A DNA stretch of 64,000 nt from assembly GCF_003148665.1 (NCBI RefSeq), contig NZ_QGGQ01000003.1:310001-374000 (forward strand), given 5' to 3'. Positions within the stretch are counted from its first letter, which is position 1, and every line of letters begins with the position of its first letter. The notes beneath the pieces are model-generated. The model searched no databases, had not been told where the DNA came from, and saw only the letters and a list, made by a program, of their open reading frames with translations. Position numbers and translations under genes: made by a program. Origin of the DNA: Maribacter polysiphoniae (GTDB lineage: Bacteria > Bacteroidota > Bacteroidia > Flavobacteriales > Flavobacteriaceae). This document shows positions 1 to 64,000 of this stretch, piece after piece.

Positions 1-1
1 C

Positions 2-3000
2 CCCGAAGCCCATATCACAGCTTTGGAACCTGATATCCTATCCTTTGAGATCCTTAAGGCCAATAACCAAAAAGACGACCGTGTAACCGTACTGAACACC
101 ACTTTTGAGGATTTTTTTCTGGATCAGGTGGAAAAGGCCCGTTTCGATTTGGTCATGACCAATATCCCATTTGGCGACATTCCCATCACCAAGGCGTATC
201 GACACGATTACCTGACGGAAGGCCCGCTCAAAAACGTGGGCAATTATTTTAATTTTTATGCCCCTAAGATGGTACGCTATGGTGGGATCATGGCTTTGGT
301 TACCTCTTCCGCCTTTGCCGAGCGAAGTGCCTACAATGGTTTTAGGGAGTCTATATTATTGGAGAACGACTTGCTCCTGGCCAACCGTTTCAACACGGAC
401 TTGTTCACCAACGAGGGCACCAAGGTCGTATCCGATCTATTGGTGTACCGTAGGACTTCCAACAAAAAAACGCTATCCACCGACGAAATGGATTTTGCGG
501 AAACCGAAGCCGTTGAACTGGAAGGTCAATCCTTTCTGACCAATCGTTTTTTCAAGAACAATCCGGGAAATGTTCACGGTACGCCCAAGCTCGGCTTTTT
601 CCACAACAGGCCAAGCATTATTGTTGAACCTAACGAAATATCCCTGTCGAATTTTCTGGAAGGACAATCCGATGGTTTCAAGTTCGAGGTCGGTCCGGCA
701 CCTTTAGATATACCGAAAAAACCGGAACCCTTGCCAAAGGAGGCCATAGCCGAGGAACAAACGGCAGCACCACCAACGCCTCCTATCGTCGATACGGTTT
801 TACCTCCGATTGCCTTGCACGATAAAGAAGCCAAACAATACTCCCGGTTGTTTTTTGGTACCTACAATTTTAACAAGAAGGGCGAAGTTTTGTTTTACAC
901 CGACCCACAGAGCACAAGAAAGGTACCCCATAAAATCAGAGAATTGGTGGCGGACTATGCCCGTATGCGGAACGAGCTCGTACTGCTCAACCTCAATATC
1001 GAAAAAAGGGAACTTCCAGAGCAAGAAGTTGCCAGACGCTTCCAGGACTTGGACTACCAATTGGACACCTTCCATTTTAAGTGGGGATTCCTAAAGGGGC
1101 ATCTCATATTTCTGAAGGACGACCATTATTTCGAGCAGGTCCGCCAACAGTTTGAGAAAAAGGAGGATGGAAAGGGTTATGGCAAAAATCCGTCGTTCAC
1201 CCTGGAACGATTTCTAAAGGCTCCCCGCGCCAAAACCAAACCCGATGAAACCGCTTCTGCTGAAATTGGCACAGATACATCCGACTCAAAGGAACCCAGA
1301 TTCGAGAATCCCGAACAAATGGCGCGCTACCAATTTGACCATAACGGACAGATCGATATAGCAGCCATCACAAGAGCCTTTAAGACCAACGAAAAGGAAC
1401 TGTTGCTGAACGGGCTGGAAACCCGCTCCCTTTTTCTAGAGCCCGATAGGGAATCCGAAACGGGCTATGCAGTGGTGCCCTATTTCCTATTTTCGAGTGG
1501 CTATATCCAGGATAAGATCGAGTATGTCGGGAACCATCCTCCACCATTTGAAATCGAAACGGAAAAAATGGAACGGGCATTGACGGAACTGCTTCCCGCA
1601 AAGTTGGACCTGAACGATATCGAGTTCAATTTCGAAAGCCATTTTATTCCTATTTCCGCAAAGGAGTCCTTTTTGGAGGAACTCATAGGCGAGAAGGTAC
1701 AGATCAATATGGCGCAGTTCAACTCCACCTTGACCTTGATGTTCCCAAGGGACTTTAACCAAGAGGCCCACGAACGATTCAGTGTGGTGCTCCGCCATGA
1801 GGTCAAGGCGAACTATAAACGGATATTGCAACATTTTGCGGAAAATAGGTATCCGGTCATTTTCACTTCGTACAAGGACCGATCGGGAAAGACCATCAGG
1901 AAACTGGACAAGGATGCCACCTTGATGGCCCAAAACCTTTACGAGGAACTGCAGCTCCATTTCAAATCCTTTATCGAGGGGCGGCAAGAGTTGAAGGCCA
2001 CCATTGAGAACAACTATTATCAGGCCTTTTTGGCCGATGTCAATATCACCGTGCCCAAGGGATGGCTCACCTTTCCCGATACCTTGGTCTACCCGCCCTA
2101 TCAACACCAGATCGATTCCACCCTCTTCGGGCTTACCAAAGGGAGTGCCCTGAACGATCATCAGGTCGGCAAGGGCAAGACCCTCTCCATGGCGATGCTG
2201 GCCCATAAACTGAAACAACATGGGAAGAGCAAAAGAACTTTGCTATTGACCTTAAAAAGCGTAGCCCCCCAGATCGAGGCCGAGATCAGGGCCAATTTTC
2301 CCCAACTGAACATCCTCCGATTAAGTTCGAAGAACATGGCCAAGGGCAAAAGGGCCAAGACCTTGAAAACGATTAAAAACCACAGGGCCATTGACCTGAT
2401 CATCGCCGAGCACGGCCATTTAAAGCAGATTCCCAAATCAAGACATTTCGTCCTGCATATCCTCGGGGAAAAAATCGATATGATCGAACAGGACTTACAA
2501 ACGGCAAGGGAATACGGAAATATCAAGGAATCCAAGAAACTGATTAAGGGCCTTATCAAAAGAAAGGAACATTTGGAGGATAAGTTGCAGGCGACCTTAA
2601 AAAAATTGGAGGAACGGTCCGGGGAATCGGAGACAACACTGACCGATCTGGGCATCGAGGCCCTGATGATCGACGAGGCCCATTATTTCAAGAACATCGG
2701 CTTCACGACCCGGCACCAGAACGTATCCGGCCTCAACAACCATTCGGACAGTCAAAGGAACCTGGACCTCGAAATCAGCATAAAATCCATCCACCACAGG
2801 ATGGGTCCCGACAAAAACATCTTTTTTTATAGCGGCACCCCTCTAAAAAACTCGGTTACCGAACTGTATGCCTACCAGCGCTATCTTACCCCTGCGGCAC
2901 TGAAGCGCAAGAACATCTTCAATTTCGATGCCTGGGCCTCGATTTTCCTGAAGCAGAGCGTAAGCATCGAACCGAACATTTTCGGGGATCCGAGGATGCA

Positions 3001-4663
3001 TGCGCGATTTCGATACTATACCAATCTGCCCGAATTGAGCAAGATGTACAACTCCTTTACCCATATCTGTAGGGACAAACATTTCAAGACCCATGACCTT
3101 GAAGTGGACAGGGAATTTATCATTTTAGAGTCGACACCGGCCTATGAAGAACTCAAACAGGCCTCGCTCAGGTTTACAAAGGATCGCAACCAAAATGCCC
3201 TGTTCAAGGTTCCCATTTACAACGCAGACCAAATGAAGTCCGCACACATAACGGCACTTAATATCAACCGGTCCCTTTTGATCGACCCTTTGGCAAAGGA
3301 CAATCTCGCCATCGATTTTTCGGAACTCGACCAGTTCAAACTCCAGCGTCTATGCCGGGATGTCGCCGGGCTTTATAAAAAAACAGCGGAGCACAAAGGG
3401 GTGTGCTTGGTGTTCTCCGACCTGAACGTTTGGAAACCTGGACAATACAACTCCTATGAAACGGTCCGCGAAATCCTTCGGGAAGACTATGGCATTCCAG
3501 CCCATGAAATTGCCTTGGCCCAAGAGGAAAAGGCGAAGAACAAAACGGATTTCATGCAAGAAAAGATACGAAATGGAGAGATTAGGGTGGCACTCGGTAG
3601 TACACAGGTATTGGGTACGGGCACGAATATCCAAAAACGGGTCGTAGGCATCTTCCATATGGACATTCCCTATTCCCCAGATGCCTTCGACCAACGTGCC
3701 GGACGGGGCCTGCGCAAGGGAAATGAAGTGGCCCAAATCTATGGCAATACGGTGGTGGAGCGATTTTACGGCATCAAGGATTCCACGGACATCTTTTCCT
3801 ATTCGTTGAATACCCATAAAGAAAGATTTCGGGAACAGATCAGGGAGGCCGATCCGAACAAGCGCATTTATGACGACCTCGTTCCCGATGACAAGAGCCT
3901 GTCCTATGAACAGATGCAGGCCGCGTTGATTGGGGATATGGACCAGTTTCAACTCGTCAAGCTTTCGGATGACCTAAAGTTTCTACAATCGCAAAAGCGG
4001 TTGCACGAGCTCAACAAGGCCAATTCCTTCAAAGCCATCGAGCGCATCGAAAAGGAAAACAAACATATTGTTTCCCAAGTGGCCGATTTGGAGAGGGCGC
4101 AAAATACGATCAGCCAGCTGAACCTGCCCATGGATGAAATCGAACCCGAGGACATGGGCCAGTTGCAAAGAAGTTTGCTAGGTCTCGTTTCGGGTTCCGA
4201 ACTCGAATCGAGTGTCCATAACATAAGGGAACCCAAAACATTTTTCAAAGGATTGGGCCTGGCGATGGTCGAACGGTCGAATTTGAACCTGAACATACAA
4301 AAGCACAAGCAAGTTGCCCGCTTGCAAACCCTGAACGCCAATTTGGTCTTTCAAGCGGAATATGTTCCCTCAAACAACAATTATCTCTATTGCTATCGGC
4401 TGGAGTTCAGGAATTTCCATATCGTTGGCAGAAAACAGCAGCGGTTCGACCCGGAAAAAGTCGCCCTTCAACTTTTCAAACTATGTCAAAAGATACAGCG
4501 GGAAATCAGATCCAAAAAATTCGATCTGGACTATAACCTACGTTCGATGGAAACCCATAGAAAGAAAACGGCCATTGGCTTCCCTCGGGAAAAGACGGCC
4601 AAAATGCAGGTATTAAGACAGGATATCAAAGACCTCAAACGAAAAAGGGCGGTGAAGGTCTGA
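2..4663 (+). CDS. N6-adenine methylase / SNF2-type helicase fusion protein of a mobile element (5' end outside window)
   Basis: The frame is open to the window edge, so the first in-window start-like codon (TTG at 23) is not the true start. At about 161-175 it encodes NIPFG, a variant of the NPPY/F motif of N6-adenine DNA methylases. A superfamily-2 helicase core follows: motif I VGKGKT (2165-2182), DEAH (2672-2683), GTPLKN motif III (about 2832-2850) and motif VI QRAGRGLR (3692-3715). The last 250 residues include a coiled-coil stretch. More than 1550 residues are visible. Proteins of this layout are common backbone genes of Bacteroidota conjugative elements and large plasmids, where their exact role is unsettled; DNA modification coupled to translocation is an inference. 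Base composition is richer in G+C than the defence genes that follow. Confidence 0.8.
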   Translation, partial: PEAHITALEPDILSFEILKANNQKDDRVTVLNTTFEDFFLDQVEKARFDLVMTNIPFGDIPITKAYRHDYLTEGPLKNVGNYFNFYAPKMVRYGGIMALVTSSAFAERSAYNGFRESILLENDLLLANRFNTDLFTNEGTKVVSDLLVYRRTSNKKTLSTDEMDFAETEAVELEGQSFLTNRFFKNNPGNVHGTPKLGFFHNRPSIIVEPNEISLSNFLEGQSDGFKFEVGPAPLDIPKKPEPLPKEAIAEEQTAAPPTPPIVDTVLPPIALHDKEAKQYSRLFFGTYNFNKKGEVLFYTDPQSTRKVPHKIRELVADYARMRNELVLLNLNIEKRELPEQEVARRFQDLDYQLDTFHFKWGFLKGHLIFLKDDHYFEQVRQQFEKKEDGKGYGKNPSFTLERFLKAPRAKTKPDETASAEIGTDTSDSKEPRFENPEQMARYQFDHNGQIDIAAITRAFKTNEKELLLNGLETRSLFLEPDRESETGYAVVPYFLFSSGYIQDKIEYVGNHPPPFEIETEKMERALTELLPAKLDLNDIEFNFESHFIPISAKESFLEELIGEKVQINMAQFNSTLTLMFPRDFNQEAHERFSVVLRHEVKANYKRILQHFAENRYPVIFTSYKDRSGKTIRKLDKDATLMAQNLYEELQLHFKSFIEGRQELKATIENNYYQAFLADVNITVPKGWLTFPDTLVYPPYQHQIDSTLFGLTKGSALNDHQVGKGKTLSMAMLAHKLKQHGKSKRTLLLTLKSVAPQIEAEIRANFPQLNILRLSSKNMAKGKRAKTLKTIKNHRAIDLIIAEHGHLKQIPKSRHFVLHILGEKIDMIEQDLQTAREYGNIKESKKLIKGLIKRKEHLEDKLQATLKKLEERSGESETTLTDLGIEALMIDEAHYFKNIGFTTRHQNVSGLNNHSDSQRNLDLEISIKSIHHRMGPDKNIFFYSGTPLKNSVTELYAYQRYLTPAALKRKNIFNFDAWASIFLKQSVSIEPNIFGDPRMHARFRYYTNLPELSKMYNSFTHICRDKHFKTHDLEVDREFIILESTPAYEELKQASLRFTKDRNQNALFKVPIYNADQMKSAHITALNINRSLLIDPLAKDNLAIDFSELDQFKLQRLCRDVAGLYKKTAEHKGVCLVFSDLNVWKPGQYNSYETVREILREDYGIPAHEIALAQEEKAKNKTDFMQEKIRNGEIRVALGSTQVLGTGTNIQKRVVGIFHMDIPYSPDAFDQRAGRGLRKGNEVAQIYGNTVVERFYGIKDSTDIFSYSLNTHKERFREQIREADPNKRIYDDLVPDDKSLSYEQMQAALIGDMDQFQLVKLSDDLKFLQSQKRLHELNKANSFKAIERIEKENKHIVSQVADLERAQNTISQLNLPMDEIEPEDMGQLQRSLLGLVSGSELESSVHNIREPKTFFKGLGLAMVERSNLNLNIQKHKQVARLQTLNANLVFQAEYVPSNNNYLYCYRLEFRNFHIVGRKQQRFDPEKVALQLFKLCQKIQREIRSKKFDLDYNLRSMETHRKKTAIGFPREKTAKMQVLRQDIKDLKRKRAVKV

Positions 4664-4887
4664 TCCTGCGCAAAACCTAATATTGCAAATCCAATATCTC
4701 GCCGACAATAAATGAGCGGCTATTTTAGAAGTTGCAACTAGCGACTATATTAGAGTACTGAGGTTGAAGTTGAACCGAAATTAATCTGAATTGGGTTGGT
4801 TGGTGGTAAGACCAACACTTTTTTCTATTTTCCTTTCAGTGTAATTTTTTTCAGCATATCAATTCAGTTTCGTTTCGTCCGTTGGCA

Positions 4888-6411
4888 TTAGATATAATAT
4901 TTAAATGCTAAAGGCGGTGTTTTTATGTCAGTACTCGCAGTAAGTATTTCTCCAATCTTGTCCGCAAATCTTAACGTTACAGGTTCACCATCTGCAAAAA
5001 TGCAGGCATTATAATTCAATTTAGTTAAAGATAAAATATCCTTTAAAACTTGTTTTATATCTGCTTCTCCTTTATTTATTTCTATAAATAAAGGATTAGG
5101 AACCTCCATTGATAATGCAGTTTGTATTTTAGGAACATAGCCCACAGTCCATAGAAAGGCACTTCTCTCGTTAACTACATATGCATTTCCTCTTAAAATT
5201 GTATAATCTCCCTCAGTTTTGTATAATTTGAGTGGTTTTGTTTTTGAAATGGTTACTCCGACAAGATTAGTTTCTTTTGGTGTCACTTCTAAAAATGCAT
5301 CCCATTCTTGATGATTAAACCTTGTTTTTGCGTGAATGAATACCTCTTTAGGATATTCTCCAATCTGTTCTTTATAGGATTGTAAGGATTGACTTAACAG
5401 AGCCTTCGCTTCTTTAGGTTCTAAATGATACTGTCCATTTTTAGGATTGTACCAAGGTCCAACTTCTCCTTTAAAAACCGTACCATCTCCATTATCTAAA
5501 AACATTTGAGCTGCACAACAAGCATTTCTTGGGTTTTTACTTTTTTCAACTTTTTTATAAACTAAACCAAGATAGCATACTCCATTTCGGACATCAGATA
5601 ATTTCCAAGGTTTACCTCCAGCTTTGTAAAACGCAGCTGTTGAAATTGTCCAAGCCAAATGCCCTTCAATTTTAGAAAAATCTCTAATTGGCAGACCAAA
5701 TGCATTTTTGAAATCGCGCCAAGCCAACGTACTTTCTCTAAAAATTTGTGTTGGTATGGTGTGTTTTAATAATCTTGCCTTAAATTGGTCGTGAAACTGT
5801 GCGTCATAATTATAAGTTTCAGCCTCTTTTTCTTGTTCTTTTAATTCTATGTTGATATCTGGGAATAGTGATGGTTCATACCTGAAAGATTTTGCTTTTG
5901 ATTTAGACATTAGTGCCTTAGTCTGAACCATTTCTTTGGGAAGTACTGAATTTGGTCTGCAATATTTATAAATTTCATCTGGAACAATGACGAACCATAC
6001 ATCGACATTTTCATCTTCATTTTTATTAGCAGAAATGATCTTGTCTATAAAAAGGGAAACTAAGTCGTAAGTTCGCTTATGCGTACTGCTATTGTAAAGA
6101 AATTTACCAATATCTTCATTTGTAACTTCTTTAAATGTGATTCCTGTGGATTCCCATTTACAATCGAAAACAGCTTCAAAACCGGGAAACATCGGTCTAG
6201 TAATACTGTTACTATTATAGATTGGTTTTTGTATGTGGTCTAAATAATCTCTAAATATTTTCAGTCCTTGTTTAGTACCAATAACGCCACTCTTAATGCC
6301 ATAAAGATTATTTAATGGACCAAATAAGGCAAGTCCATCTCTGGCGTCAGTACATTTTTGACCGTGTGCAAATAGTATTTTTGGTTCTTCGATGTATATA
6401 AGTTCTTTCAT
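4888..6411 (-). CDS. Short prokaryotic Argonaute of a SPARTA system (MID-PIWI, catalytically inactive class)
   Basis: 507 residues, the typical length of a short pAgo containing only MID and PIWI domains. The N-terminus (MKELIYIEEP, then FAHGQKCTDARDGLALFGP) carries the signature of these proteins, and the whole sequence closely resembles, from memory, the Maribacter polysiphoniae short pAgo, including the end PPLAFKYYI. Short pAgos lack the DEDX slicer tetrad; with a partner TIR-APAZ protein they bind guide RNA, sense complementary invader DNA and trigger NAD(P) depletion. The start codon overlaps the TIR-APAZ stop by ATGA (6408-6411), so translation is coupled and the proteins are expected in equal amounts. 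The gene is AT-rich relative to the element backbone, consistent with cargo. Confidence 0.93.
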   Translation of the reverse strand: MKELIYIEEPKILFAHGQKCTDARDGLALFGPLNNLYGIKSGVIGTKQGLKIFRDYLDHIQKPIYNSNSITRPMFPGFEAVFDCKWESTGITFKEVTNEDIGKFLYNSSTHKRTYDLVSLFIDKIISANKNEDENVDVWFVIVPDEIYKYCRPNSVLPKEMVQTKALMSKSKAKSFRYEPSLFPDINIELKEQEKEAETYNYDAQFHDQFKARLLKHTIPTQIFRESTLAWRDFKNAFGLPIRDFSKIEGHLAWTISTAAFYKAGGKPWKLSDVRNGVCYLGLVYKKVEKSKNPRNACCAAQMFLDNGDGTVFKGEVGPWYNPKNGQYHLEPKEAKALLSQSLQSYKEQIGEYPKEVFIHAKTRFNHQEWDAFLEVTPKETNLVGVTISKTKPLKLYKTEGDYTILRGNAYVVNERSAFLWTVGYVPKIQTALSMEVPNPLFIEINKGEADIKQVLKDILSLTKLNYNACIFADGEPVTLRFADKIGEILTASTDIKTPPLAFKYYI

Positions 6412-7766
6412 TCAGCTTCTAAATTTTCAATCAACTCTTCCAGCTCCTCGATATCTTCGCCTTGGTTAAAGCCCGATAATTCAGCTTCTTCTTCAAGAGT
6501 ATTTTTTTCAGGAATATTATAGCTTACGTTACCTTTAAATTTTACTGGTTCATTGGATACAAAAACTTTCTCTTCACTACCCATTTCTAAATAAAAGGAA
6601 GTGTCATCGTCGGATAAATATTTAATAAATGCCAATAGTTTGGTTCTCCAAGTATTATTCCACCAGTTTTTACCTTGTCTTCTTCTTGATGAATGTTGAA
6701 CGCTTGAAGAGTCAATCAATTTTTTTCCGTCTGCCGTAAAAAATATGTGTGATGAAATCATTAATACAGGAAAGGGATAAAGTTTTGAAGCTCCAGAAAT
6801 TGCGAAATGCCAATTTTTATCTTTTTGCTTTCCGACTAACATGGTTTTCTCAAATTTGTCTTTTTCTAACTTACCTTTTTCGAGCCAATATGCGGTTTTA
6901 TTAGACATTTCATATTCTTGAACTTCTTTATCTTTCATCCTTAATTCAAATGCTTTATTAAGAAGTTGTACTATTAGCCTTTTACATTCTGCATTTCTAA
7001 TAAAATTAGAATCATAACTTCCTGATAAAATTTCCTCTGTTGGTATCCTAATTGTTTTGCTCTTATGATATGTTTCTGTTTTAGGTAAATGATATGTAAA
7101 GTCGTAGGCCCAAGCGAACGTACAGAGATAATTTTTGTAACGAACAGCAGGAAACGTCAGTTCTCTTACGTCAAATCTTTTAGGAAGCATCCAATTGTAT
7201 TCGTGAAATCTTAACTCTTCAGGAAAGGACAATATCGAAAGCCAATTTGAGTCATAAATTTCTTCTTTTTCAATTACACTTTTATCGTGCAGAAAAATTT
7301 GTTGATAAAGTAAATTACTTTTTGAAGCGTCAGCAACTTCTTTTGGAACTTTTTGTTTTTCGAACGCTTCTAATATATCTTTCAAACCTCTTGCCCAAGA
7401 CATTTTAAAATCGATAGCGTTAAGCCTAACAATATCAATATTAATATCATCGTAAGATAGTTGTTCATCAATTGCTAATGGAATAATGAACTTATCATCT
7501 TTCAGTTGCTTTTTTACTTTTGCTGCAACTGCTAATTCTTTAAGAACACCTTCGCGTTGATTTGAATAAGATGATGAAACAAGTAAAAATTTACAGGTAT
7601 CTTCTCTTATAACTTTTTCGATATTGCTCCAGAAATCAACCCCTTTATCTAAAAAAAGAATGTCACACCAAACTTCGTATCCTAATCCAATTAGTTTTAA
7701 CGCTAACCATCTAGTAAAATCATTGTCATCGGGTGTTGCGTGACTTATAAATATTTTATTTCTCAT
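6408..7766 (-). CDS. TIR-APAZ protein, NADase effector subunit of SPARTA
   Basis: 452 residues. Residues 1 to about 140 form a TIR domain (start MRNKIFISHATPDDNDF; BB-loop region around CDILFLDKGVDFW). The likely catalytic glutamate is E77 within REGVLKELAVA, which matches the position reported for the Maribacter SPARTA protein. The remainder (about 160-440) is the APAZ region, which mimics an Argonaute N domain and holds the short pAgo. The C-terminal tail is very acidic. In the known mechanism the guide/target-loaded complex oligomerises and the TIR domains hydrolyse NAD(P)+, killing or arresting plasmid- or phage-invaded cells. It is followed directly by the pAgo gene (4-nt overlap) and preceded 43 nt upstream by an XRE regulator. 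Confidence 0.93.
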   Translation of the reverse strand: MRNKIFISHATPDDNDFTRWLALKLIGLGYEVWCDILFLDKGVDFWSNIEKVIREDTCKFLLVSSSYSNQREGVLKELAVAAKVKKQLKDDKFIIPLAIDEQLSYDDINIDIVRLNAIDFKMSWARGLKDILEAFEKQKVPKEVADASKSNLLYQQIFLHDKSVIEKEEIYDSNWLSILSFPEELRFHEYNWMLPKRFDVRELTFPAVRYKNYLCTFAWAYDFTYHLPKTETYHKSKTIRIPTEEILSGSYDSNFIRNAECKRLIVQLLNKAFELRMKDKEVQEYEMSNKTAYWLEKGKLEKDKFEKTMLVGKQKDKNWHFAISGASKLYPFPVLMISSHIFFTADGKKLIDSSSVQHSSRRRQGKNWWNNTWRTKLLAFIKYLSDDDTSFYLEMGSEEKVFVSNEPVKFKGNVSYNIPEKNTLEEEAELSGFNQGEDIEELEELIENLEAE

Positions 7767-7809
7767 TCGCTAAATTGTCGTTTGCAGTAACTTCTTGGTT
7801 TACTATTAG

Positions 7810-8136
7810 TTAAAACTTTAAACTTTTTTGTTTTAAGTTAGCTTGACGTAAATAATTAACTTTTTTTTCTGCTACTTGAAGAACATCAAGTGAGCAACTA
7901 CTTTCGTAAATTTTTTTTGCAATCACTTGACTAAGAAATTCAATCCTTAATTCATCTAAGTTTAAATTAAATACAGAGGCTAAAAGGTTTAATCGTTTTT
8001 CATCAAAATCCCTTTTTCCATTCTCTATTTTACTCAAATTTGCTGAATCTAATTCGAGTTTTGCACCTAACTGAGTTAACGTAAATCCCTTATCGGTTCT
8101 TAGTTGTCTGATGTATTCTCCAAAATGTTTCTTCAT
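7810..8136 (-). CDS. XRE-family HTH regulator at the head of the SPARTA operon
   Basis: 108 residues from the ATG at 8136. An upstream TTG at 8172 would add 12 residues, but that TTG is the last three bases of a perfect TAATTTTG promoter element (8170-8177), so the ATG is preferred. Residues about 5-60 form a Cro/CI-type helix-turn-helix (RQLRTDKGFTLTQLG, then SANLSKIENGKR). The C-terminal half is helical and basic. It lies on the same strand 43 nt before TIR-APAZ and is probably cotranscribed, so it is a good candidate repressor of SPARTA; that role is inferred from position only. It could instead be an independent regulator of the mobile element. Confidence 0.85.
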   Translation of the reverse strand: MKKHFGEYIRQLRTDKGFTLTQLGAKLELDSANLSKIENGKRDFDEKRLNLLASVFNLNLDELRIEFLSQVIAKKIYESSCSLDVLQVAEKKVNYLRQANLKQKSLKF

Positions 8137-8169
8137 TTGACTTGAATATTTTGACTTGTCAGTTGATGA

Positions 8170-8177
8170 CAAAATTA
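8170..8177 (-). promoter_or_regulatory. Bacteroidota -7 element (TAATTTTG) of the SPARTA operon
   Basis: On the minus strand TAATTTTG matches the Bacteroidota sigma-factor consensus TAnnTTTG exactly. Transcription would start near 8162, giving a leader of roughly 26 nt before the ATG at 8136. No strong -33 TTG was found at the usual spacing. Confidence 0.5.
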
Positions 8178-8489
8178 GTGAAGTATATTGATTAGTTAAA
8201 AAACCTTTCTTGATTGTTTGAAAATACCATAAGTAAGGAAAGAAGCAGTTCTTTTGTTTTTTAGCGTTGGATTGTGTCTGTCGGCAAAAAAACGAATGTG
8301 CTGCCTATGCTTTAAGTCATTGAATCTAGAAGCACGATTTACACAATATGTAGAAAAGTTTCGGCTATGCGCAGTGCGGAATCTCAAGACTCTTTCCTTT
8401 CCGTTCAGCACTTAGTTTATTAAATGTTCTCGGTTTCATGTTAGCAGTTCCGCCAGCATTACGCATGGCCATCGATGTCCCTCGTACTT
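8178..8489. other. Intergenic block between SPARTA and GmrSD genes; no convincing gene
   Basis: About 310 bases. A 71-codon open frame on the minus strand (8196-8411) has an odd composition rich in Arg, His and Asn, no family resemblance and no promoter, and is not accepted as a gene. The segment carries several short words of the kind often found after defence genes in Bacteroidota (for example CGGAACTGCTAACA on the minus strand near 8447-8460), so it may be a shared 3' block that travels with cargo genes; this is only an impression. Confidence 0.4.
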
Positions 8490-10616
8490 TTATTTCGTTT
8501 CTTCAATTTCTTCCTCGTACATAAAATCCAAGAAAAGCAGTTCCGCCATTGACCTTTCGTCCTCAAATTTTAAGTCCCATCTCTTTTCCATAAATTCTAA
8601 TAGCTTTATGCTTCTTTCCAAAATTGTGTCTGCGTTCCAATCAGGATAATTTGAAACTTCTATCTCTGAATGTGAACCGTCTGAATAACCTTGTCTGATT
8701 TTGTCTTTTCTATCATTGTATTTTGGGTTTTTCTTGTTAACAAAACAGTCATTTTGCAAGCTAGAATTGATGCTTTGAGACAAGGGGAGAAGATTTCCTA
8801 ATGTGCCTTGAAAATAATGTCGTTCTTGTTTTTTGTATTCTCTAAAACTTTCTTTCCAACACTTCTTGTCAGGAGTTTGAGGGTAAATGTGCTCGATTGA
8901 TATTTTATCCTTTTCTCCTTTTACAAACAGTTTCCAATCTATCTTTTGGCTACCTCTTTGTCGTACTTTTTCCATTTCATACTCATAGAGGAAATATCTT
9001 AAGCCGTTCCAATTGTAGAAACCACCGCCACTTTTAAACTTCTTCTCAATGAATTTTTGAAAGTATGTATAGTCAAAATAGGTTTCTTCTGATTCTTGGG
9101 GCGTGTAGAAACAGTAGTTCATTCGTTCATTCAATCTTTCAATTATCGTATCAATCGAGAGTTCATTATTCCTTAATTGTCTTGCTGCTCGATAGAATTC
9201 ACTATTTCTATAAGTTGAAAAAGCTCTACTGAGTCGGAAGGTTACGAATATGAAACGTTCAATTGCTTGAAAAAGTCCAACTCTATCAACAGTTTCCATC
9301 TTTGACAAGTAAGAAACTGTGACTAATGGACGAAAATAAATGATTCCAATACGATTCAAACGGTCAATCCAAAGTCGTTCTATCTCTGGTAGGTCAGGAT
9401 TATTTACTGGATGATTTGTGTTGTACCAATGAACTGCTGCGGATTTAAGACTATTTACATAGTCCTCAATTTCTTTCGGTGTAAGTTTAGAGCGAAGAAC
9501 GGTTTTTTCTTCTCCATTTCCGTTTGTTTCAACTTCTTCTTGGTCAGTTTCTTCATTCTCTTTGATTTCCTCAAATTCTTGTATGGAACTTACTTTTACT
9601 TCTGTTTTTGCGTAGATATTTTGAGGAGTAAATTTTTGTTCAAGAAGAAAACGAATGTAATCGTCTCCTTTTTCCCTTGAGTATTGGAAATACATGATCC
9701 AATGAGCTACAAGAAAATCGTCATCATTTAAGGGATATTTCTTATTTCTGCCTAACTGATAATATACCTCTTTCCAAGCGTCATTGATTTTTTCTCTAAG
9801 TGAAGTTCGTTCGTCTGGTTTCAGTTCATCCTCTTCATATAGTGTTGTGAGGTATATTAGTCTGTTTTTTAGTAGTTCTAGGTTGGAAAGCTTTTTCCCT
9901 CGATTGTTCATTGTTTCAAAAGCGACAAAAACATCAAAGTCATCACTAATTTCATAGACGTTAAACATTAGGTTTTGCGTCAGCTTTTTAAAGAGTGATT
10001 CAATTTCGGACAGACCATACTCATTATAGAATTCGGCCAGATTCTCTTTGAAAAACTTCTTAGAATTTTCAAGGTTTAGTGTGTAAAAGGTTTCCTGAAT
10101 ACTTCCGCTGTTACGTTCAAGAAAAATCCTATGCTTTAGGAATTTGAAACTTGGATTGTCTGTTTCGTATCCAAATTTGTATGTCTTGATAATAAATTGT
10201 GGTGGTTTCTCAATTACAAGGTATGATTCTTTGATAGCTTTCAAGCTGAAAGAACCTAAATAAATATCATCTTCCTTATTCTCTGAATTTGAAGGTAGTT
10301 CTTTCAGCAATTCAGAAATAACTTGAATAAAAATCACAAAGGTTGTCAGCCTTTGTTGTCCATCAACGATGTGAAATGGTTTATAGCCTCTATCTTCAAT
10401 CAGCCATTTTTCGTCATTCCAAGAAGACCAAGTTTGTCTATTCAATTTTTTCAAAGATAGAAGTCCTGTATAGTGAAATCTGTCATGTGGCAGGTTTACC
10501 ACATCTTCCCAAAAGTCTTTTAATTGTCTTGTAGTCCAAGCGTATCCACGTTGGTAGTCCGGGATTTTGAAAATCCTGTTTTTAAATATGTTCTGTAATG
10601 ATTCTAATTCTTGCAT
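8490..10616 (-). CDS. GmrSD-type (DUF262 + DUF1524) type IV restriction endonuclease, single-chain
   Basis: 708 residues. The N-terminal GmrS/DUF262 half shows IPDYQRGYAW (residues 18-27) and DGQQRLTT (85-92), the ParB-like nucleotide-binding motif of this family. The C-terminal GmrD/DUF1524 half carries an HNH-like core (EHIYPQ near residue 572, followed by GTLGNLLPLS and a conserved Asn/Lys segment). Fused GmrSD enzymes cut DNA with modified cytosines, such as glucosylated hydroxymethylcytosine of T-even phages, and are NTP-stimulated; the target of this protein cannot be read from sequence. It is AT-rich, on the same strand as SPARTA but about 350 nt upstream of it, so probably a separate transcription unit in the same cargo block. 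Confidence 0.88.
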   Translation of the reverse strand: MQELESLQNIFKNRIFKIPDYQRGYAWTTRQLKDFWEDVVNLPHDRFHYTGLLSLKKLNRQTWSSWNDEKWLIEDRGYKPFHIVDGQQRLTTFVIFIQVISELLKELPSNSENKEDDIYLGSFSLKAIKESYLVIEKPPQFIIKTYKFGYETDNPSFKFLKHRIFLERNSGSIQETFYTLNLENSKKFFKENLAEFYNEYGLSEIESLFKKLTQNLMFNVYEISDDFDVFVAFETMNNRGKKLSNLELLKNRLIYLTTLYEEDELKPDERTSLREKINDAWKEVYYQLGRNKKYPLNDDDFLVAHWIMYFQYSREKGDDYIRFLLEQKFTPQNIYAKTEVKVSSIQEFEEIKENEETDQEEVETNGNGEEKTVLRSKLTPKEIEDYVNSLKSAAVHWYNTNHPVNNPDLPEIERLWIDRLNRIGIIYFRPLVTVSYLSKMETVDRVGLFQAIERFIFVTFRLSRAFSTYRNSEFYRAARQLRNNELSIDTIIERLNERMNYCFYTPQESEETYFDYTYFQKFIEKKFKSGGGFYNWNGLRYFLYEYEMEKVRQRGSQKIDWKLFVKGEKDKISIEHIYPQTPDKKCWKESFREYKKQERHYFQGTLGNLLPLSQSINSSLQNDCFVNKKNPKYNDRKDKIRQGYSDGSHSEIEVSNYPDWNADTILERSIKLLEFMEKRWDLKFEDERSMAELLFLDFMYEEEIEETK

Positions 10617-11149
10617 TTAGTTTCTTTTGTATGAGGCACAACAAGAATATATCATCAATCATTGAATATAAACGCAGTATACCTACAATAAAAGTATTGA
10701 ATTAATGCGATAATTCTCCCAGACATAAAAACCAATTAATTGAGTTGAAGAAGATAACAGTAAGTGTTCCAGAAAACGGCGAATTTTACGGGACTGTTTA
10801 AACGTAATGCTATTGCTTCTGTCAAGGTGTCCCAACCCTGGTCTTTTTTAGTATTCTCGTTAATTGACCTTTTATAGGACATTTTAATAGATAAATACAT
10901 TATCACTTCCTCGATCTCCAGAAAGCTATCGCCAATTATTTCCATAAAAATTTAATAGGCGCTCAAAGCTCATCCAGATAAGTACAACTACACCGCCCAA
11001 CTCCAATAGGCAGACACCGGTTTCAACGCCCCTTCGGGGCGTATTCTGTGGTTAGGGGAAGGAGAAGCTGATTGTGGTTTAAACCCTTAATATTCAATGT
11101 TTTAAAGGTTCTTGGGGGTATCTTGTAACAACAATTAAAAGCAATACCT
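10617..11149. other. Intergenic region between GmrSD and PRTRC genes, with a short GC-rich hairpin
   Basis: About 530 bases. No gene is accepted. A 69-codon minus-strand frame (10736-10945) lacks family resemblance, and a second minus-strand frame over the same bases also looks weakly protein-like, so decayed coding DNA is possible. At 11026-11042 there is a perfect stem (ACGCCCC, loop TTC, GGGGCGT) with no T-tract, so it is not an obvious terminator. It marks the switch from AT-rich cargo back to the richer element backbone. Confidence 0.4.
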
Positions 11150-11635
11150 ATGGAAACATTCTTTAAATCTTTGGGCAGGACGGGCATCGGGCAATTCTCC
11201 ATATCGGTCTCCTTTCACGGTACGAACTGTGCGGTCTCCCTGCTCCCAAAGGCATCGGAGGGCGACAACGCCCTGAAAGCGATAAGGCCCTTCACGCTCA
11301 AGGGCAGTATCGAGGAAATCGATACCGTCTTTTTGGATCGGTTGGGGAAACCCATGCAGGAAACAAAAGTCCTGTTCGACAATGCCAACGGCTATCTCAG
11401 CAACCTGAAAAAGGCCGAAGAAAAGACCAAAATGGCGAACGACCGCAAGGAGAAAAAGAAAAAGGCCCTGTCCGACCTAAAGGAACTGGTCAAGGGCAAG
11501 AAATTTAACCCTATGGTCGAACACGAGAAGGCCGTGGATCTGGCCAACAAAGTACTGGAACTCGATGAAAACGACGCTTTGGCAAAAAAAACCATCGAGG
11601 ATATGAAAGCCTATCAACAACCCACCTTTTTTTAA
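11150..11635 (+). CDS. PRTRC system protein E
   Basis: 161 residues. It resembles the PRTRC protein E family: an N-terminal globular part (METFFKSLG, then FSISVSFHG and LLPKAS) followed by a highly charged lysine-rich middle section (about 100-120) and a helical tail. PRTRC (ParB-related, ThiF-related cassette) genes sit together on plasmids and integrative elements; their combined function has not been worked out. This is the first gene of a tightly packed plus-strand operon (E, C, F-like, B, ThiF) with gaps of a few bases or overlaps. The ATG at 11150 fits the family start. Confidence 0.8.
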   Translation: METFFKSLGRTGIGQFSISVSFHGTNCAVSLLPKASEGDNALKAIRPFTLKGSIEEIDTVFLDRLGKPMQETKVLFDNANGYLSNLKKAEEKTKMANDRKEKKKKALSDLKELVKGKKFNPMVEHEKAVDLANKVLELDENDALAKKTIEDMKAYQQPTFF

Positions 11636-11647
11636 CCCACAAGCATT

Positions 11648-11863
11648 ATGGAAGTATTAGGATTGGAACGAAAATTTATGCTAAAGAACGTTTCGGGTGA
11701 ATCCGTCTTGGACGACATCGACCCGAACTGGACACCGGATCAAATCAAAGACCACTATGCCTCGGTGTATCCCGAACTGACCAACGCCAAGATCGTGGAC
11801 AATGGCATTGTCGAGGGTCGTCATGAAATTATGTTCAAGACCATAGCGGGAACCAAAGGATAG
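11648..11863 (+). CDS. PRTRC system protein C
   Basis: 71 residues, the usual small size of PRTRC protein C. The sequence has the family features: a short beta segment (ERKFMLKN), the DIDPNWTPDQIKDHYA block, an aspartate/proline-containing turn (YPELTNA) and a final strand (GRHEIMFKT). The fold is reminiscent of small ubiquitin-like proteins, which would fit the ThiF/E1-like partner later in the operon, but that link is inference. It sits 12 nt after protein E and 2 nt before the next gene. Confidence 0.8.
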   Translation: MEVLGLERKFMLKNVSGESVLDDIDPNWTPDQIKDHYASVYPELTNAKIVDNGIVEGRHEIMFKTIAGTKG

Positions 11864-11865
11864 CG

Positions 11866-12909
11866 ATGAATGAAAAAGAAGCACATACCATCAAAAGAGG
11901 AACTGTCACACTTCCACAAGGCCTTGTTCGGCATTCTGGATTCGCGGACGAAGCCGTCATCGGGAACACGAAGACCCAAACACATCCAACAAGGGGATTG
12001 TTTTTTTCTGACCTGACCATACCGATCTTGCCCCGATTCGAGGTATTCGCCGATGGGGACGAAAATCGATGGGACACGCTAGGCACACTAACGAAAAATG
12101 CGTTGGACACGCTTTCGGGCAAAGAAATCGCATTGATGAACGGTAGCCCTGAAATGCGGTTCTTCGAACAATTGCAACGATTGCACAGGGAAATTCCGGA
12201 TGCTATGGTAAAGGAGGTATGTACACAAGAGGGAAATAATGGCATCCTTGTCATGAAACCCGTTTTTGAGGCGCACCATATTTGGGCGATTCCAATGGCC
12301 CCGATATTTTCGCTGCGAATCCGCAGTCCAAAATTGTTCGCTAGCCTGCTGTCCTTTGTGCATTCATTGCCCTTTGACAATGTATTCAAACGGATGGGCT
12401 ACCTCTTGGAATGTTTGCTCGAATGGTCATTCGAGGTCTCGGAATCCGAATCCGACCCCAAGACAGACTGCTGTGCCGAGGAGCCATGCGTTCTGTGCTT
12501 TATCGAGGCACATGCTTCCGATTATGCAGAGTACGAGGATTTCGATTGGCTGGCCTGTATGCGTGGCTACCGTCCAAAGAACACCTTGTTCAAAATGATG
12601 CGGGATTTGCTGTTGGAAGCCCCTGCCATTGAATTCAATGCCTTTGCCAACCTTTGTTTCTTGGAAGACGATATGGATATGGAAGTTGACGACCTGATCG
12701 TCTTTTTGGATAGTGAGGATTCCCAACTGGAAAACGGCTATATCAACTTTGTAAACGAGATTGCGCAGTATGGCTACTCCCATGCCATCTACGATACCTC
12801 CCTTACCATTGGTAAAGAGACCAAGGCCTTTTTTATGCGGGAGGAAGGGCAGGTAAATGCCGTTTTCAATTTTATGGACCGTTTGAACGAACTCTTAAAA
12901 AAACTCTGA
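11866..12909 (+). CDS. PRTRC cassette protein, probable F-like component
   Basis: 347 residues with no enzyme motif that I recognise. It is placed between protein C and protein B, where many cassettes have the poorly conserved protein F or an unnamed protein; assignment rests mainly on position. The middle contains a cysteine-containing cluster (DCCAEEPCVLC, roughly residues 204-214) that could bind metal, and the C-terminal half is acidic. No signal peptide or membrane segment is visible, so it is expected in the cytoplasm. The stop overlaps the start of the next gene (TGATGG), indicating translational coupling. Confidence 0.6.
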   Translation: MNEKEAHTIKRGTVTLPQGLVRHSGFADEAVIGNTKTQTHPTRGLFFSDLTIPILPRFEVFADGDENRWDTLGTLTKNALDTLSGKEIALMNGSPEMRFFEQLQRLHREIPDAMVKEVCTQEGNNGILVMKPVFEAHHIWAIPMAPIFSLRIRSPKLFASLLSFVHSLPFDNVFKRMGYLLECLLEWSFEVSESESDPKTDCCAEEPCVLCFIEAHASDYAEYEDFDWLACMRGYRPKNTLFKMMRDLLLEAPAIEFNAFANLCFLEDDMDMEVDDLIVFLDSEDSQLENGYINFVNEIAQYGYSHAIYDTSLTIGKETKAFFMREEGQVNAVFNFMDRLNELLKKL

Positions 12910-13619
12910 TGGAAGAAAACACCCTACACGACCCGAAATTTCATTTTGAACCCAAAATAGCCATCATAGGCTATGAGGCCATAAACGGGTATTACGGACG
13001 AGACGAATGTTACTTTTCAAGGCATACCGTTCGAAACGGGAAATTGGGGGCAGGGTCTCCGCTTACCATGGATATGGTAAGGGACATGCTCAAATTGGTC
13101 GATGTGGACCAAAGTGAGTTTTCCTTTAAGGGTCGGTTGCCCAAACAATTGCTCTATTTTAGGGACAAGGGGACATTGCAATTGGTCTGGTATTGTGACC
13201 GACCCGTGGAAAGGCTACTTTTTAAAGAGCAATTGGACATACCTACGGGAACATACCCCATACCCAAATTGGTATTTTCCCTTTCGGGGGAATCGCTGTC
13301 CGTTTTCGCGATAACACGAAAAAAGCCGATCCATGACGATACGGAACTCTACCATGCCCCTTTTATGAATGTATACGCCTCTGGAAAGGTGTGCATGGGC
13401 GATGCGACATTGCACTATCGCCATTTGGACTTTTATGAGGACATCATGGCCTTTGTGGAAAAGCAATTTTTCCTGTCCGTGTTTACCCATACGAACCACG
13501 ACCATCTGCTGAACGGAAACTACACTGAGTTGATGCTCCAGATGCACGAGACAATGCATTTCGAGGAAGCCCTTTTACTCCCGAACCACCAACTTTTACA
13601 GCATGTCTATGAAAACTGA
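12909..13619 (+). CDS. PRTRC system protein B
   Basis: 236 residues resembling PRTRC protein B. Visible features are an early strand-rich part (IAIIGYEAING, YFSRHTVRNGKLG), a conserved central part (LQLVWYCDRPVERLLF, PIPKLVFSLSGESLSVFAI) and a histidine-rich C-terminal section (FTHTNHDHLLNG). The biochemical function is not known. The start codon overlaps the previous stop by one base, and the last 17 bases overlap the ThiF-family gene, so the cassette is translated as a coupled unit. Confidence 0.8.
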   Translation: MEENTLHDPKFHFEPKIAIIGYEAINGYYGRDECYFSRHTVRNGKLGAGSPLTMDMVRDMLKLVDVDQSEFSFKGRLPKQLLYFRDKGTLQLVWYCDRPVERLLFKEQLDIPTGTYPIPKLVFSLSGESLSVFAITRKKPIHDDTELYHAPFMNVYASGKVCMGDATLHYRHLDFYEDIMAFVEKQFFLSVFTHTNHDHLLNGNYTELMLQMHETMHFEEALLLPNHQLLQHVYEN

Positions 13620-14409
13620 TTACCACTACGCCCCGAATTATTTTTTCGCTCCCACCCATCCCATAACCATTGCGTTGGTCGGGGCAGGGGGCAATGGTTC
13701 CCTCGTGTTGGCACGTTTGGCAAGGCTCGACCATGCCTTGGTGCAGTTGGGGCATCCAGGCATCTATGTGACCGTTTTCGACGGGGATATGGTACAGCCT
13801 TCGAACGTGGGCCGACAATTGTACGCCCCACAGGATGTTGGGGGCAACAAGGCCATTTGTGCCGTAACCAAGGTCAACCATACCTTCGGACTGCAATGGG
13901 ATGCCGTTCCCGAACGGATAGGTGCGGACGATAAAAGATTGCACGCCAATTTGATCATTAGCTGTGTGGACGGTGCCGATTTTAGGTTGGAACTGGCAAA
14001 GGTGTTGGAACACCCACACTCAAGTTCCTATCCCTATGAGAACCAACATTATTGGTTGGATTTGGGCAACGGGAAATACTTTGGTCAGTATGTCCTCGGA
14101 AATCTGCAACACAATGATCGGCCTTCGAATAGGGAGGTGCAAAACCAAAAGTTAGATCATATAGTTGATTTGTTCCCCGACCTATCAAAAATGGAGGATG
14201 AGGTGGAACAGGGTAAAGGGTGTAGCTATGCGGACAAGTTGCAGGAACAATCGCTGTTCATCAATGATGCCCTGTCGTCAATGGCCGTCCATTGCCTCTA
14301 CGAACTTTTAGTGAACAAAAAAATCAAATATCACGGGGCATTCGTAAACCTTGAAACAGGCAGGACGAATCCGCTCCCCATAAAATCCAATGTGCATGCT
14401 ATCGCTTGA
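13603..14409 (+). CDS. PRTRC system ThiF-family protein (E1-like adenylyltransferase)
   Basis: 268 residues with a Rossmann-like ThiF/MoeB/E1 fold. The nucleotide-binding glycine loop is GAGGNGS (residues 27-33). The acidic strand-end and adenylate-contact residues are FDGDMVQPSN with the arginine of NVGRQLY (R71), as in E1-type enzymes. Such proteins adenylate the C-terminus of ubiquitin-like or sulfur-carrier partners; the substrate here is unknown, with protein C a possible candidate by size and position. No clear CxxC zinc site is seen. The start overlaps protein B by 17 bases. This is the signature gene of the cassette. Confidence 0.85.
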   Translation: MSMKTDYHYAPNYFFAPTHPITIALVGAGGNGSLVLARLARLDHALVQLGHPGIYVTVFDGDMVQPSNVGRQLYAPQDVGGNKAICAVTKVNHTFGLQWDAVPERIGADDKRLHANLIISCVDGADFRLELAKVLEHPHSSSYPYENQHYWLDLGNGKYFGQYVLGNLQHNDRPSNREVQNQKLDHIVDLFPDLSKMEDEVEQGKGCSYADKLQEQSLFINDALSSMAVHCLYELLVNKKIKYHGAFVNLETGRTNPLPIKSNVHAIA

Positions 14410-14635
14410 AATTCTATACGAAAAGCTTCCCTTTTTGGGATTCATCATTTTTATGTGGATCATTCTACAGGGAATGCTCAGGCTCAAACGTTTTTTGGGA
14501 ATACCGTTACTGCTATTTCTTTTCATCATGGTCGGCATTCCATTTATCAAGGACTTGATATGGCTTTTCGGGGCAATGGAACTATCGGTCTGGGGATATT
14601 ATATCGCTAAAAGATGGCCGAGGTCGTACTCCTGA
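14396..14635 (+). CDS. Small two-helix membrane protein at the end of the PRTRC operon
   Basis: About 79 residues starting at ATG 14396 (another ATG lies two codons upstream). It overlaps the end of the ThiF gene by 14 bases in another frame. Two hydrophobic stretches (around PFLGFIIFMWIILQ and IPLLLFLFIMVGIPF) suggest two transmembrane helices with a short basic linker between them, and the C-terminus is basic. I recognise no family. The overlap with the operon and the hydrophobic pattern support translation, but the gene could be spurious. Confidence 0.5.
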   Translation: MLSLEILYEKLPFLGFIIFMWIILQGMLRLKRFLGIPLLLFLFIMVGIPFIKDLIWLFGAMELSVWGYYIAKRWPRSYS

Positions 14636-14993
14636 CCATATCATTGGACTGATCGATCTTATTTGTCCGTCTTTTTCTCTCCCTCCCCATGGTTTCTGCG
14701 GGAGTTGAAAACCCTCCACCTTCAAGCCTGACCAAGCGAGCACGCTGCGCTGGCTCGCATTCGGTCGTCTTTCCGGCTACTGATTTTCAAACCCCTCGAA
14801 ACGGGACGCAAACGTATGGAAGCCCCTATCGGGGTCCCATACCTTTGCGGAACGTGTTTTGTAGTTCCATAGTGTACGAGAACTTTGTTCGGTGTGTGTA
14901 CCGTTGATTCCCGTATTTAAGATATTTTACCGTTTTTTACGCAAACAAATTTGAAGGCAACTATTGTAGGAATAGATTAATAGCCAAAGGTAT
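14636..14993. other. Structured non-coding region with two strong stem-loops
   Basis: About 360 bases without a convincing gene; a 72-codon frame at 14689-14907 is judged non-coding. Two inverted repeats stand out. At 14736-14758 GCGAGC and GCTCGC enclose an 11-base loop. At 14807-14849 a long imperfect hairpin pairs CGCAAA, TATGG and CCCC with GGGG, CCATA and TTTGCG around a TATC loop. Neither is followed by a T-run. The density of structure resembles nicking or single-strand initiation regions on mobile elements, or a structured RNA; the sequence alone does not decide. Confidence 0.5.
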
Positions 14994-15026
14994 TCTGTAA
15001 CAAAAATTTACTAAATTTGTTACAGA
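14994..15026 (+). promoter_or_regulatory. AbiE promoter with palindromic operator
   Basis: An 11-bp perfect inverted repeat (TCTGTAACAAA and TTTGTTACAGA) spans 33 bases with a central spacer of 11. A perfect Bacteroidota -7 element (TAAATTTG, 15012-15019) lies inside it, so a dimer bound here would block RNA polymerase. AbiEi antitoxins are known to autorepress by binding inverted repeats at their own promoter. The AbiEi start is 16 nt downstream of the palindrome. Confidence 0.75.
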
Positions 15027-15041
15027 TAAGATGAATGTGTT

Positions 15042-15644
15042 ATGCAGAGTGTTGAGTCCAAAATAAAAAAATCCATTTCCAAAAAGGAGCGGGGAGAATT
15101 AGTGTTCCCCGATGATTTTCGGGGATTGGGTTCCCCTGAAGCCATACGGCTAGCTCTCCACAGGATTGAAAAAGAAGGTTATATAAAAAGAGTGGCCCAA
15201 GGAATCTATATACGCCCCAAGACAAGTAAATATGCGGGAGAGGTATTGCCAACGGCAGAGGAAATTGCTAGGGCAATAGCCAAAAGGGACAAGATCAGGT
15301 TGGTGCCTACCGGAGTGTATGCCTTAAGTGCATTGGGGCTTAGCACACAGGTACCCATGAAACTTGTCTTTCTTACCGATGGAGCTCCCCGGGAAATAAA
15401 ATTGGGGAAGCGAAGCATAAAACTAAAGAAGACCACCCCCAAGAATTTATCGGCCAAGGGCGAGATAAGCAGACTGGTCATACAGGCCCTTCGCGAGATC
15501 GGAAAGGAACAATTAACGGACGAGGAAGAAGCAAAGATTATTGCCCTATTGAAAAAAGAAGACCAAAAAGACCTGCTTCACGATATAGCATTGGCTCCGG
15601 CATGGATACGGAAAATTATGGAAAAGAGCTTGGACAATGGATAA
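15042..15644 (+). CDS. abiEi: AbiEi-family antitoxin / transcriptional regulator of a type IV toxin-antitoxin system
   Basis: 200 residues. Residues about 1-60 form a winged helix-turn-helix (KKERGELVFPDDF, then LALHRIEKEGYIKRVAQGIY) typical of AbiEi/DUF6088 antitoxins; the rest (about 65-200) resembles the C-terminal antitoxin domain. Family members repress their own operon through the HTH and counteract the AbiEii nucleotidyltransferase without stable contact (type IV). The palindrome at 14994-15026 is the natural binding site. The stop overlaps the toxin start by 8 nt, so the pair is translationally coupled. Such pairs stabilise mobile elements and can abort phage infection. Confidence 0.88.
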   Translation: MQSVESKIKKSISKKERGELVFPDDFRGLGSPEAIRLALHRIEKEGYIKRVAQGIYIRPKTSKYAGEVLPTAEEIARAIAKRDKIRLVPTGVYALSALGLSTQVPMKLVFLTDGAPREIKLGKRSIKLKKTTPKNLSAKGEISRLVIQALREIGKEQLTDEEEAKIIALLKKEDQKDLLHDIALAPAWIRKIMEKSLDNG

Positions 15645-16674
15645 AATGACATTCTACGATATACCCAAAGAAGATCGGCTTGCCATCTTTAAAAATGTAG
15701 AAAACAAAACGGGTATCCCCGATTTTGCTGCTGAAAAGGACTGGTGGGTCGTCCGTACATTGGGAATAATATTTGAAATGGGGATAGCGGAACATTTGGT
15801 ATTTAAAGGCGGGACGTCGCTAAGCAAGGCTTGGAAACTGATAGATCGATTTAGCGAAGATATCGACCTTGCCGCTGACCGTGGATTTTTTGGATATTCT
15901 GGGGAACTATCAAAAAAAGAATTGACCAAGCTCCGAAAAGAAACCAGCTCCTATATTTCAGGGAAATTTTATCCAGAGTTGCAGCAGCGATTCAAGAGCA
16001 ATGGATTTAAGGATGTGGGTTTCAATATCATTCAGGCCGAATCAAGTGACCAAGACCCCCGTATCATAGAAATCTACTATCCCTATCTTACCAAATCCCC
16101 CGGATACATCCAACCAAGAGTACAGGTCGAGATTGGCTGTCGCTCCTTAAGGGAACCTTTTCGATTAAAACCGATAAACTCCTTTGTTGACGAAGAATAT
16201 CCCGATGCCGAATTTGTCGAGTCTCCAGTAAATGTCCCATCCGTAACCCCTGAAAGGACTTTTTTGGAAAAACTTTTCCTATTGCATGAGGAATTCCAAC
16301 GTCCCAAGGAAAAGATAAGGGTAGATAGGTTAAGCCGTCATTTGTACGATATTTTCCAATTATCGAAAACGGAATTTGCGGTCAATGCCATCCACGACAA
16401 AGGTTTATATGAAACCATTGTAAATCATAGATATGTATTCACAAAACTTGGTGGGGTCGATTATAATCTGCATCGACCTCAGGATATACGGCCCATCCCA
16501 CCCCCTGAGTATGAGGACGATTGGAAGGCAGATTATAAAACCATGCAAGAGCAAATGATTTATGGGGATTCCCCAGCCTATGAAAATTTGGTCAAAGGAA
16601 TCCAAGGATTTTTAGAAAAGATGAACGCTTTGAATTGGAGAATGGGAGTGGAATTTCCCTTGCCTAAAAGTTGA
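15637..16674 (+). CDS. abiEii: AbiEii/AbiGii-family nucleotidyltransferase toxin
   Basis: 345 residues. The DNA polymerase beta-like nucleotidyltransferase motif is intact: KGGTS (residues 57-61) followed by DxD at D75 and D77 within FSEDIDLA. The preceding EKDWWVVRTLG segment is typical of AbiEii toxins. Related toxins transfer nucleotides to tRNA 3' ends and stop translation; the target here is inferred from the family. It begins 8 nt inside the antitoxin gene, and a second ATG three codons on (15646) is also possible. Length fits the family and no disruption is seen, so the toxin should be active. Confidence 0.88.
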   Translation: MDKMTFYDIPKEDRLAIFKNVENKTGIPDFAAEKDWWVVRTLGIIFEMGIAEHLVFKGGTSLSKAWKLIDRFSEDIDLAADRGFFGYSGELSKKELTKLRKETSSYISGKFYPELQQRFKSNGFKDVGFNIIQAESSDQDPRIIEIYYPYLTKSPGYIQPRVQVEIGCRSLREPFRLKPINSFVDEEYPDAEFVESPVNVPSVTPERTFLEKLFLLHEEFQRPKEKIRVDRLSRHLYDIFQLSKTEFAVNAIHDKGLYETIVNHRYVFTKLGGVDYNLHRPQDIRPIPPPEYEDDWKADYKTMQEQMIYGDSPAYENLVKGIQGFLEKMNALNWRMGVEFPLPKS

Positions 16675-16703
16675 GAACAATCTATATTGATTAAATTTAT
16701 ACC

Positions 16704-17492
16704 ATGTCGGAAACCCTATATAAAGTACTGGATTTCAGTCGGCCGATAGACCGACAGTCTTTCGTTGAGGTCATCAGTGAACTGGATGGTCTTTCCCCTT
16801 CCCACAAAAAGACCACGCTTTCGGACGAGCAACTGAAAACCCTCATCACGGCCATCTTTACGTATGGGCTTCATTATGACGAGGTATCCGAAGGGCAACG
16901 GGAACTGCTGTTAAAGGCAATTCTGGAAGGCAAACAACCACTGTTCGACCTATCCCAAACCTTTGTAAGACATCTGATGAACAATCTGGATAGTCCTGCG
17001 ATGTTACAGTTGGAAGCACTCCAAAATATCGAATGTGATTTGAAACGGCCATTGTCCAATGAACCGCTAGCGGATTTTGTAGAAATGGAACTATTGGACC
17101 AAGCTACGTCATACCGAAAATGGGAATATGGCCGATTCTCCATAGCTTATTTAACAGCGCGTTTTTCGACGCAGGCCCAATGGAAAAAAGTGGAGAAAAC
17201 CGTGAAAGAAAAGAAACCACGCCCCGAAGCTTATCTCAAAAATTTTGATAAGGAACTGGAAAATGCACGCTATAGTCTCGATGCCCACGAACAAGTACTG
17301 CTACATCTTGTCGTAAAGGCAAAGCTCTGGCCTGGGAAGACTACAATGGCCGATTATTTGTTGGCGGGTTCTATAGTGCAACAACACCTGCTCGGCCTCT
17401 CCCTTCGGTCCGAAAAACTTGCCAAGGTCTTGGTAAATGCTATAGAGCGAACTCCAAACATAAACAAACGCAGGGGCGGACCTAAATTATGA
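16704..17492 (+). CDS. Uncharacterised mobile-element protein
   Basis: 262 residues; I do not recognise the family. It is a soluble, mainly helical protein with no signal peptide or membrane helix, a central basic stretch (KKVEKTVKEKKPRPEAYLKN, near 158-177) and a basic C-terminus (NKRRGGPKL). It starts 29 nt after the AbiEii toxin and its stop overlaps the next gene by ATGA, so the two genes are probably one unit placed just before the transfer origin and mob genes. A role in mobilization or regulation is possible but unsupported by motifs. Confidence 0.6.
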   Translation: MSETLYKVLDFSRPIDRQSFVEVISELDGLSPSHKKTTLSDEQLKTLITAIFTYGLHYDEVSEGQRELLLKAILEGKQPLFDLSQTFVRHLMNNLDSPAMLQLEALQNIECDLKRPLSNEPLADFVEMELLDQATSYRKWEYGRFSIAYLTARFSTQAQWKKVEKTVKEKKPRPEAYLKNFDKELENARYSLDAHEQVLLHLVVKAKLWPGKTTMADYLLAGSIVQQHLLGLSLRSEKLAKVLVNAIERTPNINKRRGGPKL

Positions 17493-17974
17493 TTCCGTCG
17501 GAAAAACTGCTCAGCTATCTGGAAGATTTGGCCAAGAAGGAACATCCCGAGGTCAACGGCAAGGAATATTCCCGGTCACAGGTTTTATTGGCCGAGCGTT
17601 TGGTACGTGATGTACAAAATGCAATCGGCATCGCTTCTCAAAAACCGAAACTTTCGCGTAGACGGGCCTTTATCGTCATCTTGGAAGAGCTTTATTACAA
17701 TGTACCCAAATACCCCGAAGAGCTTACCCTTCAGGGTATCCACCGAAGGGCTTCCCAACGGTTCGAGTATATGAACAGGGACATAAAATCCTTTACCACA
17801 CCCATGGAGGTGCATCCCAAAGACCCCTGTACTTTTTATGAGGACAACGCCCATGGCAAAGCTCGCTATAGATCTGCATTAAAGCATCTCGTATTGGAAT
17901 CCCATAGATATTTTGAGGTTCCTGAAGCCGAGGCTTCTCTCAAAACCCTTTTCGAGGACGTAAAACTTTGTTGA
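17489..17974 (+). CDS. Uncharacterised protein preceding the mob region
   Basis: 161 residues; not recognised. The sequence is helical and charged, with a segment (SRRRAFIVILEELYYNVP, about 56-73) that may be an amphipathic helix and conserved-looking aromatic and histidine positions in the last third (ESHRYFEVPEAEASL). It overlaps the preceding gene by 4 nt. About 170 nt of structured DNA separate it from mobC. No secretion signal is present. Confidence 0.6.
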   Translation: MIPSEKLLSYLEDLAKKEHPEVNGKEYSRSQVLLAERLVRDVQNAIGIASQKPKLSRRRAFIVILEELYYNVPKYPEELTLQGIHRRASQRFEYMNRDIKSFTTPMEVHPKDPCTFYEDNAHGKARYRSALKHLVLESHRYFEVPEAEASLKTLFEDVKLC

Positions 17975-17990
17975 ATCCATTTACCGTACA

Positions 17991-18133
17991 ACACTCGGTG
18001 TACGACAAAGTCCTTACTGAATTGCGATATGTTTTAGGTTTGGCCTAAGTTAATCGGAGGTCACGTAGCAAGCCATGTTTTTGCAAGCAAAAACCGCTCA
18101 CTTCGTTCGCGAGGCTTGTCGGGGATCCTCCCC
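17991..18133 (+). other. Candidate origin of transfer (oriT) upstream of mobC and relaxase
   Basis: Four inverted repeats lie in 143 bases directly before the mob genes: ACAC/GTGT around TCG (17991-18001), TTAGG/CCTAA (18034-18048), a perfect 8-bp-arm palindrome GTTTTTGC-AA-GCAAAAAC (18077-18094) nested inside CAAGCC/GGCTTG (18069-18118), and GGGGA/TCCCC (18121-18133). Such structure immediately upstream of mobC and a MOBP relaxase is characteristic of oriT. The nick site cannot be identified from sequence alone. Confidence 0.55.
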
Positions 18134-18146
18134 AAACCCCTGGATT

Positions 18147-18488
18147 ATGGCACGGCCAAAAAAGGATATTGAATCATTGAAAGCGATACGGGTCAATGTA
18201 CGCATGACGGTCAATGAATACCTTATAGTTTCTAGAAATGCGGCCACGTTGGGCATGGGCATACCGGACTACATCCGTAAAAAGGTAACGGGCAGACCGC
18301 TACCAAGAACCAAGGTGACACCGGAGGACAGACGATTGTTCGTCGAGTTGAGCCGGATCGGCAACAACATCAACCAACTGACCAAAAACGCACATTTGCG
18401 TATGCATTCCCCTAAAGACTTGTATCGTCGCTTGGGAGAGTTGCGGCACCTCTTGCATGAATTAAAGTCGAATATCACCAACAAATGA
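18147..18488 (+). CDS. MobC-like relaxosome accessory protein
   Basis: 113 residues from the ATG at 18147 (MARPKKD). Upstream in-frame codons reach 18075 but run through the oriT repeats and are not used. The N-terminal part resembles a ribbon-helix-helix DNA-binding domain (IRVNVRMTVNEYLIVSRNA), followed by the MobC block with RIGNNINQLTKNAH and a helical tail. MobC proteins bind near the nick site and assist strand opening by the relaxase. The stop overlaps the relaxase start by ATGA. Confidence 0.85.
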   Translation: MARPKKDIESLKAIRVNVRMTVNEYLIVSRNAATLGMGIPDYIRKKVTGRPLPRTKVTPEDRRLFVELSRIGNNINQLTKNAHLRMHSPKDLYRRLGELRHLLHELKSNITNK

Positions 18489-19513
18489 TTGCAAAACAGA
18501 TAAAGGGCAAGGATTTTTATGGACTGTTGGCCTACAACCAACAAAAGGTGGAACTGGGCCAGGCCACTGTGCTGGATGCGAATATAGAATTGGGCAGCCC
18601 GGTCGATATGACCAAGGAGTTCAATTTAATTCGGCAGTTACGCCCGAGACTTGGCAAAGCGGTCTATCATGTGTCCCTGAACCTGCCGCCGGGCGATAAG
18701 ATGCGTGATAGTGAATTCGTTTCGATAGGATTGGATTATCTCAAGGGAATGGGGTTCGATGACAACCAATATATCATGTACCGCCATGACGACCAAAGCC
18801 ATCAACACATCCATATCGTTGCCAATAGGGTAAAACTATCTGGAGCGCTGGTCAGCGATAGTAGGGACTACGAGCGCAGCGAACGCTTGGTACGCAAGCT
18901 GGAAAAGAAATTTGGTCTTTCAGAGCTACCGGACGCAAGCTTGGAAAGAGAGGCGGCACTAACTCAAAAAGAGATAGAAAAATCGCTCCGGACAGGCAAA
19001 GCACCGATTAAAAGCCTGCTTCAACATCATTTGAGGGAAGCGTTAAAACGTTCAGCTACTACAGAGGAATTCCTCTATGAATTGCTGTCAAGAAATATCC
19101 GGCCAAAATTCAATATCAGCAAGACCACGGGAAGGGTTTCCGGTATCTCCTTCAAATATGAAGAAGTGATTTATAAGGGCAGCAGCCTAGGCCGAAAATA
19201 TTCATGGAACAACATCATAAAAAAGATCGATTATGAACAAATCAGAGACCGTGCAGTTATTCTCGAAAATAATCATCCAGAACAAGGAAATAAAGGAGTT
19301 GTTGCTCCGGATACAGGCCAATCAAGTAACACTATCGGAAAGGCAAAAGATGCTGAGGGAGGGACAGTCCAAATTGGTGGAAAACCAAAATACGATTTGG
19401 GAGGCACTCAAAAGGATGGCCTAGATGACGAACCTTTCACTCCGTTCAAAATGGAACTGGAAGATTTCGACCGCAGGAAGCGAAAGAAGAAAAGAAGGAG
19501 AACAGGGAAATAA
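18485..19513 (+). CDS. MOBP-type relaxase (MobA-like mobilization nuclease)
   Basis: 342 residues. The N-terminal relaxase domain begins MIAKQIKGKDFYGLLAYN, and the metal-binding motif III is visible as HDDQSHQHIHIVANRV (H-x-H-x-H type, roughly residues 101-116). It nicks DNA at oriT and is led by the strand into the recipient. After about residue 160 the protein is helical, and the last 25 residues are extremely basic (RKRKKKRRR). It is translationally coupled to mobC. The length is shorter than large MobA-primase fusions, as expected for Bacteroidota mobilizable elements. A second open frame is nested in its 3' part. Confidence 0.88.
   Translation: MIAKQIKGKDFYGLLAYNQQKVELGQATVLDANIELGSPVDMTKEFNLIRQLRPRLGKAVYHVSLNLPPGDKMRDSEFVSIGLDYLKGMGFDDNQYIMYRHDDQSHQHIHIVANRVKLSGALVSDSRDYERSERLVRKLEKKFGLSELPDASLEREAALTQKEIEKSLRTGKAPIKSLLQHHLREALKRSATTEEFLYELLSRNIRPKFNISKTTGRVSGISFKYEEVIYKGSSLGRKYSWNNIIKKIDYEQIRDRAVILENNHPEQGNKGVVAPDTGQSSNTIGKAKDAEGGTVQIGGKPKYDLGGTQKDGLDDEPFTPFKMELEDFDRRKRKKKRRRTGK
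19233..19424 (+). CDS. Possible nested small helical protein inside the relaxase gene
   Basis: 63 codons in the +1 frame relative to the relaxase, ATG to TAG. The translation is unusually protein-like for an overlapping frame: MNKSETVQLFSKIIIQNKEI and then repeated heptad-like Leu/Ile/Gln positions suggesting a continuous amphipathic helix. The relaxase in this stretch is low-complexity and poorly constrained. This may be a genuine overlapping gene or a trace of a former separate gene fused by frameshift. Not recognised. Confidence 0.3.
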   Translation: MNKSETVQLFSKIIIQNKEIKELLLRIQANQVTLSERQKMLREGQSKLVENQNTIWEALKRMA

Positions 19514-19540
19514 AATAGGGTAGGGTATTATTGGAATTTA

Positions 19541-19786
19541 ATGGGCAACCAGGTAAACATACAGCCACTTAATTTGACCGGAAAGGCATTTTGCGAAAAG
19601 CTTGGTGTATCCTATAATGGCCAAATAATGCAAGCTTTACGGGAACTGGGTCTAGTTAGCTTTTTTAAGGTTGGTAAAAAATATCTGTATGCTTATGAGG
19701 ACATTGATTCGGTCAATCAAAAACTTCGCAGAGGGGAGATTTCGATTAAGGTTGACAATGGTTATTATATTACTTTGAACGAATAG
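19541..19786 (+). CDS. Small putative DNA-binding protein downstream of the relaxase
   Basis: 81 residues. The middle section (GKAFCEKLGVSYNGQIMQAL) looks like a helix-turn-helix of the MerR/excisionase kind, followed by a short beta-strand part (YLYAYEDIDSVNQKL) as in excisionases and small regulators. It lies 27 nt after the relaxase on the same strand, and after it begins the repeat-bearing region before tRNA-Leu. An Xis-like or regulatory role is plausible from size and position, but no family was firmly recognised. Confidence 0.5.
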   Translation: MGNQVNIQPLNLTGKAFCEKLGVSYNGQIMQALRELGLVSFFKVGKKYLYAYEDIDSVNQKLRRGEISIKVDNGYYITLNE

Positions 19787-20201
19787 AAGGAAAGGTAGAA
19801 AATGGCTTCACAAGATAACATTTTAAAAAAATTTACCTAGCTAAGATTTTGGGCTATATCTAAAAATGATTCGATAATATAATCAGTCTCTTTACAATAA
19901 GTGGATTTTGTAAAGAGTCAAATTTTTTTAATGTTACTTAATTGACTTTAAGGACAATTCAAGAATCATGATGAAAAGGCTTAATGTAAAGAGTTTGCAA
20001 TCTTATCAATTATTATAGGTCATATTTCCTGCCTTTTATTAGGTATGTAAGTTTGAAAATCTAGATTTACATAGCATTTTTCTTCAATTACAAGTCCCCC
20101 TATTTAAAGTGCATTACTAGATTCTTAAAATTATCACTAACCCTTCAAATTATTCGGATTTTTTTTATCAGTATAATTAATATTGAAGCTTATATGAGCA
20201 G
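19787..20201. other. AT-rich region with short repeats before tRNA-Leu (possible att arm sites)
   Basis: About 415 bases with no gene. A perfect 10-bp inverted repeat, CTCTTTACAA (19888-19897) and TTGTAAAGAG (19908-19917), is followed by another copy of TGTAAAGAG at 19985-19993. Short repeated words next to an integration-prone tRNA resemble arm-type binding sites of tyrosine recombinases or excisionases. Beyond that I see nothing. Confidence 0.4.
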
Positions 20202-20358
20202 ATTAGACTTAGGGGCTAAGCAAGAAAAAGTTCATAAAAATATTAATATGCGGGTGCGGAATTGGTAGACATGGTAGACTTAGGATTTATCCAAATAAAA
20301 GTTCTTAAAATATTGAAAAAGCGGGCGTGGTGGAATTGGTAGACACGCCAGACTTAGG
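20202..20358 (+). repeat. Tandem partial copies of the 5' half of tRNA-Leu
   Basis: The word TAGACTTAGG, the anticodon-arm core of the downstream tRNA, occurs at 20204-20213 and 20275-20284, and as CAGACTTAGG at 20349-20358. The intervals are 71 and 74 bases. The linkers are also related (AAAAGTTC, then T-A-rich bases, then GCGGG). The middle copy (20250-20290) still shows GCGGG, GGAATTGGTAGACA and the anticodon loop but is missing bases and cannot fold. The pattern is expected if recombination at the anticodon region displaced earlier 5' halves. Confidence 0.75.
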
Positions 20359-20402
20359 ATCTAGTGCTTCACGGCGTGGGAGTTCGAGTCTCCCCGCCCG
20401 CA
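20321..20402 (+). tRNA. tRNA-Leu (anticodon UAG)
   Basis: 82 bases. Acceptor arms GCGGGCG (20321-20327) and CGCCCGC (20395-20401) pair fully, with discriminator A at 20402; a D-loop AATTGGTAGA, a long class II variable arm and a T-arm GTTCGAGTC are present. The anticodon TAG is at 20355-20357. The anticodon stem CCAGA/TCTAG has one C-A mismatch (C28 at 20349 against A42 at 20363); the degenerate upstream copies have T at this place, which would restore pairing. CCA is not encoded. A terminator follows directly. Confidence 0.93.
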
Positions 20403-20405
20403 CTT

Positions 20406-20434
20406 AAAGCCGAAGATTTCTCTTCGGCTTTTTT
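20406..20434 (+). terminator. Rho-independent terminator after tRNA-Leu
   Basis: An 11-bp stem (AAAGCCGAAGA and TCTTCGGCTTT) around a TTTC loop, ending in a T-run. Confidence 0.9.
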
Positions 20435-20770
20435 ATTTCAAAAGCTCACAGAAAATAGGCATGGGTATAACATAGGTACAACATTTCTGCATTCCTCATC
20501 TTATAACACGATTTAGTCTTAATTGATTTCAAATGCGAGCATTTTTAAGTTTTACAGCTTTGCTTAAATCTTTTAGCAAATATTTAGAAATAGATAATCC
20601 CAAAATTCATTTGCGTTTTTTGAAAGTGTGAAAATTTGTTAAAATTTTGATTGAAATTTATTACTTTTAAAAAATCAAATTTAAGTTTTCCCCCACTTAT
20701 TTTTTTGATAATCTTAAGTCCACAGTTTTGTGAACCCTATGCCTATGTATAATACAAATGATTTCTATTG
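20435..20770. other. AT-rich intergenic region upstream of the Lamassu operon
   Basis: About 335 bases between the tRNA terminator and the first Lamassu gene. It is very AT-rich with no open frame of note and should contain the operon promoter, but no unambiguous TAnnTTTG element at a sensible distance was identified. No copy of the tRNA 3' end is seen here. Confidence 0.4.
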
Positions 20771-21835
20771 ATGAAAATTAAATTTTTAAAGGCAAGTAAT
20801 GGGGATGCTATCTATATCAATCTTTTAGATAAGAATGACCAACCAAGAAATATTCTTGTAGATGGCGGTCGTGAAGCTACTTACTTTGACAGGGTACGAA
20901 GAAATGGCCCTTTAAAAAGAGTAATAGATGACATTAAGTATAGGAAAGAAAATATTGATTTGCTCATTCTGTCCCATATAGATAACGACCATATTGAAGG
21001 ATTTCTGAAATGGTTTGAGCAGGATAAAAAAGCACCTGATTTTATTAAAGAAGTATGGTTCAATTCTGGTGAAGCAATTGCAAGGTATTTGAAAAAACCA
21101 AAAAACGATGATTTAGATTTATTCCTTGCTGATGGGTCTAATGTCCTTACTGGTGTAGATGAAGGAATAGAATTTCAAAAGTATCTTGAAAAGCATAATC
21201 TTGACCGTGATGGCATCATTAAAGCTGGATTAGAATGGGAAGGTTTCGGTTTAAAAGTCAATATTCTTACACCTACGCATAAACAGTTAGAGAATTTACT
21301 TGAACATTATCAGGAAAAAACAGGTGATATAAAATATACCGCAGCAGGAAATGATTGGCACAAAAATCTAAGTGACATAATTTCTGAAGAAAAAAATCCA
21401 TCTTTCCGATTTAGGCAAGACCGAAGTGAGAAAAACGGCAGTAGTATTACTCTATTAATTTCTTACAGAAATAAGAAGGTTTTACTGCTTGCAGATTCAC
21501 ATCCGAGCGAAGTATGTGCTGCTTTAAAAGATTTTGGCCATTCAAAAGAAAATGCCGTAAAGGTTGAGTTTATGCAAGTATCTCACCACGGCAGTAAAGC
21601 TAACAACAATAAAGAGTTGTTTGAGCTGGTAGATACCCAAAATTACATTATCAGTACTAATAGCTCAGGGCACGGCCACCCACATAAAAGTGTCATCGCA
21701 AGAATTGTATCTAAGAACCCAAAGGCAACCATCTATTCCAATTATGAGACAGTGGCCAATAATCTTCTCACTGAACAGGATAAAGCGGACTTCCCACAAT
21801 TACAAGTCAAACTAATTTCAAAGTTTCAAATTTAA
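20771..21835 (+). CDS. MBL-fold hydrolase, putative LmuA-type effector of a Lamassu/ABC-3C system
   Basis: 354 residues from ATG 20771 (a TTG just before it is not needed). It is a metallo-beta-lactamase fold of the ComEC/competence-like group: LLILSHIDNDHIEG carries the HxDxDH metal motif (H69, D71, D73, H74), ADSHPSE supplies another metal ligand region, and VSHHGSKANN with GHGHPHKSV forms the late histidine motifs. It could hydrolyse a phosphodiester or nucleic acid; the substrate is unknown. It is the first gene of a four-gene operon, 1 nt from the protease gene. In Lamassu systems the effector is released or activated by the SMC-like sensor upon infection. Confidence 0.8.
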   Translation: MKIKFLKASNGDAIYINLLDKNDQPRNILVDGGREATYFDRVRRNGPLKRVIDDIKYRKENIDLLILSHIDNDHIEGFLKWFEQDKKAPDFIKEVWFNSGEAIARYLKKPKNDDLDLFLADGSNVLTGVDEGIEFQKYLEKHNLDRDGIIKAGLEWEGFGLKVNILTPTHKQLENLLEHYQEKTGDIKYTAAGNDWHKNLSDIISEEKNPSFRFRQDRSEKNGSSITLLISYRNKKVLLLADSHPSEVCAALKDFGHSKENAVKVEFMQVSHHGSKANNNKELFELVDTQNYIISTNSSGHGHPHKSVIARIVSKNPKATIYSNYETVANNLLTEQDKADFPQLQVKLISKFQI

Positions 21836-21836
21836 A

Positions 21837-23237
21837 ATGAGCATCAATGATTTAAAAAAACATACTGTAAAGGTAGGTTCTGGAAGTGGGTGCGTGTTTC
21901 AGCCTATGGATGACGAATACACTTATATATTAACCGCAAAGCACCTTTTTCAAAATAAAAACGAAGAGACTGATGAATTAGAATATTTAAGTGATGGTGC
22001 AGAAATACCGTTAACTTTTTTGGATTTTGATGGCAATAAGTGGAATGTTCATTCGGAAACATTCACTATTTGCTTTGAAGAAAATTTCTTTCCTCATCAG
22101 AATTCTGATGCGGCAATTTTGAAAATAACATATCGTGCAGGTTTTGATAATATTCATATCAGAAAAAAGTGCCCACAAAACGAATTCTACCTAAGCGGAT
22201 TTCCAGGAAGACTAAGTCACCAAGATACATTAGGTAATACCGTTGCAACATTTGCAGTTACAAGATTTAAACAATCTGGTGATTTTTTTGATGTTGCTGA
22301 GTTAAGTAACCATAATTTAACAAGAGATGAAATCCAAGGCTGTTCAGGTGGTGGTATTATGGCTGTTGATGGCAAATCAAATGTTTTTATAACAGGAATA
22401 CAAAGTAGGATGGCCACTAATGTTGATTTATCTTTAGGTGAAATCGGATTTGTTCCTATAAGATACTATGAAGATATAGTTGAAATTTATAATGCTGCTG
22501 GAAAACTGGTAGAGTTGCTGCCGGTTTTTCTCAAATCATTTGTTTCACTTATTGGCGACACTTTTCAAATGGGCTCAGCACCAATACACAAGGAAGAAGC
22601 TGCACTTTCAGACCTTCTCACGGCAAAAGCTGAACTAATTCGACAAAGTGATTTAACACCTTTGGGTCTTAAGAGCTTTATGGGTGACGAACGTCTTTTG
22701 GTTAATTGTAAAGACAATGTTGAGCTTCGTCGCAAAAAAGTATGGACTTTTTGGTTAGAGCTGTTGGTGATTTTGAATATCGCTAAAGATAAACTACATA
22801 ATGCCGAAGACTTAGATGCACTTACCCAAAACATCAGGTTTTTTTATTCCAATACCGATAAGGATTTTTTGGATGAGCATTTACAAGACCTATGGAAAGT
22901 TGATTATACTGATTTAGCTGATGGTGGACTTGTGATTTTTGCTTCAAATCAAAAAAGGCAGAGTGCGGTTACCAAGGGTGTACTCGATTTGTGTGATATA
23001 GTGCCAAACATATCATCAGCACGCAGAGAATTTGCGAAAGTACAAAACGAAGCTTTTGCTTCTGACGCTATAAATATTGCTGAAACACTTGATTTTCCAT
23101 TTGACCGTTTTAAATATACCAATATAGCAACATTTAAGGAAGATGCAGCACTGGACCTTGATGAAAAATTTGTTGATATGAAACCAGTAGAGTGTTATCC
23201 TTTATTAAAAGAATTATATGAAAGACTCTTACCGTGA
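21837..23237 (+). CDS. Trypsin-like serine protease effector of the Lamassu/ABC-3C system
   Basis: 466 residues. The N-terminal half is a chymotrypsin-fold protease with an apparent catalytic triad: H36 in YILTAKHLF, D91 in NSDAAIL and S170 in GCSGGGI. There is no signal peptide, so it is cytosolic, as expected for a defence effector rather than a secreted protease. The C-terminal half (about 230-466) is helical with no recognised fold and probably binds the other subunits. It overlaps the next gene by 20 nt. An MBL hydrolase together with a protease matches, from memory, the Hydrolase-Protease subtype of the Lamassu family. Confidence 0.8.
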   Translation: MSINDLKKHTVKVGSGSGCVFQPMDDEYTYILTAKHLFQNKNEETDELEYLSDGAEIPLTFLDFDGNKWNVHSETFTICFEENFFPHQNSDAAILKITYRAGFDNIHIRKKCPQNEFYLSGFPGRLSHQDTLGNTVATFAVTRFKQSGDFFDVAELSNHNLTRDEIQGCSGGGIMAVDGKSNVFITGIQSRMATNVDLSLGEIGFVPIRYYEDIVEIYNAAGKLVELLPVFLKSFVSLIGDTFQMGSAPIHKEEAALSDLLTAKAELIRQSDLTPLGLKSFMGDERLLVNCKDNVELRRKKVWTFWLELLVILNIAKDKLHNAEDLDALTQNIRFFYSNTDKDFLDEHLQDLWKVDYTDLADGGLVIFASNQKRQSAVTKGVLDLCDIVPNISSARREFAKVQNEAFASDAINIAETLDFPFDRFKYTNIATFKEDAALDLDEKFVDMKPVECYPLLKELYERLLP

Positions 23238-23754
23238 TATAAGGGAAATATTCAAAAATGATTTTTCTGAGACCACAGTTGAAGTTACTACTGTGGAATT
23301 AGAGAAGGGTATAACCCATTGTATTTTTCTTAAAATACCCGATGAAAAATTCTTGTTAGAAAACTGGAAAGCTATAACAAATAATATAGCATTGAATTAT
23401 CAAAATCATCTTGAAACAAGTTTTGAAAAATGGAATATCTATCTGTTCTTTTTAACGTCGCAAGCTATTGAAGATATTGATTTAAAATATACCATAGAGA
23501 ACAACACCTTTTCCAGCCGAAAAATTGTTGAAGATGCCTCTCTGTCACAAGAAGCTCTAATTAAGAAACACGTCAACAATGAGCTGACCTTAGAAGCTGA
23601 TGTAATTAGAAGTGAGTCCGTTGATTTCTTATACGACCCCATAATTTACGATGTCTTGAAAGATAAAAGAATTAAGAAAAAGAACATTTTGCCAGAACAA
23701 TTAAATCTTGCGTATGATGAGTTAATCACTAAATTTAGAGAGGAAGAAGAATGA
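23218..23754 (+). CDS. Small middle component (LmuC-like) of the Lamassu/ABC-3C system
   Basis: 178 residues with no enzymatic motif. It lies between the effectors and the ATPase with overlaps on both sides (20 nt and ATGA), exactly where ABC three-component systems carry their middle component. The sequence alternates strand-like and helical parts (GITHCIFLKIP, WNIYLFFLTSQAIEDI) and ends in a charged helix. It probably bridges the effector and the SMC-like ATPase. Function is inferred from operon architecture. Confidence 0.7.
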   Translation: MKDSYRDIREIFKNDFSETTVEVTTVELEKGITHCIFLKIPDEKFLLENWKAITNNIALNYQNHLETSFEKWNIYLFFLTSQAIEDIDLKYTIENNTFSSRKIVEDASLSQEALIKKHVNNELTLEADVIRSESVDFLYDPIIYDVLKDKRIKKKNILPEQLNLAYDELITKFREEEE

Positions 23755-26700
23755 AATTCAATTCAGTAGAAATATCAGGTTTTAGGATTTATGACCGTCC
23801 AGAAGATGCCAACTTTAATTTTGTGACCGAAGATGGTGAAACTGCGGATTTTGTTTCGCTTTTTGCACCCAATGGTTTTGGCAAAACATCGTTTTATGAT
23901 GCCGTTGAGTGGGCTGTGACAGATTATGTGGGGCGATTCTGGGTCACAAAAAATACCGAGAAATCGCTTAGGACAATGCGACGTCTTACGTCTGGGCAAA
24001 TATCACTTTTTAAAAACCGGAATTCCACGAATGAGACTTGGGTAAAAATCCTTGACTCAGAGAATAATGTTTACAAAGAAAACCGCCTTAAAGTCGCTAA
24101 ACAACGTGCAAACGATGCCAGCTCTAATAGTAAGGATGATAAGAATTTTGCAAGAGTAATTCTTTCGCAAGAATGGATTGCAAGATTTTTAAAAGAGGCT
24201 GACGGACAGATTCGCTATAAAAAATTTATGGAAAGTAATCCAGGCCTCAGCGAGGTCGATTTGTACTACCAAAATGTCATTGCACTTTCGGGTGCTAATA
24301 ATAAAAAGATTGATGTTCTTGAAAAAGACATAAAAGAATTTAAGGGCAGGATTACGGAAACCTCTGATAAAGACTTGTTGGCTACCGTTAATAACCAAAT
24401 AGCTGTTATCAACAATTTTGAGTTCAATGAAAGACTTGATGTAATTGAGATTACGACTACCAAAAAGCAAGTAACAGATTTTCGGGATGCTCTAACGGAT
24501 AGAATTACAGACGATACCGAGTTTAAAAAATTAAAAAAATTACTGTCGCACATTCGATTGGCACAGAATGGCGATACCGATTTCCTTTCTCGTAAGCAGT
24601 ACTTTGAAGCTATAGAGAACTTGGCAAATACGGTTAAGCAACAAATTGTAATAAATGAAAATCTGCTGGATTTCAAAAAACTCGAAGCTACCGCTAATGA
24701 AATAAAGCAAAAGGAAAAATCAAAGGCTGAAATTTTGACACGGTTAAAAGCACTTGAAGTTATCCAGAATTTGATTCCCGCTTATAACGATACACTTTCA
24801 AAAATCACGTCGAAAAATGAGGTCAAAAACCAACATCAGGAAAAATTAAAGAAACTTCAAACCTATATTGAAGAGAGCAATAGGAAGGTCATAGAGGCTG
24901 AAAGTGCCAACAAGAGGTTTGAAAGGCAGCGTTTGAAAATCAATGAGCAATTAGCCAAAATCCCTGAACTTAAAAACAACCTTGAGTCGCTTGTAACTTC
25001 AATTAAGTCTTTAAAAGAAAAAATTGAGCCTCAGCACAAAAAAGTTTCTAAATCGCAAACTGCATATTCTAAGCTTGAGGAAGAGATTGATGAACTTGAA
25101 AAGGTTATCCAAGAATTTGATTTGGGTCAATATTCGGAAACAAGCCTTGGTAAGAATCAAGAACAGATAAAGAACCTGAAACAGCTTGAAACTTTGGAAG
25201 CACTAAGGTTGGGGTTTAAGAAAGAGTTAGAGTCAATACAAGAGAACATCGATTCGCAAGAATCACTCAATAAATCCCTTAATGAGTTTATTGCTTCTGG
25301 TCTTGCCATTGTGAACCAGCAGGAAACCGACACTTGCCCGCTCTGCGAACAAACCTATGATAATTATCAAGCTCTGGCAGATAGAATATTAAACAACAAT
25401 GCGCTTTCTACCTCTATAAAAACCTTACTGGATGAGCGCTCAAAAAAACAATCGGAAATAAATGAAAATGTAGGTACAGCAGATAAGCTATACGAAAACA
25501 TCAAGCAGTTTTACGTAAATAAGTTGGCCGATTTACAAAATCGACTAAAACGTGCTGAAGAAACAAAGGAAAGTGAAGAACGTGTTCTCGATGAGCTAAC
25601 AAAGCATCTAAATGCAGAAAATGAGAGGCTTCTCGACTTAAAATCAAATTTTCAAGATGAATCCATAGATGCCTACCAGAAAAAGCTTAAAGCAGAAATA
25701 GAGGTTGTACAGACTTCCAAAGCATCTGGTGAAGAACAAATCAAAAAAACCAAAGAAGCACATCAAAAATTAGAATCTGAGAAGATTGAACTTTCAGAGA
25801 AGATAGAACTATTGAATTCCGAAATCAATGATTTAGCAAATGATAAAGATTATAATGAAGTTGCCCAGTGGTTGGATATCAACGACCAGGGTGAAGAACA
25901 AATAATTGATTTTGTTAGTGCCAAGATCCAAAAAACCAAGGATGAATCCAAAGAGTTAGATGAAGCTCTTTCAACTCTAAAAAAAGAGATAAAAACGCTC
26001 GATGAAAAACTCAAAAAACTTAACGAAGAACAACTCAAGGAAAATTTAAATGAAGTAGAGAAAAAACTTCAGGATTTGGAATCCCGTGTTGGGGCTTATC
26101 AAAACCATCTTGAAGATAATCTTCTAATAAAAACAAGTAGCCTAACGAATGAAACGCTCAATAGTTCCCTAAAAACCCAGGAAACTGAAACAAAAGAAAA
26201 GATAAGCCAGCACGAGCAATACGTAATCGAGGTAAATAAACTTAAAGGCTACTCTGAAAACATTCTGCCATATTTACAATCCGAGCAGGCAAAATTAGAT
26301 TTGGCCAATACACAAAAGGAACTGAAATTTTTGCACGATAATGTGCGCAAATCTCTAAATGCTGAAATTGAGAAAACCAAAAATCATTTGGACCAAAGAA
26401 TTAAGGACTTCTTTTACGAAGATTTAATCAATGAAATTTACGGGAAGATTGACCCTCACCCAACGTTCAAAAATGTTAAGTTTATCGCAACTTTTAGTGG
26501 TGATAGCCCAAGTCTCGATGTTTACGTGAAAGGTGGGACAGAAGAGAATGATGAAAATAGTCTTATCCCGAATTTATATTTCAGTTCAGCCCAGATAAAT
26601 ATTTTGAGTCTTAGCATCTTTCTGGCTTCTGCACTTAATTCAAAAACTTATGACTGTATATTTATCGATGACCCAATTCAATCTATGGATAGCATAAATG

Positions 26701-26906
26701 TACTTTCTACCATAGACTTATTGAGAAGTATTGTTGTAAATAATAAAAAGCAAATCATTCTCTCTACACACGATGAGAATTTTCACAATCTTTTAAAAAT
26801 GAAAATTCCTTCTAAACTTTTTAAGTCAAAGTTTTTGGAACTCGAAAGTTTTGGAAAGTTAAAATCAACCCAATTGGGTAATGAACCTCTATACTCAAAG
26901 GCCTGA
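23751..26906 (+). CDS. SMC/Rad50-like ABC ATPase (LmuB-like sensor) of the Lamassu/ABC-3C system
   Basis: 1051 residues. The N-terminal ATPase half has Walker A APNGFGKTSF (P40 to F48). Long coiled coils (about 170-500 and 560-850) flank a zinc hook with CPLC (C529 and C532). The C-terminal half has a degenerate signature (FSSAQINILSLS) and Walker B CIFIDDPIQSMD (about 968-979), then the H-loop STHDENF. This is the Rad50-type layout used in Lamassu to sense foreign DNA ends or replication intermediates and then switch on the effectors. It is the last gene of the operon; its start overlaps the middle component by ATGA. Confidence 0.88.
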   Translation: MKFNSVEISGFRIYDRPEDANFNFVTEDGETADFVSLFAPNGFGKTSFYDAVEWAVTDYVGRFWVTKNTEKSLRTMRRLTSGQISLFKNRNSTNETWVKILDSENNVYKENRLKVAKQRANDASSNSKDDKNFARVILSQEWIARFLKEADGQIRYKKFMESNPGLSEVDLYYQNVIALSGANNKKIDVLEKDIKEFKGRITETSDKDLLATVNNQIAVINNFEFNERLDVIEITTTKKQVTDFRDALTDRITDDTEFKKLKKLLSHIRLAQNGDTDFLSRKQYFEAIENLANTVKQQIVINENLLDFKKLEATANEIKQKEKSKAEILTRLKALEVIQNLIPAYNDTLSKITSKNEVKNQHQEKLKKLQTYIEESNRKVIEAESANKRFERQRLKINEQLAKIPELKNNLESLVTSIKSLKEKIEPQHKKVSKSQTAYSKLEEEIDELEKVIQEFDLGQYSETSLGKNQEQIKNLKQLETLEALRLGFKKELESIQENIDSQESLNKSLNEFIASGLAIVNQQETDTCPLCEQTYDNYQALADRILNNNALSTSIKTLLDERSKKQSEINENVGTADKLYENIKQFYVNKLADLQNRLKRAEETKESEERVLDELTKHLNAENERLLDLKSNFQDESIDAYQKKLKAEIEVVQTSKASGEEQIKKTKEAHQKLESEKIELSEKIELLNSEINDLANDKDYNEVAQWLDINDQGEEQIIDFVSAKIQKTKDESKELDEALSTLKKEIKTLDEKLKKLNEEQLKENLNEVEKKLQDLESRVGAYQNHLEDNLLIKTSSLTNETLNSSLKTQETETKEKISQHEQYVIEVNKLKGYSENILPYLQSEQAKLDLANTQKELKFLHDNVRKSLNAEIEKTKNHLDQRIKDFFYEDLINEIYGKIDPHPTFKNVKFIATFSGDSPSLDVYVKGGTEENDENSLIPNLYFSSAQINILSLSIFLASALNSKTYDCIFIDDPIQSMDSINVLSTIDLLRSIVVNNKKQIILSTHDENFHNLLKMKIPSKLFKSKFLELESFGKLKSTQLGNEPLYSKA

Positions 26907-27040
26907 AGCATTGTCGTGATTATAAGTTCACTTGGGAATGACTATAAATGTACTTGTACCTGTTTTTTGTATTTTAAGAGCAGTCTTGTAAAATTAGAGC
27001 TCTTTCTTATACTTTTATCCAAAGCGTATATTAATAAAAT

Positions 27041-30000
27041 ATGGGAGCTACTTCGGCATTAAAAGGATACAGGACACAATTTCTATACTCACTATACAGA
27101 ATACTTGTCGACTATGATAAGGGCTACGTTTTTCGAATCGAAGGGGGGTATGAAGATATTGACATACTAGACAACCAAAGAGAATATGTGGAGTCTGTCC
27201 AAATAAAAAATAAAAGCGGAAACTTAAGTTTTTCTGATTTGTTTACAGCGAGTGATTCGTTTTTCAAACGAGCATCTAAGTTATCGGCTAAGAGTAATGG
27301 CGTAAAAATTAAGATTGTCTCCTTCGGAAGCGTAAGTGAAGAATTGAAGAATGATAAAATTCTTGCAAAAAAATTAAAGAAGAAGAGATTTAAGGATGAA
27401 ACTATCAAGAGAATACTTGATACCTATCAACTACCAGAATTAGTAAATGAAGAGCATTTAACCTCTCAGGTTTTACAACGTTTAAAAGAGTTCAATGTTT
27501 TTACCGACCCTAGTATTGCTTTAGAACTTTTATTATTTTGGATTTACCGTTCTGGCGAAAATCAAAGGGATATCCTGGGTAAGGATTTTGTAAGTAATCT
27601 AAATAGAATTGGCCAATTTATAAGTGAACAAAAATCTTTTCAAAATCAATTTGGTAAATCCATACATCCAATTACCCTAAAAAATCTTTTAGATGAAGAT
27701 GTCCAAACTCTGAAGAAGACATTTTACTATGGGATTTCTGCTAAATATGAGCATATTCTTGCTGATTTGGATGTAGTTCGGGAAGAACAATTGGACTTGA
27801 TAAAAATTGCATTTCATAGGAGTAATATTGTTTTTATACACGGAGCTTCAGGTCAAGGAAAAAGTACATTAGCCTATAGATACATACATGATTATTTAGA
27901 ATCAAATGCTGTATACGAGCTTAGACTTTCCAAGAACGAAAACGAGGTTTATCAGACTTTGAATACTCTTGAGGCAATGAGTAAAGGGTTAAACTTCCCC
28001 ATTACTGTCTATATTGATGTAGAACCTCAAAACAACAATTGGAACAGCATTTTAAGAGAGCTTTCAAATAAAGAAAACGTCAACTTTTTAATCACAATCC
28101 GCCAAGAAGATTGGAATAGGGTGGTCTTAGGCGAGGACTATGAATTCCAGGACATTGAACTGGTTTTTAACAGAAACGAAGCCAAGGTGATATATGATTC
28201 TCTTTCCTCGTATCGGACTGATTTGAAGTTTACCGATTTTGAAGACTCCTGGCTAGAATTTGGGATGGGCGAAATGTTGTTGGAATACGTTTATCTAATT
28301 AATGAAGGAGATACACTAAGAATTAGGTTAGACAATCAAGTACGTCGGCTGGAGAAAGAGAAAAAGGTTGATGAACTAAAGATTTTAAAATATGTGTGCA
28401 TTGCTGATACGTATGGCGCTAAACTTGACTATCTAGAGCTTCTGAAATTTCTAAAAATAGATAGAACCCTTTCCAATTCATACGTGCAATTGTTGGAAAA
28501 GGAATATCTATTAAAATACTCAAGAAACAAGAAATTTCTAACCGGTCTGCACCCAATCCGATCTAAGCTTTTGTACGATATTTTAATTGAAAATAATGAT
28601 TTCGATGATAAAAACCAGTATATCAGTAATTTATTGAATATAATTGACGAAGATGATTTGCATAAGTTCTTATTGAATAGTTACATGAATGGCTATGCGG
28701 TTGAAGATTCCATACAATGGCTAAGTATAATTGATTTCAAATCCTGGGCGGGATTCCTTAATTCTTTTAACTCTTTATTATGGAAAGGAGCTCATGATTA
28801 TACTTTGATTACAAACCAAGAGGTATTCGAAGATGCATATACACTTTTGAAAGGTGCTTGGTGGATATTTGTTTTTGTGGATTTCACTGAGATGCTGACA
28901 TCAAAATCCCAACTTGATTTGCTTGATATTCTCCACAAGAATCATGAAGGCCCTAATAAAAGGAAGGCACAAATAGAGAGGTTAACCGCGCGACTAACAC
29001 CAAAAGATGAGGTTTTTAAGTATTGTAACTCTTGGCTGCAAAATTACAGTCAAATTGACATAACGCCGACGGAAGTGGATGATTATAAAAATCTCGGTGA
29101 GTTATTGTTTTGGCTCGGGCATCTAAAACTACAAACTACCATACCACTTAAGGAAAATGACTTACTAGAATTTTTTGAACGTGGGACAGTAGATATAGAG
29201 ATTAAATCTTTATTCCTTTTAGGTTTAAAATCATATAACTATTTCATTGATAAAGTGGAATTAAAGATTAAAATAGAGGAAATCTTCATAGCCAATTTCC
29301 GAAAACTCTTTAACATTCCATTTTTTACTGATAATGGGAAAGAAATATCGTCTAAATTCTTTTTTGACTTAACAACAGCTTATCATGATAATAAGCTGGA
29401 AAACAAACAATTTTCAGACGGCGGGATAATTGATGTTGATTTTGAAAACCTAATTGATTCTTCAAACATATTTCATGAAAGTACAACTAGGATATTAAAT
29501 ATGTTGAGACAAGCTTTTCCAGATAGAAATAAGTTTCAAATTAATGGAATTGGTTACAACCCTACGGGTATGGTTTCAGACCATGATCCTACCTCAAAAA
29601 ACATTTCCATCGAAAATTTACCCCTTCATTTTCTTACCGGGTTAAATCGTTTGATTATCAATTTTGTTGATTATCAATACAGAACGGAGAATTGGGAAGA
29701 ATACATAGAGAAAATACTTGATGACAGAAGAATACATTACAATGCTTTATTAGAGTTCAGAAAGGGCATTGTTATGTACTTTAAAAACGAAAATAATGGT
29801 CTTAAGTTCTTAATAGAAAATGAATCTTTAATAAAGCAGCCATTATCAGAAGTGGAAAATCAAAAACTGCCAAAAAGTGTTGCGGATAAGTGGTGTTATT
29901 TAGGTGACGACATAAAAAAGAAAGAAGACTACAAAAACGTCAAGGTTGCGTACAGTGCTTTTAAATATAGAAATTTCACCTCAATAAAAAGGGACTTTTT

Positions 30001-31183
30001 TACTAGTATAAGCAACTATATTAATCGTTCTTATGAGGAAATTTCAAATTCGTTAAAAAGACTTAATGGCAAAGGTGCAGAAATAGAAAACGAAAACCTG
30101 CGAAACTTAACCGAAGTTATTTTGAGTGATTCTTTCAAAAACCAAGTAGCTTTTCAAGAAGAACTTGCCGACAAGTTTGAAAAGTACTATGACTCAAAAG
30201 AATTGCTAACTCTTGCAGAAAAGGAGAAGAATTTGTTATTAACTCATATAACCATTTGGAAAGCATTTCTTTATTCTCCCCATAGATACCAACCAAGTAT
30301 TTTGAAATCAGCTCGATTGAGATTTGAAAAAACTATTTTGGATTTAAGAAAACGAATATTGAAAGAGACTAGGAATCACTTTTCAGGTTCGAATCTTTAC
30401 GGCGAACTGATTACAGACACTGATAACAAAAATTTAATCTTTTTGTTGAACGTAACTATTGAAAATTCAATGGATGCGGTTTGGTCCTTCGTCGATTTGA
30501 TTTTAACAATCTTCGGTTCAACCCATCATTCATCTTTGAAAAACCTAATTTTATCCCTGAAATTTGAGACTGTAACTCTTGTTCAGCTAGTCGACGGTAA
30601 ACCGATCCATGACAAGTTTTTTGAAGTTTCTACTTCAAAACTAAGTTATATTCAAACCAAAGTTAATGAGGGCTATGAGTTTACAAGCTTATTTGAAATA
30701 TTTAATATCCCAAAGGACACAAACAAAGAATTTCTAAGAGAAAAGGATATTTTCTTTTGGAACGATATAATACCGGAAATCAAACTATATGAGGAATGTT
30801 ATCAAACGATAGCTACTCTGCAATATTTAGATACACACCTAGAACAGATTAAATTAAGTTTTGAGAATGTTGATGAAATTGGTAACGGCATAGTTCAAAA
30901 TTATTTTAGCAACATTCAAAAGGGAGTCTTAACCGATGTTGGGCGTGAAATAGAGCTAAGGATTGATAAATTGAGCGATCATTTAATTAACAACGCCGAT
31001 AACGAATCCAAATTTGATTTTGAAGAATTAAAGTCAATTTGTAAAGACATAAATAAATTAACCAATGTAGATATGGCTCAATTTAGCCTATCAGACGTGC
31101 TTTCCAAGGTTCCAGAAATAGAAAAATTATATATGATTTTTGTTCAGGATAAAATTGACGAATTTAAAGATTTGTTGCCTTAG
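27041..31183 (+). CDS. Cap4-like (DUF4297) nuclease fused to a STAND-like P-loop ATPase with a large C-terminal sensor region
   Basis: 1380 residues. Residues 1 to about 110 resemble the Cap4/DUF4297 dsDNA endonuclease, a PD-(D/E)xK fold: GYRTQFLYSLYRIL with Q13, then E34 and ED39-I-D41, and VQIKNK with Q54 and K56. A P-loop ATPase follows: Walker A GASGQGKST (268-276), a Walker B-like strand ITVYIDVE (321-328) and an arginine in LITIRQEDW (R354). The last 900 residues are helical, without clear repeats, and probably detect a trigger. This layout recalls Avs/STAND defence proteins, in which target recognition drives oligomerisation and nuclease activation, but I cannot place it in a named subtype. 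It stands alone 134 nt after the Lamassu operon. Confidence 0.75.
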   Translation: MGATSALKGYRTQFLYSLYRILVDYDKGYVFRIEGGYEDIDILDNQREYVESVQIKNKSGNLSFSDLFTASDSFFKRASKLSAKSNGVKIKIVSFGSVSEELKNDKILAKKLKKKRFKDETIKRILDTYQLPELVNEEHLTSQVLQRLKEFNVFTDPSIALELLLFWIYRSGENQRDILGKDFVSNLNRIGQFISEQKSFQNQFGKSIHPITLKNLLDEDVQTLKKTFYYGISAKYEHILADLDVVREEQLDLIKIAFHRSNIVFIHGASGQGKSTLAYRYIHDYLESNAVYELRLSKNENEVYQTLNTLEAMSKGLNFPITVYIDVEPQNNNWNSILRELSNKENVNFLITIRQEDWNRVVLGEDYEFQDIELVFNRNEAKVIYDSLSSYRTDLKFTDFEDSWLEFGMGEMLLEYVYLINEGDTLRIRLDNQVRRLEKEKKVDELKILKYVCIADTYGAKLDYLELLKFLKIDRTLSNSYVQLLEKEYLLKYSRNKKFLTGLHPIRSKLLYDILIENNDFDDKNQYISNLLNIIDEDDLHKFLLNSYMNGYAVEDSIQWLSIIDFKSWAGFLNSFNSLLWKGAHDYTLITNQEVFEDAYTLLKGAWWIFVFVDFTEMLTSKSQLDLLDILHKNHEGPNKRKAQIERLTARLTPKDEVFKYCNSWLQNYSQIDITPTEVDDYKNLGELLFWLGHLKLQTTIPLKENDLLEFFERGTVDIEIKSLFLLGLKSYNYFIDKVELKIKIEEIFIANFRKLFNIPFFTDNGKEISSKFFFDLTTAYHDNKLENKQFSDGGIIDVDFENLIDSSNIFHESTTRILNMLRQAFPDRNKFQINGIGYNPTGMVSDHDPTSKNISIENLPLHFLTGLNRLIINFVDYQYRTENWEEYIEKILDDRRIHYNALLEFRKGIVMYFKNENNGLKFLIENESLIKQPLSEVENQKLPKSVADKWCYLGDDIKKKEDYKNVKVAYSAFKYRNFTSIKRDFFTSISNYINRSYEEISNSLKRLNGKGAEIENENLRNLTEVILSDSFKNQVAFQEELADKFEKYYDSKELLTLAEKEKNLLLTHITIWKAFLYSPHRYQPSILKSARLRFEKTILDLRKRILKETRNHFSGSNLYGELITDTDNKNLIFLLNVTIENSMDAVWSFVDLILTIFGSTHHSSLKNLILSLKFETVTLVQLVDGKPIHDKFFEVSTSKLSYIQTKVNEGYEFTSLFEIFNIPKDTNKEFLREKDIFFWNDIIPEIKLYEECYQTIATLQYLDTHLEQIKLSFENVDEIGNGIVQNYFSNIQKGVLTDVGREIELRIDKLSDHLINNADNESKFDFEELKSICKDINKLTNVDMAQFSLSDVLSKVPEIEKLYMIFVQDKIDEFKDLLP

Positions 31184-31302
31184 CACATTTAATATTTGGG
31201 AACTGGTGGTTATTTCGGAGTAATGGTGCCACCCATTTCGGTCAAATGGACTTATAATATCTACGCGACTTAGCACAATTATGGCACACGTTAGAGCATT
31301 AA

Positions 31303-31509
31303 CTAGGGTACAATTCTTTCATCGGTTATCAGCCTGCTTGAATAAATATTAAATTCTTTATAGAGTGCACCTTTTGGAAAAGTGTTTTGAATATAAATGT
31401 CCTTAAAGGTTTTCAAAGAGGTAGAAGCTTCTAATTTTAGAATAAATGGTTGTGTTAATTGATGATTTTTATGAATGAGCAGCGTAAATTGACTACGATG
31501 AATCGCCGG
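31303..31509 (-). pseudogene. Protein-like open frame continuing past the recombinase stop codon
   Basis: After the TAG that ends the tyrosine recombinase (31510-31512) the same frame stays open for 68 codons to a second TAG at 31303-31305. The translation is protein-like (for example FTLLIHKNHQLTQPFILK and GALYKEFNIYSSRL) but has no Met, so it is not an independent gene. It is either an extension removed by a premature stop in the recombinase or the tail of another gene truncated by insertion. The remaining 120 bases to the end of the ATPase gene hold nothing recognisable. Confidence 0.45.
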
Positions 31510-32700
31510 CTAACCAAACAATCGATTCATTTCTTCCGCTTCCTCTTTGTGATAGAAATCTTTTAAATAATGCTGGGTTGTTGATAATTTGGTATGACCC
31601 AATAGTTTAGAAATCATCAATATTCCAGTATTGGATTTTACCGCGAAATCTGCAAAAGAATGTTTGGCCATATGCATACTCACCCCTTTTTTAATGCCTG
31701 CTTTTTTACACGCAATTCTCAATGATCGGTTGGCAGCGTTGTTTGAAATATATAGTCGATGTTCAATTTCTTCGGCCGATTTGTCTTCCATACCATAGAG
31801 TGGAGGGAAGACGAACGTTTCATCCTTACCTTTGTATTTCTCTATTATATCGATTGCCTTAGGGGTAACTGGCAAAGTTCTTTTCGCACCGGCACGAGTT
31901 TTAGATTTTCCCATGGTGTAGACAATCTCATTCCCGATGATATTTTCCCATTTGAGTCGGCATACGTCGGAGAAGCGCATGCCGGCGGTAAAAAAAGAAA
32001 ATAAAAACATATCCCTAGCCTTAGACATCCCTTTGTGATGCGCTGGAATTTCTAAATCTGAAAGCTTTTTGATTTCATCGAATGTAAGGGATTCTTTCTC
32101 CGTATTCTCGGTAACAATTTGATAACCTTTTATTGGGTTTATTTTGATGATGCCAATGGCAACTGCCTTATTCAGAACCGCATATAGCGATTTAAAGTTG
32201 GAGGCAACTGTATTTACTTTGTTTCCTTTCTCAAGCATCCATTGTTCATAATCTTTAGCAAACTGAACTGATAAATCTGAAAATGAAACGTGATTTGCAA
32301 ACTCCTTCAACTTTTTTATATACTTCTGCTGGGTATTGGCCGTACGTATTTTTCCTTTTAGTCTGGCCTCATCCACTATCTGTTGATAGAAATCCAAGAA
32401 GGAACTGGAGTCGTACTTTTGGGCATTTTTGTAAAGGAAAAGAAGTCTTTTCGCTGAAATGCCCTCATTTTCATAATACAGTTTCTGAAGTGAAAGTAAA
32501 AGGGTGTTTAAACTGGTGTTTAATTTTTCCTCTATAGGATGACGCTTGATTTTTTTTCTTTTATCGTCCCATTGAGTTCTTCTAACGGAGATTCCTGAAT
32601 CTAAATATTGTACATCCCTATTAGAGGTCTCCATCTTGAGCCTTATCAATTGCGTGCCATTTTTCTTGACGTAAGAAGAAAGATAGAAATTAAGGTTCAT
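31510..32700 (-). CDS. Tyrosine recombinase / integrase with an altered HxxR box
   Basis: 396 residues from ATG 32700 (MNLNFYL); a TTG further upstream (32736) is unlikely. An arm/core-binding region (about 1-200) precedes the catalytic domain. Catalytic residues are Arg I in AGMRFSD, the His-x-x-Arg box read as HMAKHSFA (Lys in place of the usual Arg), LLGH, and the nucleophile in TTQHYLKD. The Lys is encoded AAA, one base from an Arg codon (AGA). This may impair or alter strand exchange. The gene lies at the boundary between the second defence block and the core gene yebC, so it probably brought that block in. Bacteroidota integrases of this kind often use tRNA or gene 3' ends. Confidence 0.88.
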   Translation of the reverse strand: MNLNFYLSSYVKKNGTQLIRLKMETSNRDVQYLDSGISVRRTQWDDKRKKIKRHPIEEKLNTSLNTLLLSLQKLYYENEGISAKRLLFLYKNAQKYDSSSFLDFYQQIVDEARLKGKIRTANTQQKYIKKLKEFANHVSFSDLSVQFAKDYEQWMLEKGNKVNTVASNFKSLYAVLNKAVAIGIIKINPIKGYQIVTENTEKESLTFDEIKKLSDLEIPAHHKGMSKARDMFLFSFFTAGMRFSDVCRLKWENIIGNEIVYTMGKSKTRAGAKRTLPVTPKAIDIIEKYKGKDETFVFPPLYGMEDKSAEEIEHRLYISNNAANRSLRIACKKAGIKKGVSMHMAKHSFADFAVKSNTGILMISKLLGHTKLSTTQHYLKDFYHKEEAEEMNRLFG

Positions 32701-32821
32701 TTTAATTAGTTCGATATTAGTTCGAAAACCAATCAAATATAAACAAAAATAAAGGAATATAAACTTTTTATGAGTTGTTGAAAAACAGTGTTATAGTAGT
32801 AGGTGTAAGGTTTAATGCTAC

Positions 32822-33532
32822 TTATTCCTGCATGGTATGATATACGTTTTGTACATCATCGTCCTCTTCAATTTTTTCCAGTAATTTTTCAACGTCGGCG
32901 ACTTCCTCTTCACTAAGTTTTTTAGTCACTTGAGGAATACGCTCAAATCCTGAGGATAAAATCTCTATTTCTTTGTGTTCCAGTTCTTTTTGAATGGCCC
33001 CGAAACTTTCAAAAGGCGCGTAGATCAAAATACCATCATCGTCGACGAAAACCTCTTCCGCACCAAAATCGATCATTTCAAGTTCAAGTTCCTCAGGGTC
33101 GATTCCTTCAGCATCTATTCTAAAATTGCAGGTATGGTCGAACATGAATTCAACAGAACCCGATGTACCTAGACTACCGTTGCATTTATTGAAATAACTA
33201 CGGATGTTAGCAACGGTCCTTGTATTGTTGTCCGTTGCCGTTTCAATCAATATGGCGATACCATGGGGGGCATACCCCTCGAAAAGTACCTCTTTATAAT
33301 CACCTAGACTTTTATCGGTGGCCCTTTTGATGGCCCTCTCGATATTGTCCTTGGGCATATTCACGGATTTGGCATTCTGTATAACCGCTCTAAGCCTTGA
33401 ATTGGAGTCAGGATCAGGGCCGCCTTCCTTTACGGCCATTACAATGTCTTTCCCGATACGTGTAAACGCCTTGGACATCGCGGACCATCTTTTCATTTTA
33501 CGTGCCTTCCTGAATTCAAAAGCTCTTCCCAT
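32822..33532 (-). CDS. yebC: YebC/PmpR-family translation or transcription regulator
   Basis: 236 residues, the usual length. It begins MGRAFEFRKARKMKRWSAMS and contains the family blocks GGPDPDSNSRLR, NMPKDNIERAIKRA and EGYAPHGIAILIE. YebC proteins are conserved, cytosolic; some bind promoters, and related proteins assist ribosomes at proline stretches. The acidic C-terminal segment ends in the family-typical DDVQNVYHTM. It is the first core gene after the accessory region, with its 3' end about 120 bp from the recombinase promoter region. Single-gene transcription is likely. Confidence 0.95.
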   Translation of the reverse strand: MGRAFEFRKARKMKRWSAMSKAFTRIGKDIVMAVKEGGPDPDSNSRLRAVIQNAKSVNMPKDNIERAIKRATDKSLGDYKEVLFEGYAPHGIAILIETATDNNTRTVANIRSYFNKCNGSLGTSGSVEFMFDHTCNFRIDAEGIDPEELELEMIDFGAEEVFVDDDGILIYAPFESFGAIQKELEHKEIEILSSGFERIPQVTKKLSEEEVADVEKLLEKIEEDDDVQNVYHTMQE

Positions 33533-33748
33533 AATTTGTGATGTATATTGTTAAACGGCTGTAAATTTAAGAAAATTTACAAAGTAATGGCCCATAATGC
33601 ATTCCAAGAATGACGGGAAGTACATGTTCTTTTCCATATTTTTAAAGGAGTCTTCTGAATTATGGTTTCAGTGATTTCAACGAGAGGTGAAAGTCCTTGT
33701 GCATCAGCCTGTTTCGTACAGGAGGAATCCCTTATTGCCCAACTGGCG

Positions 33749-34036
33749 TTATTCACTATCAATAATCCCCTCAATACTTTGTGCCAATTGAAAATCTTTC
33801 TGGGTTACACCGTTGGCATCATGGGTGTTCAACCGAATGTTTAGGGTGTTGTATACATTACTCCAGTCAGGATGGTGGTTTTGGGCCTCACATTCAAAGG
33901 CAATACGGGTCATGATGGAAAAGGTTTCCTTAAAGTTCTTGAACTCAAAAGTGGTTTCGATGGCGCCATCGATATATTCCCAGCCCTTTAGTTCCTGTAG
34001 TTTTTGTTGAATCTCTGTTTCACTTAGCTTTATCAT
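33749..34036 (-). CDS. 4a-hydroxytetrahydrobiopterin dehydratase (pterin-4a-carbinolamine dehydratase)
   Basis: 95 residues from ATG 34036 (MIKLSETEIQQKL), the family length; an upstream ATG (34054) is less likely. The active-site block EAQNHHPDWSNVYN contains the two adjacent histidines and the Pro-Asp-Trp that define the family, and LNTHDANGVTQKDFQLA follows as usual. It recycles the carbinolamine formed by aromatic amino acid hydroxylases. It lies 49 nt after the SDR gene on the same strand and is probably the last gene of the gcvT-glsA-SDR transcript. Confidence 0.92.
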   Translation of the reverse strand: MIKLSETEIQQKLQELKGWEYIDGAIETTFEFKNFKETFSIMTRIAFECEAQNHHPDWSNVYNTLNIRLNTHDANGVTQKDFQLAQSIEGIIDSE

Positions 34037-34085
34037 GGTTCTGGTTTTGACCAAAGTTATAAAACCATACGCTTAAAGTGCGACC

Positions 34086-34907
34086 TTATATCGAAATATG
34101 ATGATCTATGATTTCTTGATACGTGGTTTGAAGGTTTTTGGGGAGTTTATTGGTTTTGGCAAGAACAGCCAGATAACGATCGTCGTTGGTGGTGTAAACC
34201 CTTTTAAAGATGGAGTTGAATTTACCGATACGTTCAACAACTTCCTTGATGAAGTCTTCATGATGTACCAAGTCCTTACTCCCTAAATGATAAATTCCAC
34301 TTTTGTTTTGGTTGATCAAATAATGGATTTGCTGGGTCAATTTATCATCATGGGTGACATTCATGATTAAATTGGGAAAGACTTCAATGGGTTCATTGCT
34401 CCAAATGAGGTTCTTTATTTCCTTTATACGGGGTGAAGAGTTGCCAAAAACCATGGGGACCCTTAAGATTGCCATTTTGTCGCTTGGCAAGCGCATCATC
34501 ATGTTCTCGATTTTTATCTTAAGCCTACCATAAATACTTTCCGAAAGTGTTTTGTCATTTTCGTATGAGGGATATTTGCTGTAAGCATCAAATACATTGG
34601 CCGATGATAGAAAGATCAATCTACAATTGTTTTCAGCTACGTATTCCACCAAATGTTGGTGCGCCTGTATTTGGGAGGCAAAATTCCCACGTACGGCGGA
34701 AATGACGATTTGTGGACGTATCTTTTCTAAAACCGGGAAGATATCATCGGCTTCCAGGTCGTATTTTATAAACTGCTGGTTGCCCTCAAATGATCTTCTG
34801 GCGGAATTATAGGTTCCGTAAGTGTCAAAATAGGAACGCAGCTCACGGTAAATGGCATGGCCGATAAAGCCACTTGCACCCAGTATTAGAATCTTTTTTG
34901 AATCCAA
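34086..34907 (-). CDS. NAD(P)-dependent epimerase/dehydratase (extended SDR, RmlD-like)
   Basis: 273 residues. A Rossmann glycine motif sits at the N-terminus (ILILGASGFIGHAIY), an SDR serine strand is seen in LIFLSSANVF, and the catalytic pair is SIYGRLK (Y and K). Closest in style to RmlD/dTDP-4-dehydrorhamnose reductase-like proteins, acting on nucleotide sugars or related substrates; the exact substrate is not readable. Its start is 2 nt after the glutaminase stop, so it is cotranscribed with glutaminase and gcvT. No signal peptide. Confidence 0.8.
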   Translation of the reverse strand: MDSKKILILGASGFIGHAIYRELRSYFDTYGTYNSARRSFEGNQQFIKYDLEADDIFPVLEKIRPQIVISAVRGNFASQIQAHQHLVEYVAENNCRLIFLSSANVFDAYSKYPSYENDKTLSESIYGRLKIKIENMMMRLPSDKMAILRVPMVFGNSSPRIKEIKNLIWSNEPIEVFPNLIMNVTHDDKLTQQIHYLINQNKSGIYHLGSKDLVHHEDFIKEVVERIGKFNSIFKRVYTTNDDRYLAVLAKTNKLPKNLQTTYQEIIDHHISI

Positions 34908-34909
34908 TT

Positions 34910-35824
34910 TTAAAAAATTGATTGAGAGGTTTTTGTTGTAAGCTTTTCAAGCGCCTGCATACCAAGCTTTGAATTCCCTTTGCGGTTTAACCCTGGCGAC
35001 CAGGTGACCACAGCGAATTTGTCCGGGAGTACTGCTGCTATACCTCCCCCGACACCACTCTTGCCAGGAAGCCCCACTTCGAAGGCAAAGTCACCCGCCT
35101 CGTCGTAAAATCCACAAGTAAGCATCAAGGCATTAATGCGTTTAACTTGATTAATGTTCAGGTGCGTTTTTCCACTCTGGCACTTACCGTGGTTCATGAA
35201 CAGATAAAATGCATTTGCCAATTGCCTACAGTTCATTTCGATGGCACATTGGTGAAAATAAAAATCAAGGACCTCGTCCACGTCATTTTTAAGATTTCCG
35301 TAGGATTTCAGGAGATTGGCTGCAGCAATATTGTGGTATCCGGTTTTCTTTTCGGAATCAGCTACTTTTTCATTGAATGCGATGGAATCGTCATTTGTTA
35401 TTTGTCGAATAAAATCCAGGAATTGTGCTTTGGGATTTTCAAGGTTGGAAACCAGGATATCCGCAACGACAATTGCACCTGCGTTGATCAAAGGATTTCT
35501 AGGAATGCCATTTTCGAATTCCAAAAGGGCCAAGTGGTTAAATGGATCCCCCGATGGCTCTACATTTATGCGTTGCCATATCGAATCACCGACCAATGCA
35601 AAACATTTTGCCAGACTTAGTACTTTGGAAATACTTTGAATGGAAAACAGTTCCTCGGCATCGCCTGCAGAAAAACGGTTCATATGGGCGTCAACCAAAT
35701 GGATCCCAAATTTGTTAGGGTCGATTTTTGATAGTTCAGGAATATAAGAAGCAACAGTTCCCTTGTCCTTTACGCCTTTTAAATCGGAAGCGATTGTTTC
35801 TATTATCTCCTGATAGTTTAGCAT
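34910..35824 (-). CDS. glsA: Glutaminase (serine-dependent)
   Basis: 304 residues, full length for GlsA. The catalytic SxxK motif is in FSIQSISKVLSLAK, with downstream motifs NPLINAGAI and GKSGVGGGIAAVLP typical of bacterial glutaminases. It converts L-glutamine to glutamate and ammonia in the cytosol. The ATG overlaps the gcvT stop by one base (TAATG), so the two are translationally coupled; the metabolic link (glycine cleavage and ammonia) is suggestive only. Confidence 0.95.
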   Translation of the reverse strand: MLNYQEIIETIASDLKGVKDKGTVASYIPELSKIDPNKFGIHLVDAHMNRFSAGDAEELFSIQSISKVLSLAKCFALVGDSIWQRINVEPSGDPFNHLALLEFENGIPRNPLINAGAIVVADILVSNLENPKAQFLDFIRQITNDDSIAFNEKVADSEKKTGYHNIAAANLLKSYGNLKNDVDEVLDFYFHQCAIEMNCRQLANAFYLFMNHGKCQSGKTHLNINQVKRINALMLTCGFYDEAGDFAFEVGLPGKSGVGGGIAAVLPDKFAVVTWSPGLNRKGNSKLGMQALEKLTTKTSQSIF

Positions 35825-36909
35825 TAATTTTTATAAAAAGGTAATTTAACTACAGTGGCCGGTACCGCTTTTTTTCGTATTTGAATATTGATCTTGCTAC
35901 CTACTTCGGAGAATATGACAGGCACGTAACCCAGTCCAATCCCTTTTCCCAAGGATGGTGACATGGTTCCTGATGTCACTTCACCTATGGTTTTTCCATG
36001 ATTGTCAACAATGTCATAACCGTGACGTGGAATACCACGTTCATCCAATTCAAAACCAACTAGTTTTCTTTCGGGGCCATGTGCTTTCTCTTTTGCCAGG
36101 GCTTCACTATGGACAAAATCCTTTGAGAATTTTGTGATCCAACCCAAACCTGCCTCAAAAGGGGAGGTTTCATCGGTTATGTCATTTCCATAAAGACAAT
36201 AACCCATTTCCAAACGAAGTGTATCCCTAGCTGCCAGCCCTACGGGTTTTATGCCATAATCGGCACCGGCCTCAAAAACCTTGTCCCATACTTGTTGCAC
36301 CTCGCTGTTCTTACAGTATATTTCAAATCCGCCAGAACCGGTATATCCCGTGGCCGATATGATTACGTGTTCAATTCCGGCAAAATCACCTACGACAAAA
36401 TTGTAGAATTTAATGCTACTTAAGTCCACGGAAGTTAGGCTCTGCATTGCTTCCACGGCCTTTGGTCCCTGAATGGCCAAAAGGGAATAATCTGCTGAAA
36501 GATCTTTCATCGCAGCATTGTATGGTTCATTGTATTTGGAGATATGGTTCCAATCCTTTTCTATATTGGATGCATTGACCACCAAAAGATAGGTCTCTTC
36601 CTTGATTCTGTAAACAATCAAATCATCAACAATACCACCTTTCTCATTGGGAAGACAGCTGTATTGGGCTTTTCCGATACTAAGTTTCGATGCATCGTTG
36701 GAGGTGACTTTCTGAATTAAATCCAAGGCATTCGGACCTTCAATCAAAAATTCACCCATATGGGAAACATCAAAAACACCGACTCCTTTTCTAACGGTTT
36801 CATGTTCGGCAGTTACTCCTTCGTAGGAAACAGGCATGTTATATCCTGCAAAAGGCACCATTTTGGCACCTAAGGCTTCGTGGGTTTGGGTAAGGGCGGT
36901 ATCTTTCAT
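35824..36909 (-). CDS. gcvT: Aminomethyltransferase, T protein of the glycine cleavage system
   Basis: 361 residues, the standard length. The start [19 protein letters not shown] and the block [10 protein letters not shown] are characteristic, as are [12 protein letters not shown] and the C-terminal barrel part ([20 protein letters not shown]). It transfers the methylene unit from the lipoyl-H protein to tetrahydrofolate. A promoter element TAGCTTTG is visible just upstream. It is the first gene of the transcript gcvT, glsA, SDR and probably the pterin dehydratase. Confidence 0.96.
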
Positions 36910-36928
36910 AATCGACTATTTAGTGCGG

Positions 36929-36936
36929 CAAAGCTA
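36929..36936 (-). promoter_or_regulatory. Bacteroidota -7 element (TAGCTTTG) upstream of gcvT
   Basis: An exact TAnnTTTG match on the minus strand; the predicted start of transcription is near 36921, leaving a very short leader before the ATG at 36909. Confidence 0.5.
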
Positions 36937-37094
36937 TTGAATAATTTAGGGATAGAAAAGGAGTTGCTTTCGATTTGCCCAATCGCCAATGTTTTATTTT
37001 GTGTATACAGCCTTGAAAAGGCGTTTAACGTTGATGTTTCTTGTTTTTTATCGACTTTAACATAGTTTATAGTCGGAAATATAATCGTCTTGAC

Positions 37095-37114
37095 TAAATT
37101 GGTTAACCAATTTA
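37095..37114. promoter_or_regulatory. Perfect 20-bp palindrome upstream of the alginate lyase gene
   Basis: TAAATTGGTT and AACCAATTTA form a perfect inverted repeat without spacer, ending 30 nt before the preferred start codon. The TTGGTnnACCAA core has the shape of operators used by GntR/FadR-family regulators (PdhR and LldR sites are similar), so substrate-controlled repression of the lyase is likely. Confidence 0.6.
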
Positions 37115-37144
37115 AGGTACATGTGTTTAAGAGTTGTTTATTTT

Positions 37145-38089
37145 ATGGATAAAGGATTTATTTTAGGGAGATTACAAACATTTTTGATAATGCTATTCGC
37201 TGTAGTGCTTGTTTCCGGTTGTTCGGATAATGGTACTGATGACGACGTTGTCGCTGAGGATATCGTTAAAGAGCCTGAAACTGAAACTGAAACTGAAACC
37301 GAAACCGAAACCGAAACAGAAGAGGAGTCCACTCCCGAAATCCCAGGCAAGGTATTGGGACTTACCGCTGCCGATTGGAAATTGAATAGTTTCAATGGTA
37401 TCGGGGCTGAGGCGGTTTATGAAGATGACATCCTGGAGGCCTTAGGGAAGACATTCGATGATTATGAGGATGTTGATTATTTTTATGTGCAAGATGGTTT
37501 TGCCTATTTTAAGTGTTATAGAGGTCTAGGGGGGTCAAAAAATTCAAATAATCCCAGGGTTGAACTTCGGGAATTGAAAGATGGGGAAAACTATTATTGG
37601 GATGGGGATACTGGTACGCACAGTATGGAATGGACGGTGCGGGTAGATCAGTTGCCCAAAAGTACCAGTGGCACTGACGGGGTGCTTTGTTTTGGACAAA
37701 TTCATGGCCCTAGCGAAGATCAGGGGTTCAATGATGACGGTGTGGATGTAGATGATACCATACGACTTCAATTTCGAGGGGAACCTAACCAGAAAACCGG
37801 GGATGTTGATTTAAAGATAAGCGGTTATATTACAGAAAATCAAGGGGGTTCTATTAGTTTACCCGGGTATAGGCTGAATACGGTTTATGATTTTAAACTC
37901 GTTATGGAAGAAGGAAACATAACGGTTTTTGTAGATGGGGAGGTGGTTTTTGAGAGAAAGTTGAACACTTCAGGGGATACCAGTTATTTTAAGGTCGGTA
38001 ATTATCTGCAATCGGTTAAAGAAGCTACCTATGAGGCGTCTTCATTTGGCTTGGTAGGAATCAGCAAATTGAAGGTCACACATAACTAA
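37145..38089 (+). CDS. Alginate lyase, polysaccharide lyase family 7, surface lipoprotein
   Basis: 314 residues from ATG 37145; an ATG at 37121 would add eight residues. A lipoprotein signal ends in the lipobox LVSGC, so the enzyme is anchored to the outer membrane. An acidic linker of ET repeats, encoded by seven hexamers GAAACN (37277-37318), connects to the catalytic domain. The three PL7 motifs are present: RVELRE, QIH (in CFGQIHGP) and YFKVGNYLQ. PL7 enzymes cleave alginate by beta-elimination. The gene is alone, with a palindromic operator upstream and a terminator downstream; no transporter or partner lyase adjoins it. It fits a marine, algae-degrading lifestyle. Confidence 0.92.
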   Translation: MDKGFILGRLQTFLIMLFAVVLVSGCSDNGTDDDVVAEDIVKEPETETETETETETETEEESTPEIPGKVLGLTAADWKLNSFNGIGAEAVYEDDILEALGKTFDDYEDVDYFYVQDGFAYFKCYRGLGGSKNSNNPRVELRELKDGENYYWDGDTGTHSMEWTVRVDQLPKSTSGTDGVLCFGQIHGPSEDQGFNDDGVDVDDTIRLQFRGEPNQKTGDVDLKISGYITENQGGSISLPGYRLNTVYDFKLVMEEGNITVFVDGEVVFERKLNTSGDTSYFKVGNYLQSVKEATYEASSFGLVGISKLKVTHN

Positions 38090-38106
38090 ATATCAGGATT
38101 GGTATA

Positions 38107-38140
38107 AAAAAGCCTCTTATTGATTTAAGAGGCTTTTTTT
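38107..38140. terminator. Bidirectional terminator between alginate lyase and thrC
   Basis: A 9-bp stem (AGCCTCTTA at 38111-38119 and TAAGAGGCT at 38126-38134) with A-run before and T-run after, serving both converging genes. Confidence 0.88.
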
Positions 38141-38157
38141 ATTGTGTATTCCTGAAT

Positions 38158-39456
38158 TTATTGACGCGCTATGAGATAGTTCTTTAGTTCCTCATATTGC
38201 TTTATTTTGATGGACTTCTTCTCCCGGTCCATTACTTTCTCAATCTGTGGGGGAAGTTCCAGGGTGTGGCCAATGGTTTCCTCAACAACATCCAAGAATT
38301 TTACGGGATGTGCCGTTTCCAGAAAAACCCCATAGGTTTCAGGATGGTGTTTTCGATATTCCTGAACCCCTAAATAACCTACGGCACCATGAGGGTCCGC
38401 AATGTATTGGGAAGTTTTATAGATATGCAGCATCGCTTTTTTGGTTTCTTCGTCGGTGAACGGGTAAGAACTTAGATTTGCTTTCAATACCTCGAAATCG
38501 TCGTTATGCAAATGTCGAATACGAATGAAATTACTAGGGTCACCTACATCCATGGCATTGGAAATGGTAGCGGATGAGGGTTTAGGATTGTATTCCCCAG
38601 TTTGCATAAACTCGGGAACCGTATCGTTTACATTGGTGGCTGCCACAAAATGTTTGACGGGCATGCCCAATCGCTGGGCGACCATACCCGCACAAATATT
38701 CCCAAAATTACCACTAGGTACCGAGAATACCAATTCCTGTCCTTTCGCTTTGAGTTGCTTATAGGCAAAAAGAAAGTAAAAGAGCTGGGGTAACCAACGG
38801 GCTACGTTGATGGAGTTTGCCGAGGTCAGTTGCATTTTCTGCAAAAGAACATCGTCCAAAAAGGCTGTTTTTACCATTTTTTGACAATCATCAAAGGTTC
38901 CATCTACCTCTAAGGCGGTAATATTCCGGCCTAAGGTAGTCAGCTGTCTTTCTTGGATGTCACTGACTTTACCACTAGGGTAAAGGATTACCACTTTTAC
39001 ACCGTCGACTCCAAGAAAACCGTTGGCAACGGCCCCTCCCGTATCTCCCGAAGTGGCCACCAATACGGTTACCTCATTGCTCGTGCTCTCGGAAAAATAT
39101 CCTAGGCATTGTGCCATAAAACGGGCACCCACATCCTTAAAGGCCATGGTAGGGCCATGAAAAAGTTCCAGTGTTGCTACATTATCCTCAATTTCAACAA
39201 CGGGAAAATCAAAGTCAAGGACGTTTTTAATGATCTTCCGGAGTTCATCATCGGGAATATCAGTTCTTACGAATTGATGTATGGCCGTAAAGGCTATTTC
39301 CTCATTGGATAATGTTTCAATATCCTCAAAAAAACTTTGGGGTAAAGGTGTAATGCTTTCAGGAAAGTACAATCCCTTATCGGGAGCTATTCCCTTGATA
39401 ACGGCATCTTTGAATGAAACATTCGGGGCTTTTTTGTTTAGGCTGTAAAAATTCAT
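38158..39456 (-). CDS. thrC: Threonine synthase
   Basis: 432 residues. The PLP-binding lysine is in ELFHGPTMAFKDVGARFMAQ, and the phosphate-binding block is VPSGNFGNICAGM. It converts O-phosphohomoserine to threonine. It is the last gene of the thrA-thrB-thrC operon, 56 nt after thrB, and ends at the shared terminator with the alginate lyase gene. Length and start (MNFYSLNKKAPNVSF) fit the family. Confidence 0.96.
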   Translation of the reverse strand: MNFYSLNKKAPNVSFKDAVIKGIAPDKGLYFPESITPLPQSFFEDIETLSNEEIAFTAIHQFVRTDIPDDELRKIIKNVLDFDFPVVEIEDNVATLELFHGPTMAFKDVGARFMAQCLGYFSESTSNEVTVLVATSGDTGGAVANGFLGVDGVKVVILYPSGKVSDIQERQLTTLGRNITALEVDGTFDDCQKMVKTAFLDDVLLQKMQLTSANSINVARWLPQLFYFLFAYKQLKAKGQELVFSVPSGNFGNICAGMVAQRLGMPVKHFVAATNVNDTVPEFMQTGEYNPKPSSATISNAMDVGDPSNFIRIRHLHNDDFEVLKANLSSYPFTDEETKKAMLHIYKTSQYIADPHGAVGYLGVQEYRKHHPETYGVFLETAHPVKFLDVVEETIGHTLELPPQIEKVMDREKKSIKIKQYEELKNYLIARQ

Positions 39457-39512
39457 GGTTTCAGTGGAGTCGCTTCCTTATGCTAACTAAGGGAACGAAT
39501 TTATATGTTGTT

Positions 39513-40436
39513 CTATTTAATTTCTCTTATTCCTTCGGTGTTGATCTTTGAAATATGCACATCATGGTCAATCCCGATTTTTTGGTATACATCCTTCATG
39601 GCCTGGGCTACTTTTTCAGCGGTAGCCTCGCCTCGACTAAAAGCGAAAATCGACGGTCCGGATCCCGAAATACCACATCCTAATGCCCCAGCGGCCAAAG
39701 AACTGGTTTTGACGTCATTGAATCCTGGAATTAGAATGGAGCGAATGGGCTCTACTATGTGATCCACCAATGATCGACCTATCAAATCATAATCCTCGGT
39801 AAACAGGCCTGCGATCAACCCTCCTAGATTCCCCCATTGTTTAATGCCCTCTTTTAAGGTGATATTTGTTTTTAATATTTTTCTCGAATCAGAGGTTTTG
39901 ATCTCTATCTGTGGATGAATCACTGTGGCAAACAATTCAGCCGGACAGTTAATGGGGACAATATCCAAGGGGGCGTAACTGCGAACCAGTGTAAACCCAC
40001 CAAATAGGGCAGGGGCTACATTGTCGGCATGTGCCACACCGCTCGCCAATCGTTCGCCTTCCATTGAAAATTCCACTAATTTGGAAGTGGAGAAAGGTCT
40101 TCCCAATAACTCGTTCATGGCCCAGACCGCCCCCGTAGAACTGGCAGCACTACTTCCTATGCCGCTGCCCGCCTTTATTTTTTTATAGATCTCTATTTCA
40201 AAGCCGCCTTCATAGTCACTTTCTGCCAAAAAGGCCAAACCTGCAACGCCGGCCACATTCCTATCGGTCTCCATCGGAAGATCTTGACCTTCCAATTTAG
40301 TGATGAAGATGCCTTTTTTTGAAGTTTTGCGAATGACCATTTCATCACCGACCGAATCCAAAGCAACGCCCAGGACATCAAATCCACAGGATATGTTGGC
40401 AATGGTAGCGGGACAGAATATTTTAATTTCTTCCAT
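39513..40436 (-). CDS. thrB: Homoserine kinase
   Basis: 307 residues of the GHMP kinase family. The ATP-binding motif is AGSGIGSSAASSTGAVWA, and the C-terminal motif is GCGISGSGPSIFAF. It phosphorylates homoserine in threonine synthesis. The ATG follows the thrA stop by 2 nt, so it is part of the thrABC operon. Confidence 0.96.
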   Translation of the reverse strand: MEEIKIFCPATIANISCGFDVLGVALDSVGDEMVIRKTSKKGIFITKLEGQDLPMETDRNVAGVAGLAFLAESDYEGGFEIEIYKKIKAGSGIGSSAASSTGAVWAMNELLGRPFSTSKLVEFSMEGERLASGVAHADNVAPALFGGFTLVRSYAPLDIVPINCPAELFATVIHPQIEIKTSDSRKILKTNITLKEGIKQWGNLGGLIAGLFTEDYDLIGRSLVDHIVEPIRSILIPGFNDVKTSSLAAGALGCGISGSGPSIFAFSRGEATAEKVAQAMKDVYQKIGIDHDVHISKINTEGIREIK

Positions 40437-40438
40437 TT

Positions 40439-42883
40439 CTAAAAGTTACCGATTCGTATTATATCCGCAAAAATACCAGAGGCTGTTACATCCGCACCGG
40501 CACCTGCCCCTTTAATGATCATAGGTTGGTTGGGGTAGCGTTCGGTAAAGAACAATACAATATTATCACTGCCCTCAAGATTGTAAAAATCGTGCCCTTT
40601 GGGTATTTGTTGTAATCCTACGCTTGCCTTGCCATCTTCGAATTGGGCAACATATTTTAATTTGCTGTCCTTTTCCACAGCTTGTTGGTACAATTCCTGG
40701 AAAGAGGATTCGTTTTTGGTCAAGGTGGCGAAGAAATCCTCGTTGTTGGTGGTGTCCAAGCTTTCTTGGGGTAAGAATGGATTATTTTGAATGTCATCGA
40801 TTTCCAATTGGTTTCCACTCTCCCTCGCAAGTATGAGTATTTTTCGCATTACATCGATACCGCTTAGGTCTATTTTTGGGTCCGGTTCGGTATACCCTTC
40901 TTCTTGGGCCTGCTTTACCACATCATGAAACGTGGTCTTGTCGTTGAAATTATTGAAAACAAAATTTAGACTCCCGGAAAGTACGGCCTGTATTTTTTGG
41001 ACCTTATCCCCTGAAGCGATGAGGTGCTTAAGGGTGTCAATGATCGGTAGTCCGGCACCCACATTGGTTTCGAACAGGAATGGGGCATTGTAGGTCCGTG
41101 CTAATTGCTTAAGGTTTAAGTAGTTTGAGTAGTTTGATGAACAAGCGATCTTATTGCAGGTTACCACCGAGATACTATTGCTTAGATAGGAGCTATAAGT
41201 ATTGGAAACTTCCTCGCTGGCCGTATTGTCAACAAAAATACTATTGCGATAATTCAGTTTGTTCACTTTTTCGAAGAATTTGGCCTTGTCGGCTTTTTCT
41301 CCCCCGGTCAATAAGGTTTCCCAATTTTTCAAGGAAATCCCGTCTTCATCGAAAACCATGGTTCTCGAATTGGATATACCAATGACCCTTACATTCAGTT
41401 TAAGGTTTTCCTTTAGGTATTTTTTTTGCTGTTTTATTTGGTTTAGGAATTTTCCGCCGACATTCCCAACGCCCATAACAAAGAGGTTCAATTGTTTTAT
41501 GTTCTCTTCAAAGAATTCCTCATGGAGTGAGTTCAAGGCTTTTTTTACATCATCCTTATTGATAACGGCCGAAATATTTCGTTCAGAGGCACCTTGGGCA
41601 ATGGCCCTGATGTTCACGTTGTTTTTTCCTAAGGTGCTGAACATTTTCCCGCTCAATCCCTGGTGGCTTTTCATATTGTCTCCTACCAAGGCGATAATCG
41701 CAAGGTTCTTTTCAACCACTACGGGATTTATCTTGCCGCTGCCCATCTCATATTCAAAGGCATCATTCACTGCTTGTTCGGCTTGGATGACGTCCTCGGC
41801 AGAAATACCTACGCAAATTGAATGCTCGGAAGAGGCTTGGGTAATAAGGACAACACTGATATTCGATTGGTAGAGTACCTCAAAGAAACGTTTTGATATT
41901 CCAGGAATACCCACCATTCCAGGTCCTTCAAGGGATAATAGGGCAATGTTCTCCACATGGGTGATTCCGCGGACGGTTTTTCCTTTTTCGTTTTTATTCT
42001 TGGTAATGATGGTACCCTCATTCCCAGGGTCAAAGGTGTTTTTTATTTGAATTGAAATTCCTTTGGCCAGTACCGGTTGAATCGTTGGGGGGTACAATAC
42101 CTTAGCCCCGAAATGTGAAAGTTCCATCGCTTCCTGATAGGAGATATGTGGAATTGCCTTAGCTTGCTTCACCAATTTCGGGTTTGCCGTATACATACCA
42201 CTAACATCAGTCCATATCTGCAATAATTCGGCATTCACGGCAGCTGCGACTATGGCAGCCGTATAATCCGATCCACCGCGACCCAAGGTAGTGGAGTCCC
42301 CGTTTTCCGAAGAAGCAATAAAGCCGGCCATGACCACTGTCCTATGTTTGTCTGTCGAAAAGAAATCTTGACAAAGGGTATTGGTCAAGCTGAAATTCAC
42401 GACAGTCTTATTGTTTACCGTATTGGTTTTAATGATTTCACGGCTATCCTTATGGATTACATCCAGTCCTTCCTCTGTGAAAAACTCAGCGATAATGTAA
42501 GAGGATAATAATTCCCCATAACTGACGATCTTGTCTGAAAGTTTTGGGGTTGTCTCACCAATTAAAAAAGCACCCTCTAAAAGGGTTTCCAAGGTGTTGA
42601 GTTCACTTTTTACCTTGCTTAACACCTTGCTCTGTGATGTTATTGGGATAAGCTTTTTGATGGTACCCAGGTGTCTTTGCTCAATTTCCTTTAAAAATGA
42701 CTGATAGGTGTCATCCTGTATGGCGGCAAGGTTGGCTGCATTCAACAATAGGTCTGTTATTCCACCTAAAGCAGAAACCACCACGATATTCTTGTCACTT
42801 TCCGAGTTTGAGACAATATTTTTGACTAAGGTTATATTTTGGGCATTGGCGACCGAAGTGCCTCCGAATTTTAAAACTTTCAT
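40439..42883 (-). CDS. thrA: Bifunctional aspartokinase / homoserine dehydrogenase
   Basis: 814 residues. The N-terminal aspartokinase begins MKVLKFGGTSVANAQNI; paired ACT regulatory domains follow around residues 310-460 (NISVVLITQASSEHSICVGI, NVNIRAIAQGASERNISAVI); the homoserine dehydrogenase part has the Rossmann start FVMGVGNVGGKFLNQI. It catalyses the first and third steps of the threonine branch and is usually inhibited by threonine. It heads the thrABC operon. A long leader with a small threonine-containing frame (42959-43051) suggests additional control by attenuation. Confidence 0.97.
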   Translation of the reverse strand: MKVLKFGGTSVANAQNITLVKNIVSNSESDKNIVVVSALGGITDLLLNAANLAAIQDDTYQSFLKEIEQRHLGTIKKLIPITSQSKVLSKVKSELNTLETLLEGAFLIGETTPKLSDKIVSYGELLSSYIIAEFFTEEGLDVIHKDSREIIKTNTVNNKTVVNFSLTNTLCQDFFSTDKHRTVVMAGFIASSENGDSTTLGRGGSDYTAAIVAAAVNAELLQIWTDVSGMYTANPKLVKQAKAIPHISYQEAMELSHFGAKVLYPPTIQPVLAKGISIQIKNTFDPGNEGTIITKNKNEKGKTVRGITHVENIALLSLEGPGMVGIPGISKRFFEVLYQSNISVVLITQASSEHSICVGISAEDVIQAEQAVNDAFEYEMGSGKINPVVVEKNLAIIALVGDNMKSHQGLSGKMFSTLGKNNVNIRAIAQGASERNISAVINKDDVKKALNSLHEEFFEENIKQLNLFVMGVGNVGGKFLNQIKQQKKYLKENLKLNVRVIGISNSRTMVFDEDGISLKNWETLLTGGEKADKAKFFEKVNKLNYRNSIFVDNTASEEVSNTYSSYLSNSISVVTCNKIACSSNYSNYLNLKQLARTYNAPFLFETNVGAGLPIIDTLKHLIASGDKVQKIQAVLSGSLNFVFNNFNDKTTFHDVVKQAQEEGYTEPDPKIDLSGIDVMRKILILARESGNQLEIDDIQNNPFLPQESLDTTNNEDFFATLTKNESSFQELYQQAVEKDSKLKYVAQFEDGKASVGLQQIPKGHDFYNLEGSDNIVLFFTERYPNQPMIIKGAGAGADVTASGIFADIIRIGNF

Positions 42884-42958
42884 GATGTATATTGATTAAC
42901 TGGTACTGAAGTATTTTGGGCGATAAATCGCAAAAACGGATAGATGATATGTAGCATG

Positions 42959-43051
42959 TTACCCCAAAGGGGTCGTACGCAAAATGGTGGTATTGCATCC
43001 ATTGGTCAATGGAGAAAATAAGGTTGCTATGTTCGAAATGTTCAAAGGCAT
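42959..43051 (-). CDS. Candidate threonine-containing leader peptide of the thr operon
   Basis: A 30-codon frame, ATG at 43051 to TAA at 42959, lies in the 170-nt interval before thrA. It contains six Thr codons, clustered as NTTILRTT near the end, and three Ile codons, the two amino acids enriched in the enterobacterial thr leader. The stop codon abuts a small perfect hairpin (ACCCC, TTT loop, GGGGT, 42961-42973), and another inverted repeat (GCGAT/ATCGC, 42920-42931) follows before thrA. No strong T-run is visible, so classical termination is not proven. A leader peptide is inferred. Confidence 0.45.
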   Translation of the reverse strand: MPLNISNIATLFSPLTNGCNTTILRTTPLG

Positions 43052-43151
43052 AGTTCGTTGTAAGCTTCAAAAGTAGTATTTTTGGGCTGCTAATCAAACG
43101 TTTCGATCAATTTTTGCGGAATTGATAAAAATTACCAAAAATTCTTACTGA

Positions 43152-44696
43152 ATGAAATTTTTTAATGCAGGGCAGATCTACGCTGCTGACAAATCCACAA
43201 TTGAAAAACAGGGAATATCCAGCAATGAACTTATGGAGCGTGCTGCCGTGCAAATATTCAATTGGCTTCATTTGCGAATGCAGGGAGCCCAAGTAAAGAT
43301 CCATCTTTTTTGTGGAATTGGCAACAATGGGGGAGACGGTATGGCCTTGGCAAGGCATTTGAAAGAACACGGTTACAATATTGAGGTTAATGTGGTGAAC
43401 TACAGTGACAAACGGTCCAAGGATTTTTTAATCAATCTTGATCGTTTAAAAGACCTTAAGATCTGGCCTAACTTTTTGGAAAGGGATTGTGGGTTTGCTG
43501 AAATTGGAAGGGATGATATCATTGTCGATGCGATTTTCGGCATTGGTCTCAACAGAAACCCAGATCCATGGGTTGCCAAACTCATCCAACATTTGAATCA
43601 TTCAGGGGCGTTTATATTGGCTGTGGATGTGCCTTCGGGTGTGTTTATGGATAAAGCCATAGAGGATACCAACGCGGTAATCAGAGCAAACCATGTATTG
43701 AGTTTTCAGGCACCCAAATTGATTTTCTTCCTGCCGGAAACCGGGGTTTTCAGTAATCAATGGGAAGTTTTGGATATCGGTCTTGATCCGGAATATTTGG
43801 CGGCAACTGAAACTGAATACGATTTGATGGGCAAGAATGAGGTATTGCCTATGTACGTGCCACGGGAAAAATTCTCGCATAAGGGGACTTATGGACATTC
43901 AATGATTATCGGGGGGAGTTATGGTAAGATTGGGGCCGTTGCATTGGCTGCTAGGGCAGCTTTGACCGTAGGTAGTGGATTGGTAACGGCTTATGTACCC
44001 CGTTGTGGTTATGTTCCCATTCAGACCTTACTTCCGGAGGTGATGGTGATTACCGATAAGGATGAAGATTGTATAAAGTCCATAGAATTCGATATTCGAC
44101 CAACGGTGGTAGGTCTCGGGGTAGGTCTTGGTACCTCGCCGGAAACTGCGGAGGCGCTTTCTGGTTTTCTTGATGGGATCGAGTCCCCTTTGGTTATTGA
44201 TGCCGATGGATTGAATTTACTGTCAAAACATAAGGAATTGCTTAAGAAATTACCGCCAAAAACTATATTGACACCCCATCCTAAAGAACTTGAACGATTG
44301 GTGGGTAGTTGGAAGGACGATTTTGAAAAGTTGAAAAAGACCAAAGCGTTTTCAAAGAAACACGACGTGATCATTGTCATTAAAGGAGCCCATAGTATAA
44401 CGGTTTATGGAGGTCATGGCTATGTGAACACAACGGGTAATCCCGGTATGGCAACTGCCGGTAGTGGTGATACTTTGACAGGGATTATTACCGGTTTGGT
44501 GGCTCAGGGGTATGCCCCCTTGGATGCAACGATCTTCGGCGTATACCTTCACGGTAGGGCAGGTGATATCGCCTTGGAACAAACGGGTTACCAAGCATTG
44601 ACGGCCTCAAAAATAATCGATGCCATTGGTATGGCATTCATCGATTTATTTAAGATGCCGGAAGTCCCCGAACAAGAAGGGCAAGAAGAATCCTAG
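43152..44696 (+). CDS. nnrD: Bifunctional NAD(P)HX epimerase / ADP-dependent NAD(P)HX dehydratase
   Basis: 514 residues. The N-terminal YjeF/NnrE domain shows FCGIGNNGGDGMALARHL; the C-terminal ribokinase-like NnrD domain shows KGTYGHSMIIGGSYGKIG, TPHPKELERL and NPGMATAGSGDTLTGI with the catalytic aspartate. It repairs hydrated NADH and NADPH. Divergent from the thr operon, with about 100 bp between the two starts. Full length for fused NnrE-NnrD. Confidence 0.95.
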   Translation: MKFFNAGQIYAADKSTIEKQGISSNELMERAAVQIFNWLHLRMQGAQVKIHLFCGIGNNGGDGMALARHLKEHGYNIEVNVVNYSDKRSKDFLINLDRLKDLKIWPNFLERDCGFAEIGRDDIIVDAIFGIGLNRNPDPWVAKLIQHLNHSGAFILAVDVPSGVFMDKAIEDTNAVIRANHVLSFQAPKLIFFLPETGVFSNQWEVLDIGLDPEYLAATETEYDLMGKNEVLPMYVPREKFSHKGTYGHSMIIGGSYGKIGAVALAARAALTVGSGLVTAYVPRCGYVPIQTLLPEVMVITDKDEDCIKSIEFDIRPTVVGLGVGLGTSPETAEALSGFLDGIESPLVIDADGLNLLSKHKELLKKLPPKTILTPHPKELERLVGSWKDDFEKLKKTKAFSKKHDVIIVIKGAHSITVYGGHGYVNTTGNPGMATAGSGDTLTGIITGLVAQGYAPLDATIFGVYLHGRAGDIALEQTGYQALTASKIIDAIGMAFIDLFKMPEVPEQEGQEES

Positions 44697-44717
44697 GGAA
44701 AATGGGTGTGTCCAAGT

Positions 44718-45122
44718 TTATTTTGCTGATTTCACCCGTTTCCTGATCCATGACAAGGCGTTGTCAAATTCAATGAAAAACTTCATTGGTTTTTTGTAAA
44801 ATAGTTTTTCGATTTTAAAATTGTGCATGTCTATTTCCTTAACGGAAACAATTGCAAAGCCTTTCATATTCTCTAATTCCCTCAGATAGGTGTATATCGT
44901 TGGGTCGATCGCATAAGAATTTTTACGAAGGCTAATGTAGCCGAAGGGTTTGTCCCTAAAGTGTATTTCAGAAATACCTATGATCTGGTATGCCCTTTCG
45001 AGGGTTAAGGTTGCACCTTCCTCAAATTTTGCTACCATATAGTTATCGTAAACCTGTATTACCCCAATTTCTAAATTGTATTCTTTTACAATGATGGTTT
45101 TCTTAGTTGATCCCACGCTCAT
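44718..45122 (-). CDS. Conserved hypothetical protein, possibly STAS/SpoIIAA-like
   Basis: 134 residues, cytosolic. The alternating strand and helix pattern (YNLEIGVIQVYDNYMVAKF, then GATLTLERAYQII, then GFAIVSVKEIDMHNFKIEKL) resembles a STAS/SpoIIAA-like fold found in many flavobacterial hypothetical proteins of this size. No catalytic motif. It converges with nnrD (21 nt apart) and is probably transcribed alone. Confidence 0.65.
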   Translation of the reverse strand: MSVGSTKKTIIVKEYNLEIGVIQVYDNYMVAKFEEGATLTLERAYQIIGISEIHFRDKPFGYISLRKNSYAIDPTIYTYLRELENMKGFAIVSVKEIDMHNFKIEKLFYKKPMKFFIEFDNALSWIRKRVKSAK

Positions 45123-45267
45123 TTCATCTAAATTATAGTGTCTGTGACGAAAATAGATTTAAGTATATTGATTAAATAAAATATTAGACTAAAGGCTTAA
45201 ATATCGTGTATACTGTCATGTCAGAGGGGGGCTTGTGTTTTATTTCCTACTTTTAAAACCTTTGGGT

Positions 45268-45298
45268 AAAGAAAAGGGAGTCAACAAATGTGACTCCC
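45268..45298 (-). terminator. Terminator of clpC
   Basis: A perfect 8-bp stem (GGGAGTCA at 45276-45283 and TGACTCCC at 45291-45298) just after the clpC stop; on the minus strand it is followed by TTTTC and further Ts. Confidence 0.85.
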
Positions 45299-45324
45299 CT
45301 TAATCTTGAATTTATAACGAAAAA

Positions 45325-47874
45325 CTAGGTTTTGGAAGATTCCTCGGCCTTCTTGATTTTTATGGTTAGGCTTTCATTTTTCTTATCCAGGTCCATGAAG
45401 ATGCTATCGCCTTCATCTAGTTTTGAATTCACGATTTCCTCAGCTAGGGCATCCTCAATATATTTTTGGATGGCTCTTTTCAAAGGTCGGGCACCGTATT
45501 GTTTGTCAAAACCTTTTTCAGCAATGTAATCCTTGGCTTTTTCGGTAAGGTTCAAATTATAGCCAATATCCTTGATTCGCGCATAAAGTTTCGCTAATTC
45601 GATATCTATGATCTTGTGAATATCTTCCCGTTCCAAAGCATTAAAGACAATCACATCGTCAATTCTGTTAAGAAATTCAGGGGCAAAGGCTTTTTTCAAA
45701 GCATTTTCAATGACGCTTTTTTGATGTGTATCTGCCTGTGATTTTTTAGCGGCAGTACCAAAACCGACACCTTGTCCGAAATCCTTCAATTGTCTGGCCC
45801 CGATATTGGAGGTCATTATGATAATGGTGTTCCTGAAATCGATTTTCCTTCCAAGGCTATCTGTTAGGAAACCATCATCCAACACTTGTAGCATCATATT
45901 GAATACATCTGGATGCGCTTTTTCAACCTCATCCAACAAAATCACCGAATAGGGCTTGCGTCTGACTTTTTCGGTCAACTGTCCGCCTTCTTCATAACCT
46001 ACATATCCCGGAGGAGCCCCTACCAGTCTTGATATAGCGAATTTCTCCATGTATTCACTCATGTCAATCCGTATCAAGGCATCTTCGGAGTCAAAAAGCT
46101 CCTTGGCCAAAACTTTGGCCAATTGGGTTTTTCCGACACCTGTTTGTCCTAGGAATATAAATGAGCCAATCGGCTTGTTCGGGTCTTTTAGTCCGGCACG
46201 GTTTCTCTGTATAGCCTTGGCTACTTTTGAAACGGCTTCGTCCTGACCTATGACATTCGCTTTTATAAGTTCTGGCAATTCGGCCAGTTTATTGCTTTCG
46301 GTTTGTGCTATCCTATTTACGGGAATGCCACTCATCATGGAAACAACATCGGCAACATTGTCCTCTGAAACAACCTCTTTGTGCAGTTTACTGTCCTCTT
46401 CCCATTTTTCTTGGGCAGCGGCGAGTTCTTTTTCCAACCTTTTCTCATCATCGCGCAATTTGGCAGCCTCTTCGTATTTCTGCTTTTTGACCACGCTGTT
46501 TTTAAGTTCCCTTACATCCTCAAGCTGTTTCTCTAACTCCAGGATTTGTTTGGGTACATCCATATTCACGATATGCACCCTGGAACCGGCTTCATCCAAG
46601 GCATCAATGGCCTTGTCCGGTAAAAACCTATCGGTCATATAACGATTGGTCAACTTGACACAGGCTACAATAGCCTCATCGGTATAGGATACATTGTGGT
46701 GGTCCTCATATTTACCTTTGATGTTTTGAAGGATCTCTATGGTCTCATCAACCGTCGTTGGCTCTACAATGACTTTCTGGAACCTACGTTCCAAAGCACC
46801 GTCCTTTTCGATATATTGTCTGTACTCGTCCAAGGTTGTGGCTCCGATACATTGGATCTCCCCTCGCGCCAAAGCGGGTTTGAACATGTTCGAGGCATCC
46901 AAGCTTCCGGTAGCTCCGCCGGCACCTACTATCGTATGTATTTCATCAATAAAAAGAATTACATCGTCATTTTTTTCCAACTCGTTCATGACGGCTTTCA
47001 TCCGTTCTTCGAATTGGCCTCGATATTTTGTTCCCGCAACAAGGGAAGCCAAATCCAAGGTAACGACCCTTTTGTTGTAAAGGATCCTCGATACCTTTTT
47101 GTTGATGATGCGCAACGCCAAACCTTCGGCAATGGCACTCTTACCTACGCCGGGTTCACCGATAAGCAGTGGGTTGTTCTTTTTTCGTCTACTTAGTATT
47201 TGTGAAACCCTTTCAATTTCTTTTTCACGCCCTACAACAGGGTCCAATTTGTTCTCTTCGGCCATTTGGGTCAAGTCCCTGCCGAAATTATCCAAAACCG
47301 GGGTCTTGGATTTTTTGTTGCCTTTTTGGCCTGCCGTAGCCCCAAAAGAACTTTCCTTGCCACTACTTGGTTCGTCGGAGTCGCTTGGGAAAGATTCCGA
47401 AGTTGGGGAATCTACAATATCGTCATCGCTAGTTATCATAAATTTGAATTGTTCTTTAACGCCATCATAATCCACCTTCATTTTGTGAAGTAATTTGGTA
47501 GTTGGGTCATTTTCATTTCTGAGAATGCACAACAAAAGATGGGCTGTATTTATCGAAGAACTTTGGAAAAGCTTTGCTTCAAGAAAAGTCGTTTTTAAAG
47601 CGCGCTCTGCCTGTCTTGTTAAATGTAGGTTTTTTTTGTCCTTTTGTACCCCGCTTGGGTTTGGGTTGGAAGGGCTGAGTATTTCTACTTTTCTACGCAG
47701 GTGGTCCAAGTCAACATCCAAAGCATCCAAAATGCTAATTGCCTTACCATTTCCATCGCGTAGTAGACCCAGCATCAAATGCTCGGTACCAATAAAATCA
47801 TGTCCCAATCTTAATGCCTCTTCTTTGCTATAAGCAATTACATCCTTTACCCGAGGTGAAAAATTATCATCCAT
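45325..47874 (-). CDS. clpC: ClpC-type AAA+ unfoldase, ATP-binding subunit of Clp protease
   Basis: 849 residues. Two Clp_N repeats (about 1-150), a serine-rich linker, a first AAA+ domain (GEPGVGKSAIAEG; LFIDEIHTIVG), a UVR-like coiled middle segment (KKQKYEEAAKLRDDEKRL) and a second AAA+ domain (GQTGVGKTQLAKVLA; LLDEVEKAHPD). It unfolds proteins for ClpP degradation. Divergent from gyrA, with about 260 bp in between. Confidence 0.95.
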   Translation of the reverse strand: MDDNFSPRVKDVIAYSKEEALRLGHDFIGTEHLMLGLLRDGNGKAISILDALDVDLDHLRRKVEILSPSNPNPSGVQKDKKNLHLTRQAERALKTTFLEAKLFQSSSINTAHLLLCILRNENDPTTKLLHKMKVDYDGVKEQFKFMITSDDDIVDSPTSESFPSDSDEPSSGKESSFGATAGQKGNKKSKTPVLDNFGRDLTQMAEENKLDPVVGREKEIERVSQILSRRKKNNPLLIGEPGVGKSAIAEGLALRIINKKVSRILYNKRVVTLDLASLVAGTKYRGQFEERMKAVMNELEKNDDVILFIDEIHTIVGAGGATGSLDASNMFKPALARGEIQCIGATTLDEYRQYIEKDGALERRFQKVIVEPTTVDETIEILQNIKGKYEDHHNVSYTDEAIVACVKLTNRYMTDRFLPDKAIDALDEAGSRVHIVNMDVPKQILELEKQLEDVRELKNSVVKKQKYEEAAKLRDDEKRLEKELAAAQEKWEEDSKLHKEVVSEDNVADVVSMMSGIPVNRIAQTESNKLAELPELIKANVIGQDEAVSKVAKAIQRNRAGLKDPNKPIGSFIFLGQTGVGKTQLAKVLAKELFDSEDALIRIDMSEYMEKFAISRLVGAPPGYVGYEEGGQLTEKVRRKPYSVILLDEVEKAHPDVFNMMLQVLDDGFLTDSLGRKIDFRNTIIIMTSNIGARQLKDFGQGVGFGTAAKKSQADTHQKSVIENALKKAFAPEFLNRIDDVIVFNALEREDIHKIIDIELAKLYARIKDIGYNLNLTEKAKDYIAEKGFDKQYGARPLKRAIQKYIEDALAEEIVNSKLDEGDSIFMDLDKKNESLTIKIKKAEESSKT

Positions 47875-48133
47875 ATATTATCCTTTCAACAATAAAATTA
47901 GTAAAACTATACTAATCTAGACCAAATACCATACCCAATAATCGTTAAACATGACCTAAATGACGAAAAAAGCCCCTATTTACAAAATAATTAACGTGTA
48001 AATTATCAACTAAAGCCGTGGGGGCAAGTGTTAATAAATTCTTGGATAAAGTGTTTGATAAGTGTCTTTATGGCTGTCAAAATACGTATATTGCCTTGCT
48101 TTTTTAAAGAAGATAAATAGATAAAATATTAGA

Positions 48134-50710
48134 ATGGCAGAAGGAGAAAAATTGATTCCTATTAACATTGAAGACGAAATGAAGTCTGCCTACATTGATT
48201 ATTCAATGTCGGTCATTGTGTCACGTGCCTTGCCAGATGTCAGGGACGGATTGAAACCTGTTCACAGAAGGGTACTGTATGGTATGCATGAATTGGGCGT
48301 TAGGTCAAACAGTGCGCATAAAAAATCAGCTCGTATAGTCGGTGAGGTTTTAGGTAAATATCACCCACACGGCGATACCTCTGTCTACGACACTATGGTG
48401 CGTATGGCTCAAGAGTGGAGTTTGCGTTATATGTTGGTCGATGGCCAAGGTAACTTTGGTTCTATCGATGGGGATAGCCCAGCGGCCATGCGTTATACTG
48501 AGGCCAGAATGAGGAAGATCGCGGATGATATGTTGATAGATATCGACAAGGATACCGTTGACCATCAGTTGAATTTTGATGATTCCTTGCAGGAACCTAA
48601 AGTGTTGCCTACCCGTATTCCCAATTTATTGGTGAACGGTGCTTCCGGTATTGCGGTGGGTATGGCCACGAACATGGCTCCCCATAACCTTTCCGAGGTT
48701 ATTGATGGAACAATAGCCTATATCGATAACAATGATATTGAAATTGATGAGCTCATTACCCATATTAAAGCACCGGATTTCCCTACGGGAGGTGTTATTT
48801 ATGGATATGATGGGGTTAAGGAAGCTTTCCATACCGGACGGGGAAGGGTGAAAATCCGGGCCAAGGCCAGAATAGAGGAAGTTCAAGGACGTGAGTGTAT
48901 TATCGTCACTGAAATACCTTACCAAGTCAATAAGGCGGATATGATCAAGAAGACCGCTGATTTGGTTAACGATAAGAAAATAGAGGGTATTTCTACCATT
49001 CGTGATGAATCGGATAGGAACGGTATGCGTATTGTATACATACTTAAAAGGGATGCAATACCCAATATCGTATTGAATACCTTATATAAGTATACACCGC
49101 TTCAATCCTCATTCAGTGTGAACAACATTGCTTTGGTGAACGGTAGGCCACAAATGCTTAATGTTAAGGAAATGATCCACTATTTCGTGGAACACAGACA
49201 TGAAGTTGTGGTCAGAAGGACCAAATTTGAGCTTAAAAAAGCGGAAGATAGGGCACACATCCTTGAAGGATTGATCATAGCTTCTGATAATATCGATGAA
49301 GTAATCTCGATTATTAGGGCATCTTCCAACGCCGATGAGGCCAGGGAGAACTTGATGGAACGATTTAAGTTGTCCGAGGTTCAGGCCAAGGCGATTGTGG
49401 AAATGAGGCTTCGTCAGCTTACCGGTCTGGAACAGGATAAGTTACGGTCAGAATATGATGAGGTCATCAAGACCATTGAGGATCTTAAGGATATCCTGGA
49501 GCGTAAGGAGCGCAGAATGCAGATTATTAAGGATGAGTTGATCGAGGTCAAAGGAAAATACGGTGACGAAAGACGTTCTGTAATAAACTTTGCAGGTGGC
49601 GATTTGAGTATCGAGGATATGATTCCCGATGAGCAAGTGGTCATTACCATTTCACATGCTGGTTATATCAAAAGGACACCATTATCAGAATATAAGACCC
49701 AGAATAGGGGAGGTGTTGGCCAAAAAGCATCATCGACGCGAAATGAGGATTTTCTGGAACATCTATTTGTGGGGACCAACCACCAATATATGCTGTTCTT
49801 TACCCAAAAAGGAAAATGTTTCTGGATGCGTGTTTACGAAATACCTGAAGGTAGTAGAACATCCAAAGGAAGGGCAATACAAAACTTGATCAATATAGAG
49901 CAAGATGATAAGGTCAAGGCCTTTATCTGTACACAAGACCTCAAGGATGAGGAATATGTGAATAGTCACTATGTAATCATGGCCACCAAGAAAGGTACCG
50001 TGAAAAAGACTTCCTTGGAACAATACTCTAGACCACGGCAGAATGGTATCAATGCCATTAGTATTAAAGAGGATGACGAGTTATTGGAAGCTAAATTGAC
50101 AACAGGTACCAGTCAGATATTCCTTGGATTGAAATCAGGGAAAGCCATAAGGTTTGAGGAAGGAAAGACAAGACCTATGGGACGTAATGCTTCTGGGGTT
50201 AGGGGTATTCGCTTAGCCGATGAAAAAGATGAGGTCATAGGAATGGTTTCGGTCCATGATTTGGATGAGGAGATTCTTGTGGTTTCCGAGAATGGATATG
50301 GTAAGCGTTCCAGTATTGAGGATTATAGGATCACGAATCGGGGAGGTAAGGGTGTTAAGACGATATCCATTACCGAAAAGACCGGTGGACTTGTAGCCAT
50401 TAAGAATGTTTCCGATTCCGATGATTTGATGATCATCAATAAATCAGGTATCGCCATACGTATGAGCGTTGAGGATTTACGTGTTATGGGTAGGGCTACC
50501 CAGGGTGTTAGGTTGATCAATATCAAAGGCAACGACAGTATTGCCGCGGTGGCAAAAGTGATGAAGGATGATGAGGCCGTGGAAGAAGTCGATATAATGG
50601 ATATAGAGGTCAAATCCGAAGATGGCACGGCTATTGATAATGATAGTCCAGAAGGGGCAAATGATGGTCCTGAAGCGACAAATGATAGTCCTGATGAAAC
50701 AAAAGAGTAA
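48134..50710 (+). CDS. gyrA: DNA gyrase subunit A
   Basis: 858 residues. The N-terminus, the catalytic tyrosine in [10 protein letters not shown] and the GyrA-box of the C-terminal beta-pinwheel ([12 protein letters not shown]) are present. The quinolone-determining region reads [17 protein letters not shown], with Thr where E. coli has Ser83 and Asp kept at position 87. The acidic tail contains three 7-residue repeats encoded by 21-bp units (50639-50701), absent from most gyrases. A TPR protein gene follows after 32 nt, probably cotranscribed. Confidence 0.97.
50639..50701 (+). repeat. Three 21-bp tandem repeats in the gyrA 3' end
   Basis: Three units beginning AATGATRGTCC encode [14 protein letters not shown] and NDSPDET in the acidic C-terminal tail. 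Confidence 0.85.
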
Positions 50711-50742
50711 TCAATAAACACTAATATTTTAATTAAATCGAA

Positions 50743-52005
50743 ATGAAGACCAAAATTTTTATACTTGCGGCCATGTCCTTTTCAATGGTGGGATTTGCGC
50801 AAAAAACAGAAATCAAAGCCGCAGAAAAAGCCCTCAAAGGGGGAGATGCGGCCAGTGCCAAATCATCTCTTGAGGCTGCAGCCGGCTCGATTTCCGGAGC
50901 AGACGCAAAATTGCAGGCCCAATACTATTATTTACGCGGTAAAGTCTATACCGACCTAGCAAAAAAAGGTGATGATACAGCTTTTGAAACAGCGATTTCC
51001 TCCTTTCAAAAAGCCGATGAGGTAGAAAAGAGCAGTGGCAAAGTCAAATATGGTAAATTGATTACCCAGGAATTATCTGCCCTTGCGGGTGAAATGGTGA
51101 ATTCTGCCGTTGAGGATAATAAGGATAAAAAGTTTAAGGAAGCAGGGGAAAAGCTGTACATGAGCTACAAACTTAGCCCTAGGGATACCATTTACCTTTA
51201 TTATGCGGCGAGTAGTGCTGTAAATGGAGGTAATTATGAGCAAGCCTTAACCTATTATAACGAACTTAAGGAAGTTGGTTACGATGGTGGTGGCATTGAG
51301 TATAAAGCTACCAACGTTGCTACAGGTGAACAAGAGGTTATGGATAAGGTTCAGAGAGACTTGATGGTAAAGTCAGGTACCTATAAAGATCCTGTAGATG
51401 AAAAAGCCCCTTCCAAAAAAGCGGAAATCGTAAAAAACATGGCTTTGATCTATACCCAATTAGGTCAAGATGATAAGGCATTGAATGCCTATAAAGAAGC
51501 CCGTGCCAGCAATCCAAAGGATGTTAACCTTATTTTGAATGAAGCCAATTTACATTATAAATTGGGTGATAAAGAAAAATTCAAAGCCCTAATGGCGGAA
51601 GCAGCGACCGTTGCTCCTGATAATCCAGATTTGCATTATAACATCGGTGTAATCAATATGGAGCAGGGAAATCTTGAAGAAGCAAGGGAAGCCTATAGAA
51701 GGGCCCTTGAAATCAATCCTGGATATACCAATGCGCAATTGAATTTATCAACCACTTATGTGAATGAGGGAAATGGTTTGATCGATGAGATGAATGCCTT
51801 GGGTAACTCTAGGGCCGATATAGCCCGTTACGACGAGTTGAAACAACAGAAGGATGATTTGTTCCAGGAAGGCGCCAATGTTCTGGAAGAGGCCTTAAAA
51901 ACAAACCCAGACAACCAAGGTATCCTAACACAATTGAAGAATATCTACGGAGCTATGGGAGACAATGAAAATTTCATGAGATTGAAAAAACTTTTGGGAG
52001 AATAA
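50743..52005 (+). CDS. Exported tetratricopeptide repeat protein
   Basis: 420 residues. A signal peptide (ILAAMSFSMVGFAQ) predicts export to the periplasm. Several TPR units follow, clearest near residues 225-330 (KNMALIYTQLGQDDKALNAY, PDLHYNIGVINMEQGNLEEA, EINPGYTNAQLNLSTTY). It probably scaffolds protein contacts in the envelope; no partner is evident. It follows gyrA by 32 nt and ends before a terminator. Confidence 0.85.
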   Translation: MKTKIFILAAMSFSMVGFAQKTEIKAAEKALKGGDAASAKSSLEAAAGSISGADAKLQAQYYYLRGKVYTDLAKKGDDTAFETAISSFQKADEVEKSSGKVKYGKLITQELSALAGEMVNSAVEDNKDKKFKEAGEKLYMSYKLSPRDTIYLYYAASSAVNGGNYEQALTYYNELKEVGYDGGGIEYKATNVATGEQEVMDKVQRDLMVKSGTYKDPVDEKAPSKKAEIVKNMALIYTQLGQDDKALNAYKEARASNPKDVNLILNEANLHYKLGDKEKFKALMAEAATVAPDNPDLHYNIGVINMEQGNLEEAREAYRRALEINPGYTNAQLNLSTTYVNEGNGLIDEMNALGNSRADIARYDELKQQKDDLFQEGANVLEEALKTNPDNQGILTQLKNIYGAMGDNENFMRLKKLLGE

Positions 52006-52025
52006 CAAAATCCTTGATAATAGGA

Positions 52026-52058
52026 AAAAGTCCTGGCAAAATTGTCAGGACTTTTTTT
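52026..52058. terminator. Terminator between the TPR gene and the NlpC/P60 gene
   Basis: A 7-bp stem (AGTCCTG at 52029-52035, CAGGACT at 52046-52052) flanked by A- and T-runs, usable in both directions between convergent genes. Confidence 0.88.
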
Positions 52059-52803
52059 ATATGATCTTTTTGATAACCCTCAGTTGATGGGTGTAGGTTT
52101 TGGTGTCATAATTGAAAATCCCCGTATGGTCCAATCGATCTATACGAACCTTTCCATGCACATGAATGATGTAATTGTTTTCCATAATGATGCCTACATG
52201 GTCAATGACACCTTCATTATTGTCGAAAAAGGCCAAATCCCCAGCCTCACTCTCTTCGATAAAACTTAAGGCAGAGCCTTGGGTAGCCTGCGCTGTAGCA
52301 TTCCTAAGCAAATGATAGCCATTGATTTTATAGACCATTTGGGTAAAACCAGCGGCATCTATTCCGAATGGCGTTTTTCCGCCCCATAAATAAGGGGTGT
52401 TCAAATATTGAAGGGCCGTATTGATTAGGTTCGGTTTTTCCTGTTTGGATGTAATTAAGGCACCTTCGTGAATGTGGTTCCACTTTTGTTGAAATACAGA
52501 ACCAAGGACAATCGGCAATAGATTGTTCTTGTCCATTTCGATATAAGAAACCAGGTCAATCGTAAAATGTGGGGATTTGTCCCTGGTTAATTCGTCGTAT
52601 AGGGTTTCTTCAATGAAGGTAAGTTGCAGGTTTTGAATCCATCCTTCACATTTGTCAAAAGCAGTACGTATCCTACTCCAATGTTTCCGTTGTTCAAGAA
52701 CCTTGTAATGTTCCCCATACAACAATTGGGATACCATCTCCGCTGTTTCTTCTGCACTGGATCGAATAGGAACAATGCTCAAATGACAAATACCGTACTG
52801 CAT
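52057..52803 (-). CDS. NlpC/P60-family protein lacking the catalytic cysteine
   Basis: 248 residues. N-terminal SH3-like region (about 1-100) and C-terminal NlpC/P60 domain. The active site, usually GxDCSGF, reads GIDAAGFTQ here (codons GCC GCT), so the nucleophilic Cys is Ala; the histidine motifs DHVGIIM and IIHVHGKVR remain. A normal enzyme would cut the gamma-D-Glu-diamino acid bond of peptidoglycan; this one is predicted to be inactive and may act as a binding or regulatory pseudo-enzyme. No clear signal peptide is visible at the N-terminus. Confidence 0.85.
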   Translation of the reverse strand: MQYGICHLSIVPIRSSAEETAEMVSQLLYGEHYKVLEQRKHWSRIRTAFDKCEGWIQNLQLTFIEETLYDELTRDKSPHFTIDLVSYIEMDKNNLLPIVLGSVFQQKWNHIHEGALITSKQEKPNLINTALQYLNTPYLWGGKTPFGIDAAGFTQMVYKINGYHLLRNATAQATQGSALSFIEESEAGDLAFFDNNEGVIDHVGIIMENNYIIHVHGKVRIDRLDHTGIFNYDTKTYTHQLRVIKKII

Positions 52804-52825
52804 AGGATTTAATTGCGGTAATAAG

Positions 52826-54001
52826 TTAGTTTCGCTCTAGAATCATGGCCGAAGCCCCGCCACCTCCATTGCAAATAGCGGCAGCACCGATTTTGGCATT
52901 GTTTTGTTCCAATATGTTTAATAGGGTTATCAATATCCGTGCTCCGGAACATCCTAACGGATGGCCCAAAGAGACAGCACCACCATTGATGTTTACATTT
53001 GAATCGTCTAATCCCAATAGCTTCATATTGGCTAAACCTACTACCGAGAAGGCTTCATTGAATTCAAAATAATCAACGTCATCCAAACCGATTCCCGCTT
53101 TGTCCAAAGCTTTTGGTAAGGCTTTTGCCGGGGAAGTGGTAAACCATTCCGGTGCTTGTGCAGCATCGGCATAACTTTTAATGGTCGCTAAGGGAGTCAG
53201 ATTCAATTCCTTGGCCTTTTCCAAACTCATGACCACTATAGCTGCCGCACCATCATTGATGGTTGAGGCATTGGCTGCGGTTACCGTCCCATCTTTTGTA
53301 AATGCAGGACGAAGCGCAGGTATTTTTTCGATTTTTACGTTCTTGAATTCCTCATCTTCGGAAACAATAATCGGTTCCCCTCTTCTTTGGGGTACTTCCA
53401 CAGGTATGACTTCCTTGGCGAATTTACCCGATTTCCATGCCTCCGCAGAACGTTGGTACGACTTAATGGCGAAGTTGTCCTGGTCTTCCCTTGTGAATTT
53501 GTATTCCGTGGCGCAGGCATCGGCACATACACCCATGGCATTTTGGTCATAGGCATCGACAAGACCATCTTTTTGCATGCCATCGATAAACGTGGTCGGA
53601 CCAAATTTTACACCTGTTCTAAGGTGTGCGTAGTGCGGAATAAGACTCATGTTTTCCATACCTCCCGCTACGGCAATCGATATATCGCCTATGGCGATGG
53701 CTTGGGCAGCCAGCATTACCGATTTCATTCCTGAGGCACAGACTTTGTTTACGGTTGTGCATGGTACCGTATTGGGGATACCTGCGAATATTGCTGCCTG
53801 CCGGGCAGGTGCCTGGCCTGTACCGGCCTGTACAACATTGCCCATAAAAACCTCATCGACTTGTTTGGGGTCTAACGTGATTCTTTCCAAGGCGCCCTTA
53901 ATAGCAATGGCACCTAATCTGGGTGCGGGTATTGTGGATAGGCCACCCATAAAACTTCCGATAGGTGTTCTAACTGCGGAAACTATGACAACATCATGCA
54001 T
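52826..54001 (-). CDS. Acetyl-CoA C-acyltransferase (thiolase)
   Basis: 391 residues from ATG 54001; an ATG two codons upstream is also possible. Thiolase motifs are complete: active-site Cys in VNKVCASGMKS, the NGGAVSLGHPLGCSGARI block with the catalytic His, and the final CNGGGGASAMILE. It condenses or cleaves acetyl-CoA units in fatty acid or ketone metabolism. Divergent from the following HD-domain gene. It sits 22 nt upstream of the NlpC/P60 gene start on the same strand. Confidence 0.95.
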   Translation of the reverse strand: MHDVVIVSAVRTPIGSFMGGLSTIPAPRLGAIAIKGALERITLDPKQVDEVFMGNVVQAGTGQAPARQAAIFAGIPNTVPCTTVNKVCASGMKSVMLAAQAIAIGDISIAVAGGMENMSLIPHYAHLRTGVKFGPTTFIDGMQKDGLVDAYDQNAMGVCADACATEYKFTREDQDNFAIKSYQRSAEAWKSGKFAKEVIPVEVPQRRGEPIIVSEDEEFKNVKIEKIPALRPAFTKDGTVTAANASTINDGAAAIVVMSLEKAKELNLTPLATIKSYADAAQAPEWFTTSPAKALPKALDKAGIGLDDVDYFEFNEAFSVVGLANMKLLGLDDSNVNINGGAVSLGHPLGCSGARILITLLNILEQNNAKIGAAAICNGGGGASAMILERN

Positions 54002-54085
54002 AAACATAAGTTTTTATTGTTGCGAATTTAATAAATTAAAGTGCAATCAATATCCATGTTGTGGCAAAAGCTCTATTATATTTTC

Positions 54086-54093
54086 TATTTTTG
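54086..54093 (+). promoter_or_regulatory. Bacteroidota -7 element (TATTTTTG) of the 7TM-HD gene
   Basis: Exact TAnnTTTG match. Predicted transcription start near 54100 leaves only TTG codons (54120, 54123) as start sites for the downstream gene. Confidence 0.5.
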
Positions 54094-54122
54094 AGGTTAG
54101 ATACGAACTATATACCCGATTG

Positions 54123-56159
54123 TTGGACAGACTATACAAAAACCAATCCGTCATTTATAAATACTTCCTTTACGTTGTATCTATTTTTTGTATTGTCTTC
54201 TTTTTCCCCAAGGGAGGTAAATTCAAATATGAGTTTCAAAAAGGTAAACCTTGGCAATATGAGAATTTATATGCCCCTTTCGATTTTTCGGTAAAGAAAA
54301 CCCAAGAGGAGATTGACTCGGAAAAGCAAAAGGTCATAGATGGACAGGTGCATTATTATCGTTACGATGAGGCAACTGCCAAATCGGTATATGAAGAATA
54401 CGATACTGCCTTTAAAAAGACCTTTAGGTCCGAGGAACATAATCTTGCGGAATTATCACTGTTGAGAAAAGTAGGGGAGAGCATTCTAGACGTTGTCTAT
54501 GAAAACGGAATTCTTCAAAAAACAAATTCCCAAGAAAAAGGGAAACAGGTTTATCTTATTAAAAAGAATGAGGCCAATCAAATCAAATTCGATGGTTTAT
54601 ATCGGATCAGTGATGTTGAGGAGGTCATGGACAGTGTTTTGAGGGCAAGACAATTAAGGCGTTTTTCCAATGCGTATCAGTCGCTTTTCTTTAATTTGAT
54701 AAAGCCCAATGTGACCTATGATGAAGAGTTGTCGCAAAAGGCATTGGACGATGAACTTTCAAAAATATCCTTGACCAGGGGGGCCATTGATGAGGGCAAA
54801 CTGATTATCGCCAAGGGGGAAGTTGTTGAATCCGATAATTATATCATTCTGGAGTCCTTGAAAGGTGAGTTTGAGTCCGAACTTTGGGCTTCCAACAACT
54901 ACTATTTTATCCTAGGTGGATACACCGTGCTTGTGGCATTGGTGTTGATGATGCTTTTCCTATTTCTAAAAAAATACAGACGGGATATTTATGAAAATGG
55001 GACAAAGGTCACCTTTATATTCATCAATATACTGCTTATGGTATTTGTGACCACACTGGTGGTAAAATACAACGAAGCTTATGTTTTTGTGGTGCCCTTA
55101 TGTATTCTTCCCTTAATTCTTAAAACGTTTTTTGATGCAAGGCTAGGATTGTTTGTCCATGTACTCACCGTGCTTATTTTGGGTTTTGTGGTGCCCAATA
55201 GTTTTGAGTACATCTTTATTCAGATTATTGTGGGCATAGTAACCATTCTTACAGTGTCTGAGCTTTATAAGAGGGCGAATCTCTTTATTTCGGTAGGGCA
55301 GATCACCTTGATTTATATTGCAGGGTATTTGGCGTTCCATATTATCCACGAGGGTAATTTTGATAATATCATCTGGTTGACCTTGGGCTTGTTTCTCTTG
55401 AACGGAATGATTACGTTGTTCGTACAGCCATTGATTTATATTTATGAGAAGATATTTGGATTGGTTTCGGATGTATCCTTGTTGGAACTGTCCGATACTA
55501 ATTCTAAACTGTTGAAAGAGCTCTCCAACAAGGCGCCCGGGACCTTTAACCATTCCTTGCAAGTAGCGAATTTGGCCGAAGCGGCAGCCAATGAGATAGG
55601 TGCGAATGCCATGTTGGTGCGTGTGGGGGCCTTATATCATGACATAGGTAAATTGGGTAACCCTACCTATTTTACGGAGAACCAAATTACCAACGCAAAT
55701 CCACATGATGATTTAGAGCCAAGGGATAGTGCCCGGATTATCATTAACCATGTGATCGAAGGAATTGAAATAGCCAGAAAGAACAATTTACCCGATAGGG
55801 TCATAGATTTCATACGTTCGCACCACGGTACCACCTTGGTGTATTATTTTTATTCCAAACAAAAGGAATTTAGCGATGAGGTGAAGGAAGGGGATTTCAG
55901 GTATCCTGGGCCAATACCTTTTTCAAAGGAAACGGCAATCCTGATGATGGCAGACTCTGTGGAAGCGGCATCCAAAAGTCTAAAGAACCCTACGTTTAAA
56001 GTTTTGGATGAATTTGTAGATAAGATTATCGGAGGCCAAATGGCGGCGAATCAATTCTTGAATGCGGACATCACATTTAGGGAGATCGAAACGATTAAAA
56101 AAATCTTTAAACATAGGTTGACCAATATCTATCATTTAAGGGTAGAATACCCAGAATAA
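54123..56159 (+). CDS. 7TM HD-domain phosphodiesterase, PgpH-like (putative c-di-AMP hydrolase)
   Basis: 679 residues if started at TTG 54123; no ATG is available near the N-terminus. One N-terminal helix (YKYFLYVVSIFCIVFFFP), an extracytoplasmic 7TMR-HDED region (about 40-240), seven transmembrane helices (about 255-460) and a C-terminal HD phosphohydrolase domain (FNHSLQVANLAEAAA, LYHDIGKLGNP, IRSHHGT). Related proteins degrade cyclic di-AMP. It is divergent from the thiolase and is followed by tRNA-Ser about 108 nt downstream. Confidence 0.9.
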   Translation: MDRLYKNQSVIYKYFLYVVSIFCIVFFFPKGGKFKYEFQKGKPWQYENLYAPFDFSVKKTQEEIDSEKQKVIDGQVHYYRYDEATAKSVYEEYDTAFKKTFRSEEHNLAELSLLRKVGESILDVVYENGILQKTNSQEKGKQVYLIKKNEANQIKFDGLYRISDVEEVMDSVLRARQLRRFSNAYQSLFFNLIKPNVTYDEELSQKALDDELSKISLTRGAIDEGKLIIAKGEVVESDNYIILESLKGEFESELWASNNYYFILGGYTVLVALVLMMLFLFLKKYRRDIYENGTKVTFIFINILLMVFVTTLVVKYNEAYVFVVPLCILPLILKTFFDARLGLFVHVLTVLILGFVVPNSFEYIFIQIIVGIVTILTVSELYKRANLFISVGQITLIYIAGYLAFHIIHEGNFDNIIWLTLGLFLLNGMITLFVQPLIYIYEKIFGLVSDVSLLELSDTNSKLLKELSNKAPGTFNHSLQVANLAEAAANEIGANAMLVRVGALYHDIGKLGNPTYFTENQITNANPHDDLEPRDSARIIINHVIEGIEIARKNNLPDRVIDFIRSHHGTTLVYYFYSKQKEFSDEVKEGDFRYPGPIPFSKETAILMMADSVEAASKSLKNPTFKVLDEFVDKIIGGQMAANQFLNADITFREIETIKKIFKHRLTNIYHLRVEYPE

Positions 56160-56267
56160 GGCATTTATGAAATTCATAAAAAAAAAGTACCAAAATAGTT
56201 GCTTTTTAGTATTGGAAAAATGTACATTTGCAACCGCTTTACAGCAAAGTTCATTAAAATATATTCA

Positions 56268-56351
56268 GGAGAGGTGCCGGAGTGGTAACGGAGCAGATTG
56301 CTAATCTGTCGACGCGCAAGTGTCGCATGGGTTCGAGTCCCATTCTCTCCG
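56268..56351 (+). tRNA. tRNA-Ser (anticodon GCU)
   Basis: Class II tRNA. Acceptor GGAGAGG pairs with TCTCTCC (one G-T), anticodon stem-loop GCAGA TTGCTAA TCTGT, long variable arm GACGCGCAAGTGTC, T-arm GGTTCGAGTCC. CCA is not encoded. Confidence 0.95.
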
Positions 56352-56377
56352 CAATTTTTTTGAAAAGATAACCATAT

Positions 56378-56452
56378 CGGGGTGTAGCGTAGCCCGGTTA
56401 TCGCGCCGCGTTTGGGACGCGGAGGTCGCAGGTTCGAATCCTGCCACCCCGA
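56378..56452 (+). tRNA. tRNA-Pro (anticodon UGG)
   Basis: 75 bases. Acceptor CGGGGTG pairs with CACCCCG; anticodon arm CCGCG TTTGGGA CGCGG; T-arm GGTTCGAATCC; discriminator A. It borders the right accessory region, and the integrase gene starts about 250 nt downstream, so its 3' end is a likely attachment site. Confidence 0.95.
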
Positions 56453-56476
56453 CAATTTAACATATCAATTGTTACT

Positions 56477-56512
56477 AAAAACCTGTTAATCGTATGATTA
56501 TCAGGTTTTTTC
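56477..56512 (+). terminator. Terminator after the tRNA-Ser/tRNA-Pro pair
   Basis: An imperfect stem (AAAAACCTGTTAATC and GATTATCAGGTTTTT, one mismatch) with a GTAT loop, ending in a T-run. Confidence 0.8.
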
Positions 56513-56546
56513 GTTTTTTAAGGAATCAAATGAAATGATTTAATCC

Positions 56547-56680
56547 GTCAACAAAAGTCAACAAATCGGATAACAAAACGGATTTAACATTTGTGTTGAC
56601 CTAATTGTTAAAATCGCCTTTTCGGTTCGGTAATAAAATGTATCTTTATAAGTGATTTGGCTTTCGTCTGATAACAAAAC
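56547..56680 (+). repeat. Direct repeats upstream of the integrase (possible att arm sites)
   Basis: GTCAACAAA occurs at 56547-56555 and 56557-56565; GATAACAAAAC occurs at 56569-56579 and 56670-56680. All lie between tRNA-Pro and the integrase start, as expected for recombinase arm sites or regulator sites. Confidence 0.5.
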
Positions 56681-56705
56681 AGTTGTTAACTAAAAGACGA
56701 AACAA

Positions 56706-57968
56706 ATGAAAACATCCTCAACCTTCAGTATTTTGTTCTGGGCGGACTTCGCTAGGGCAAATGACAATCAAGCATCACTCTATGCTAGAATAACCGTAAA
56801 CGGAAAACGATCTACCATCAGTCTAAAACGAAAGGTTTTAATCTCTGATTGGGATGCCCATCGAAATAGAGCTCGTGGGAACAGTCAAAAATCCAGGGTA
56901 CTCAACAGCTATTTGGATGAATCCTATACTTTTCTATTCGAGTGCTATCGGGAATTAAAAGCAGAACGAAAATTGATTACGGCACAAGCTGTCAAAGCGA
57001 GGTACTTTGGTGAAGATGATGATAACCGTTCCATTATGGATATTGTCAACTACCACAATGAGGATATGGAAGGCAAGCTGAAATGGGGTACCCAGAAGAA
57101 CTACTTTACCACACAACGTTATATTTCCAAATTTCTTCAAAAAACATATAGGACTAGCGATAAGTATTTACAGGAACTCGATTATGACTTCATTATAAAG
57201 TTCGAGAAGTATTTACGGAACTATATTCCGGAGGACCATCAAAAACCGATGGGCAACAATACCGTGATGAAGCACATTGAACGATTTAGGAAACTGATTA
57301 ACTTATCACATAAGTTGGGGTGGATAGAGCGTGACCCATTTATCAATTTCAGATCAAAATTCATAAAAAAGGAACGTGGCTTTTTAAGTTTGGATGAACT
57401 TCTGGAAATCGAAAACAAGCAACTGAACATTGCGAGACTACGACAGGTAAGGGATTTGTTCGTTTTTAGTTGTTATACAAGTTTAAGTTATATCGATGTT
57501 ATCCATTTGAGCGAGGATAATATCCGTACCGGTATTGATGGTGAACTATGGATTTATTACAGACGTGAAAAAACGACCAAACCCATACGCATACCGTTAT
57601 TGCCAAAGGCTTTGGCTATTATCGAAAGTTACAAGGGTAATCAGAAAGCCGTTTCCCAGGGTAGGTTGTTCCCTAAAATATCCAACCAAAGGCTCAATTC
57701 CTATTTGAAGGAAATTGCCGATGTCTGCGGCATTAAAAAGAACTTAACGTTCCATATAGCTAGGCACACATTTGCTACTACCGTTACTTTGAGCAATGGA
57801 ATGCCAATTGAAACGGTTTCAAAATTGTTGGGCCATTCTAAAATATCGACCACCCAGATTTATGCCAAGGTCATTGAACGAAAGGTAAGTGACGATATGC
57901 AAAGGTTGAGAACCCACTTCAATCAATTGGAAAGTGAGCCAACCTCCAAAACCCATCACAATGTATAA
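56706..57968 (+). CDS. Tyrosine recombinase / integrase of the right-hand conjugative element
   Basis: 420 residues with the layout typical of Bacteroidota element integrases: N-terminal arm domain (about 1-100), SAM-like core-binding domain (about 110-215) and catalytic domain. Catalytic residues are HIARHTFATT, LLGHSKISTTQ and the nucleophile in QIYAKV; the first catalytic position is SYIDVIHL in the CYTSLSYIDV region, where the usual Arg is not obvious (Bacteroidota CTnDOT-like recombinases also lack it). It lies just after tRNA-Pro and reads away from it into the element, consistent with integration at this tRNA. Confidence 0.93.
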   Translation: MKTSSTFSILFWADFARANDNQASLYARITVNGKRSTISLKRKVLISDWDAHRNRARGNSQKSRVLNSYLDESYTFLFECYRELKAERKLITAQAVKARYFGEDDDNRSIMDIVNYHNEDMEGKLKWGTQKNYFTTQRYISKFLQKTYRTSDKYLQELDYDFIIKFEKYLRNYIPEDHQKPMGNNTVMKHIERFRKLINLSHKLGWIERDPFINFRSKFIKKERGFLSLDELLEIENKQLNIARLRQVRDLFVFSCYTSLSYIDVIHLSEDNIRTGIDGELWIYYRREKTTKPIRIPLLPKALAIIESYKGNQKAVSQGRLFPKISNQRLNSYLKEIADVCGIKKNLTFHIARHTFATTVTLSNGMPIETVSKLLGHSKISTTQIYAKVIERKVSDDMQRLRTHFNQLESEPTSKTHHNV

Positions 57969-57994
57969 CCTATTTTAAAGGGCAAACAATGGAA

Positions 57995-58315
57995 CTATCT
58001 ATAATAAAAACCAAAACCCATAATTTTCAGAGGGAAAAATGATGTCGGAGTTAAGCAAGCAATACCAAAGCTTGAAATGAAAGGTCTTATTTTAGTAGGG
58101 ACAATTTTGGGGAGGCCTTTTAGGGTAATAATCCCATTGGAATAGTTTTTCACCTTTGGGTCTAGGAGGCTTTTCAATATGGTGTCATAAAGTAATTTCA
58201 GCCCGGTGGGATTGTCTGTAAGTTTTACAAATTCTGGATAAGAATCCAATTTATCAATCAGGGAATCCCTATGTGAAAACCAAATATATTTTTTTTGAGC
58301 CCACTCAAGGTGTTC
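57995..58315 (-). pseudogene. Remnant of an unidentified gene without start codon
   Basis: An open minus-strand frame of about 106 codons runs from a stop at 58316-58318 to 57995. The translation is protein-like (for example WFSHRDSLIDKL and YPEFVKLTDNPTGLKLLYDT, then NYSNGIITLKGLPKIVP) but contains no plausible initiator. It is probably the decayed C-terminal part of a larger protein cut off by rearrangement in the mobile element. I do not recognise the family. The remaining 130 bases before the HTH gene hold its promoter only. Confidence 0.35.
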
Positions 58316-58416
58316 TCATTGGGAATTCCCATTTTTATGGTCGATTCATGGTCCTGATTAAGTATGTTATACCTAACTGCAAAAACCACAATGTCGCTAA
58401 TTTGCAACAAAAATTG

Positions 58417-58424
58417 TATATTTG
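58417..58424 (+). promoter_or_regulatory. Bacteroidota -7 element (TATATTTG) of the hipBA-like operon
   Basis: Exact TAnnTTTG match 18 nt before the ATG of the HTH gene. A small inverted repeat ACAA-AAA-TTGT (58407-58417) adjoins it and could be an operator. Confidence 0.55.
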
Positions 58425-58442
58425 TCGTAAAAGAGCAACATT

Positions 58443-58730
58443 ATGAACTCTAAGAAAGCTATACTACTTCCGAAATATCAAAAGTTTTTTGATCAAATAG
58501 GTGAAAATATCAAACTGGCACGAAAGAGAAGAAAGCTAACGACTGAGCAGGTATCAGAACGTGCGGGCATTCACAGAGCTACCCTTTACCGTATAGAAAA
58601 AGGCGACCCGGGGGTGGCCATTGGGTTATATTTTAATGTGCTCAGGGTAATGAATCTTCAGGATGATTTTTTGAAGTTGGCTAATGACGATGCATTCGGA
58701 AGAAAATTACAAGACTTAGATTTATTGTAA
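58443..58730 (+). CDS. HipB-like XRE-family antitoxin
   Basis: 95 residues. A Cro/CI-type helix-turn-helix spans about 20-75 (IKLARKRRKLTTEQVSERAG, ATLYRIEKGDP). It is placed directly before hipA with no gap (TAA then ATG), the classical hipBA arrangement, and is expected to repress the operon and neutralise HipA. The promoter element is directly upstream. Confidence 0.85.
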   Translation: MNSKKAILLPKYQKFFDQIGENIKLARKRRKLTTEQVSERAGIHRATLYRIEKGDPGVAIGLYFNVLRVMNLQDDFLKLANDDAFGRKLQDLDLL

Positions 58731-59987
58731 ATGATGGCAGAGGGGAAATTTGACATATATGTTTTCGCAGACTGGGCAGGCTTGGAAAATCCGACCCTCA
58801 TAGGTACGCTATCCGCTCATTTTGCCAAGGGTAAGAAGGCCTTCAGTTTTGAATATGACAAAAATTGGTTAAAAAATGATGCACAACGGCTTTTGGATCC
58901 AGATATCGAATTTTATTCCGGACCACAATATCCTGCCAACAAAGAGAATTTCGGAATTTTCCTTGACAGTATGCCGGACACTTGGGGCAAAACCTTGATG
59001 AAGCGTAGGGCAGTACAAGATGCAAGGGCAAATAAAGAAAAACCGAAGATCCTTTATGAGATTGATTATCTACTAGGCGTGTTCGACGAGAGCCGTATGG
59101 GAGCCTTGCGTTTTAAAACGGATTTGGATGGGCCTTTTTTAGACAACGATGCCCAAACCCCTACACCACCTTGGTCATCGTTAGGGGATTTGCAGGAAGC
59201 AGCTGAACAACTGGAAAGTGATGACCAAAGTGAAACTATCAGGAAATGGATCGCCGTTTTAATTGCACCTGGTTCATCTTTGGGTGGTGCCAGGCCCAAA
59301 GCCAATGTTTTCGACACACAAAAGAATTTGTGGATTGCCAAGTTTCCATCGAAAACCGATACCATTGACAAAGCCCTTTGGGAGTTTTTGGCTTATCGAT
59401 TGGCTATAGCTTCGGGAATAGAAATGGCAGAATCCGAGGTTAAAAAAATTAGTGGGCAATACCATACCTTTCTTACCAAGCGATTCGATAGGGAAAATAA
59501 TAAACGGATACACTTTGCCTCGGCAATGACAATGACCGGTAATACTGAAGATTCAATTAGAGATATCTCGCCAAGCTACCTTGAAATTGTCGAATTCATA
59601 GAAAATTATGGTGCGGAGGTTGAAGCTAATTTGCATCAACTTTGGCGGCGTATCGTATTTAATATAGCAATTTCCAATACAGATGACCACTTACGAAACC
59701 ACGGATTTATATTAACTGAAAAAGGATGGATTTTATCGCCTGCCTATGATTTAAACCCATCCATCGAAAAGGATGGACTTTCCCTGAATATCGATATGGA
59801 TGATAATTCCCTGGACTATGATCTGGCAAAAAGCGTGGGCGAATACTTTCGATTGAGCGAAGATGAAATGCAGGCTATTCTGGATGAAGTTCTTTTCGCA
59901 GTTCAGGACTGGAAAACCATAGCCAAGGAAATAGGAATAAAAAATACGGAAATAGAATTGATGGCTGGGGCCTTTAGAGTAATATAA
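58731..59987 (+). CDS. HipA-like serine/threonine kinase toxin
   Basis: 418 residues, full length. HipA motifs are intact: SSLGGARPKANV (phosphate-binding region), catalytic ISNTDDHLRNHGF, and the DFG-like metal site AYDLNPS. HipA kinases phosphorylate targets such as glutamyl-tRNA synthetase and induce dormancy; the target here is inferred from the family. A second ATG immediately follows the first. The pair sits between the integrase and the tra genes, so it probably stabilises the element. Confidence 0.9.
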   Translation: MMAEGKFDIYVFADWAGLENPTLIGTLSAHFAKGKKAFSFEYDKNWLKNDAQRLLDPDIEFYSGPQYPANKENFGIFLDSMPDTWGKTLMKRRAVQDARANKEKPKILYEIDYLLGVFDESRMGALRFKTDLDGPFLDNDAQTPTPPWSSLGDLQEAAEQLESDDQSETIRKWIAVLIAPGSSLGGARPKANVFDTQKNLWIAKFPSKTDTIDKALWEFLAYRLAIASGIEMAESEVKKISGQYHTFLTKRFDRENNKRIHFASAMTMTGNTEDSIRDISPSYLEIVEFIENYGAEVEANLHQLWRRIVFNIAISNTDDHLRNHGFILTEKGWILSPAYDLNPSIEKDGLSLNIDMDDNSLDYDLAKSVGEYFRLSEDEMQAILDEVLFAVQDWKTIAKEIGIKNTEIELMAGAFRVI

Positions 59988-60441
59988 TAAGGTAATTTGA
60001 TGAATTTTCGAAAAATGACGCCTTGAATCCTAAAAGTGATTTTTCCTCTAAAGGATTTAAAAAAAAGTTAAATCTGGTAGTATTGAAATGTTTCCATTTT
60101 GGAGGGGTATTCAGCAATTTTATAAAAGAAGAGGTTAATCTTAAGCGTTACGGGTTTGGTGTCATAAGAAGCAATGAATTTTACCTAGGCAATCTCGCTA
60201 TCCGGTTTTTTATTTAAAACCTTGAAATCGGATTCCTTTGAATTTCCATCCGACACAAAATTCTGTGTGTTCATCATTCTGTCAAAACCTTGGGGTGTTT
60301 TATGGTATTTTTAAGATGTTGTAATTTTTTGTACAACAAGTTTTGGCAACTATTTGTGCAGTTTCAATAAAGGAAGGTTCTTTCGGTTCCGTTCAGGTGA
60401 AAAAACAATGGAAATAAGAAGTGAATTTTTTCATAATATTA
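59988..60441. other. Intergenic region between hipA and traN; nothing recognised
   Basis: About 450 bases. A 64-codon frame (60023-60217) opens with TTG and has no family resemblance; it is not accepted. GTTGTA and TACAAC enclose a T-rich spacer near 60317-60342. The traO, traP and traQ genes that often follow traN in this type of element are absent here. Confidence 0.4.
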
Positions 60442-61272
60442 TTAATTTGGGTTATTGATATACCTACGTGATATATTTAGTTTTAAATTTCGTTCGCCAT
60501 CCTTCTCGTTTAATTCCAAAATTACCCTATGGTCCTTAGACAATGAAAATTTGGGCATCACATAAACGAATCGCATCATCTTTCCCTTTGCGATTTTGGA
60601 CGGTAGCTTGTGTATGTATATGGGTTTTTGATACAAAGTTTGTAAAGACTTCTTTTTTCCTTTTTGTCGAGTCTCGATTGAAAGATTCAAGAAACTCAAA
60701 TCATAATCCAACGTAGAATTATTCTCAAGCTGGATAACGAAGTAGAGTTCTTCTCTATCAAAAACAATATTCTCCACACTCAGGACAATGTCTTCGTTTT
60801 GCTTCATAATTCTACCAATACGTTGCTTTCCGTCAAGAAGATATGCGCAGTATTTTTGATAGTAAAAGGTGCTGATACCAATATCCTTTTCAGAAGTTTT
60901 AACCAGAACCGAATCAGTTTCAATTGGTTTTTCATTCCCAATATTACTATAAATCGGGATAAAATAATTCAGTTTTGATATCCGCTCCTTATATTTTAAA
61001 ATATAGGAGAAAACCGAACCATCTTTATTGATGACCAGTAAATTACTTTCCTTTCCTGGCTTTGCCTGTAATAACCCAAAATATTGTTCTTTTTCACGGT
61101 TGTATGTGAATACAAAATTAGAGGCTCCTGTGATGCCCTGTCGAATAGGTTCTGGAAAAAATAGCGCTACGTTCTTGGTGTCATTGGCATAAATGGTATC
61201 AAGGACTATGTTTGTTTGCGCTTTAGTAAAGGTAGAAATAGACACAATCAATATTAGGATTATTGTTCTCAT
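60442..61272 (-). CDS. traN: Conjugative transposon protein TraN (VirB9-like)
   Basis: 276 residues. A signal peptide (IILILIVSISTFTKA) directs it to the periplasm. The body is strand-rich (VALFFPEPIRQGITGASNFVF, LYFVIQLENNSTLDYDLSFL) as in the DUF4138/TraN family, which forms the outer part of the Bacteroidota type IV secretion channel. The start overlaps the traM stop by 4 nt. It is the last tra gene seen before the intergenic region next to hipA. Confidence 0.85.
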   Translation of the reverse strand: MRTIILILIVSISTFTKAQTNIVLDTIYANDTKNVALFFPEPIRQGITGASNFVFTYNREKEQYFGLLQAKPGKESNLLVINKDGSVFSYILKYKERISKLNYFIPIYSNIGNEKPIETDSVLVKTSEKDIGISTFYYQKYCAYLLDGKQRIGRIMKQNEDIVLSVENIVFDREELYFVIQLENNSTLDYDLSFLNLSIETRQKGKKKSLQTLYQKPIYIHKLPSKIAKGKMMRFVYVMPKFSLSKDHRVILELNEKDGERNLKLNISRRYINNPN

Positions 61273-62207
61273 AATTTTGGTTTTAGAATAAGTTCATAAT
61301 TGTTCAGTACGGTTACTTTTACTCTTCGGTTAGAACGCCGAAGTACTTGTGTAAGTCCACCCACTTGTGGGACACTAGGAATATTGAAATCGCTGATGAC
61401 ATCATCCAGCACTTCTCTCGTGGCTTCTGCCTGGAAACTATTCTCGACATAAATTCCTTCCTTACCGTCTTGGTAATCGTAAGCCTTCAGTTTTACTGCT
61501 TGATGATTTATATGCTCAATGTCTATGATTGTGCGATTGGGCTTAAAGCTGATAAAGCCATAGATAAGTGTGTTTTTGGGTATTCGTTTTCCATATATGG
61601 TAGCATCGTTTGTTAATCGCATCTGTAAGCGATAATTAGCTTTCACGGTCTGCGTTCCATCTACGCGCACATAGATGGATTCATCAGTGTTTTTTGTATT
61701 CAAAGCTTCATTTGCTATGGGATGGGAAGCAAAAAAGAGTTGATGCTCCAAGGACAGTTCCTTGGAAGTGATTTCCGATTCCTTATCATCAATTTTTACG
61801 GTGTCTTTTGCCATTCCCTTTATGGATTGGGTAGTATTGTCTTTTGGGTTGATATTTTCATACGATTTACTTGAATATCGAATTTGACCATGCTGGTAGA
61901 TGCTGTCGACCACCCTCATCTTTTCCTTGTCCATTAATTGGGCATCATAAACCCCTGTGGAGTCCAACAGTCGTTCATCATAGATACTTGGGGCATTGGT
62001 ATGCTTAACCTCTTTAAGGTCATTAAGGGCATCTAATTTAGAGTCGTATTCCTTTAGGTTATCCTCCAGTTCCGGTACGGGAATCTGGTTATTGTCTGTA
62101 GTAGGTTTCTTATCCTCTCCCCATACCAGCATTGCATAGCCTACTAGAAAAAGTAGAATACAGGCCAGTACCATGGAAAAAACTAATTTGTTCTTTTCTA
62201 TTTTCAT
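61269..62207 (-). CDS. traM: Conjugative transposon protein TraM (VirB10-like)
   Basis: 312 residues. One N-terminal transmembrane helix (VFSMVLACILLFLVGYAMLVWG), a long charged and proline-poor linker (about 35-170), then a C-terminal VirB10-like beta domain (YRLQMRLTNDATIYGKRIPK, NTLIYGFISFKPNR). It spans the envelope and links inner and outer parts of the transfer channel. Adjacent to traN (4-nt overlap) and 23 nt after traK. Confidence 0.88.
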   Translation of the reverse strand: MKIEKNKLVFSMVLACILLFLVGYAMLVWGEDKKPTTDNNQIPVPELEDNLKEYDSKLDALNDLKEVKHTNAPSIYDERLLDSTGVYDAQLMDKEKMRVVDSIYQHGQIRYSSKSYENINPKDNTTQSIKGMAKDTVKIDDKESEITSKELSLEHQLFFASHPIANEALNTKNTDESIYVRVDGTQTVKANYRLQMRLTNDATIYGKRIPKNTLIYGFISFKPNRTIIDIEHINHQAVKLKAYDYQDGKEGIYVENSFQAEATREVLDDVISDFNIPSVPQVGGLTQVLRRSNRRVKVTVLNNYELILKPKL

Positions 62208-62230
62208 ACTGTTGTTTTTTTAATTGCCCA

Positions 62231-62854
62231 TTATGGGCTTTCATCATTTAATTTCTTTAAGGTGTTTTCAAAAAAATCGGTAATCAACAATCCATGGGTA
62301 TTCTTTGGAAAGTTTCTATCGACGTGAATCAACTTTCCCGTAGTAGTTAATTCATAAGTGTCGGTAACTGTACCCCGGTTGATTTCAAAAATGGTTTTCG
62401 TTTCAAATCCGTAGGGTTCATTTTGTATATCTACTTTTGATTCTATAAGCAGTACTTTCTGGACCAGGGAATATTGCAGTAAGCGGTTATAAACACCATC
62501 AGCTTTTTTCTGGCGGTACAAAGCATCTACGGAACTATTACCCAACCATAGGGCCTTTTCCAAATTCTTTTCATAATTGCTGGCATCAATGTTATAGAAA
62601 TACGTGTGGAAAAGTTCTAGATTGGCTAATACCTCAACTTTTAAATTTTCTTGTTGGGACACTAATTTCAAGGGAATTACACTACCGTCTGAATTGACTA
62701 CAAAGGCATTGTTGGCTGTTTCTTTATATAGTATTATGACCATTAGTACGGAAACGATACATGTAAGGACAGCTCCGATAACTACCGTCAATACGATAAA
62801 GCGATTTTGTTTTAAGATGATGTAAATATTTTTATAGGGTGTTTTCATATTCAT
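62231..62854 (-). CDS. traK: Conjugative transposon protein TraK (VirB8-like)
   Basis: 207 residues, family length. One transmembrane helix near residues 17-42 (VLTVVIGAVLTCIVSVLMVI) follows a short cytoplasmic part (PYKNIYIILKQNRF), and the periplasmic domain (about 45-207) has the NTF2/VirB8-like pattern ending in FFENTLKKL. It assembles the transfer channel. It lies 34 nt after traJ. Confidence 0.9.
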   Translation of the reverse strand: MNMKTPYKNIYIILKQNRFIVLTVVIGAVLTCIVSVLMVIILYKETANNAFVVNSDGSVIPLKLVSQQENLKVEVLANLELFHTYFYNIDASNYEKNLEKALWLGNSSVDALYRQKKADGVYNRLLQYSLVQKVLLIESKVDIQNEPYGFETKTIFEINRGTVTDTYELTTTGKLIHVDRNFPKNTHGLLITDFFENTLKKLNDESP

Positions 62855-62888
62855 GTAGGGATATTGTTACTTAATGAGCCTTGGGCAT

Positions 62889-63722
62889 TCAGCCAATAAA
62901 GAGTTTAAAAGTGAATGAAATTGCCCGTTTGTACAGTTTGAATTTCAACAGCACGATAAATCCGATGGATCCCAATTGTAAAAGTGGAGCGAATAAATCG
63001 CCCCCCCAATCCGTACCAAAAAGATCGCTCCAAAAATTGGTGTTGATTTCGGTATAGAGATTGTTCACGAATACATTGACCAGAAAAAAAGCAGGTACCA
63101 ACATATAGACCCCTGCATAGAGTTTGAAAAATGTATAGGCCAATGATCTGAATTTTTCAAAGACGGCCAAGCTGATGACCAACGGAAAAAAGGCCTGCAT
63201 AACGCCCAAAAGGAAAAAGCGTTCCGCTAGAAACAAGGGGTAGATAAACAAATCCAATAACCACAGGATGACCCCAATGATAAAGGAGAGTATCTTCAGG
63301 CCATACAAAGGGGTAACGAGGGCCTCATAGAGCATCGCCATCGCTTTTTTTGTTGCTTCTAGGGCACCTACATCCTGTTCGATGTCGATATCCATCATCT
63401 GCAAGGGGAGGAGTGCGGGTGCCGTGTCTCGGTATTGACCCTCGATGGCCACGAGCAAGGCATCGAAAACACCCAAAACCTGTGTGGAGAAAATAACCAA
63501 TAGTACGATTGCAAAGTTCTTGGCAAGCTCCGATGGTGTAAGCCCCCAAGTATAGCCCTCGTTATTGGCAACACCCTCATTATATTTTTTTAGGATATTG
63601 ATCAAAAAGAACAATACTGCCAGCGTTTTCATGCCGGCAATGGTGTACTGCGAGAAATCACTGTTTTTTATCGTTTGAAAAACGGTGTCCACATATTCCA
63701 GTCCTATACCCAAAAGAATCAT
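62889..63722 (-). CDS. traJ: Conjugative transposon protein TraJ (VirB6-like polytopic membrane protein)
   Basis: 277 residues with six or seven hydrophobic helices (including IAGMKTLAVLFFLINIL, FAIVLLVIFSTQVLG, ILSFIIGVILWLLDLFIYP, GVYMLVPAFFLVNVFVN and IGFIVLLKFKLYK). This is the inner-membrane VirB6-like channel component. The order of the tra genes on the minus strand (TraI-like, TraJ, TraK, TraM, TraN) matches the Bacteroidota tra cluster. Slightly shorter than the longest TraJ proteins, but complete by start and stop. Confidence 0.85.
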   Translation of the reverse strand: MILLGIGLEYVDTVFQTIKNSDFSQYTIAGMKTLAVLFFLINILKKYNEGVANNEGYTWGLTPSELAKNFAIVLLVIFSTQVLGVFDALLVAIEGQYRDTAPALLPLQMMDIDIEQDVGALEATKKAMAMLYEALVTPLYGLKILSFIIGVILWLLDLFIYPLFLAERFFLLGVMQAFFPLVISLAVFEKFRSLAYTFFKLYAGVYMLVPAFFLVNVFVNNLYTEINTNFWSDLFGTDWGGDLFAPLLQLGSIGFIVLLKFKLYKRAISFTFKLFIG

Positions 63723-63727
63723 GTCTA

Positions 63728-64000
63728 TTAGTAATTGGTTTCTCTATTGTTGATTGTGTGCTGCATCTCTCGAAATGCAATTATCTCTCGATAGCGTCTG
63801 GTCTTTGCCTCAATTTCCGCTACCATTTCCTTGGATTGCAATTCCTGTTTTTTAAGGACTTCGGTACGCTCCGCATCGGTCATCTTCAAATTATCACTGG
63901 ACAATATTTGGTCGATATATTCCATACCCTCTATAGAGTTTTGAAGGATGGCATCGAAAGAATCCGATATACGGGTAACTTCATCAGGTTTTATAAAAGG
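63728..64000 (-). CDS. Conjugal transfer protein, probable TraI (DUF4141-like) C-terminus (partial)
   Basis: The frame is open to the window edge on the right, so the start lies outside; 90 codons are visible. The product is a charged helical tail (NLKMTDAERTEVLKKQELQS, then RRYREIIAFREM) like the end of TraI/DUF4141 proteins, which are VirB5-like. It precedes traJ by 5 nt, as TraI does in this tra cluster. Assignment depends on position and on the C-terminal pattern. Confidence 0.55.
   Translation of the reverse strand, partial: PFIKPDEVTRISDSFDAILQNSIEGMEYIDQILSSDNLKMTDAERTEVLKKQELQSKEMVAEIEAKTRRYREIIAFREMQHTINNRETNY

What the first reader, a model, noticed from the sequence alone, without database searches (positions are those of the whole stretch)
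27041..31183. 1380-residue Cap4-like nuclease fused to a STAND-like ATPase, unplaced subtype
The N-terminal nuclease signature (E34, ED39-I-D41, Q54-I-K56) and a P-loop with Walker B and a sensor Arg are visible, followed by about 900 residues with no recognisable repeat. Avs-type proteins have similar order but usually a larger TPR sensor. The gene stands alone after a Lamassu operon and before an integrase, typical of cargo. This is the best candidate for an undescribed defence system in the window.
Basis: partly seen in the sequence, partly recalled or inferred. Interest (0 to 1): 0.8.

Follow-up and report, generated by a model that had tools for sequence, protein, structure and literature searches.

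The report
Unnamed nuclease-STAND defence-type protein family
A marine bacterium carries, on a mobile island, a large single protein that joins a DNA-cutting domain to an immune-receptor-type switch; it belongs to an unnamed family scattered over several bacterial phyla that probably senses phage infection and destroys DNA.

Summary
The ORF at 27041-31183 is real: 1380 residues, intact. Residues 1-225 match the Cap4 dsDNA-nuclease family above its cut-off, and the PD-(D/E)xK residues E34, D39, Q54, K56 are invariant in 12 of 12 homologues. Residues 227-360 are a STAND NTPase (nSTAND_NTPase5, exactly at cut-off). The last ~860 residues have no known domain or detectable repeat and diverge fastest, as a sensor would. 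No PADLOC or NCBIfam Avs model matches; comparison with an actual Avs2 and Avs5 gives only the P-loop. Of five other proteins compared, the nearest NTPase is fused to SIR2, suggesting effector swapping. Relatives of similar length occur in Bacteroidota, Cyanobacteriota and Deinococcota, often beside different defence systems (Hachiman, Avs2, Shedu, Ptu-like, restriction). Here the gene sits with a complete Lamassu operon in an 11.7-kb segment missing from a sister genome. Most likely it works like Avs3: the sensor binds a phage cue, the ATPase oligomerises, nuclease domains pair and cut DNA. Defence activity and trigger are untested; structure models were poor. I call it a new variant of a known kind (effector-STAND immune receptors).

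The parts
27041..31183 (+). complete gene of the 1380-residue Cap4-nSTAND protein
   Evidence: relatives
27041..27424 (+). residues 1-128: Cap4-type PD-(D/E)xK nuclease domain (E34, E38-D39, Q54-x-K56)
   Evidence: PF14130 30.1 bits over cut-off 26.2, match 6-128; invariant residues
27719..28120 (+). residues 227-360: STAND NTPase, nSTAND_NTPase5 by Pfam
   Evidence: PF25199 34.0 bits, cut-off 34
27842..27868 (+). Walker A GASGQGKST, residues 268-276
   Evidence: invariant S270 G271 G273 K274
28004..28021 (+). Walker B TVYIDV, residues 322-327
28094..28111 (+). sensor motif T352-x-R354-x-x-D357
   Evidence: 12 of 12 identical
28166..28600 (+). residues 376-520: conserved part taken as the helical/winged-helix end of the STAND module (extent inferred), with H504 and R507 invariant
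   Evidence: conservation by region; low model confidence there
28601..31180 (+). residues 521-1380: C-terminal region, proposed sensor (inferred)
   Evidence: no family match of note, no repeat, fastest diverging
20768..26906 (+). neighbouring Lamassu operon: MBL nuclease (20768-21835), trypsin-CTD4 protease (21837-23237), LmuC (23218-23754), LmuB (23751-26906); separate system
   Evidence: PADLOC LmuA 3.2e-108, LmuA 6e-92, LmuC 5.7e-32, LmuB 5.8e-234; Pfam
31510..32736 (-). tyrosine integrase next to the cargo
   Evidence: Phage_integrase 4.4e-21, Phage_int_SAM_5 2.7e-20
19774..31513 (.). 11.7-kb segment with tRNA-Leu, Lamassu and this gene, absent from the same place in sister genome G831
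   Evidence: blastn of window against L039; low GC
20321..20403 (+). tRNA-Leu (tag) inside the segment
   Evidence: ARAGORN

Best explanation
It is a single-gene anti-phage immune receptor of the effector-STAND kind: an N-terminal Cap4 dsDNA nuclease, a central STAND ATPase switch and a ~860-residue C-terminal sensor. Proposed steps: (1) the C-terminal region binds an infection cue, probably a conserved phage protein (inferred, by analogy with Avs3 and Avs4); (2) binding releases the STAND module, which binds ATP and oligomerises (inferred from its intact Walker A, Walker B and sensor Arg and from the STAND family); (3) nuclease domains pair and become active (inferred: the related DUF4297 nuclease needs dimerisation); (4) they cut double-stranded DNA, phage and host, stopping the infection at the cost of the cell (inferred). 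Shown here: the domain make-up, invariant catalytic residues, a family spread over several phyla, presence/absence between sister genomes, and repeated neighbourhood with different defence systems.
For: Nuclease: PF14130 over cut-off, 9 of 11 N-termini match at E up to 0.1; the A7 profile finds two PDB sequences at E up to 1, LmuA 9ux7 (4.5e-7) and DUF4297 8ziq (0.0015); catalytic residues 12 of 12. The DUF4297 relative is a dsDNA nuclease activated by dimerisation, its nearest folds are the Avs3 and Cap4 nucleases, and cells with it lose their DNA on infection (PMC11291478; sections 11 and 12 and passages read). Switch: PF25199 at cut-off; Foldseek of the N-terminal model to Avs3 6.1e-6, Avs5 1.1e-5, Avs4 1.5e-5, human apoptosome 8.1e-6, CED-4 1.7e-4. 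Sensor-like divergence: clade A mean identity 33-37% in nuclease, NTPase and 376-520, 17-22% beyond 520. Defence context: of 11 distinct homologue loci (10 with neighbours scanned), 6 have a neighbour with a PADLOC match at E under 1e-20 (L006, L008, L013, L018, L029, L031) and 2 more at 1e-9 to 1e-10 (L004, L007); partners differ, so the gene probably acts alone. Mobility: found in 1 of 12 genus genomes, 1 of 9 among the complete ones; segment absent from G831; GC 31-36% against mostly 39-48% outside. Tree: the window protein groups with cyanobacterial and Deinococcus plasmid copies and one same-class genome, apart from a second clade of Bacteroidota members.
Against: No experiment. The nuclease was not reported by the full-length Pfam scan nor in G000 by the PF14130 genome search; only the isolated N-terminus passes. 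Full length, 2 of 7 members match it. PF25199 at its cut-off is not specific: one of the 7 genomes over it (L045, 34.9 bits) looks by eye like a PilB/GspE-type ATPase, and L041, also over it, shares only the P-loop with this family. Both structure models are poor (mean pLDDT 49 and 36, alignments of 3 sequences), TM-scores are 0.20-0.27, and ordinary AAA proteins follow from about 1e-4. 3 of 11 loci (L005, L030, L032) show no convincing PADLOC neighbour, of which L030 was not scanned. Neighbour proteins were picked by eye, which favours hits, and there was no random-locus control.
Confidence: 0.67

Rival explanations
1. A nucleic-acid-sensing restriction machine: the C-terminal region recognises foreign, modified or damaged DNA directly and the ATPase gates the nuclease, with no phage protein as trigger.
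For: The only solved nuclease relatives found by sequence belong to Lamassu and DUF4297-HerA, not to protein-sensing Avs. The sensor has no TPR-type repeat signature.
Against: The ATPase is of the STAND type, whose solved members Avs3 and Avs4 bind phage terminase and portal (entry titles; Avs3 also in PMC11291478). No known DNA-binding domain was found in Pfam.
Confidence: 0.17
2. A highly diverged member of Avs3 (Cap4-STAND-TPR) rather than a separate family.
For: Same domain order with the same effector class; Foldseek hit to Avs3 8dgc at 6.1e-6.
Against: No PADLOC or NCBIfam Avs match at E up to 1 for the window protein or 0.1 for 7 members, while PADLOC Avs2 models find the Avs2 near the Caulobacter homologue at 4.4e-271. 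PDB sequence searches return no Avs3 at E up to 1. The Avs3 chain is longer (2028 residues in 8dgc_A). Not compared directly with an Avs3 sequence or alignment.
Confidence: 0.08
3. A cargo gene with another role (anti-plasmid, competition between mobile elements) that uses the same nuclease switch.
For: Copies on plasmids and on contigs with recombinase, relaxase-like or conjugation-type genes by eye.
Against: The neighbours are mostly known or candidate anti-phage systems; but anti-phage and anti-plasmid roles are not exclusive.
Confidence: 0.08

Closest known systems
Avs3 (AVAST type 3; PDB 8DGC)
   Same: Cap4-type nuclease (PMC11291478), central STAND ATPase, long C-terminal part; the poor N-terminal model matches it in Foldseek.
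   Different: No sequence-profile match; 1380 against 2028 residues; no TPR signature found. Not compared with an Avs3 alignment.
Avs2 (L070, Caulobacter plasmid; its locus copy L008 matches PADLOC Avs2 at 4.4e-271)
   Same: Nuclease-STAND-sensor plan (nuclease by eye); the two lie about 3 kb apart on one plasmid.
   Different: Profile comparison finds only the P-loop (E 0.049, probability 1.1%).
Avs5 (SIR2-STAND; PDB 9JAP)
   Same: Foldseek 1.1e-5.
   Different: SIR2 effector; profile comparison with L041 (a 9JAP relative at 5.5e-52) gives only the P-loop region (E 0.16).
SIR2-nSTAND_NTPase5 protein of Bacteroidota (L040, G328)
   Same: Nearest NTPase of the five proteins compared: 198 columns, E 4.5e-6, probability 86.6%; PF25199 69.9 bits.
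   Different: N-terminus is SIR2 (ThsA 4.8e-10) instead of Cap4; the alignment stops after the NTPase.
Lamassu LmuA (PDB 9UX7) and DUF4297-HerA nuclease (PDB 8ZIQ)
   Same: Same nuclease family by profile.
   Different: Separate effector subunits working with an SMC-like (recalled) or HerA ATPase, not fused to STAND.

Membership tests
Cap4 / DUF4297 nuclease (PF14130) | profile match over curated cut-off | tested here: met
   residues 1-225: 30.1 bits, cut-off 26.2, E 6.8e-7; 9 of 11 members match at E up to 0.1. Not listed for the full-length protein nor in G000
Cap4 / DUF4297 nuclease (PF14130) | PD-(D/E)xK catalytic residues | tested here: met
   E34, D39, Q54, K56 identical in 12 of 12
Cap4 / DUF4297 nuclease (PF14130) | PD-(D/E)xK fold | tested here: inconclusive
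   model gives helix-strand-strand-helix-strand in a fitting order (H4-24, E38-44, E50-57, H74-84, E89-94) but pLDDT is mostly under 55 there
STAND NTPase, nSTAND_NTPase5 (PF25199) | profile match over curated cut-off | tested here: met
   34.0 bits, cut-off 34 (marginal); 39.2 bits in the genome search; 6 of 7 members match at E up to 0.1; the cut-off is not fully specific (L045)
STAND NTPase, nSTAND_NTPase5 (PF25199) | Walker A, Walker B, sensor Arg | tested here: met
STAND NTPase, nSTAND_NTPase5 (PF25199) | ATP-driven oligomerisation | not testable with these tools
   needs biochemistry
Avs1-Avs5 | match to a named Avs profile | tested here: not met
   none at E up to 1 in PADLOC or NCBIfam for this protein (HMMER's filters drop most above about 0.1); none at 0.1 for 7 members
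Avs1-Avs5 | effector, STAND, long C-terminal part in this order | tested here: met
Avs1-Avs5 | TPR or similar helical repeats in the sensor | tested here: inconclusive
   no repeat in Pfam or profile self-alignment; C-terminal model unusable, pLDDT 36
Avs1-Avs5 | recognition of a phage protein | not testable with these tools
   needs phage and co-expression assays
Lamassu | belongs to the operon (LmuA, LmuB, LmuC) | tested here: not met
   the operon is complete without it; 134-nt gap; tblastn of the window's four Lamassu proteins against the loci then held gave no hit at 1e-5; one distant LmuB near L018

The most novel reading that the evidence does not exclude
A new AVAST-type receptor family with two deep clades and an outlying member, over four bacterial phyla, whose STAND switch exchanges effectors (Cap4 nuclease here, SIR2 in L040) over an unknown, non-TPR sensor fold of about 860 residues that recognises a phage feature not targeted by Avs1-Avs5.
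Probability: 0.37. Interest if true: 0.65.

Novelty: new variant of a known kind. Interest (0 to 1): 0.47.

Why it matters
It adds an unnamed, apparently single-gene family to the bacterial relatives of NLR immune receptors. It is not named by the defence-gene libraries searched here, is scattered across phyla, and carries a sensor region with no known fold. If the switch really takes different effectors (Cap4 or SIR2), it is a case of modular effector exchange, and finding its trigger would show what else in phages such receptors can recognise.

Tried and rejected
Named-family matches: PADLOC, Pfam, NCBIfam, PHROGs and PDB sequence searches of the window protein gave no Avs or other named full-length match. 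The UvrA hits in NCBIfam and PDB cover only the P-loop region and were rejected. Membership of Lamassu rejected. Att repeats: no exact direct repeat of 12 or more bases between 20300-20600 and 31150-33600, so the insertion ends are known only from the G831 comparison. An internal repeat in the C-terminus was sought and not found. The C-terminal structure model was discarded. Sigma-70-type promoter and terminator scans found no more than shuffles (18 against a mean of 19.0; 0 terminators against 2.2). Six viral-contig scans gave two distinct contigs in all. Marginal genome hits G502 and G304 were dropped as partial (122 and 63 residues). An hhalign of the N-terminus meant for three PF14130 proteins used two, since L067 gave no ORF in my filter (probability 69%, E 4.3e-5). 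A PADLOC control of 10 other window proteins gave hits in 2, which lie in another defence cluster (Argonaute, DUF262-like), and none in the other 8; it is not a random-genome control.
Full report
What is there. The window (G000 contig C3, 310001-374000) lies in a genome that shares this gene at 100% with the MAG Muricauda sp. TMED12 (L003). The ORF 27041-31183 encodes 1380 residues without a stop.

Nuclease. The full-length protein did not list PF14130, the genome search with PF14130 found nothing in G000 (5 of 99 genomes matched), and 2 of 7 full-length members match it. But residues 1-225 alone match Cap4_nuclease with 30.1 bits against a cut-off of 26.2 (E 6.8e-7), and 9 of 11 homologous N-termini match at E up to 0.1. 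A profile of those 11 N-termini finds two PDB sequences at E up to 1: Lamassu LmuA (9ux7, 4.5e-7) and the phage-defence DUF4297 protein (8ziq, 0.0015); the Avs3 and Cap4 entries are not among them. PADLOC's LmuA model PDLC03848 matches 3 of 7 full-length members, best 1e-10. G9, E34, G36, D39, Q54 and K56 are identical in 12 of 12 members. The DUF4297 protein of DUF4297-HerA is a dsDNA nuclease whose activity depends on its PD-(D/E)xK residues and on dimerisation, its nearest folds are the Avs3 and Cap4 nucleases, and infected cells that carry the system lose their DNA (PMC11291478; sections 11 and 12 and find-passages read).

Switch. PF25199 nSTAND_NTPase5 matches 227-360 at 34.0 bits, exactly its cut-off; 6 of 7 members match at E up to 0.1. 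A model of 1-650 is poor overall (mean pLDDT 49.2) but better at 241-370 (blocks of 63-87); Foldseek puts SAMD9, Avs3, the human apoptosome, Avs5 and Avs4 in the first seven rows (2.5e-6 to 1.5e-5), with low TM-scores, and ordinary AAA proteins follow from about 1e-4. PF25199 at E up to 0.001 rings in 140 of 148 genomes and 14 of 14 controls; 7 of 148 genomes have a match over the cut-off. Even those are mixed: L045 looks by eye like a PilB/GspE-type ATPase. L040 is a SIR2 protein (ThsA 4.8e-10) whose NTPase aligns with our family over 198 columns (E 4.5e-6, probability 86.6%). In contrast, L041, which also passes PF25199 and is an Avs5 relative (9jap 5.5e-52), and an Avs2 (L070, the protein that matches PADLOC Avs2 at 4.4e-271 in its L008 copy) match only around the P-loop (E 0.16 and 0.049), as do, without significance, the NTPase neighbours in L018 and L032 (E 0.27 and 0.009, the latter at the N-terminus).

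Sensor. Residues 521-1380 have no family match of note and no internal repeat by profile self-alignment. Mean identity within clade A is 32.8% (1-110), 24.0% (111-225), 36.9% (226-375), 34.3% (376-520), 20.4% (521-760), 22.2% (761-1100) and 17.0% (1101-1380); clade B falls from 50-56% in nuclease and switch to 28-38% beyond 520. A few C-terminal residues are still fixed (P827, P944 and Q1039 in 12 of 12), so it is one homologous region. The C-terminal model is unusable (pLDDT 36.0).

Family and spread. Relatives: plasmids, 11 of 72,556 records, one covering at least 80% of the query (Pseudanabaena, 28%, 3e-129); phages, 1 of 50,697, an unannotated gut clone; viral contigs, 2 distinct; 2 of 199 genomes of the family, 5 of 395 of the phylum of which 2 are partial, 3 of 295 of the class with the profile, 1 of 12 of the genus, the window's own genome counted each time. 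In a tree of 12 members the window protein is in clade A with Pseudanabaena, Deinococcus, L006, L013 and the same-class genome L030 (96/99; 100/100 when the Caulobacter row is not counted); clade B holds Hymenobacter, three genomes of the window's family and one viral contig; Caulobacter is a long branch of unsure place; the forks inside clade A are mostly open.

Neighbourhoods. Apart from the window's Lamassu, I looked at 11 distinct loci and scanned 29 neighbour proteins, chosen by eye, from 10 of them with PADLOC. Strong (under 1e-20): L031 HamA 1.2e-107 and HamB 3.5e-301 directly upstream; L018 SduA 3.7e-145 and an LmuB 2.6e-109; L008 Avs2 4.4e-271; L013 Orf5 5.1e-57 and MTase 5.6e-35; L006 PDC-M62A 1e-36 and M62B 1.7e-29; L029 E1-E2 2.3e-27 and JAB 3.1e-27. 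Moderate: L004 helicase 2.6e-10, L007 type IIG 1.1e-9. None convincing: L005 (best of 5 proteins 2.7e-6), L032 (0 for the 3 neighbours scanned, the third), L030 (not scanned; flanks look like housekeeping genes). Of 10 other window proteins scanned, 2 hit (both in a second defence cluster) and 8 did not.

Mobility. In sister genome G831 the integrase-yebC block (window 31514-33532) is followed after 24 bases by the sequence of window 19559-19773, so 19774-31513 is absent there. In the stretches fetched from G830, G833 and G834 the yebC gene is conserved but its other neighbours differ, and tblastn with the window's integrase found none. The 1-kb blocks from 20001 to 33000 have 31-36% GC, against 39-48% in the other blocks of 15001-38000 except 19001-20000 (37%); the low GC includes the integrase, which G831 shares. 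No att repeat was found. Loss in G831 rather than gain here is not excluded.

Mechanism. I read it as an Avs3-like abortive receptor acting alone: sensing by 521-1380, ATP-driven assembly, nuclease pairing, dsDNA cleavage. Domain make-up, conservation, presence/absence and defence context are shown; sensing, assembly, cutting and protection are inferred. What I say of Avs3 and Avs4 rests on entry titles, PMC11291478 and recall; of Avs5 on passages of PMC12931631.

Literature. Searches for STAND with Cap4, nSTAND, Avs6/AVAST, Avs2-4, LmuA with Cap4, DUF4297 with STAND, and 'Cap4-STAND' type names listed no paper that I could recognise as being on this family in the open-licence library; only listings were seen except the passages and sections cited. 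The key AVAST paper (10.1126/science.abm4096) is not held, so prior mention there cannot be ruled out.

Noticed in passing
window 4888-6411 and 6408-7766 (-): The 507-aa protein is a prokaryotic Argonaute (PADLOC pAgo_I 4.8e-197); the overlapping 452-aa ORF upstream may be its partner (not examined).
   Followed up: no
window 8490-10616 (-): 708-aa DUF262/GmrSD-like protein (PADLOC HEC-06 1.1e-44, Orf5), part of a second defence cluster left of the island.
   Followed up: no
window 20768-23237: The Lamassu operon carries an MBL-fold nuclease and a trypsin-CTD4 protease, the kind of nuclease-protease pair described in PMC12799240 (passages seen).
   Followed up: partly
window 20258-20289: A 32-base stretch 88% identical to part of the adjacent tRNA-Leu (20332-20363) lies just upstream, perhaps a decayed tRNA copy.
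   Followed up: no
L032 3800-9118: 1772-aa ORF directly upstream of the homologue in G061, no PADLOC match at 0.001 or PDB match at 0.1; its N-terminus aligns weakly with the family's nuclease part (E 0.009, probability 4.5%). Possible second nuclease-NTPase defence protein.
   Followed up: partly
L040 517-3429: SIR2 domain fused to an nSTAND_NTPase5 module, a possible effector-swapped relative of the window protein.
   Followed up: partly
L006 (MT836892.1): Record labelled Bacteriophage sp. holds a Ptu-like pair (PDC-M62A/B) and a family member; it looks like a piece of a bacterial defence island.
   Followed up: no
L045 (G283): A protein over the PF25199 cut-off (34.9 bits) that looks by eye like a PilB/GspE-type ATPase: the model's cut-off is loose.
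   Followed up: no
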